DNA from: Bacillota bacterium
GTDB lineage: Bacteria > Bacillota > Clostridia > DSM-8532
NCBI GenBank assembly: GCA_022702935.2
Contig: JAKIML020000021.1
Span: forward strand, 1 to 32,778
Direction of reading: 5' to 3'
Length of the DNA: 32,778 nt
Shown piece after piece: positions 1-32,778 of the stretch (position 1 is its first letter; each line of letters starts with the position of its first letter). The position numbers were made by a program, and so were the translations under genes. The notes under the pieces were generated by a model. It searched no databases, was not told the origin of the DNA, and was given only the letters and a program-made list of their open reading frames with translations.

Positions 1-61
1 AAATCTAAGATAATGCGAGATAATGAAAGAAAATTAGAGATTATAGAGGGAGGAAACAATA

Positions 62-463
62 ATGGACACTATGGAAAAAGCAACCAAGAGAAGCTTACTG
101 CTTGATAAGGGTATTATACTCCAATCAGGCACGATTTGCCGGGACAAAATCAATCTCATATCCGGGGCGATGACCGCACCATTGATAGAAATGGTCTGGA
201 TATCCTCTGGTTATGATGCTAAGACCATAGAAAGAATTTCGACCACCTTAACTCACTTATACAAGAAAAACCAGCAAGCCGAAATGATGGCCGTACTGCG
301 TATTCTATACGATGTTTTGGGCATGCAGTTCCCGGAGGATGTTGAACTATTAGCAGATCACCCGGAGGCTCGGCAGTATTTTTTGTTTTCTTTTTTGTTG
401 GACATGGACGATTGTATGCATGATTTCATGGATGAGTTTGTTGTTAAGAGAAGCGAGATATAA
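62..463 (+). CDS. Hypothetical protein, 133 aa
   Basis: I do not recognise this protein. The start at 62 follows a good ribosome site (GGGAGGAAAC, about 7 bases upstream); a second Met lies three codons in. The product is small and mostly helical in appearance, with no signal peptide or membrane segment. Its C-terminal third is acidic and Met/Phe-rich (for example FLLDMDDCMHDFMDEF). Upstream, bases 1-61 are AT-rich with the GATAATG motif repeated but no clear promoter. It is separated from the AbiE pair by about 118 bp holding that pair's own promoter, so it is probably not part of that operon. As the leftmost gene here, its context beyond base 1 is unknown. Confidence 0.6.
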   Translation: MDTMEKATKRSLLLDKGIILQSGTICRDKINLISGAMTAPLIEMVWISSGYDAKTIERISTTLTHLYKKNQQAEMMAVLRILYDVLGMQFPEDVELLADHPEARQYFLFSFLLDMDDCMHDFMDEFVVKRSEI

Positions 464-472
464 TAAATGCAT

Positions 473-516
473 TCAAAACTTTTTGCCAAAATATTGTTTT
501 GCTAAAAAAGTTTTGA
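473..516. promoter_or_regulatory. Perfect inverted repeat, likely AbiEi operator
   Basis: A 12-bp arm TCAAAACTTTTT at 473-484 is repeated exactly in inverted orientation as AAAAAGTTTTGA at 505-516. The two arms flank the -35 box, and the right arm abuts the -10 box. Two further half-site-like copies follow before the start codon (TCAAAA near 539 and AAAGTTTTGA near 560). AbiEi antitoxins of characterised AbiE systems repress their own promoter by binding inverted repeats, so this is the natural operator candidate. Binding here is inferred. Confidence 0.65.
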
Positions 517-522
517 TATAAT
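494..522 (+). promoter_or_regulatory. Sigma-A type promoter of the abiE operon
   Basis: TTGTTT at 494-499 and a consensus TATAAT at 517-522 are separated by 17 bp. They lie 60 bp before the abiEi start codon and inside the inverted repeat described for 473-516, which fits autorepression. Confidence 0.7.
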
Positions 523-581
523 AAGCAAAAGAAATATATCAAAATTAAATTTTGGAATTAAAGTTTTGATGGAGTGATTAT

Positions 582-1361
582 ATGAACACAGATGAAAGGA
601 CAGCTAAAGAAATTTTTTATAAAGAACTTAAAGGATATATGCAAAATGGTGATGAATTAAGTGTCAAAAAGATATATTCCCTATTCCCCGAAATAAATCC
701 GAAAACAGTATCATGGCGATTACACGAATTAGTACAGCACGGAAAAATCCATAGGACTGGTCACGGATATTATGCCTTAACTGAAATAAGTGAAAACAAC
801 CCTGCTGGCTATGTTTATTTACAGAAGAAATCTCAATTGGTATATGATGTTGTTATAGATTATGGGTATGATTTTTATATTACCGGTTTGGATTCCTTAA
901 TTGGTTTACTGCTTCACATACCTGAAAAATATCCGGTATTGCTGGTAACAGAGGATGCAGGAATTGCGGAAATGCAGGAAATTCTAAGTCAAAAAGATTT
1001 TATTGTAATGACAGAAAAAGATCGCAAGATCATTGAAAATAGTACAATAAAGAACAAAATTGATGTCATTATTTTAAAAGGAAAAGATTTTTCATTATCT
1101 TTTGAACATATTGCCCAGAAAGAAAAAGGATTTATTGATTTGTACTATGCAGTTACCAGAATGGATTATGGAGTTTCAATACCGGAGTTATCAAGAATTT
1201 ATCAGAGTTTGCAAAGGAATAACTCCCTGTCCATTGCGAAGGTAAAAAGTGCTGCTCGAGATAGAGGAATAAGTACAGAGATTAACTGGCTTATAGAGAT
1301 AAATAAAGCTTCTAAAAAAGTACTGGAGTTTATGAGCTACCAGATTAAGGAGGCAAAATGA
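582..1361 (+). CDS. abiEi: AbiEi-family type IV antitoxin / transcriptional repressor
   Basis: A 259-aa protein with an N-terminal winged helix-turn-helix (about residues 10-70: VKKIYSLFP, then TVSWRLHELVQHGKIHRTGHGYYAL) followed by a longer alpha/beta C-terminal region. This layout is that of AbiEi antitoxins, which repress their own operon and counteract the AbiEii nucleotidyltransferase. The start at 582 has a GGAG site 10 bases upstream. The stop codon overlaps the start of the next gene (ATGA at 1358-1361), indicating translational coupling. The promoter and an inverted repeat lie directly upstream. The pairing with an AbiEii-like gene makes the call firm at family level. Whether it confers abortive phage infection or mainly stabilises the element cannot be read from sequence. 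Confidence 0.8.
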   Translation: MNTDERTAKEIFYKELKGYMQNGDELSVKKIYSLFPEINPKTVSWRLHELVQHGKIHRTGHGYYALTEISENNPAGYVYLQKKSQLVYDVVIDYGYDFYITGLDSLIGLLLHIPEKYPVLLVTEDAGIAEMQEILSQKDFIVMTEKDRKIIENSTIKNKIDVIILKGKDFSLSFEHIAQKEKGFIDLYYAVTRMDYGVSIPELSRIYQSLQRNNSLSIAKVKSAARDRGISTEINWLIEINKASKKVLEFMSYQIKEAK

Positions 1362-2578
1362 ACGGAATACGTCAAGAAAACTTAATTCTAGAACGTGATG
1401 TTTTTAAGAGAACAGAAATAGAAAGACGAATGGTAGATGGAGGCTTCAATTCAATAGCTAAATTTGAGCTATTTATATGGGATTTGGAAATGTTTCTGCA
1501 ACTGCAGAAAAAACTTAATGATAAAATCCTTCTTAAGGGTGGAGCAGCTACACAGTTTTATGTACCAATAACTGCTCAACGGACAAGTATAGACATTGAT
1601 ATGATTTGTTTAGCATCACGAGAAGAAGTACATAAAGTAATTTCCGAAATAGAATCAGAATTTAATGGAGAGCATGAATATTGCAAATTCAGATTTTACA
1701 AACCCAAGAATCCGAAATTGGGCTTGGAAGCTTTGGAAACATACTTTGTAACTGTACCAAGTATTTGTGAAGAAAAGGAATTGTTTTCTTCAAGAGGAAA
1801 ACAGGAAGTCAAGATTGAATTTATGTTCTCTAATCATAGATATGATATTAACAAAATTAAGCAGCCGGAACTATTTGCTTTAGAAACTGAAAAGGAGTTC
1901 AATATATTGGCATTGGAGAGTCTATTTGCTGATAAGCTTACAACACTTGGACCAACAACAATTGGTGTTTCCGACGAAAGAGCGGATGAGCAGTTTAAAC
2001 AAATATATGACGTTATAACATTGTTTATTTCAAATATGGACCGAATTATTAAAAACAAAGATAAGGTTAAGGCGAATTATGAAAAGGTTGCAAAGCTTGA
2101 ATGTGAAATGCATGGTATTCCATTTGATCCGGAAAACCTTTATAAAGATATGATGTTACTTATAAACCGGGTCAAAAATATTGAAAGTAACAGTACCCTG
2201 TTGCAGCGGGCGAATGACTTTCAAGCTCTATATCTTAGAAATATCGTAAACAGGGATAAAGCACAGTGGGCAATTGTAGGATATCAGCTTAAGCTTCTTG
2301 TAGAGTATATTTTCCAGGATGATGCAAAAATTTTGCAATTCAGGGAGATCGAAGAACTTATTGAAAAATTGAAGTTTGAGAATATACATGGCCCCGAACG
2401 AGGACGTTTAAATAGGGAGGCGCGCAGTTTATTAGAAGCAAATTTTAAAACTATAGAAGGACTGTCATTAGATCTTTTCAGAAAACGTATCGATAGAATT
2501 ATCTGGGAGCTGGTTAGTTTTGTCTCTTTTGATGCGATTATAGAATCCTTGAAAGTAATACTTGCTGAGCACTATTAA
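1358..2578 (+). CDS. abiEii: AbiEii-family nucleotidyltransferase toxin (type IV TA)
   Basis: A 406-aa protein with the nucleotidyltransferase signature of AbiEii toxins: LLKGGAATQFY around residues 58-68, then RTSIDIDM around 75-82, giving the paired aspartates expected for metal binding (D79 and D81). A lysine-containing ADKL segment follows near residue 190, in the position typical of the family. The C-terminal half is helical. Characterised AbiEii proteins are NTP-using enzymes that cause reversible growth arrest and are neutralised by AbiEi without a stable protein complex. The gene overlaps abiEi by 4 bp and has a strong AAGGAGG site within its end. The key residues look intact, so it is probably active. 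Confidence 0.82.
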   Translation: MNGIRQENLILERDVFKRTEIERRMVDGGFNSIAKFELFIWDLEMFLQLQKKLNDKILLKGGAATQFYVPITAQRTSIDIDMICLASREEVHKVISEIESEFNGEHEYCKFRFYKPKNPKLGLEALETYFVTVPSICEEKELFSSRGKQEVKIEFMFSNHRYDINKIKQPELFALETEKEFNILALESLFADKLTTLGPTTIGVSDERADEQFKQIYDVITLFISNMDRIIKNKDKVKANYEKVAKLECEMHGIPFDPENLYKDMMLLINRVKNIESNSTLLQRANDFQALYLRNIVNRDKAQWAIVGYQLKLLVEYIFQDDAKILQFREIEELIEKLKFENIHGPERGRLNREARSLLEANFKTIEGLSLDLFRKRIDRIIWELVSFVSFDAIIESLKVILAEHY

Positions 2579-2765
2579 GATTGAATTTGGTTAGGTTAAA
2601 TGACTAATGCTGAAAAGTGGAATGGAGCCTTTTTCTATACCCAAACTAACAATTGAAATAATATAAATACTCGAAAGCATTAGAAAAATGGTATATTTTG
2701 TGATAAGATATCATTAATAACTCTTAAGGTTTGACATAAATGGAATGGTGTAGGAGAGCGTTTCT

Positions 2766-5372
2766 ATGTCGGTAGAGAAAAACCTTTATGAATTAATTCA
2801 AAAATGTGATATCTGCCTAAATGGAGAAGTGATTTCAAGAGAACTCCTACTAAAAACGTATGCTCAATTTATTTCTGAAACAATTTGCTCCGACAAGCAT
2901 GAAGTTGGGGTTTCTTTACATACCGGTTCCATTTGCTTTGATTTGATTACTATTGCTTATGCAGCTTTAAGCTGTTTGCTGTATGATCAAACGCCTCCGG
3001 AGGATATTGTCAATTCATTAAAAGAAGGCGATTTAATTATATACAATGGACGTACAAGAGCTGTTTTCATGGGTATGGATGAGAATGGCTATGCACGTAT
3101 AAGGCAAGAAGTTGTAAGCTATGGACAAAAAACCTCTCTTATAAGTACAATTGCTCCCCGTAATTTCTATAAAATCAAACCTTACCAAGGAAATTCAACT
3201 AGGTTAGACGGTAGGGGTATTCGAGAAAATCCTAATGCAAGAATTGATTTTATCGAAAGCGTGTTTCAAAGAGATAGGACGAACATATCAGGTTTAATCC
3301 ATAAATCAGTAGTTATTGTAGCCAGTAGAGAAACCACAGATATGATAGTTAGAGGTACGGTAATTCATTATGATGTTGACAAGAGTATTAAATTAACGGA
3401 ACTTGTTAGCGCATCATACTTTACTGAAAATGATGAATATACATACTTAGGAAATCCGGGAAAAACAGAAGCCGTTCTTAAATTTACGAATCGGGTATCA
3501 TTGGCCCGAGAGTATATTATTGATGATGAAAATCAAGAAATCATTGGTCTTATTGTTTTAGGAAAGCAAAATGTAGATATCGGCAAATTTGAGCTTACAG
3601 GACTTATGGGTAGACAAAGTTTAAAGTATATCCTTATTTCTTATGCGCTAGACTGTGACGACAACAAAGGATTTCTTGAAACATATCCGGATATTAAATT
3701 GTTTTCATGTACCAAGGATTTATTATTATCCTATTCGGTTCCTGCTGTTTGCCGTACCGGTTTTGTGGATGAATTAAACACGCAAATCGATAATATTATA
3801 GATAAAAAAATTGAAATTGTTGAGATTTATAGCGAAATTGATTGGAATACATATATCAGAACAAAAAAAGATATCTATTTTATAAAAAATTATGAGTATT
3901 CCGATAACGATACGGAATATTTTGTTATTCATAGTTTTTCTTTGCTTAATCTACTTTCTACGGCTGTGTTTTCCGTGACTTCCATTGAAAAAGCTATTAC
4001 GGAAGGAACAGTCGGATGTCTTTCCCCCCTAGAACAATTGGACAAACTTGAGGAAATAGCAAAATCTTTTTCGGGTATATTGGGAGAGAAAATGAAGTCG
4101 GTAACAACCGTCTTACAAATAATGCATTCCAATATACTTTACAAAAACTTAAAGTATGAGTTTATCAAAAACAGACTTACTAATAAAGCTATAGGCGAGT
4201 ATATTGCATTTGTTGTTCCCAAAGCGTTTTATAAAACTTTACTTTCTGCTCAACTAGAGAGTGACGGGTTTAGCGGGTTACAGATTGACATAGTAAATGC
4301 TGGCAGATTGGATACCCCAAAGCAATATAATGAGATAATAGTTGTTGGTGCATTTAAAGCAAAGGGGTTTGACATGTTTTCTACACCCTCTTCATCCCAT
4401 ATAGTTTGTTTGTTGTATCCATATGAGTTCGTTCTACATAACATTGAAAGTCGTCGACATAAAGAAATAGAACAACTATATAATGAGCATTCATATATAA
4501 AGCTAGATTTAGATGCAATTCAATCGGAAGAAAAAACAGAACCATTTATTGAAGAGCAAAACATGGAAAAGATTGATATTGATCTTAGTAAATATATAGA
4601 GGACATTACAATAAAGTCAACTATAAATTATATAAGCAATGTTGGAGGAAGTTCCGGTACCACATTAATGGCAGATATTATTCGAGTTGCAATATTTCAT
4701 GACGGCGAGAAGGTATTTTTTTCAAAATACTATACGCCATACGTTTTAGATCAAGAACAATGTATAGTGAACGAAACAAATGTAAAATCCCTACAGTCTG
4801 GCGATACTCTGATTTTCACGAGATATACGGAACAAACCAAAGATATTGTTGATGAAATAATCCTTAAAATTCTTGCATCCCCAAATACGGGACAAGATAT
4901 AAAAGAAGCTTACAGAAAGTCTAGATATTGGAAAAACGCACTAAAAAAGCACATGTTAGATAATGGATTATCGTTTAAGGATATTTCTAAGCAAATGTGC
5001 TCCTATGGTAAAGCCAAGCATGAAGTGACACTACGTTCTTGGATAAATGATGAAAGCCATATTGTCGGACCGCGTGACGTGGATTCTTTTTATCAAATTG
5101 CTTTAATTTGCAATGATGAGGAAATGCTTGCCGATCCGGATAGTTTCTGGGAAGCATGTGACATTATACGTTCCTTGAGAATAAAAGTATTAAGACTTAT
5201 AGGTAAAAGCATAATTCGCAGTTTCCAAGGGGTACAAAATGAATCTGATGAGTTGCTTTCAATTGTTAAAGAAAAAGTAGAGGAATTATCTCATGTTATA
5301 CAAATTGAGGCTATTGCAGATGTCACTGGTGTTAAAGTACCGGTATATTTAGCCAATCGGCCAATTCAGTAA
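2766..5372 (+). CDS. drmE: DISARM class 2 protein DrmE (probable)
   Basis: An 868-aa protein in the position and size range of drmE, the gene of unknown biochemical function that marks class 2 DISARM and precedes drmA. The start at 2766 has a TAGGAGAG site 8-9 bases upstream. Visible features are a small beta-rich segment near residues 85-105 (LKEGDLIIYNGRTRAVF), a Rossmann-like stretch near 180 (SVVIVASRE) and another near 525 (EIIVVGAFKAKGF followed by CLLYPYEF). This resembles a degenerate helicase-like core without a Walker A motif. A helical C-terminus contains TLRSWINDE near residue 757. There is no signal or membrane segment. It is followed 16 bp later by drmA, so the two are surely co-transcribed. 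The call relies mainly on order and on the general look of the family, hence moderate confidence. Confidence 0.72.
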   Translation: MSVEKNLYELIQKCDICLNGEVISRELLLKTYAQFISETICSDKHEVGVSLHTGSICFDLITIAYAALSCLLYDQTPPEDIVNSLKEGDLIIYNGRTRAVFMGMDENGYARIRQEVVSYGQKTSLISTIAPRNFYKIKPYQGNSTRLDGRGIRENPNARIDFIESVFQRDRTNISGLIHKSVVIVASRETTDMIVRGTVIHYDVDKSIKLTELVSASYFTENDEYTYLGNPGKTEAVLKFTNRVSLAREYIIDDENQEIIGLIVLGKQNVDIGKFELTGLMGRQSLKYILISYALDCDDNKGFLETYPDIKLFSCTKDLLLSYSVPAVCRTGFVDELNTQIDNIIDKKIEIVEIYSEIDWNTYIRTKKDIYFIKNYEYSDNDTEYFVIHSFSLLNLLSTAVFSVTSIEKAITEGTVGCLSPLEQLDKLEEIAKSFSGILGEKMKSVTTVLQIMHSNILYKNLKYEFIKNRLTNKAIGEYIAFVVPKAFYKTLLSAQLESDGFSGLQIDIVNAGRLDTPKQYNEIIVVGAFKAKGFDMFSTPSSSHIVCLLYPYEFVLHNIESRRHKEIEQLYNEHSYIKLDLDAIQSEEKTEPFIEEQNMEKIDIDLSKYIEDITIKSTINYISNVGGSSGTTLMADIIRVAIFHDGEKVFFSKYYTPYVLDQEQCIVNETNVKSLQSGDTLIFTRYTEQTKDIVDEIILKILASPNTGQDIKEAYRKSRYWKNALKKHMLDNGLSFKDISKQMCSYGKAKHEVTLRSWINDESHIVGPRDVDSFYQIALICNDEEMLADPDSFWEACDIIRSLRIKVLRLIGKSIIRSFQGVQNESDELLSIVKEKVEELSHVIQIEAIADVTGVKVPVYLANRPIQ

Positions 5373-5388
5373 CGGGGGGAGATATTGA

Positions 5389-8300
5389 ATGAATGATTTT
5401 GATTTGCGTAAGCAGGCATATGCGGCACGGAATGTTTTAATTGATGAGATAAAAAAAGAGCTACTTGGACCCGGGTCGGAATACTCTATTCCGGATGCAG
5501 ATCACGAAATTATTACCGACTTGCCGGAAGTAAGGTATTCCGTCGGTATTTTATTTCCTCAAAAAGAAAGATATGAGGCAGATAATAATGATCCCATACG
5601 TCCTAGCGAGAATATGGTTGATATTGAAGAAAATGTACTTGATGAAAATGAAGAACCGGAAGTGCCGGAGATACCTTCATGGTATAAAAGCGCCATTGGT
5701 GATGCCGAAGAAGATTCCCTCGATGAAGAAATCAATTTAGCTTCACAACGTTTACCCTCATCAATGGGATTTACCTTCTTTGTTAAGGGTGAATGCACTC
5801 AAATTCATTTTGAGTTAAGCTTCGGTACATACCGTAAAACTAGACTCGAAGATTGTATGGTTCCTTTCAAACCGGAATATGATGATTATGAAATTCCTAC
5901 ACCCTTTTCGCAATATGTTGAATTCGATAAGGATAGAGCCCTTTTACGGCTTAAAGCGCCTTTAAAAAAACAGGATGTATTTAAAGCTTATGAGTCGAAT
6001 AATTTTGGAGATTATGTATTGAAAGAGCGATTAATCAGCCTATGCAATCAATTAGGTCGTAGCGGATACATACGTGTTCCTCATAAAACCAAGGTAATCG
6101 TTAATTTTTCCGACTCGGATTATGTGGATAATATTGATAAAATAGACGGAACTACTGCTAAGATTACCGCTTTAAGACGCAAAATGGGAGATGGGGTTTA
6201 CGCCATTACCATAATGATGGTAAACGAAGCCGTTGGTAGCTATAACGGATTGAATTCAATTTTTCAGCCGGTTATTAGAGTGTCTTCCGAGGCGAACAGC
6301 CCGTTCTTGTTTTGTGCGTATGATTCTTTAAAAGAGAATTTTACCGGTGACGAAGAAGAGTTGTCTCTCGCATTGCTTTATAGAAATAGACATATATATG
6401 GCACCGGTCACGGAACATCTGTAAATTGGTCTGTTGACGCCGAAGGGCATGGATATATTGAAAACGACTTTTTCCCAGTAAATGAGGTTCCTCAAATTGA
6501 TTTCGATATCCCAAAATCTTTCGATGTAAATGCCCGCTGTTTATCCATGAAGTATTTATCGGATTTAGATTCCAGTCCCGTTTGCGAAAAAATCAGATCT
6601 ATGCAAACACTGATAGATGCATACTCATCATGGATAGATGATTTAGTGGCTATGAGTCGAGATACAACAAAGGTAGCAGTCATATTTCAACCGAAAGCAC
6701 TGGAACACATTGCTAAGTGTCGTGAATCATGTAATCGAATGTATAAGGGTTTGGAATTGCTGAAAGACCCAAAAAACAAACTTGTATGGGATGCATTTAC
6801 TTTGGCAAATAGGGCCATGTTCATGCAGCGAATCCATTTGAAAATACAAGAAACCGATAAATATCCCAATGACAGGGAGCTTCAAAATGAAGTGCAGTCT
6901 TTGGATTATTATAATGCCGATGATAAATACACATGGCGTCCATTTCAGCTTGCCTTTTTACTTATGAGTATTCGATCCATCGTCGACCAAACCTGTAATG
7001 AACGTGATATTGTGGATTTAATATGGTTCCCTACCGGCGGTGGCAAAACAGAAGCATATTTAGGTCTTACAGCATTTACGATTTTTTTCAGAAGACTTGC
7101 ATATCCGAAGTTGTCGGGTGGTACTGCGGTAATTATGAGATATACGTTGCGCCTATTGGCGGCACAGCAATTTATTAGAGCCGCAACGTTAATCTGTGCA
7201 TGTGAAACAATAAGAAAGGACTGTAAAAAACACAAGAAATATCCTATTTATCCTCTTGGAGAGGAATCTATATCTATCGGGTTATGGATCGGAGGGGATC
7301 ATACACCTAATAAAAACGATCAAGCAAAAAAATTCCTGGCAAAGTTAACTGATCCTTCCGTCAAAGATATACGATACGCTAAAGACAGATATAATAAATT
7401 TCAAGTCTTAAAATGCCCATGGTGTGGAACAAAACTGGTTAAGGACAACGATCCCCAGAGTGGAAAAACAGTTGGACAATGGGGTTATTTCCTAAAGAAT
7501 AACAAAAATTTTTATATAGCTTGTACTCAAGAAGGGTGTAAATTTGAAGCAAAACTACCAATTCAAATTGTAGATGAAGAGTTGTATGAAAATCCTCCTA
7601 CATTATTATTTGGAACGGTCGATAAATTTGCTATGCTTCCATGGAAGCAAGAAGTCGGTTCTTTTTTTGCAACAGACAGCCACAATAGGACGCCCGAATT
7701 AATTATACAAGACGAATTGCACCTTATTTCGGGGCCATTAGGAACTTTGGTCGGATTATATGAAACTGCTATTGATGCGCTATGCTCGGCAAAAGGTGTT
7801 AAGCCTAAAATAGTTGCCTCCACGGCAACAATACGTAGGGCAAAGGAGCAATGTTCCGTCCTTTATAATAGAGAAGTCCATCAATTTCCCTCCCCTGGTA
7901 TTAATGCGGAAGATTCATTCTTTGCGCGTGAAGCAGAAATATCTACTGAGAATAACCGGTATGGTCGCATATATGTCGGGCTAATGCCTTCAGGGAAAAC
8001 TAAAGCTATGATGGAGGTTAGAACCATTGCGGCAATATTACAGAGAGTGGATATGATGCAACTTCCTGATGAGGTTAAAGATAAGTTTTGGACACTGGCG
8101 ATATATTTTAATAGTTTAAGAGATTTAGGGAAATGTTCAACATTAATTGACGATGACGTTAAAGACTTTATAAAAAGGACTGCATATCGCTTTGGTATTG
8201 GAAGAGGTCGTGTTATAGGGGGTGCGGCCGAATTAACAAGCCGCGTATCAACCTCCCAATTAAATGAGACCTTGGAAAAATTAGAAAGATTTCAATATTC

Positions 8301-9036
8301 TAAGAAGAATATTGAAAATAAAAAATATGCCGTCAATACCTTACTTGCTACCAATATGATTTCCGTCGGCGTAGATGTTGCAAGGCTTAACGTAATGCTC
8401 TTAGTCGGTCAACCGAAATTAACCAGTGAATATATTCAAGCATCGAGTCGTATAGGACGTTCATATCCCGGTGTGGCGTTTACCTTATACGACGGATCAA
8501 AAAGTCGAGATCGCTCACATTATGAACAGTTCAAAGCGTACCATGAATCATTTTATAAATATGTTGAGCCCACCGGTGCAACTCCATTTTCAAAACCTGC
8601 AAGGGATAGAGCGTTGCATGCGGTAATCGTTACTTTTTTGAGGCATATTTACGGACTATCGCAAGACAGTGATGCGGCAATGTTTGACAAAGACTCCGAT
8701 CAACTAGGTTTGGAACAAATTAAAGAGTTTATTGTAAAGAGAATTCGTGATATAAAAAGACGATCTACTTCTAAAATAGCAGACGAATCGGAAATTACTT
8801 TAAAAGAAATTAACGAATTCTTCGAAACCTGGCAACAAAGAGTAGAGATTGCGGGCAGGAAAAGCTTTTTCTATGGTGACAGATATATGATTAAACCTCC
8901 GGCCGGAGATGCAAAAAGACTTATGAAGGTATATGGTAGCAGTGGTCTAGATCCTGCTATTGAAACAATGACCTCTATGCGTAATGTAGATAAAAATGTA
9001 GCGGCAAATATGCTGATATGGGAGGACGATTTATGA
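5389..9036 (+). CDS. drmA: DISARM helicase DrmA
   Basis: A 1215-aa superfamily 2 helicase. After about 500 residues without obvious motifs come Walker A (FPTGGGKTEA, about residue 547), a four-cysteine zinc site (CPWCG near 676 and CTQEGCKF near 710), a DEAD-like box in the form IIQDELHLISG (about 772), motif III-like VASTATIRR (about 806), and the C-terminal helicase lobe with MISVGVDVARLNVMLL and QASSRIGRS (about 990-1025), including the arginine-finger motif. In DISARM, DrmA with DrmB forms the DNA-loading and translocating core that senses incoming unmodified phage DNA. The start at 5389 follows a GGGGGA site. The gene ends in an ATGA overlap with drmB. All ATPase motifs are present, so it should be functional. 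Confidence 0.88.
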   Translation: MNDFDLRKQAYAARNVLIDEIKKELLGPGSEYSIPDADHEIITDLPEVRYSVGILFPQKERYEADNNDPIRPSENMVDIEENVLDENEEPEVPEIPSWYKSAIGDAEEDSLDEEINLASQRLPSSMGFTFFVKGECTQIHFELSFGTYRKTRLEDCMVPFKPEYDDYEIPTPFSQYVEFDKDRALLRLKAPLKKQDVFKAYESNNFGDYVLKERLISLCNQLGRSGYIRVPHKTKVIVNFSDSDYVDNIDKIDGTTAKITALRRKMGDGVYAITIMMVNEAVGSYNGLNSIFQPVIRVSSEANSPFLFCAYDSLKENFTGDEEELSLALLYRNRHIYGTGHGTSVNWSVDAEGHGYIENDFFPVNEVPQIDFDIPKSFDVNARCLSMKYLSDLDSSPVCEKIRSMQTLIDAYSSWIDDLVAMSRDTTKVAVIFQPKALEHIAKCRESCNRMYKGLELLKDPKNKLVWDAFTLANRAMFMQRIHLKIQETDKYPNDRELQNEVQSLDYYNADDKYTWRPFQLAFLLMSIRSIVDQTCNERDIVDLIWFPTGGGKTEAYLGLTAFTIFFRRLAYPKLSGGTAVIMRYTLRLLAAQQFIRAATLICACETIRKDCKKHKKYPIYPLGEESISIGLWIGGDHTPNKNDQAKKFLAKLTDPSVKDIRYAKDRYNKFQVLKCPWCGTKLVKDNDPQSGKTVGQWGYFLKNNKNFYIACTQEGCKFEAKLPIQIVDEELYENPPTLLFGTVDKFAMLPWKQEVGSFFATDSHNRTPELIIQDELHLISGPLGTLVGLYETAIDALCSAKGVKPKIVASTATIRRAKEQCSVLYNREVHQFPSPGINAEDSFFAREAEISTENNRYGRIYVGLMPSGKTKAMMEVRTIAAILQRVDMMQLPDEVKDKFWTLAIYFNSLRDLGKCSTLIDDDVKDFIKRTAYRFGIGRGRVIGGAAELTSRVSTSQLNETLEKLERFQYSKKNIENKKYAVNTLLATNMISVGVDVARLNVMLLVGQPKLTSEYIQASSRIGRSYPGVAFTLYDGSKSRDRSHYEQFKAYHESFYKYVEPTGATPFSKPARDRALHAVIVTFLRHIYGLSQDSDAAMFDKDSDQLGLEQIKEFIVKRIRDIKRRSTSKIADESEITLKEINEFFETWQQRVEIAGRKSFFYGDRYMIKPPAGDAKRLMKVYGSSGLDPAIETMTSMRNVDKNVAANMLIWEDDL

Positions 9037-10976
9037 GTGAGTTAAAACCTCAGAAAGAAAAAATTCCGCTTAATAATATCACACACACGGTGCGAACCGC
9101 CCAATCCGTTTTACAATATGGAGTGGGAGCAATGGTGGATTTCCCAGATCAAACGTTAATGACTGCGGCACCGGAGTATTGGAACGACAAAATTACTAAA
9201 ATACATGACGAACGGCTTGAAAAAGTTTTAGGTGTAGACTATTTTGGCATGCCTGGGGGTAAAGACGAAACAGCCTTTCAAGAAGGGATTTCTTACGTAC
9301 GGTTTCCTCAGTGGTATTTTTGTCCGAAATGTCGTAGATTTCAGCCAATCAAAAAATGGTATACCGAATACAAGCTCAAAGCTTCTTCAAAGCAGAAAGA
9401 AAAGGACCCGTATATGAGTCGATTAAGCTGCCTGGAATGCAGGCAAGAACTTGTTGCCGCCCGTGTTGTAGTTGCCTGTAAAAAAGGACATATCGATGAT
9501 TTCCCTTGGGTTAAATGGGTTCATAAACGCAATACAAATGTTAACGCAAAATCGAACTGCGACAATCCGGACCTAACATTTGAAACAGGCGCTACGGCAA
9601 CCGCAGGCCTCGAGGGGCTTGTGATTAGATGTAAAAACTGCAATGCCAGAGCAACGCTATATGAAGCATTTGATCCTAATATTTTTATCCGATTAGACGG
9701 AAAACAAACTGAAGACAATACGGGTAATAGCACAAATGAGTTTGTTTGCACAGGTAATGAACCTTGGAAGCACAACTCCGTATTATGTAACGAATATCCT
9801 CGTGCAATGCAAAGAGGTGCTTCGTCGATTTATTTTCCTAAAACCGTTAGCTCGCTTGTTATTCCACCCTACTCTGACAGAATTAATAAAGAGATAGAAG
9901 AATCACAAGCATACCATGAATGCTTAGTAAAAATAGCGGATTACGACGAGGATGAACGAGAAAAGAAGATAAAAAAGCGAATTGACGGCTGGGCACATGA
10001 TATTGCTATGCAAAAGTCACTTAACGAGACTGACGTAAAAAGGATATTAGAACGTAAGTTGCTTTTCCAACAGCATGAAGAGAATAGCGGATATAAAACT
10101 ACCGGGGTTAAATATCGAGCAGAAGAGTTCGAAGCTCTGACGGGAGCAATTCTCGGCATTGATTCGAAATCCGGGGATTTCTTACGCGAGGAAATTAATG
10201 CCGAAAGATATAATATTCCGGGCATTAAACGAGTTTCATTGATACATAAAATTCGGGAAGTTAGGGCCATGACAGGATTCACCAGGATTGATCCGCCAGG
10301 CTCATCCGATTTGGGGCAGGGAGTGTATGGATTTGTACCCGTTAAAGAACCTGAAACCCGTTGGTATCCTGCTTATGAGGTGCGTGGCGAAGGAATCTTC
10401 TTAGAATTTGACGAAAAAGCCATTGCAAGCTGGATTGAAAGATGCCCTGAAGTTGTCCGAAGGGCTCAAGAGCTTAATGGAAACTATGAACTCACAGTGC
10501 AAAGCGGGTCTTCGCCTAAAAATATTACACCGAAATTTCTGCTTTTGCATACCGTATCCCATTTATTAATCCGACAAATGAGTTTTGAATGCGGTTATTC
10601 CGTCGCATCACTTAGAGAAAGGATTTACTGTAGCTCTCATGAAGAAGGCAAAGAGATGGCAGGAATCTTTGTTTATACGGCAAACGGAGACTCCGAAGGC
10701 ACTCTCGGTGGACTTGTCAGGCAGGGATATCCGGATTGTTTACCACATGTGTTTAAGAAGGCTATTGAAAGTAGTTTAGTGTGTTCCAACGATCCTGTTT
10801 GCATTTCTACCGAGGACGGACAGGGGCGTGATGCATTGAACTTAGCCGCCTGCCATGCCTGTACACTACTTCCTGAAACTAGTTGTGAAGAGTTTAATGT
10901 ATTCCTAGACAGAGGTGTAGTTGTCGGAACTTATAAAAACAAAAACATAGGCTTTTATGGCGATTGGGTGAGATAG
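9033..10976 (+). CDS. drmB: DISARM protein DrmB (DUF1998 domain)
   Basis: The start at 9033 is preferred over an in-frame ATG at 9018, because a GGGAGGACG site sits 7 bases before 9033 and gives a 4-bp overlap with drmA. The 647-aa product has cysteine pairs typical of zinc ribbons (CPKC near residue 95, CLEC near 132, CKNC near 203). Its C-terminal DUF1998 region has LLHTVSHLLIRQ, SLRERIYCSS, CSNDPVC and ACHACTLLPETSCEEFN, the pattern shared by DrmB proteins. DrmB binds DrmA and contributes to DNA loading in characterised DISARM. There is no membrane segment and no frameshift. Order drmE-drmA-drmB with tight spacing supports one transcript. Confidence 0.88.
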   Translation: MSELKPQKEKIPLNNITHTVRTAQSVLQYGVGAMVDFPDQTLMTAAPEYWNDKITKIHDERLEKVLGVDYFGMPGGKDETAFQEGISYVRFPQWYFCPKCRRFQPIKKWYTEYKLKASSKQKEKDPYMSRLSCLECRQELVAARVVVACKKGHIDDFPWVKWVHKRNTNVNAKSNCDNPDLTFETGATATAGLEGLVIRCKNCNARATLYEAFDPNIFIRLDGKQTEDNTGNSTNEFVCTGNEPWKHNSVLCNEYPRAMQRGASSIYFPKTVSSLVIPPYSDRINKEIEESQAYHECLVKIADYDEDEREKKIKKRIDGWAHDIAMQKSLNETDVKRILERKLLFQQHEENSGYKTTGVKYRAEEFEALTGAILGIDSKSGDFLREEINAERYNIPGIKRVSLIHKIREVRAMTGFTRIDPPGSSDLGQGVYGFVPVKEPETRWYPAYEVRGEGIFLEFDEKAIASWIERCPEVVRRAQELNGNYELTVQSGSSPKNITPKFLLLHTVSHLLIRQMSFECGYSVASLRERIYCSSHEEGKEMAGIFVYTANGDSEGTLGGLVRQGYPDCLPHVFKKAIESSLVCSNDPVCISTEDGQGRDALNLAACHACTLLPETSCEEFNVFLDRGVVVGTYKNKNIGFYGDWVR

Positions 10977-11136
10977 CTCTGACCAGGGACAATTAACGAC
11001 ATAAAAATATCCACAACATCCAAAGCATATGATATAATTATTGATAATTTTGCTGTTAATATGTTTGGCATTAAGAATATGGTAGAGTTGAACGGAGACT
11101 TATTTCTATATTTGGTTAAACACGGAGGTGATAAAA
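10977..11136 (+). other. Gap where drmC is normally found; possible gene remnant
   Basis: In class 2 DISARM a phospholipase-D-like drmC usually lies between drmB and the methyltransferase. Here there are only 160 bp. The stretch is AT-rich, and one frame on the + strand stays open for about 55 codons (from about 10,991 to the TGA at 11157-11159, running into the methyltransferase gene). It reads as protein-like sequence (AYDIIIDNFAVNMFG, then LFLYLVKHGGDK) with no good start. It could be the tail of a deleted gene or chance. I cannot match it to drmC. Confidence 0.4.
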
Positions 11137-12594
11137 ATGCCGGCTTACAATGCTGTTGATATATTTTGCGGTTGCGGAGGGATGACAGAGGGACTTAAAC
11201 AGGCCGGCTTTCAGGTTATCGCCGGAATTGAGATAGACGAGCATGCCGGTAAAACATATAGGATGAACCATGAAAAAGACGGCACAATTCTATTCCAACA
11301 AGATATTCAGCTTTTCAATACAAACATTATAAAGGACATTTTAAACGGACAACCGCTTCATCTATTAGCAGGATGCCCCCCCTGTCAAGGCTTTTCGTCG
11401 ATAAGAAGAAAAAATAAAAAACGTTCCGTAAAGGATCCTCGTAATAAGCTTATAAATGAGTATTATCGTTTTGTAAAAGAGCTTATGCCGATCACAATTA
11501 TGCTTGAAAATGTACCGGCATTAGCAAACTACACTTACTTTAAAAAAGTAGTCGGTCAAATTAAAAAGCTTGGGTATTTAATTGAGTACAGGGAAGTCAA
11601 TATTGCCGATTACGGCGTTCCCCAGAGGAGAAAACGACTTGTTATGGTGGGGTCACTATTAGGCTCTATAAGAGTTGCGCCTGAGACAAAAACAAAAGTT
11701 ACGGTGAGAGATATTATTGGGAATTTAGAAAGTGTTAATATTACGAATGACCCCGTACACAAAATTTTTCCGGTACATACGGAAGCCGTACGAACACGAA
11801 TTGAACTAACGCCTCGCGATGGCGGAAGTCGGAGTGATTTACCTGATGAATATACTCTTGAATGTCATAAAAAAGAGGGCGTCGGTTTCAAAGATGTATA
11901 TGGACGGCTTAGATGGGATGATGTTTCATCAACAATAACCGGAGGTTGCCTTAATCCTTCAAAGGGAAGGTTTTTACATCCTGAAGAGAACAGATGTATT
12001 TCAGCAAGAGAAGCTGCTATGTTGCAAACTTTCCCTAAAAACTATATATTTCCGGTTGATATTTCAAGATCTGCAATTGCGCTAATGATAGGTAATGCGT
12101 TACCTCCGGAGTTTTGCAGACAGCAAGCACAAAATATTAGCAAACATTTGGATGTGTTCTTTATGTCGGATATATATGATAATGATAAACGCTCTGAAAT
12201 AATGAGCCATGTAAAAAATAAGGGTACGGAACCTGAATTGTATATTAGAAAGCTTTTATGTGAGTTGGGATATAGCCACTATAGGTTAAAAACCTCAAAG
12301 TTAAGTTTCTCTCCGACCATTGTATTTCCGGCTCTCAAGAAAGCAATTTTTGTAAACGGCTGTTTTTGGCATGGGCATAATTGCTCAAGAGGAGTGCTGC
12401 CTCAAAGCAATGTGGATTTTTGGCGCGATAAAATCAATAAAAACATTGAACGAGATAAAGCAAACTTTGAAGAGTTACTAAACTTAAACTGGAATTTTTT
12501 GGTTATTTGGCAATGTGAGATTAAGGTGAGAAACCGCTGCCAATTAGAACATAAGTTGAAAAATTTTATGGGCCGCAGTTCAAAAAAGGAGTAA
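11137..12594 (+). CDS. drmMII: DISARM cytosine-5 methyltransferase fused to a Vsr-like domain
   Basis: A 485-aa fusion. The start at 11137 is chosen because GGAGGTG lies 7 bases upstream; an in-frame GTG at 11128 falls inside that site. Residues 1-340 are a complete C5-cytosine methyltransferase: motif I DIFCGCGGMTEG, motif IV GCPPCQGFSS (catalytic Cys83), ENVPA, QRRKRL, a short target-recognition region with TPRDGGSRSDLP, and C-terminal GNALPPEF. In DISARM this enzyme marks host DNA as self. At residue 343 a full Vsr-like domain begins at its own Met (MSDIYDNDKRSEIMSHV). It keeps the Glu of PEL, the zinc-site CFWHGHNC with a later WQC, and the catalytic-region His412. However, the catalytic Asp of E. 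coli Vsr (D51) is Thr394 here, and H64 is Asn407. The nuclease activity is therefore doubtful, while the fold seems preserved. Confidence 0.87.
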   Translation: MPAYNAVDIFCGCGGMTEGLKQAGFQVIAGIEIDEHAGKTYRMNHEKDGTILFQQDIQLFNTNIIKDILNGQPLHLLAGCPPCQGFSSIRRKNKKRSVKDPRNKLINEYYRFVKELMPITIMLENVPALANYTYFKKVVGQIKKLGYLIEYREVNIADYGVPQRRKRLVMVGSLLGSIRVAPETKTKVTVRDIIGNLESVNITNDPVHKIFPVHTEAVRTRIELTPRDGGSRSDLPDEYTLECHKKEGVGFKDVYGRLRWDDVSSTITGGCLNPSKGRFLHPEENRCISAREAAMLQTFPKNYIFPVDISRSAIALMIGNALPPEFCRQQAQNISKHLDVFFMSDIYDNDKRSEIMSHVKNKGTEPELYIRKLLCELGYSHYRLKTSKLSFSPTIVFPALKKAIFVNGCFWHGHNCSRGVLPQSNVDFWRDKINKNIERDKANFEELLNLNWNFLVIWQCEIKVRNRCQLEHKLKNFMGRSSKKE

Positions 12595-12613
12595 AATTAT
12601 AAACTATATCAAT

Positions 12614-12766
12614 ATGTTTGCTCATGATTGTTCGGACTGCACACAAAGATATAAATATTATAATGATATATTGCGAATTTTATCGAATTATATTACCAAT
12701 TTAGAGGATCTCTGTAAATTGCTTGAAAGCTGGTACAAAAAGAAGCAAAGGGAGCAGGAAAGATAA
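12614..12766 (+). CDS. Small protein, 50 aa, function unknown
   Basis: A short ORF directly after the methyltransferase-Vsr gene, 20 bp from its stop. It starts MFAHDCSDCTQRYKYY and ends in a basic tail (WYKKKQREQER). A CxxC-like pair (C6, C9) and amphipathic helical middle are visible. The nearest ribosome-site-like sequence (AAGGAG at 12586-12591) is too far from the ATG, so translation might begin at a rare codon about six codons upstream or be coupled to the gene before it. I do not recognise the family. Similar short ORFs are common in clostridial mobile elements, so it may be backbone and not DISARM cargo. Confidence 0.45.
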   Translation: MFAHDCSDCTQRYKYYNDILRILSNYITNLEDLCKLLESWYKKKQREQER

Positions 12767-13086
12767 AGCAGGATGCGGCCATAGTGCAAAATAATCATTT
12801 TGCAAACAAGGGAGGCCGCTGTAGCGAGAATAAGTGCGATATATTTGATTATTAGTTACCAAGCATCTTACACCAAGGGGGTAGTGTATCTATTTGATAG
12901 AAGCCGGTTTGGTGTTTGCCCTGCGGTTTCCCCCTCCCCACACCCCTCCCCCATTAAATTACCAGCCGAAAAAGAAATATCTTTGTCTTTCGGCAGGTAA
13001 GAATAAACAAATCCGTATATTTGCAAAAAGCCGGAACGTGCGACACAATAAAAGTATAGATAACAGGGATGAAAGGAAGGATGATT
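12767..13086 (+). other. Non-coding or decayed stretch before tnpV
   Basis: About 320 bp without a convincing gene. It holds a short open stretch ending GGRCSENKCDIFDY (12,785-12,855) with no proper start, a pyrimidine-rich run at about 12,928-12,952, and an interrupted hairpin with arms GCCGAAA (12965-12971) and TTTCGGC (12988-12994) lacking a T-tract. Longer open frames crossing it on both strands overlap tnpV out of frame and look like shadows. Confidence 0.5.
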
Positions 13087-13428
13087 ATGGAGTTTGCATA
13101 CACAATGCAGGGCGATTATCTGATACCGGATCTGGCGCTGCCGGAGGAAGAGATGCACATCGGCAAATATGGGATGTTGCGCAGGACATACCTGAAAAAT
13201 CACAGGAAAGGAACATACGCCGGCCTGATGATGTCGGGAAAATTGAACAGCTACCTGATAGAAATCGACCGGATAGCGAAGGAACGAATAGAGATAATCA
13301 CGGCGAAGCTTCTGGAGAGCAATCCGGCACCGGACAAAACGATAGACCCGATGGGTTGGACGGGACATATGAACAACCTGCGGCGCTCAGCAGAAGAGTC
13401 GGTACTGACGGAGCTGGTTTACAGTTAA
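13087..13428 (+). CDS. tnpV: TnpV-family transposon-encoded protein
   Basis: A 113-aa protein with the features of TnpV, a small protein of unknown biochemical role carried by clostridial mobilizable and conjugative transposons: YLIPDLALPEEE near the N-terminus, then IGKYGMLRRTYLKNHR, LMMSGKLNSYLIEIDR and a C-terminal WTGHMNNLRRSAEE. The start at 13087 is preferred over the upstream ATGs at 13069 and 13081 because the AAGGAAGG site (13073-13080) is 6 bases before it. It marks this stretch as element backbone. A hairpin terminator follows. Confidence 0.8.
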   Translation: MEFAYTMQGDYLIPDLALPEEEMHIGKYGMLRRTYLKNHRKGTYAGLMMSGKLNSYLIEIDRIAKERIEIITAKLLESNPAPDKTIDPMGWTGHMNNLRRSAEESVLTELVYS

Positions 13429-13471
13429 CCCTTTTCCCTACAGTTTAACAGCAAATTGAAGTAATAGAACA

Positions 13472-13499
13472 GGCGGAGTACAAAAAGACTCCGCTTTTT
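13472..13499 (+). terminator. Rho-independent terminator after tnpV
   Basis: Arms GCGGAGT (13473-13479) and ACTCCGC (13488-13494) are followed directly by five T residues. The position, 45 bp after the tnpV stop, fits termination of that transcript. Confidence 0.75.
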
Positions 13500-13536
13500 C
13501 TATTTTGCAGGAAGAAGCCGACGTTCCCTTTGAGAA

Positions 13537-13576
13537 TGAACTGTCTTGCGTTGTAGTGAACTGTCTTGCGTTGTAG
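13537..13576. repeat. Exact tandem duplication of a 20-bp unit
   Basis: The unit TGAACTGTCTTGCGTTGTAG occurs at 13537-13556 and again, without a gap, at 13557-13576. Each copy ends in an in-frame stop for a frame reading EADVPFENELSCVV, so the duplication sits at the end of what looks like a truncated coding sequence. It probably arose by slippage or is part of a mobilization/origin region. Confidence 0.85.
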
Positions 13577-14313
13577 CAAGCACTGAATTTTGTCTCCCAA
13601 ATTCACTTGTTAGGGGCATAACCCCTAATACCCCAAACAAAACACGTATTAATATTAAAGTTGTCGTTTACGGGAAACCATCAGTCAGTCTCTTATCCCC
13701 AAAAAATGAAGGCGGACGATACCACATGAAAGATGTATATTCAGGAAGCAGCCACATGCCGGGAAGGAAGAACGGTAATGGTTGCCACAGCTATATGAGA
13801 TTTGACAGACCGCCTTGACACTCCATTGAAAAGCAATGAAAAACATATAAAAATTTAAAAAAATTTTCTTAGGGGGGCAACTTTTGCCCAAAAAATCTGC
13901 TGATTAATAGAGGGATATAACTACCCCCTCAAATGCACTTTGAAAACAAAATAGTTGTTTTATCCGGCACGTTCCCCACATGGACTGAGAAGGAAAGCCG
14001 GATTGCAGGTACGCCAAGACCACCTGTCCTCTATTACACCGGATTGAAACTGAAGGATCCAATCATACATGGTATTGATGGAGGAAAGGTACGAGCGGTA
14101 AATGCCAATGCAATTAATAAATGCGGGTAGCACTTATGGCGATGACCCATGTGGAAGGATAATGATACTTGCGCATAGTCGAGGTTAGGTCCCAGAGTGC
14201 GCCCCGGTCGCCGACGGGGAGGTGGAATTCCTATGAGGACGGTCAACCGCTGTCCGCCGGATAAACCCATAATTATTTATATTTATAAAAATGTTATGAA
14301 AGGAGACGGTGGT
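13577..14313 (+). other. Decayed mobilization-type region with GC-rich hairpins
   Basis: About 740 bp without a confident gene. The first 250 bp contain a frame (CLPNSLVRGITPNTP and onward) that resembles sequence commonly seen next to mobilization genes, but it lacks a start and product identity. An AT-rich stretch follows around 13,840-13,880. From about 13,960 several short frames stay open in turn: one reads GTFPTWTEKESRIAG and stops at 14,130, another at 14,102-14,188 reads STYGDDPCGRIMILAHSRG. This suggests a frameshifted remnant. From 14,185 to 14,265 the sequence turns GC-rich with hairpins, for example CCCC/GGGG arms at 14202-14205 and 14216-14219, and CGGT/ACCG near 14,240. It may be a structured leader or DNA site before the excisionase gene. 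I cannot identify it. Confidence 0.45.
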
Positions 14314-14547
14314 ATGGCCACTAAACAACAAACTGCAAAAGCTATTGAGCATCTGCCCATGTTGAAAACTGTGGAGCAGATGAGCCGCATATCAGGCATA
14401 GGTGAAAACAAGCTGCGGGAACTGATGGACAAAGGCGAAATTGAGTATGTTCAGAATGGCAACCGCCGATTATTAGCAGATTCTGCAATATGGGACTGGT
14501 ATGAAAGGAATAAAGTTGCGGTTAATATGCAGTGGGAGAGGAGATAA
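14314..14547 (+). CDS. xis: Excisionase-like DNA-binding protein (Xis)
   Basis: A 77-aa protein. The start at 14314 follows AAAGGAGACGG; a longer frame reaching back to 14197 has no ribosome site. It contains a MerR/excisionase-type helix-turn-helix: TVEQMSRISGIGENKLRELM, then a beta-turn region YVQNGNRRLL. The IGENKLR segment is characteristic of the Tn916-type Xis group. Such proteins bend DNA at att sites and direct the integrase toward excision. It ends 8 bp before the integrase start, the usual xis-int pair. It appears intact. Confidence 0.85.
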   Translation: MATKQQTAKAIEHLPMLKTVEQMSRISGIGENKLRELMDKGEIEYVQNGNRRLLADSAIWDWYERNKVAVNMQWERR

Positions 14548-14555
14548 AAAGAATT

Positions 14556-15836
14556 ATGGCGGTAACTCCAAGGCAAGTTAAAAATAAACGCAATGCTGAT
14601 GGTACTTTAACCGGCAGGCCTGGTACGGTATATGACGTAAACATCAAGTATAAAACGCCTGACGGCTATAAGTCTTATGCCAAAAAAGGCTTTGCGACTA
14701 AAAAGGAAGCATTGCAGCATGAAGCTGAAATGAGAGCAAAGCTAATAAATCCATCCTTTATTGCCACAGTAACAGCGCAGGCCAAGCAAACTGTACGAGA
14801 TTATTTGCTGGAATGGGTAGAAAACCATGGTGCTCTGAACCTCAGACCATCTACTTTTGCAGGCTATAAAAGCAATATAAATAATCATATTATACCCTGC
14901 ATAGGACATGTACAACTGCGTCAGGTGACACCTGCCATGTTGGATAATATGTTTCAGAAGCTTTTTGAGAAAGGATTATCCCAAAGCTCTGTTAGATACT
15001 GCCAGCGTATTATGAGTGTTGCGCTTGAAGCCGCCCGAAAATACAATTATATAGAGAATAATCCCGCTCATGATGTTATTACCAAGTTTGGAAAGCAAGG
15101 AAAAACACCGGAACCATATACTATACAGCAGATGCAGCAGTTAATGGGCAGTATTCTAGGAACTGAATGGGAAATGATAATTATGCTGGGAGGTATGTAT
15201 GGCCTGCGCATTAGCGAAATATTAGGACTTCGATGGGACAATGTAGACATGGAAAAGGGAACTTTCAAAGTAGTTGAGCAGTTGCCTTTCAAATTACCGG
15301 CCGGTGCACTCACTCTGCCGGAAGAGTTGCCTCCGGTCAAATCCCATGACAGGGTCTTGCCAATAACTGAAGTAGCAAGGCCATATTTTGAACGCCAGCT
15401 TGATTTGCAAGCGCGCCAAAAGGAATTATGCCACCTGTCCAGAACTGTATACTATGATAACCGGCTGGTTATAGCAAAACCAAACGGCGTCCCCTTGAGA
15501 AGAGAGACTGTATCATCTGATTTCGGTCAGTTGCTCAGGCGCTTTGAATTGCCGCATATCCGTTTTCATGATCTTCGACACACTGCAGCAACAAACATGC
15601 ATCAGCTTACAGGTGATTTTTACACTGTGGGGCAAATTCTGGGGCATAGCCTGAAGGGTGTAGGTATGCAGTTGGGGATATCTTCAAATCTTGACAGCAT
15701 TACGGCACAATATGTAGATGTAAGACTAGACAGAAAAAGAGCCGTGTTGGATACTTACCATAATACACTACATCCGTGTGAAAAGAATAAAGTAAAAAAG
15801 AAGGCTCAGAAAAAAAGTCATGATAGAGAGCGGTAA
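14556..15836 (+). CDS. int: Tyrosine-family integrase
   Basis: A 426-aa site-specific recombinase. The ATG at 14556 has GAGAGGAG upstream and follows xis by 8 bp; an in-frame GTG at 14532 overlapping xis is less likely. The domain order is an N-terminal arm-binding beta domain (GTVYDVNIKYKTPDGYKSYAKKG, residues about 20-60), a core-binding helical domain (about 75-185), and the catalytic domain. The catalytic residues are all visible: Arg in GLRISEILGLRW (about 217), HDLRH (about 338-342), the second-His motif LGHS (about 366-369) and the tyrosine in TAQYVDV (about 386). The gene points toward and ends near a tRNA-Ser 3' end, its likely target. A short basic tail (KKKAQKKSHDRER) closes the protein. 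Confidence 0.93.
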   Translation: MAVTPRQVKNKRNADGTLTGRPGTVYDVNIKYKTPDGYKSYAKKGFATKKEALQHEAEMRAKLINPSFIATVTAQAKQTVRDYLLEWVENHGALNLRPSTFAGYKSNINNHIIPCIGHVQLRQVTPAMLDNMFQKLFEKGLSQSSVRYCQRIMSVALEAARKYNYIENNPAHDVITKFGKQGKTPEPYTIQQMQQLMGSILGTEWEMIIMLGGMYGLRISEILGLRWDNVDMEKGTFKVVEQLPFKLPAGALTLPEELPPVKSHDRVLPITEVARPYFERQLDLQARQKELCHLSRTVYYDNRLVIAKPNGVPLRRETVSSDFGQLLRRFELPHIRFHDLRHTAATNMHQLTGDFYTVGQILGHSLKGVGMQLGISSNLDSITAQYVDVRLDRKRAVLDTYHNTLHPCEKNKVKKKAQKKSHDRER

Positions 15837-15960
15837 TGATATATTTTCCTTCAATTTCATATTAGTCTTTATTAATATTTATTAGTTTATGGCACCAATT
15901 TGTCACCATTTTACAGAAAATGGGATAAGTTATGGAATATATTTACTATTCACAAAAATT

Positions 15961-15996
15961 AAAACCCCTCGCAAACTCAGTGTCTGCAAGGGGTTT
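15961..15996 (-). terminator. Terminator of the tRNA-Ser gene
   Basis: Read on the minus strand, a 15-bp stem (with G-U wobbles) begins with AAACCCCTTGCAGAC and closes with GTTTGCGAGGGGTTT, around a 5-base loop, then a T run. It starts directly at the encoded CCA end of the tRNA. Confidence 0.8.
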
Positions 15997-16087
15997 GGCG
16001 GAGAGAGAGGGATTCGAACCCTCGGTACGCTCATCACGTACACACGATTTCCAGTCGTGCGCCTTAGACCAGCTCAGCCATCTCTCC
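15996..16087 (-). tRNA. tRNA-Ser(GGA)
   Basis: Minus strand, with acceptor arms GGAGAGA and TCTCTCC, discriminator G and an encoded CCA (complement of 15996-15998). The anticodon stem-loop CACGA-CTGGAAA-TCGTG gives anticodon GGA. A long variable arm (about GTACG...CGTAC) and a T-loop GGTTCGAATCC are present, as expected for a class II serine tRNA. The gene is complete. Its 3' end faces the integrase, so it is the probable attachment site; the element would have restored the tRNA 3' end on integration. Confidence 0.95.
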
Positions 16088-16143
16088 ATGGTCCATATAC
16101 ATCATTTATATGGTGTTTGCGCCCTTAATCAGCACGCTTGAAT

Positions 16144-16173
16144 ATTGTAACACAGCCCTTGGACAACAGTCAA
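16144..16173 (-). promoter_or_regulatory. Promoter of tRNA-Ser
   Basis: On the minus strand TTGACT (16168-16173) and TACAAT (16144-16149) are 18 bp apart, with the -10 box about 57 bp before the mature tRNA 5' end. Confidence 0.6.
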
Positions 16174-16222
16174 GCAATTTCAGTGAGGATTTGCTGTTCC
16201 ATAAAACACCATGGGGAGAGGG

Positions 16223-17134
16223 CTAAATCTCCCCTTGCTTCTCCAGATAGAGCTTCTCCAGCTCGGCCTCATTTAAGAAGCCTTGAGCAGCGCCCTTTTC
16301 GCCAATCTTCCAAGATGCAAAGACAATGGCATGCTTGATGGCTAGATAGGGATCGGCGGTTTTGGCATAGTAGTGCAGGAAGCATGAAAAGAGGCTGTCC
16401 CCGGCACCAATGGTATTGACAATGGGGCGGGTTTTGACGGCCTTGAATCGTCCCATAAAGCCGTCCTTTTTGACATAGAGCAAAGCTCCTTCACTGCCAA
16501 GACCAATGACCAGGATATCATTGTCATACTCACTGATAACCTTTCGGGCAAAGCCTTCATAGTCCCCATCCATGCCCTCATGACTCATGAAGAGGATATT
16601 GGCATAGCGCATATAGTCAGAATTGTAGGCATCGTGGATATCCTTGAGCACATGAACGTCGGTGGCCACTAATTTGCCTAATTCTCTGGCCTTCTTTAAA
16701 AGCGGTCTTGAGAAGTTGATATTGCACAAGGCGGCAATATCGCAGGCCTTTAAGGCCTCTATAGCGATATCCTGGGGATAAACCGCCTCCTGGATATCCT
16801 TTAAATCAGTATATATCTGCCGTTTTCCCTGAGGATCGTAGAGGATGACCGATTGGGGTGTCTCCTTAATCAGAGGGAGCACATGGCGGGTATCCACACC
16901 ACTTTCTTCAAGCGCCTTTTTTACCGATTCATACTGCATATCCTGCCCGGTCAGGCTCAGCAAATCCACCTGATCTCCCAATGTAGTCAGGGCCTTGGCC
17001 AGATTAATACCGACCCCCGAGACTGTTGAGGCCACGCCAAAAAAGGGGTAGTTCACAGGATTATAGGCAATGGGAAAGCCATCAATACGTAAGGTTGTTT
17101 CAATATTCGTAAGCCCTGCCACTAAGATCTTCAT
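16223..17134 (-). CDS. PfkB-family carbohydrate kinase
   Basis: A 303-aa ribokinase/PfkB-fold sugar kinase, which transfers phosphate from ATP to a sugar or nucleoside hydroxyl in the cytoplasm. The start at 17134 has AGGAGG 6 bases upstream. The N-terminus KILVAGLTNIETTLRIDGFP and the glycine-rich GVASTVSGVGINLAKAL segment (33-50) fit the substrate domain. The C-terminal signature TIGAGDSLFSCFL (241-253) gives the catalytic Asp246 and anion hole. The length is usual. No neighbouring transporter identifies the substrate. A LacI-type palindrome and promoter elements upstream suggest carbon-source control. The gene is transcribed alone, toward the tRNA. Confidence 0.88.
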   Translation of the reverse strand: MKILVAGLTNIETTLRIDGFPIAYNPVNYPFFGVASTVSGVGINLAKALTTLGDQVDLLSLTGQDMQYESVKKALEESGVDTRHVLPLIKETPQSVILYDPQGKRQIYTDLKDIQEAVYPQDIAIEALKACDIAALCNINFSRPLLKKARELGKLVATDVHVLKDIHDAYNSDYMRYANILFMSHEGMDGDYEGFARKVISEYDNDILVIGLGSEGALLYVKKDGFMGRFKAVKTRPIVNTIGAGDSLFSCFLHYYAKTADPYLAIKHAIVFASWKIGEKGAAQGFLNEAELEKLYLEKQGEI

Positions 17135-17152
17135 GGTCACCCTCCTAAGAGA

Positions 17153-17181
17153 TGTATAGTGGTAGCATAGCATAAGAACAA
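17153..17181 (-). promoter_or_regulatory. Promoter candidate of the PfkB-family kinase gene
   Basis: On the minus strand TTGTTC (17176-17181) and TATACA (17153-17158) are 17 bp apart. The leader would be only about 12 bases, so an alternative -10 (TATGCT, about ten bases upstream) with a weak -35 overlapping the palindrome is also possible. Confidence 0.45.
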
Positions 17182-17187
17182 TAAAAA

Positions 17188-17199
17188 GAAAACGTTTTC
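17188..17199. promoter_or_regulatory. LacI/CcpA-type operator palindrome
   Basis: GAAAACGTTTTC is a perfect 12-bp palindrome with the central CG typical of LacI-family (including CcpA cre) operators. It lies immediately upstream of the kinase promoter and would fit repression or catabolite control of the kinase gene. No regulator gene is in the window. Confidence 0.6.
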
Positions 17200-17275
17200 C
17201 TTAAATGTGGACAGGCCTATTCCTGGTAATGGTTTCATCCCTTACGATTACGCCCTTTACCAGGAGCAGAAAAGC

Positions 17276-17671
17276 TTAATCCAGATCACCCTCGGTGTCG
17301 TAGGGCCAGTCAATGATTCCGCCCAGATTAAGCACCCTGTTATAGCCCATCTCCATCAGGGTCTTTGCAGCAGTGGTGCTCCTTTTGCCGCTTCTGCAAT
17401 AGACAATGATGGTTGTGTTCTTGTCGGGCACTACATCGGCGATTTTCTCTTTAATCTCGTCAACGGGAATGAGGATGCTACCCGGGATACGCATGGATTT
17501 ATGCTCATCCGGGGTTCTTACATCGATCAACACGGCATTGCTGTTTCCCTTAATCAGCTCCAACGCGTCCTTGGGGGATATATTGGTCACAGAATTTATC
17601 GAGGCTGAGCAGGAGGAAAAGGAGAAAAGGGACAGCCCCAGTAAACTGATGAGCAAGGTTTTCAATCTCAT
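17276..17671 (-). CDS. Rhodanese-domain lipoprotein
   Basis: A 131-aa surface lipoprotein. The N-terminus MRLKTLLISLLGLSLFSFSSC is a lipoprotein signal with Cys21 as the likely lipidated residue. The rest is a single rhodanese domain: AVLIDVRTPDEH, the active-site loop CRSGKRS with Cys92, and a C-terminal GGIIDWP. Rhodaneses move sulfur between thiosulfate, persulfides and acceptors; small exported ones have mostly unknown partners. A purine-rich ribosome site (AAGGAAGG) lies upstream. It is separate from the kinase gene by about 140 bp and shares no clear operon. The catalytic cysteine is present, so it is probably active. Confidence 0.88.
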   Translation of the reverse strand: MRLKTLLISLLGLSLFSFSSCSASINSVTNISPKDALELIKGNSNAVLIDVRTPDEHKSMRIPGSILIPVDEIKEKIADVVPDKNTTIIVYCRSGKRSTTAAKTLMEMGYNRVLNLGGIIDWPYDTEGDLD

Positions 17672-18076
17672 AATACTATCGCCTTCCTTTCTTGCCTATG
17701 AACTGTCTTGCTCCGTTTATCAAGGAGCTTATCATTTATGAGTCACATTAAGAAGTGACAAAGTTACATTTTAGCATTCATGTTTTTGCGAAAACCTATA
17801 CTTCCTTCACATTTGAGCGTGAAGAAGTTAACCGAAATAAATAGCAATAGCAACCAAAAATGGATAATGCGATAGGAAATTGTGAAAAAAGTCCCCAACC
17901 ACAGGCTATAGGCGGGTTTGAGCCGTAATTGAGAGTATAAAACTTCGATTTTATGGCAATTGCTAAAAGTGGCTTGATATGCGGGTTTTGGCGTTCGACA
18001 ATGAGGCCGATCCGCCCGGGCACACATTCTCTCTTGAAAAATTTAAAAAAATTTATAAAAATGATGGCTTTTTATG
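17672..18076. other. Intergenic block, no confident gene
   Basis: About 400 bp between divergent genes. It contains a small hairpin (GTCAC/GTGAC near 17,743-17,760). A block at about 17,796-18,027 has two overlapping open frames on the minus strand (75 and 87 codons) with unlikely compositions and no ribosome site. The block's even composition and double openness suggest a structured or repeated non-coding element more than a gene. The HU promoter follows. Confidence 0.5.
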
Positions 18077-18104
18077 TTGTTTTATGAAATAATATGGGTA
18101 TAAA
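18077..18104 (+). promoter_or_regulatory. Promoter of the HU gene
   Basis: TTGTTT (18077-18082) and TATAAA (18099-18104) are separated by 16 bp, 45 bp before the HU start codon. Confidence 0.5.
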
Positions 18105-18149
18105 ACTACTTGGCAGTAAGTGCCATAAATATCCGAAAGGAGAGTTGAC

Positions 18150-18443
18150 ATGAATAAGGCGAATCTTATTGATGCAATTGCAAAGAAAGCCGAAATGACA
18201 AAGAAGGATGCAGGTATTGCTCTGGACGCTATCATCGAAAGCGTAAGCGCTTCTCTGGCAAAGGGTGAAAAGGTAACTCTCGTTGGTTTTGGAACCTTTG
18301 ACGTAAGAGAACGCAAGGCTCGTACCGGTGTTAATCCCCGGACCAAGGAAAAGATCAAGATTCCTGCTTCCAAGGCACCTGTATTCAAGGCCGGTAAGGA
18401 ATTGAAGGAAAAGGTTGCAGCAGCTAAGGGTAAGAAGAAGTAA
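18150..18443 (+). CDS. hup: DNA-binding protein HU
   Basis: A 97-aa histone-like protein that binds and bends DNA as a dimer to shape the nucleoid. It begins MNKANLIDAIAKKAEMTKKDA, carries the family signature GFGTFDVRERKARTGVNPRT (about 49-68), which forms the DNA-clasping arm, and ends in a Lys-rich tail (KVAAAKGKKK) slightly longer than the usual 90 residues. The ribosome site GAAAGGAGAG precedes the ATG. Codon use is typical of highly expressed genes. It is followed by a strong terminator, so it is monocistronic. HU-type proteins also often assist site-specific recombination, but nothing here links it to the nearby integrase. Confidence 0.96.
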   Translation: MNKANLIDAIAKKAEMTKKDAGIALDAIIESVSASLAKGEKVTLVGFGTFDVRERKARTGVNPRTKEKIKIPASKAPVFKAGKELKEKVAAAKGKKK

Positions 18444-18460
18444 TTTAGCATAATAATTGT

Positions 18461-18488
18461 AAAGCAGCCCGCAGGGGCTGCTTTTTTA
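18461..18488 (+). terminator. Terminator of the HU gene
   Basis: Arms AGCAGCCC (18463-18470) and GGGCTGCT (18475-18482) are followed by a run of six T residues. Confidence 0.92.
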
Positions 18489-18644
18489 TGTAAAAATAAC
18501 ATTTTACTTTATAGATATATGCATTTTGATGCCATGTCCCATGCTTTTGGTGTAAAATTGATAAAGGATTGCATAGCCTTTATTGACCAGGCACTGTACC
18601 CTGTTAAGTGTAAATTTCTTTTGAAAGGACAGAATGAGGAGATC

Positions 18645-19376
18645 ATGAACGGCGCACCGATTATTTCGATAAAGAATGTTACCAAACGGTACAAAAAGCG
18701 CAATGCCCTTGACAATATATCCATAGATATATACAAGGGTGAGATTTTTGGCCTGCTGGGTCCCAACGGCGCGGGCAAGTCCACCTGCATTTCATTGCTG
18801 GCCACCATCAATCGGCCCGAAGCCGGCGAAATCTTCGTTGATGGGCAAAACCTTCTGAAAAAGCCCGAGGCCATGAGGGCAAGAATGGGCTATGTGCCCC
18901 AGGATATTGCATTATATCCCATGCTCTCTGCCTTTGATAACCTGAATTTCTGGGGCGGCATCTACGGGATTGATGCCAAGCTCCGTCATGAGCGGATTGA
19001 TGAGGTTCTTAGGCTGCTCAAGCTCTATGATAGGAAGAATGACAGAGTGGGGACCTTTTCGGGAGGGATGAAGCGGCGTTTGAACATCGCAGCAGCCCTT
19101 CTCCATAAGCCGGACATCCTCATCATGGATGAACCCACCGCCGGTGTGGATGTGCTATCAAGGGCTACCATTGCCGACTTGATTCGTCAGTTAAAGCAAC
19201 AGGGCTGCACCATGATCATCACAAGCCATTATATTGATGAACTGGAGCTCCTCTGTGATCGTGTCGCTATTCTTAAGGAAGGCAGCCTTCTTCATACCGG
19301 AACCATTGATGAGGTTCTTGCAAAAACTGCCGCGCCCAATCTGGAGCAATTAATGCTGAGGCTGGAGGATGCATAG
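18645..19376 (+). CDS. ABC-2 type exporter, ATP-binding protein
   Basis: A 243-aa ATPase that powers the two following permeases. The start at 18645 is chosen for its GAGGAG site; an upstream frame from 18519 adds 42 residues that do not belong to the family and has no ribosome site. It has Walker A GPNGAGKST (about 40-48), the Q-loop in GYVPQD, signature FSGGMKRR, Walker B ILIMDEPTAGVD and the H-loop ITSHY. This is the DrrA/CcmA-like class used for drug, lipid or antibiotic export. The stop overlaps the leader of the next gene. Substrate cannot be read from sequence. Confidence 0.92.
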   Translation: MNGAPIISIKNVTKRYKKRNALDNISIDIYKGEIFGLLGPNGAGKSTCISLLATINRPEAGEIFVDGQNLLKKPEAMRARMGYVPQDIALYPMLSAFDNLNFWGGIYGIDAKLRHERIDEVLRLLKLYDRKNDRVGTFSGGMKRRLNIAAALLHKPDILIMDEPTAGVDVLSRATIADLIRQLKQQGCTMIITSHYIDELELLCDRVAILKEGSLLHTGTIDEVLAKTAAPNLEQLMLRLEDA

Positions 19377-19377
19377 G

Positions 19378-20592
19378 ATGGCCGCCTTTTCAACCATATT
19401 GAAGAATGATCTGAAAATTATCCTTAAGGATATTAAGGCATTACTGCTGATCCTTTTTATGCCCCTTTTAATCATTGTTCTCTTTTCCCAGGCGCTGGCC
19501 CCACTTTTGAATTACAATACCTTTGTGGAGCCCTTCAGCCTCGTTCTGGTTGAGGAGGAAAAATCCTCATGGACAAACCTTTTGGCCACTCAGCTTAAGA
19601 ACATGGGCATTGTTGACAGGGTTTATTATAGTGATGAGGAGGAAGCCCGGGAGCTTATCAAAAACCAGAGTGCAGCAGCGGCCATTGTCCTTCCGAAGGA
19701 TCTGGTCAGCAGCATTGACCACTGGGAACCCATAGATGGCAAGATTATTGGTTCCGAACTTCAATACCTGGAGTCCAAGCTGGTCAAAAATATTGGTCTT
19801 GTAGGGTCCACGGCTGTATCGGCCGGGTTGGCAGCCCTTAATGTGATCTTTGATGTGCAGTTTGAAGCGGGCTTCACTTCCGAGGAGCTGCACCAGGAGA
19901 TCGTTGACGCCAATGAGGCCTATATTATGCAAGTCCTGAACCGTAAGGTGTTTATCAACGAAAAGAAGTTTGATAAGCCCGATGTCAATCCGGTGGTTTA
20001 TTATGCGCTTTCATTGTTATCGGTTTTCATTCTCTTTGCCTCCATACCCTGTATGAAGCTTTTGACCGAAGAACGGCGTCTGGGCATTCTCACCCGACTC
20101 AATGCGGCGCCCACCCGAAGCTGGCAGACGGTGCTCTCCAAGCTCATTGTTTCTTTATTAATCTCCATAACCCAATTTGCTATTATCTTTATTCTCATCG
20201 TCAGGGTGGGGGGCAAGGAACTTCTGTCCGCCCTGGGCCCCATGATTCCTGTGCTCATTGCCACCATTCTGGCTGCAGGAGCCTTCTCTCTTTTTGTAGC
20301 AAGTCTTGCAGGGAGCGGAAGCTTGGCCGATCTCATCGCCAACCTGTCCATCCTGCTTATGGCCGTGATGGGGGGAAGCCTGTTCCCTCTGGCCTCTTTG
20401 CCGGATTATTGCAGACCCGTGAGCCTGCTGACCATTAATCGATGGGCCACCGAGGGCTTCCTTAACGCCCTTTATGGGGAGAGCATCAATGCGGTTTATG
20501 CAAGCTGCGGGCCTCTTTTGCTCATTGCTGCGGGATACTTCCTGATCTCCGCCCTTATTCTGAGCGCTCAAAGAAGGAGGGTGTCCTCATGA
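19378..20592 (+). CDS. ABC-2 type exporter permease 1
   Basis: A 404-aa membrane protein. The start at 19378 is preferred over 19369 because GGAGG (19364-19368) is 9 bases before it. The topology is one N-terminal membrane helix (ALLLILFMPLLIIVLFSQAL), a large external region of about 170 residues, then five membrane helices (from about residue 205), the ABC2_membrane_3 layout. It forms a heterodimeric pore with the next gene. The reading frames overlap by 4 bp (ATGA at 20589-20592), showing coupled translation. No substrate can be assigned. Confidence 0.88.
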   Translation: MAAFSTILKNDLKIILKDIKALLLILFMPLLIIVLFSQALAPLLNYNTFVEPFSLVLVEEEKSSWTNLLATQLKNMGIVDRVYYSDEEEARELIKNQSAAAAIVLPKDLVSSIDHWEPIDGKIIGSELQYLESKLVKNIGLVGSTAVSAGLAALNVIFDVQFEAGFTSEELHQEIVDANEAYIMQVLNRKVFINEKKFDKPDVNPVVYYALSLLSVFILFASIPCMKLLTEERRLGILTRLNAAPTRSWQTVLSKLIVSLLISITQFAIIFILIVRVGGKELLSALGPMIPVLIATILAAGAFSLFVASLAGSGSLADLIANLSILLMAVMGGSLFPLASLPDYCRPVSLLTINRWATEGFLNALYGESINAVYASCGPLLLIAAGYFLISALILSAQRRRVSS

Positions 20593-21782
20593 AAATCCGT
20601 ACGCTCTATACCTATCGCCTTAAGGTGATTTTCTCCGATAAATGGTTCATCCTCGCCTTTTTGATCATTCCTTTGCTGCTGGCGCTGGTGACCGGCCATG
20701 CACAGCGTAAAGAAAAGCTGGGTTATGTACCCATTGTCATTGTGGATGAGGATGAAACCGAGGATTCAATAAGATTCTGCAATCGTCTTGCGCAAAAAGA
20801 AGGGTTCCAGGTCCATCAAACCGACCGGGAGACGGCCATGAACACTCTGAAGCAGGATAGGGCTGAGGTGATGGTTATTATTGAGGAGGGCTTTTCGGAA
20901 CATCTGGCTTCAGGAAAGCTTGAGAACACCATTACGCTCATAAAGTCTCCCAGTACCTATTCGGCCGAGATGATGAAGGAAATCGTCGGGAGTGAGGCCT
21001 TAAGGATTTACTCGGGCTATTTCGCCTACCAATGGATAACCAACAGCTTCGAAGGAAAGGATATGCAGGTCAGCCTGGACAAGGTCAAGGACAGGGTGGA
21101 AGCCTATTGGGAGCCCAAGCCCCTGATGACCATTACCTATGAGGAACTGGAAGTGACGCCCCAAACCGGTACATCCATTTCAGTCCCTTCCTTTACGGCG
21201 GCTTCCATGGGACTTCTGGTTCTGTTCATTATGATGGGCATTCTTTTCGGGAGTAGCTGGCTTTGCGAGGAAAAGGCAAACGGCACCTTGCAGAGAATAC
21301 TCTCGGTGGATGGTGCAACCCTGCCGCTTTTTGCGGCAAATATAGGGGCTCTGTCAACCATAGGGCTGTTGCTGACCGGTATTTTTGAGATTGTCCAGTG
21401 CTTCATCTTCAAAACAGCATTGCTTCAGGGTGCACTGTCCTGGCTGGTAATGCTGGGATACATCCTTTGCGCCTCGGCCATGAGTATGCTTATTGCTGCA
21501 CTATTGAATACCCCCCATCAGCTTCAGGCCTTTGTTCCTGTCTTTGCCTTAATCACGGGAGTTTTAGGCGGTTGCTTGTGGAACCTGCTGGGGGTTCCTT
21601 CCCAGCTTTTGAAACTGGCCCTTTTAACCCCTCAGGGCTGGGCGCTTCAAGCATTGACAAATCTTTATGCAGCACCCCGGCAATGGGGACTGGCGCTTCC
21701 CGCTCTCATGATCTTCCTGGGGCTGGCAATAATCTTTTTGGTCCTTGCCGTAAGGCGGTATAAGCGCGCTGTCAGAATTTAG
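20589..21782 (+). CDS. ABC-2 type exporter permease 2
   Basis: A 397-aa paralogue of the preceding permease with the same layout: a first helix (WFILAFLIIPLLLALVTG), an external domain of about 150 residues, and five or six C-terminal helices ending in a basic tail (VRRYKRAVRI). An AGAAGGAGG site lies inside the end of permease 1. The gene closes the three-gene operon and is followed by a hairpin shared with the convergent zinc-ribbon gene. The pair of non-identical permeases implies a heteromeric exporter. Confidence 0.88.
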   Translation: MKIRTLYTYRLKVIFSDKWFILAFLIIPLLLALVTGHAQRKEKLGYVPIVIVDEDETEDSIRFCNRLAQKEGFQVHQTDRETAMNTLKQDRAEVMVIIEEGFSEHLASGKLENTITLIKSPSTYSAEMMKEIVGSEALRIYSGYFAYQWITNSFEGKDMQVSLDKVKDRVEAYWEPKPLMTITYEELEVTPQTGTSISVPSFTAASMGLLVLFIMMGILFGSSWLCEEKANGTLQRILSVDGATLPLFAANIGALSTIGLLLTGIFEIVQCFIFKTALLQGALSWLVMLGYILCASAMSMLIAALLNTPHQLQAFVPVFALITGVLGGCLWNLLGVPSQLLKLALLTPQGWALQALTNLYAAPRQWGLALPALMIFLGLAIIFLVLAVRRYKRAVRI

Positions 21783-21791
21783 GCATAACAA

Positions 21792-21820
21792 AAGGGAGGT
21801 GGAACCACCTCCCTTAATTT
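21792..21820. terminator. Bidirectional terminator between convergent genes
   Basis: A perfect stem with arms AAGGGAGGTGG (21792-21802) and CCACCTCCCTT (21805-21815) and a tight loop, with T-rich sequence to the right and A-rich sequence to the left, between the stops of the exporter operon and the zinc-ribbon gene. Confidence 0.85.
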
Positions 21821-21828
21821 TTCAGGTT

Positions 21829-23682
21829 CTAAAAGCCCTGAAGCATGAATATCAGAGGACTGATTTGCTCATAGATCTCTTCGCCCAATTCCTCAAAATC
21901 ATCCTCAGTGGCTGTTGCCAAATCCAGTGTTTCGTCGGCCTTAGGAATTTCAACCTTCTGACCGTAAGTGTTTTGGGTATCAACACTGAAGCCGATGCTA
22001 ACGGATTCGGGAGCAGAATAATAGTAGACTAATTTTTCGGGGAGCGCCACACTCAGATTGCCCTTGTAGCTGCTTTCGGTAACCTGCTTTTTACCGTTAC
22101 GGGTTTTGGTGCCGTTGATTTTGGCCGTAATCTCAACGCTCGAGCTGTCATCGCTGTAATCTTCATTGACGATGATTGACGCATTGACATCATGCTTCAC
22201 TTCATTCTTGCCCTGCAACTCTTCTTTGGAGCTCAGAGACATATCAAAGGATGCATAGTAGTCAGTGAAGCTGAATTTAACGTCAAAGTCGCAGATATCC
22301 GAAGAGGCGTCATAGTCCTTAATGATACTGAATTCACCGCTGAAGTTGTCTTCCTGGGACAGGGTAACACGGGTCTTATGGGAGAGCCCCTCATTGACCT
22401 GCTCAAGGGTCAGGAGAATTTCTTCATCATCCTCGGCAAGGGTAATTTCATATTTCACAATGTCAAGTCCCTTTATGTAGACCTTGGCGGTGACCTTTTC
22501 AGGGAACATGGTTTCGTCCAGATTACTCTTAAGCCCATTGAGCATGGCCTTGTAATTGGACTTGCTTAAGAGATCCTCCAGATCCACCATATCAAGCATG
22601 TCTTTGTAGAGGGGATTCTCGGAGAGAATATCTACCAGCTTAAGGATATTGCCTATGGTAAGATTATAGAATTCCTGGCTGTCCTTAGCCATGGAAAGTA
22701 CGTTGGCTACAAGCTTTTTCTGAGCCTTTTGGTTCAGCTTAATGGTGATCTCCTGGCACTTGATCTCCTCACCAAAGAGGTCGGTGGTCCGGCCTCTCTT
22801 AATGGACATATTGGATGGATCGATGCTGTCAACGATGGTCTTGGAAAAGTCCTGCATCACCTTTTTCAAAGCAGCCCTGTCAATTTTGATATCATCGTAG
22901 ATTCTGCTTCCAAACCAAGGATCCATGTTTTCAAACATCTCAAGGGCCTCTTCATCAACGGAAGGAAGGAGGTTGGCCAGATTATCAAGGTTGCTCAGAT
23001 CCCCCACAATGGTTTTTCTGGAGAGTTCGGGAACACTTAATCCAAACTTCTTGCCATCCACATAGGCGTTAACGGTAAGCAGGGGATTTTGCATATACTT
23101 AACGCCGAAATTTATGATTTGCTTTTTGTTCTTGGCATCAACAGCGCTTCCGAAACTGATGGAGGCGTTCTTAAGAGCATCCTTCACAATGCCGATGGTG
23201 CTGTTATCATTGCCCAACAATACACTCAGAAACTCATCATCCAGCGATAGAGCAATCTCAGTTTGTGTCTTGATAGTATCCTGATAGAAAGGATCGAGGA
23301 CTTTTTCCCTGAACTGGGTCAATTGCTTATCAATGGTGTCATAGCTGTCACGCACTGTAGCATACTGGGCTATAGTCAGCGTGGTTTTGGCAGGCAGGAA
23401 GGTATAGTATCCAAGGACCGTTACTCCGGCACCCAGGACCAATACCAAGACGAGGGCAAGAATGATCTTAAGCGCAATGCGCTTCTTTTTCGGTTTGGCA
23501 GGGGGCTCTTCGGGTAAGGTATATCCGGATTGATAAGTTTGAGGGCTTGTCAACTCATTGCTCTCAACCGGTTCTAATGCAGTAGTGGGCGTGCTTTCGG
23601 TGGAACTATTCTGCCTGGCTCCGCATGCGGTGCAAAAACTTGCACCCTCAGGCAGTTGGCTTCCACATTTGTTACAGAACAT
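21829..23682 (-). CDS. Zinc-ribbon, single-pass membrane protein with large external domain
   Basis: A 617-aa protein. The start at 23682 is chosen because AAAGGATGG lies 5-13 bases upstream; Met codons further upstream lack a site. The N-terminus is a classic zinc ribbon (CNKCG at 3-7 and CTAC at 17-20), then a Ser/Thr/Pro linker, a basic patch (PKKKR) and one membrane helix at about 69-92 (ALKIILALVLVLVLGAGVTVL). The remaining 520 residues face outside, are beta-rich and polar, and have no catalytic motif I recognise. This general layout recurs in Bacillota proteins of the YvbJ/TcaA type, linked in a few cases to envelope stress or antibiotic response. Function here is unknown. It is monocistronic. 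Confidence 0.8.
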   Translation of the reverse strand: MFCNKCGSQLPEGASFCTACGARQNSSTESTPTTALEPVESNELTSPQTYQSGYTLPEEPPAKPKKKRIALKIILALVLVLVLGAGVTVLGYYTFLPAKTTLTIAQYATVRDSYDTIDKQLTQFREKVLDPFYQDTIKTQTEIALSLDDEFLSVLLGNDNSTIGIVKDALKNASISFGSAVDAKNKKQIINFGVKYMQNPLLTVNAYVDGKKFGLSVPELSRKTIVGDLSNLDNLANLLPSVDEEALEMFENMDPWFGSRIYDDIKIDRAALKKVMQDFSKTIVDSIDPSNMSIKRGRTTDLFGEEIKCQEITIKLNQKAQKKLVANVLSMAKDSQEFYNLTIGNILKLVDILSENPLYKDMLDMVDLEDLLSKSNYKAMLNGLKSNLDETMFPEKVTAKVYIKGLDIVKYEITLAEDDEEILLTLEQVNEGLSHKTRVTLSQEDNFSGEFSIIKDYDASSDICDFDVKFSFTDYYASFDMSLSSKEELQGKNEVKHDVNASIIVNEDYSDDSSSVEITAKINGTKTRNGKKQVTESSYKGNLSVALPEKLVYYYSAPESVSIGFSVDTQNTYGQKVEIPKADETLDLATATEDDFEELGEEIYEQISPLIFMLQGF

Positions 23683-24045
23683 ACGATCCATCCTTTCATA
23701 CCTATTGACTGGAGTGTTAAAATACACCTTTTACCATCATATCATACTTAATGAATCTAGGAAACTTATTAGTATTATGGACTAAAATGTAATCGATTGC
23801 ATAAAGAACTAAGGAATATCGACATTTCAAAGCCCAAAAACCTGTGTTTTTTGTCAGATTGTGGTGCAAATTTGTTAAAATAGCGTTGCTCTTGTGCAAA
23901 AGCACCCTTCGGATTTGTTCATGACAAGCTCTATTTTTTGTAAACTGGAATAAAAAAATGGCATTCTGCCTATGATAAAAAGGCCATTCTATATATTATG
24001 ACAAATAAGGGGGCACGAATAACTGAAAAATTTGGTCAATATTTA
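23683..24045. other. Divergent intergenic region, no gene
   Basis: About 360 AT-rich bp between the zinc-ribbon gene (leftward) and the sugar-binding-protein promoter (rightward). No ORF is convincing; one 62-codon leftward frame has no ribosome site. Promoter sequences for the zinc-ribbon gene should lie in its left part, but I see no consensus pair there. Confidence 0.5.
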
Positions 24046-24074
24046 TTGACAAAATTATCAATGCAAATTATAAT
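24046..24074 (+). promoter_or_regulatory. Consensus sigma-A promoter of the maltodextrin locus
   Basis: TTGACA (24046-24051) and TATAAT (24069-24074) with exactly 17 bp between them, the full consensus. It lies about 80 bp before the binding-protein gene and predicts very strong transcription when not repressed. Confidence 0.9.
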
Positions 24075-24088
24075 AAAATCATAGCGTG

Positions 24089-24102
24089 TGCAAACGCTTG
24101 CT
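24089..24102. promoter_or_regulatory. LacI-family operator (cre/MalR-like)
   Basis: TGCAAACGCTTGCT matches the LacI/CcpA-type consensus at most positions (TGNAAACGNTTNC core). It begins 15 bp after the -10 box, so a bound repressor would cover the early transcribed region. It suits a maltose regulator or catabolite repression. No regulator gene is in the window. Confidence 0.7.
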
Positions 24103-24155
24103 CTATTAAGACAGAGGCAAAAGCCTCAAGAAAATCTATAAGGAGGAAATTCTCA

Positions 24156-25424
24156 ATGAAAAAGCGTAGTATTCTCGCTTTAGTCCTTGCTTTAGTAATG
24201 GTTGCTTCATTGACAGCCGCTTGTGGAAAGCAGCAAGGTACCGACGTAAACACACCTGCTCCTACAGACACAACCAGTGCAGCTCCTACCGAATCTTCAG
24301 CTCCTGCTGCACCCGTTACCCTTAAGGTATGGGAATCCGACGGTAATGAGAAGCTCTTTATCGAGGAAATGGCTAAGCAGTACATGGCCGAAAATCCTCA
24401 TGTTACTATCGTTGTTGAGCCTGTTGCTCACACCGATGCAGCTCAGAGAATTCAGCTCGACGGTCCTGCCGGCGTAGGCGCTGACGTTTTCGCAGCTCCT
24501 CACGACAAACTCGGTGAAATGATCGTTGGCGGTATCATTCTTGAGAATACCAATGCCGAATCCGTAAAGGCTTCCATGGTAGAAACTGCTATCAACGCTA
24601 CTTCTTATGACGGAAAGCTCTATGGCTATCCTACCGCTATTGAAACCTATGCCCTTTTCTATAACAAGGCTCTTGTTCAGAATCCTCCCGCAACCTGGGA
24701 TGAAGTAAAAGAGTTTGCTAAGACCTTCAACAAGCCCTCCGAAGGTAAGTACGCCATCGTTTGGGACGTTGACGACGGTTACTTCAACTACATGTTCCTT
24801 TCCGGTTACGGCGCAGAACTCTTTGGTCCTAACGGAACCGATAAGGCTCAGCACATGGTTAACAGCCCTGAGGCTATCAAGTCTCTCGAATACTTCCAGA
24901 ACTTCAGAAAAGAATACCTCGATGTTGATGCTGCCGACCTGACCGGTGACTTTATGAGCGCTGGCTTCCAGAATGGTACCATCGCGATGGCTGTTACTGG
25001 CCCCTGGAGCATTGCTGCTTACAGAGAAGCTGGTGTTGATTTCGGTGTAACCACTCTGCCTAAGCTTCCTGGCAACGATACACCTCCGAAGTCCTTCTCC
25101 GGTATTCGTGCTATGTACGTTTCCGCTTTCACCAAGGCTCCTGAGGAAGCACAGAAGTTCGCTAACTACCTTGTATCCAAGGATGCTCTTCTGAAGCGTT
25201 ATGAAATCACCAACCAGATTCCTCCTCGCACCGATGTTTCCATCTCTGACGATGCACATGCTGGTATCCTTGCACAGTTCGAATTCTCCAAGCCCATGCC
25301 CAGCCTTCCTGCTATGAATACTTACTGGCCTTCAATGGCTTCTGCTTACGCTAACATTTGGAATGGCAGCGACATTAAGACCGAACTTGATCTTGCTGCA
25401 GCAGCTATCGAAGCCGCTCAATAA
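24156..25424 (+). CDS. Sugar ABC transporter substrate-binding lipoprotein (maltodextrin type)
   Basis: A 422-aa extracellular solute-binding protein of family 1. The signal MKKRSILALVLALVMVASLTAAC places the lipidated Cys at 23, followed by a Thr/Pro/Ala linker. The mature part begins VTLKVWESDGNEKLFIEEM, the usual start of maltose-type binding proteins, and has YGYPTAIETYALFYNKALV, TAGP-like VTGPWSIAAYREAG and a C-terminal YWPSMASAYANIWNG. It captures malto-oligosaccharides outside the membrane for the two permeases downstream. AAGGAGG precedes the start. Codon use is strongly biased, as for abundant proteins. Preceded by a consensus promoter with an operator and followed by a terminator. 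The amylase in the same locus supports alpha-glucan specificity. Confidence 0.9.
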   Translation: MKKRSILALVLALVMVASLTAACGKQQGTDVNTPAPTDTTSAAPTESSAPAAPVTLKVWESDGNEKLFIEEMAKQYMAENPHVTIVVEPVAHTDAAQRIQLDGPAGVGADVFAAPHDKLGEMIVGGIILENTNAESVKASMVETAINATSYDGKLYGYPTAIETYALFYNKALVQNPPATWDEVKEFAKTFNKPSEGKYAIVWDVDDGYFNYMFLSGYGAELFGPNGTDKAQHMVNSPEAIKSLEYFQNFRKEYLDVDAADLTGDFMSAGFQNGTIAMAVTGPWSIAAYREAGVDFGVTTLPKLPGNDTPPKSFSGIRAMYVSAFTKAPEEAQKFANYLVSKDALLKRYEITNQIPPRTDVSISDDAHAGILAQFEFSKPMPSLPAMNTYWPSMASAYANIWNGSDIKTELDLAAAAIEAAQ

Positions 25425-25435
25425 TTGAAAATCAA

Positions 25436-25470
25436 AAAAGGCGGTTCCGAAACCGGAATCGCCTTTTATT
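25436..25470 (+). terminator. Terminator between binding protein and permeases
   Basis: A stem with arms AAAGGCGGTTCCG and CGGAATCGCCTTT around AAAC, followed by TATTT. Partial read-through would explain fewer permease than binding-protein transcripts. Confidence 0.8.
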
Positions 25471-25653
25471 TCCAAAATCAGGCTTTAGATATCCCTTTAA
25501 ACTAAGTATATCGATATGAAATAAGCCTTTGCACCTTTTGCAGTACTCCTAAAGAGAATTGAAGCAATACATCAGCAGCGTGCTGATCACTTGAATTTGA
25601 TAATACGCATTGCTCTAAATAAATGAATCAGTAGGGGAAGGGGGACACAAAGA

Positions 25654-26985
25654 ATGACAAAGAAGCCAAGTCTAGCTGCACCAATCGGATCAGCATTGTT
25701 TATGGGCCTGGGGCATATCGCTGTATTGAAGCAGTATGTCAAAGGAATCATCTTTGCCATTTTTGAAATTATTGTTCTTATTAATGCCAGTAAAATTGTA
25801 ACGGCCATTAAAGGGCTGATTACTCTTGGAGAACAGAAGAATCATCTGCCCGTTGCACAAAGAGATAACTCCACATGGATGATGCTGGATGGTCTCATTG
25901 CCTGTGTGGTGCTGGTCATAATTATCATTGTCTATGTCATTAATGTGACCGATGCCAGAAGACATGGCTTAAAACTTGAGAAAAGCGGCGAGTATCAGTC
26001 AACCCGGGAATTTCTCAATGATCTGGGTGAAAAGGCTTTCGCCTATACCGCTCTGTCTCCTGCCTTTGTGATGATATCCTTCTTTGTCGTTATCCCGTTG
26101 GTCTTTGCGATTTTGCTTGCGTTCACCAACTACTCCGCCCCCTCACATATTCCGCCCAATAATACTGTGGATTGGGTAGGATTACAGACCTTTAAAGAAA
26201 TGCTCCAGATGAAGAACTACTCCCAGGGCTTTGCAAGAACCGCTGTGTGGACCTTCGAATGGGCATTGATTGGTACATTAACCTGCTATTTTGGCGGTAT
26301 GTTTATCGCCCTTGCTTTGAATGACAAAAAGATTAAGATTGCAGGCGTTTTCAGAACTGTTTTCATCCTTCCCTATGCCGTGCCCGGAATGATCAGCCTC
26401 TTTATCTGGGCTATCCTGCTCAATGGTCAATTTGGTCCCATTACCCGTGGCTTAAGAGAAATCGGTGTGGTGGATTGGCTCAGGAGCATCGGCGTTTTGC
26501 AGAAGGATGCGATTCCATGGTTGTCCGAAACCAATCTGGCCAGGGTTATGCTTCTCGTTGTTAACCTCTGGTTGGGCTTCCCTTACTTTATGCTCATGAT
26601 TACAGGTATCATGACCTCCATGCCCCAGGATGTATTTGAAGCGGCAACCATTGACGGGGCCAACAAATCCCAGCAATTCAGATATATTACCCTGCCCCTT
26701 CTTTTGTATCAGACAATCCCGCTCATGATTATGAGCTTCTCATACAATATGAATAACTTCGGCGGCGTCTACTTCCTGACCAATGGTAATCCGCCCGACA
26801 CCATTACCACCCAGTCCTTTGCGGGTACTACCGATACACTGATTACCTGGATGTATAAGCTCACGCTGGAGCAAAGACTGTATAACAGAGCTTCTGTGGT
26901 AGCACTGCTCTTGTTCATTGTGGTAGCGCCCTTTGCCATCTACAACTTTATGCAGACCAAATCGTTTAAGGAAGGTGAATTATGA
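25654..26985 (+). CDS. malF: Maltodextrin ABC transporter permease, MalF type
   Basis: A 443-aa membrane protein. It has an N-terminal extension with two hydrophobic segments (residues about 25-50 and 70-100), then the six-helix binding-protein-dependent permease domain. The cytoplasmic EAA loop is clear (FEAATIDGANKSQQFRYITLP, about residues 327-347), the contact site for the ATPase. Length and extension match MalF proteins of Gram-positive bacteria. The start at 25654 follows a GGGGG-rich site. The stop overlaps the start of malG by 4 bp. No MalK/MsmX ATPase is in the window, so a shared ATPase elsewhere must power it, as is common in Bacillota. Confidence 0.9.
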   Translation: MTKKPSLAAPIGSALFMGLGHIAVLKQYVKGIIFAIFEIIVLINASKIVTAIKGLITLGEQKNHLPVAQRDNSTWMMLDGLIACVVLVIIIIVYVINVTDARRHGLKLEKSGEYQSTREFLNDLGEKAFAYTALSPAFVMISFFVVIPLVFAILLAFTNYSAPSHIPPNNTVDWVGLQTFKEMLQMKNYSQGFARTAVWTFEWALIGTLTCYFGGMFIALALNDKKIKIAGVFRTVFILPYAVPGMISLFIWAILLNGQFGPITRGLREIGVVDWLRSIGVLQKDAIPWLSETNLARVMLLVVNLWLGFPYFMLMITGIMTSMPQDVFEAATIDGANKSQQFRYITLPLLLYQTIPLMIMSFSYNMNNFGGVYFLTNGNPPDTITTQSFAGTTDTLITWMYKLTLEQRLYNRASVVALLLFIVVAPFAIYNFMQTKSFKEGEL

Positions 26986-27824
26986 TGAAGAAGGCTATGT
27001 CAATTGCTCGTTATGTCCTGATTTACGCATTTTTCATCCTTCTGGCCCTGATTGTGCTATATCCCATAGCCTTTGCCATCGCAGGCGCCTTTAACAAGGG
27101 TAAATCTCTGGCCTCAATGAACGTGCTGCCCATACCCAATAACCCGACCACCGATAACTTTACGCGGTTGTTTACCACCACCAATTATATAAGCTGGTAC
27201 AAGAACTCGCTGTTTATCGCATGCGTGAATACGCTTCTGACCACGGTTATTGTGCTTATAACGGCCTATATCTTCTCCCGCTTTAAGTTCCGCTTTAAGA
27301 AAGCGGCCATGGTCAGCTTTCTGATACTGCAGATGTTCCCCAGTGCGGTGGGCATGATAGCCATCTATATCATTCTTAACAGATTGGGACTTTCCGACAA
27401 CTTTATGGGGTTGATCCTGGTCTATACGGCAGGTAATATCCCCTATAATACCTGGCTTCTGAAAGGGTATTTTGACACCATACCCAAGAGTATTGACGAA
27501 GCGGCCAAGATTGACGGGGCGGGCAACCTGACCACCTTTTTGAAGGTCATACTGCCCAATACCCTGCCCATGGTGGCCTTCCTGGCAGTCACCAGCTTCA
27601 CTCAACCCTGGATGGACTTTATTTTGCCAAGATTCATCTTAAGAAGTGATAAGAACAAGACCCTGGCCGTTGGTCTCTTTGAGATGATCAATGGACGCTC
27701 CAATGACAACTTCACCATGTTTGCGGCAGGTGCCTTGCTTATCGCCGTTCCCTTCGTTATTATCTTTGCCATCAACCAAAAGTACCTGGTACGGATTATG
27801 TCAGCAGGTGCTGTTAAAGAATAG
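26982..27824 (+). CDS. malG: Maltodextrin ABC transporter permease, MalG type
   Basis: A 280-aa inner-membrane permease, partner of MalF. The six hydrophobic segments run from LIYAFFILLALIVLYPIAFAI to the C-terminal helix near residue 255. The EAA loop is present (IDEAAKIDGAGNLTTFLKVI, about 170-190). The frame offers two adjacent Met codons (26982 and 26985); 26985 has the better distance from AAGGTG, so the true product may be 279 aa. The C-terminal residues near QKYLVRIMSAGAVKE are typical of MalG, which contacts the ATPase. A strong terminator follows. Confidence 0.9.
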   Translation: MMKKAMSIARYVLIYAFFILLALIVLYPIAFAIAGAFNKGKSLASMNVLPIPNNPTTDNFTRLFTTTNYISWYKNSLFIACVNTLLTTVIVLITAYIFSRFKFRFKKAAMVSFLILQMFPSAVGMIAIYIILNRLGLSDNFMGLILVYTAGNIPYNTWLLKGYFDTIPKSIDEAAKIDGAGNLTTFLKVILPNTLPMVAFLAVTSFTQPWMDFILPRFILRSDKNKTLAVGLFEMINGRSNDNFTMFAAGALLIAVPFVIIFAINQKYLVRIMSAGAVKE

Positions 27825-27847
27825 CAATGGATGTTTCCTTCACATTG

Positions 27848-27877
27848 AGCCGATAATTTCGATTATCGGCTTTTTTT
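27848..27877 (+). terminator. Terminator after malG
   Basis: Perfect 10-bp arms AGCCGATAAT (27848-27857) and ATTATCGGCT (27862-27871) around a stable TTCG loop, followed by a seven-T run. It separates the permeases from the amylase gene 40 bp on. Confidence 0.93.
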
Positions 27878-27911
27878 CAAGACAAATAACCCATTAAGGA
27901 GGAATAAAACT

Positions 27912-29591
27912 ATGACACAAGGCTTAAAGCGCCTTACGGCATTATGCATGGCGCTCATTCTTACACTGTCCCTGGCCGCCTGCGGTCAGAACGGCACACC
28001 TAATTTGACGCCCAACCCCAGTGCGCCCGATGAAACAGCCCCGGCTTCTGAGACCCCTTCCCAGCAGCCCGTCGATCCTGTTTATGGACTGGGCACTGTA
28101 GCGCAAAACGCCTCCGGGAACAAGGAAGGGGTGTACTACGAGGTATTTGTCAGGGCCTTTGCCGATTCCAACGGTGATGGGATTGGTGATCTCAAGGGAC
28201 TGACACAAAAGCTGGATTACCTCAATGACGGAAAGCCTGAAACCACCCATGACCTGGGTGTGACAGGCATTTGGATGATGCCCATCAATCCGAGTCCCTC
28301 CTATCATGGCTATGATGTTACCAACTATTATGATATCAATCCTGAATACGGAACCCTGGAGGACTTTGATACCCTTATCAGTGAGGCCCATAAACGGGGC
28401 ATTTCGGTGATCATGGATCTGGTGCTCAACCACACCAGTGATAAGCACCCCTGGTTTATCAAGTCGGCCGATATGACAAGCCCCTACCGCAAATGGTATA
28501 CCTGGACTGTCGATGGCAGCGAGGGCTATAGCCTGAATGCTACCGTCTGGGGCAGCAAGGTGTGGAACAAGCTGGGCAATGCCTTTTATTATGCCATCTT
28601 CTGGAGCGGTATGCCCGATTTGAATTATGACAATCCCGAGGTTCGGGAGGAAGTGAAAAACATCGCCAGCTTCTGGCTGAACCGGGGTGTGGACGGATTC
28701 AGACTGGACGCGGTTCCCCATATTTACGGAACTGCTGAGCTTCCCAACAACGCCAGCGGCATTGAAAAGACCGTCAGCTTCTGGAAGGAATTCACCGACC
28801 ACTGCCACCAGATTAATCCCGAGGCCCTGATTATTGGCGAGGTGCTGGAGGATAATGTGAACACCAGGGCCACTTACCTGCCCGCGCTGGACTCCACCTT
28901 CCATATTGGGCTGGGTACTCAAATCACCAATGCCATCAAGGCAGGAAGCAGCAAGAACAACTATCTGGCCAAGTTTATTGAAAGCAATTATGCGGCTTAC
29001 GCCAAGGCCAACCCCAATTATGTGGACGCCCCCATACTTTCCAACCATGATCAGAACCGCATTATTGGCTCGGTACTGGGCAAGCATGAGCTGATGAAGA
29101 TGGCGGCCAATATTTATCTCACCCTTGAGGGCATACCCTTTATCTATTACGGCGAGGAAATCGGCATGTTCGGCGCCAAGCCTGATGAGGATATCCGTCT
29201 GCCCTATGTATGGGGTGAGGACGCCATGCAGACAAGATGGCGGGAATCCAAGTACAAGGATGCGGTCACACCTGTCACCGAACAGGAGAAGGACCCCAAT
29301 TCTCTATTGAATCATTACAAGCGTTTAATCCGTGTTAAGAACGAGAACGAAGCCCTGTATGCCGGTAAGTTCAAGGCCCTTGAATCGAGCAATGATGCCG
29401 TTGTGCTCTATGCCATGACCAGTGAGAACCAGACTGCTCTGGTAATTCATAATCTCTCCAAGGAAGCCCAGAGTCTGAATGTGGACACCACGGGCTATAC
29501 CCTGAAGTTCTGCCAGACCAAAGAGGGCTTTGAGGAGAAGGATGGGGTTCTGAATCTGCCGCCGTTAAGCTCGGTCATTTATGTGAAATAG
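27912..29591 (+). CDS. GH13 alpha-amylase-type lipoprotein (GH13_36-like)
   Basis: A 559-aa glycoside hydrolase that should cut alpha-1,4-glucans at the cell surface and feed oligosaccharides to the transporter upstream. The lipoprotein signal ends LSLAAC (Cys24), followed by a Pro/Thr linker. The four conserved GH13 regions are present: DLVLNHTSDKHPW, GFRLDAVPH with nucleophile Asp266, IIGEVLED with acid/base Glu310, and LSNHDQNR with Asp380. The fifth region reads MPDLN, which is typical of the group intermediate between oligo-1,6-glucosidases and neopullulanases (GH13_36). A short C-terminal beta domain follows. AAGGAGG precedes the start at 27912. Exact product range (amylase versus pullulanase or transfer activity) is not decided by these motifs. 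Confidence 0.9.
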   Translation: MTQGLKRLTALCMALILTLSLAACGQNGTPNLTPNPSAPDETAPASETPSQQPVDPVYGLGTVAQNASGNKEGVYYEVFVRAFADSNGDGIGDLKGLTQKLDYLNDGKPETTHDLGVTGIWMMPINPSPSYHGYDVTNYYDINPEYGTLEDFDTLISEAHKRGISVIMDLVLNHTSDKHPWFIKSADMTSPYRKWYTWTVDGSEGYSLNATVWGSKVWNKLGNAFYYAIFWSGMPDLNYDNPEVREEVKNIASFWLNRGVDGFRLDAVPHIYGTAELPNNASGIEKTVSFWKEFTDHCHQINPEALIIGEVLEDNVNTRATYLPALDSTFHIGLGTQITNAIKAGSSKNNYLAKFIESNYAAYAKANPNYVDAPILSNHDQNRIIGSVLGKHELMKMAANIYLTLEGIPFIYYGEEIGMFGAKPDEDIRLPYVWGEDAMQTRWRESKYKDAVTPVTEQEKDPNSLLNHYKRLIRVKNENEALYAGKFKALESSNDAVVLYAMTSENQTALVIHNLSKEAQSLNVDTTGYTLKFCQTKEGFEEKDGVLNLPPLSSVIYVK

Positions 29592-29635
29592 TCCACACAA
29601 ATAACATTTTTGCGTAACATAACCGAAATACACTG

Positions 29636-29676
29636 TTAACATAAAAAGCCTGTCTCCGACAGGCTTTTTATGTTAA
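29636..29676. terminator. Long perfect-stem terminator
   Basis: A 19-bp perfect stem (29636-29654 and 29658-29676) with a TCC loop, built around GCCTGTC/GACAGGC flanked by A5/T5 runs. The A and T tracts make it able to work in both directions. It ends the amylase transcript. Confidence 0.9.
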
Positions 29677-29720
29677 GCTTTTCCTATGAGTTACCTTAAA
29701 ATTTACCAGGGGGTTCTTAC

Positions 29721-32700
29721 ATGAGAAGAAATAGGAAAAGTACTCTAAATGCAGCATTAGCGATCTTTCTATGCCTTACCATGATCTTTTCGCTGTGCCT
29801 GAATGAAAGGGCGCTGGCTTACATAACCGGCTCGGGACAAACCCGCATTGTTTCCCAGACCGAAACAGAGATAGGCAAAGGGGTTGTCCTCAACAGTTGG
29901 CAGGCTCAGAACACCGACGGCACCCCTAAGGTGGGCCGAACCATCACCTTCCATCCCCTTTCCTCCGATGCAAAGCTGGTGGTCTCAGCAGGCAGCAGCA
30001 CCAGCAGCAGAAAAACCCTGACCGCCCTGGCCAAAGAGTTTGAGAAAAAAGGCCTGGCCGTCATCGGCGGTATCAATGGTGATTTCTATAACCTGACCAC
30101 CGGTGTGCCCATTGGGGCAGTGGTTGAGGATGGACGCCTTGTCAGCTCCAATAACAAGGGCTGGTTTGGTATCGGCTTTAAGGCTGACGGTACGGCCGTC
30201 ATTGGAACACCCGATATCGACATCAAAGGACAGGTTAACGGCAATAATTTTGCCATAACCGCTTTTAACAAAGCCCAGACCGAATATGGCCCCTATCTCT
30301 ACAGCAGGGATTATGCCGACAACACCAAGACCACAGCGCCCAGCCTTGAAATTGTCATGTCCTTGAGCCTGGGTGTGCCTGCCATTGGAAAGGCAGTGAC
30401 CGCCATTGTGACTGAAGTCCGCACCAATGCCATGGCAACACCCATTGGCGAGAACCAGCTCGTGCTCTCGGTGAGAAACGGTATGTCGGGCTATGCGACC
30501 CTGTCCCAGGTTAAGCCGGGGGACGAGATGGTCATCCTGTTTGACGATCCCACAGGTCAGTGGAACGATGTGCAGCAGGTTGTGGGCGGGGACAAGATCC
30601 TGATTCAAAACGGTAAAATCACCAGCGGTCTTGCCACCAAAGACTATAATCCCTACTCAGCCATTGGTGTTAAGGCCAACGGTGAAGTGGTTCTCTATCA
30701 GGTGGACGGAAGAATCACGGCCAGCAAAGGCGCATCCAGCCAGGAAATTGCCCAATTCCTCTATGACCTGGGCTGCGTTCACGCCCTTAAGCTGGATGGC
30801 GGCGGATCTTCGGCCATGATATCCAGAACGCCCGGCTATGCCAGCCCCAAGCTGATTAATACACCCTCGGACGGCAGTGAAAGAGCCAATGCCAACGGAA
30901 TACTTCTGGTTTCCAAGCAGAGTATGGCCATCAGGGACGGATTGGCCCAGCCCAGTACCGAGCCCTCTAAACTGCATATCTATACAAGTTCGCCTTACGC
31001 ATTGCCTAACGGTACTGTTCAGGTGACAGTTCTGGCCAGCGACGACTACTACCTGCCCGTTGCCCTGCCCCAGGATATGGTCATGGGCACCGATGCGGGA
31101 ACCATTGACGCCAATGGTGTGCTTAAGGTAACGGCCCAGCCCGGAAATTATGTCATTATGGCTGGCAGCGGCTATGCCTTCGGTATGGCCCAGTTGACCG
31201 TTTTGAGCAATGTATCCTCGCTGAAACCCTCAAAAACCACGTTGAACATTATGCCCGGCGGAACCATTGACTTAAGCTGTGAAGCCTACTATCAGGGCAC
31301 CAAGGTGGCCGCGCCTGACAATGCCTTTACCTGGGCCGTTGAAGGAAATATCGGCTCCATCACCCAGGATGGTGTCTTTACCGCAAGCCCGTCAGCAACG
31401 GGTAAGGGCAGAATTGTCATAAGCTACGGAACTGCAGTGGCCTATGTGGATGTGGCTCTGGCCGATGCCCCCGGCGTCATTGAAGACTTTGAAAACGGAT
31501 CTTCCTGGGGCTACTCCACGGTTCGGGCCAAGTCAGGGAACGTTGCCATTGTTGAGGACTCCAAGCTGGCCAAGTCCGGAAAGAAGCTTTTGAAGATTGA
31601 CTATGATTTCACTTTGGCCGAGGGTGTTGAGAAGGGTATCGCCGGGCTCTATGCCTTCAAGATTGACCCCAGCACCAAGCAGCAGGCTCCCATTATACTG
31701 GACAAGAATCCTACCGCCATTGGCATGTGGGTCTATGGCGATAACGGCAAAACCTGGCTGAGAGCCAAGCTGAAGGATGGAAACGGCCAGAGCTTTGATA
31801 TTGACTTTGTCAAGGAATACCGACCCGATACTCAGAGCGGCGGTATAGACTTTACAGGCTGGAAGTATCTGGAGGCGCCCATTCCTGCAGGCAAGCAGGG
31901 GCCCTTCACCCTGGAAACCCCTATCCGCATCATGTGCTCCAGGGACGAGCTTCGAACCAAGGGTACCATCTACATTGATGGAATCACTGCGGTTTATGGT
32001 GCAGGAACCCTGGATACCCAGGCGCCTAACGCATCAATTAATGCCCCGGCCAACCAATCGGTGAGCACTGCTGCGCCTGTTGCTCTGGATATCCAGCTTT
32101 CGGACCCCAACGGCGGATCGGGCGTTAATCCCCAATCCATACAGGTATTGGTTGACGGCCTGGCCGTAACCAATTACCAGATGACCAATAATAACGGCGT
32201 CATCCGTCTGACCGGTGAGCTGGGCGCTGGCAATACCCTGGCTGATGGCCTCCATCAGCTTACTGTAAAGTATGCCGATATGGCCGGCAATGCGGGTTCT
32301 GCATCAAGCACCTTCACCCTGGAGACGGGGGCTCCCCAGATTATTGCCGAATCCAGTCCCACTTTTAAGGCTGGAGAGACCTTTACCACCACCATAAGTG
32401 TTAAGAATCCCAAGAATCTTAAGAAGGTCTATTTGATTTTCAACTATGACCCCAGCGCTGTGGAGCTGGTGGATGCAGACACCAAGACAAGCGGTAAACA
32501 GATAAGCCTGGAGGGCTGGGTGAAAAAGGGCAAGGTTCTGTCCCAAAGCGTGGATGAGAAGGCCGGAAAGATTCTGATTGAAATTGATAATTTGACGGGT
32601 CTGTCCTCTGAGGCATTGGCCAAGATTGGTACCATCACCTTTAAGGCCAAGAGTACGGCCAAAGACACCACCCAGATCAGCCTCGGGTTCGGGGCCATGC

Positions 32701-32765
32701 TGGTGGCCAATAACACCAACAGTCTCAGGTTCACCTTGCCGGCCATGAATGTCAAAAAGAACTAA
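29721..32765 (+). CDS. Secreted phosphodiester glycosidase (NAGPA-type) with cohesin-like C-terminus
   Basis: A 1014-aa exported multidomain protein. It starts with a basic signal peptide (about 1-33, cut after ERALA). Residues about 85-400 form a NAGPA-type phosphodiester glycosidase domain, marked by GGINGDFYN (116-124), PIGAVVEDGRLVS and LKLDGGGSSAM (about 355-365). Related enzymes uncap sugar-1-phosphodiesters and several bacterial members act on envelope polymers. Next come an Ig-like domain (about 500-585), a carbohydrate-binding-like beta-sandwich (about 588-755, starting VIEDFENGSSW), another Ig-like segment (about 765-875) and a C-terminal cohesin-like module (about 880-1010, FKAGETFTTTISVKNPK, LIFNYDPSAVELVDAD). 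No anchor such as LPXTG is seen. It is complete, ending 13 bp before the window end. Confidence 0.85.
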   Translation: MRRNRKSTLNAALAIFLCLTMIFSLCLNERALAYITGSGQTRIVSQTETEIGKGVVLNSWQAQNTDGTPKVGRTITFHPLSSDAKLVVSAGSSTSSRKTLTALAKEFEKKGLAVIGGINGDFYNLTTGVPIGAVVEDGRLVSSNNKGWFGIGFKADGTAVIGTPDIDIKGQVNGNNFAITAFNKAQTEYGPYLYSRDYADNTKTTAPSLEIVMSLSLGVPAIGKAVTAIVTEVRTNAMATPIGENQLVLSVRNGMSGYATLSQVKPGDEMVILFDDPTGQWNDVQQVVGGDKILIQNGKITSGLATKDYNPYSAIGVKANGEVVLYQVDGRITASKGASSQEIAQFLYDLGCVHALKLDGGGSSAMISRTPGYASPKLINTPSDGSERANANGILLVSKQSMAIRDGLAQPSTEPSKLHIYTSSPYALPNGTVQVTVLASDDYYLPVALPQDMVMGTDAGTIDANGVLKVTAQPGNYVIMAGSGYAFGMAQLTVLSNVSSLKPSKTTLNIMPGGTIDLSCEAYYQGTKVAAPDNAFTWAVEGNIGSITQDGVFTASPSATGKGRIVISYGTAVAYVDVALADAPGVIEDFENGSSWGYSTVRAKSGNVAIVEDSKLAKSGKKLLKIDYDFTLAEGVEKGIAGLYAFKIDPSTKQQAPIILDKNPTAIGMWVYGDNGKTWLRAKLKDGNGQSFDIDFVKEYRPDTQSGGIDFTGWKYLEAPIPAGKQGPFTLETPIRIMCSRDELRTKGTIYIDGITAVYGAGTLDTQAPNASINAPANQSVSTAAPVALDIQLSDPNGGSGVNPQSIQVLVDGLAVTNYQMTNNNGVIRLTGELGAGNTLADGLHQLTVKYADMAGNAGSASSTFTLETGAPQIIAESSPTFKAGETFTTTISVKNPKNLKKVYLIFNYDPSAVELVDADTKTSGKQISLEGWVKKGKVLSQSVDEKAGKILIEIDNLTGLSSEALAKIGTITFKAKSTAKDTTQISLGFGAMLVANNTNSLRFTLPAMNVKKN

Positions 32766-32778
32766 GCAGGAATGCCAG

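Follow-up and report, generated by a model that had tools for sequence, protein, structure and literature searches.

A Vsr-family domain with an altered catalytic position fused to the C5 methyltransferase of a DISARM-type operon

Introduction

What does a Vsr-family domain do at the end of a DNA methyltransferase in a DISARM-type operon, if the position of its catalytic aspartate is occupied by another residue? Deamination after C5 methylation of cytosine gives rise to T:G mismatches, which Vsr nicks (PMC12907096). In DISARM, methylation marks DNA as self, at CCWGG in the case of Bacillus paralicheniformis (PMC5957327), and the ATPase activity of DrmAB is lowered by 5mC (PMC9142583). A Vsr joined to a DISARM methyltransferase would tie this self-marking to the repair of mutations caused by C5 methylation. 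Such a pairing is unmentioned in the DISARM literature as far as its text was available, a restriction that applies to all articles cited here. Within the same limits, no published description of a methyltransferase-Vsr fusion in DISARM was found in the open-licence literature (including PMC11090510, PMC10855626, PMC12898733, and PMC4081073).

The original prediction, made from the letters of a stretch of 32,778 nucleotides that was analysed as a whole (the window), proposed a fusion of both domains in a DISARM operon, with a conserved Vsr fold and a lost active site. The copy in the window is a natural version predicted to be nuclease-dead, which makes the question of cutting versus binding directly testable.

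Results and Discussion

A DISARM-type operon on a probable integrative element

The fusion gene stands 3' of the genes for DrmE, DrmA, and DrmB and is transcribed in the same direction (Table 1). Profile searches recovered adjacent DrmA and DrmB, a DNA methyltransferase in the operon, and DrmE. With DrmE and a cytosine methyltransferase, DISARM presumably belongs to class 2; the window resembles this class in the DrmE, DrmA, and DrmB families and in the C5 methyltransferase, all in one direction, but differs in the Vsr part of the methyltransferase, in the lack of a recognised DrmC, and in a DrmA just below the equivalog cut-off of NF038325 (937.3 versus 950 bits). The narrower DrmE equivalog NF038323 also stayed below its cut-off (45.9 versus 250). 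The absence of DrmC refers to the window proteins scanned, with Pfam only for the genes of 14532-29591 and 29721-32765; this phospholipase-D nuclease is non-essential for DISARM (PMC9142583). The open reading frame of DrmB opens at 9018, and GGGAGGACG precedes the ATG at 9033. Among the PADLOC models, those for Type II MTase and DruM matched the fusion protein best, and the best DrmMII model scored 1.1e-45.

Because the G+C content differs between the defence genes (34-42%) and the region 16223-32765 (48%), the cluster is probably carried by an integrative element. At 14197-16087, an open reading frame with a sub-threshold HTH match is followed by the integrase and tRNA-Ser(gga), and directly 5' of DrmE (582-2578) lie AbiEi-like and AbiEii-like genes, which probably form a toxin-antitoxin pair within this island.

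Table 1. Features of the window and fusion genes found elsewhere (positions without a locus prefix are those of the window).
Feature	Position	Strand	Remarks
DrmE-family protein	2766..5372	+	NF038316 622.7 bits versus cut-off 80; PF24957 DrmE_C
DrmA helicase	5389..9036	+	NF038325 (DISARM_DrmAS) 937.3 bits; PADLOC DrmA 1e-214
DrmB	9033..10976	+	NF038324 466.1 bits versus cut-off 240; PADLOC DrmB 5.3e-86
Fusion gene, C5 cytosine methyltransferase and Vsr-like domain	11137..12594	+	485 aa; ORF opens with GTG at 11128
Methyltransferase part	11137..12162	+	PF00145 2.7e-55
Vsr-like domain	12163..12591	+	Own Met is residue 343, no linker; PF03852, TIGR00632
Thr codon ACC at E. coli Vsr Asp51 position	12316..12318	+	Residue 394 of 485
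Asn codon AAC at His64 position	12355..12357	+	Common natural variant
Tyrosine integrase	14532..15836	+	PF00589 2.8e-19; probably of the defence-carrying element
tRNA-Ser(gga)	15996-16087	-	Adjoins integrase
Vsr-methyltransferase fusion, Stenoxybacter acetivorans (Neisseriaceae)	L088:5813-7366		Asp kept
Vsr-methyltransferase fusion, Ruminococcus MAG	L091:5764-7308		Asp kept
Vsr-methyltransferase fusion, faecal scaffold labelled phage MT836809.1	L210:929-2722		Vsr first, Asp kept

One frame, two domains

The frame 11128-12594 (+) contains no internal stop. Since GGAGGTGAT directly precedes the ATG at 11137, this start was preferred and the protein is counted as 485 residues. Residues 5-335 match PF00145 (188.5 bits, cut-off 22). 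Residues 344-418 match PF03852 (4.6e-23; 81.3 bits, above the cut-off of 27), and residues 343-461 match TIGR00632 with 120.9 bits at a curated cut-off of 97.85; the Vsr domain alone scores 124.6 bits with TIGR00632 and 5.4e-24 with PF03852. The proposed fusion of a methyltransferase and a Vsr domain in a DISARM-type operon was thus upheld: both families match within one open frame, with DrmE, DrmA, and DrmB upstream. The methyltransferase part contains FCGCGG, PPCQGFS, ENV, QRRKR, and GNALPP, and we take PPCQ, ENV, QRRKR, and GNALPP to be C5 methyltransferase motifs; its PDB relatives include M.HaeIII and M.HhaI. It shares 58% and 56% identity with the methyltransferases of two other DISARM loci, L078 and L089, and 55% with that of genome G777 (locus L184). 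By eye, the enzymes of L184, L078, and L089 end approximately 2, 7, and 16 residues past the position of the Vsr Met. At E 0.001 no second Vsr was found in the host genome, nor did anything else in it match the fusion protein.

Inspection by eye bore out that the Vsr part begins with its own Met and that no ribosome site is seen before the respective ATG (12163); purine-rich stretches precede the ATGs of DrmE, DrmA, DrmB, and the methyltransferase. Loss of a stop codon that once separated two genes, as had been suggested, is plausible, as an unfused pair in the same order exists in G777 and a pair on a Pandoraea plasmid shares one frame with a stop in between. However, the Vsr of G777 lies in a different frame and in another Vsr clade, and direct descent from a pair of the G777 type was rejected on account of the differing clades.

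A predicted Vsr fold without Asp51

The Vsr domain was modelled from an alignment with 38 viral Vsr rows (mean pLDDT 86.1). The best structural matches of the model were 1cw0 (Foldseek 1.5e-9) and 1vsr, and its superposition on 1cw0, the E. coli Vsr, aligned 137 residues with a Z score of 16.7 and an rmsd of 2.4, other folds scoring lower. The Vsr fold is thus predicted to be kept. The model of the full-length fusion was weak (pLDDT 70.4, poorest at residues 193-320), and contacts between its domains were unreadable.

Aligned with 1cw0, the domain keeps Glu25, Cys66, His69, His71, Cys73, and Cys117, and carries Thr for Asp51, Asn for His64, and Val for Thr63; Asp97 is kept as well. We take Cys66, His71, Cys73, and Cys117 to be the zinc ligands of Vsr and Asp51 to be the ligand of its catalytic magnesium. 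The retained Glu25, His69, and zinc ligands and the exchange of Asp51 agree with what had been read from the sequence by eye. Because Asp51 is replaced, we speak of a Vsr-family domain and not of a Vsr endonuclease. In print, the Vsr active site consists of E25, D51, H64, H69, and D97 (PMC12907096). No article on mutants of Asp51 was found in the open-licence literature.

How unusual these exchanges are was judged from 120 other Vsr domains, which are distinct profile matches (E 1e-6, frames of at least 80 aa) obtained with a profile that included the window's sequence; the window's own copies were dropped, and the viral scan contributed from its best 80 of 334 matches. L036 has no letter in the Asp51 column, so that 119 domains are comparable, and all 119 have Asp. 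Position 64, on the other hand, is occupied by His in 60, Asn in 31, Asp in 28, and Gln in one of the 120 domains, and the functional Neisseria enzyme V.NgoAXIII likewise has a residue other than His (PMC12907096). The exchange of His64 for Asn was therefore rejected as a sign of a dead site: Asn occurs in 31 of 120 domains, and those with a letter at Asp51 keep the Asp. Of the proposed conserved fold with a lost active site, the predicted fold and the loss of Asp51 stand, but His64 does not count as a second loss.

At positions conserved in at least 90% of the domains, the window's Vsr retains 18 of 22, compared with a median of 22 for the others. Missing are an Arg that borders an alignment gap, two residues of the GxPD loop (its Gly and its Asp), and the Gly in LGW. 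Four other, intact Vsr domains also retain 18 of 22, and three of the 120 retain fewer, two of them truncated (L033 and L036) and one with a stop in its frame (L039). Judged by these sequences, the retention of invariant positions appears low but not extreme, and what sets this domain apart is that one of the lost residues is the Asp. Because moderately conserved positions are kept near the median (22 of 26 versus 20 at 60-90% conservation; 25 of 56 versus 25 at 30-60%), the domain seems not to have decayed in general.

The original prediction had considered that many homologues with Asp would make this a single mutation or a sequencing error. The first part holds insofar as Asp occurs in all comparable homologues and the change is known from the window alone. 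An error is unlikely, however, because the Thr codon is at least two base changes away from an Asp codon and the neighbouring residues have changed too. The LPGKPD loop of other Vsrs differs here in four residues and reads KLSFSPT, without an acidic residue; the neighbours Ser, Phe, and Ser are 2, 2, and 3 base changes away from Pro, Gly, and Lys, and the frame is kept, so that the altered loop as a whole requires at least 2, 2, 3, and 2 changes. A compensated frame shift may lie behind it.

Vsr genes in related DISARM loci

A DrmA scan of species genomes (DrmA alignment and two peptide patterns) yielded at least 19 loci. Nine of the 15 loci of the window's DISARM subtype that span at least 15 kb encode a Vsr (L079, L080, L083, L086, L087, L088, L090, L091, and L092; L083 and L087 are counted separately, with operons 95% identical and the same Vsr), and none was found in the other six or in four short loci (3.2-7.3 kb). 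Seven of these Vsrs are separate genes, six of them beside a methyltransferase (split over two frames in L087) and one, in L092, with no methyltransferase recognised. The remaining two, in L088 and L091, are fused to a methyltransferase with the Vsr first. Asp51 is kept in all nine. In a class sample of 391 genomes, a Vsr was present in two of six DrmA loci other than that of the window, with G171 apparently the same locus as L079, and in a phylum sample of 398 genomes in five of 14 DrmA loci read, one of the five being broken; up to 20 kb were read per locus in both samples. G554 had two contigs that matched equally, and one of them was used. The occurrence of Vsr beside DISARM is thus recurrent, and the candidate claim that a Vsr in DISARM is unique to the window was rejected. 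A broken Vsr in two frames, the second with the Asp, lies near a DISARM-like locus (L200:11074-11530, - strand).

Two further arrangements extend this picture. A Microvirga plasmid groups a methyltransferase, a Vsr that keeps the Asp after a three-residue insertion, DrmD, DrmA, and DrmC with a DUF1998 protein that matches DrmB. G777 has the gene order of the window (DrmE-DrmA-DrmB-methyltransferase-Vsr), but its Vsr is a separate gene with the Asp, and the stop of the methyltransferase and the start of the Vsr overlap as TTGA. The possibility that the exchange of Asp for Thr is shared across DISARM Vsrs was not borne out: all 16 DISARM-associated domains looked at keep the Asp, 11 of which (10 distinct) lie within the set of 120. 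For L078 and L089, whose DISARM methyltransferases are the nearest to that of the window, no Vsr turned up in the DNA covered (24 and 15 kb, respectively).

A second fusion in the order methyltransferase-Vsr was not found in 61 genomes of relatives, 32 of the family, and 398 of the phylum, in one viral scan, or in plasmids and phages. Altogether 214 loci were examined. Most of the query was covered by 18 plasmid and five phage records, of which H1, H5, H7, H8, H10, H17, H51, and H53 were inspected individually and the others judged from their listed matches; H67, inspected in addition, encodes a methyltransferase without Vsr. The architecture had been regarded as undescribed, and no paper on it was found in the open-licence literature. 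The order in the window is indeed unmatched in these searches, but fusion as such is not, as L088 and L091 join the same two domains in reverse and with the Asp kept. The concern that this fusion with an intact active site might already be a described standard part of DISARM is half borne out: such proteins exist in these two loci, in the opposite order, but no article on them was found. These proteins resemble that of the window in carrying both domains beside DrmE-DrmA-DrmB and differ in their N-terminal Vsr of another clade, in their methyltransferase of another group, and in the position of their gene upstream of DrmE.

Vsr and C5 methyltransferases outside DISARM

Vsr also accompanies C5 methyltransferases where no DISARM gene is seen. 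Among nine other phylum loci with a methyltransferase like that of the window, three, including the DISARM locus of G777, have a Vsr within approximately 1.5 kb; the short flanks of seven loci from the search for a second fusion contained none. In G022, G042, and G057 the methyltransferase and Vsr matches are approximately 0.4-3.2 kb apart, and in the DNA examined from G022 and G042 no Drm gene was recognised. Adjacent methyltransferase-Vsr pairs also occur on plasmids of Rhizobium, Pandoraea, Thauera, and Aeromonas. The fusion in L210 shares with that of the window the single frame for both domains but differs in its N-terminal Vsr with the Asp and in approximately 100 residues of other sequence that separate the two parts. 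No DISARM gene was seen in the 3.7 kb of L210 read, which were scanned for methyltransferase and Vsr only, and on the basis of this locus the idea that fusion is unique to DISARM was rejected. Because Vsr joins C5 methyltransferases outside DISARM too, its presence beside DISARM is best explained by a partnership with the methyltransferase instead of a particular link to DrmA-DrmB.

A different composite was observed in L022 (1483-2886), from the window's class, and in L075 (13060-14418), a Pandoraea plasmid, where the frame of a Vsr runs on into a long C-terminal part that is alike in both. By eye, this part ends in an HNH-like region, and a C5 methyltransferase adjoins.

Phylogeny of the Vsr domains

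The tree comprised 122 Vsr domains (L036 dropped, L184 and L185 added) and, with few columns, left many forks open. One supported clade of 10 rows unites the Vsrs of the DISARM subtype from the DrmA scan with both reverse-order DISARM fusions; L040 and L042, from genomes without a DrmA match, are also members of this main DISARM Vsr clade. The Vsr of G777 belongs to a second clade, and that of the window to a large group with Vsrs from phage contigs, within which its placement is open. Because these three fall apart in the tree, Vsr was probably recruited to DISARM at least three times and fused at least twice. Entry from different clades and fusion in opposite orders would make the pairing a recurrent solution. 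The end branch of the window's Vsr measures 1.09, compared with a median of 0.33, a length consistent with relaxed constraint or with a new role.

Function of the fused domain

The fusion resembles Dcm/Vsr of E. coli in its combination of a C5 methyltransferase with a zinc-type Vsr, in a domain order equal to the dcm-vsr gene order (PMC12907096), and in the match of its predicted fold to 1cw0. It differs in being one polypeptide, in the Thr at position 51, and in its DISARM-type operon. As our leading reading, with a probability of about 0.4, we propose that the Vsr part is a nuclease-dead DNA-binding appendage of the DISARM methyltransferase, derived from a repair companion. A Vsr, as a frequent companion of C5 methyltransferases, would have been joined end to start onto a DISARM-type methyltransferase, which presumably labels the DNA of the host so that DrmA-DrmB treat it as self. 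The zinc-held fold would have been kept and the metal-binding Asp51 lost. Nicking of T:G mismatches would then be gone, because Asp51 is absent; DNA binding would most likely be retained, because the fold and the zinc site are kept; and the dead Vsr could help the methyltransferase to hold or find its sites, in whichever state of the DNA it might bind. This would have a precedent in inactivated PD-(D/E)xK domains that are kept as binding parts elsewhere, such as the DNA-binding nuclease-type domain of RecC (PMC1185551), although RecC belongs to another family and another complex. The closest published case is that of ARMADA and Druantia, whose defence proteins have active or inactivated Vsr domains built in, but there the Vsr sits on a YprA-type helicase (PMC12458937). 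In a narrower version, which we regard as unlikely, the dead Vsr would read the T:G mismatch derived from 5mC or a half-methylated state and steer or hold the methyltransferase, thereby shielding deaminated self DNA from DrmA-DrmB.

That tethering the two parts is useful can be argued from the opposite-order fusions of L088, L091, and L210; taken alone, however, tethering favours repair over a dead binder, because all three keep the Asp. The long end branch, the 18 of 22 most conserved positions (median 22), and the nearest methyltransferases without Vsr (L078 and L089) also speak against an appendage. The same observations suit the alternative that the domain is a vestigial tail. A Vsr partner would have been fused by chance through stop loss or a frame change, and its nuclease lost because having one on every methyltransferase was of no use or did harm, with the rest not yet decayed or serving as a solubility aid. 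The loss of Asp51 in this sequence alone among comparable Vsrs fits this, as does the fact that Vsr often neighbours C5 methyltransferases anyway. General decay, however, would be expected to look different: moderately conserved positions are at the median level, the four zinc ligands are present, and the frame is open through the end of the domain. As no sister sequence was found from which selection could be gauged, we consider a vestigial tail nearly as likely as the DNA-binding appendage.

Alternatively, the domain might still be an active mismatch nuclease in which another residue or water replaces Asp51, so that the fusion both methylates and repairs its own sites. Glu25, His69, Asp97, and the zinc site would be in line with this, and repair was probably the ancestral task, because the reverse fusions and the unfused DISARM Vsrs keep the Asp. 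However, an Asp present in every comparable domain and listed in the active site (PMC12907096), and a replacement loop without any acidic residue, make activity improbable. Least probable is a role as DISARM effector or guide of DrmA-DrmB, as may apply to the helicase-borne Vsrs of ARMADA and Druantia (PMC12458937, where the available text names no Vsr for DISARM): the lack of a recognised DrmC among the window proteins scanned and the Vsrs near DrmA-like genes in the phylum and class samples would suit it, but the window's Vsr is fused to a methyltransferase instead of a helicase, lacks the catalytic Asp, and belongs to a family that pairs with C5 methyltransferases outside DISARM and has main-clade members in genomes without a DrmA match.

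Other genes in the DISARM loci

Several of the loci contain further genes beside the DISARM methyltransferase or DrmB. In L068 (13821-16772, - strand) and L089 (10597-13506), both without Vsr, a UvrD helicase with a PD-(D/E)xK nuclease adjoins the methyltransferase. A gene for a NERD nuclease and helicase lies 3' of DrmB in L079 (16033-17745) and L081 (15998-17710). In L081, the methyltransferase is adjoined by a gene (18794-21010) whose product matches GHKL-type ATPases at both ends.
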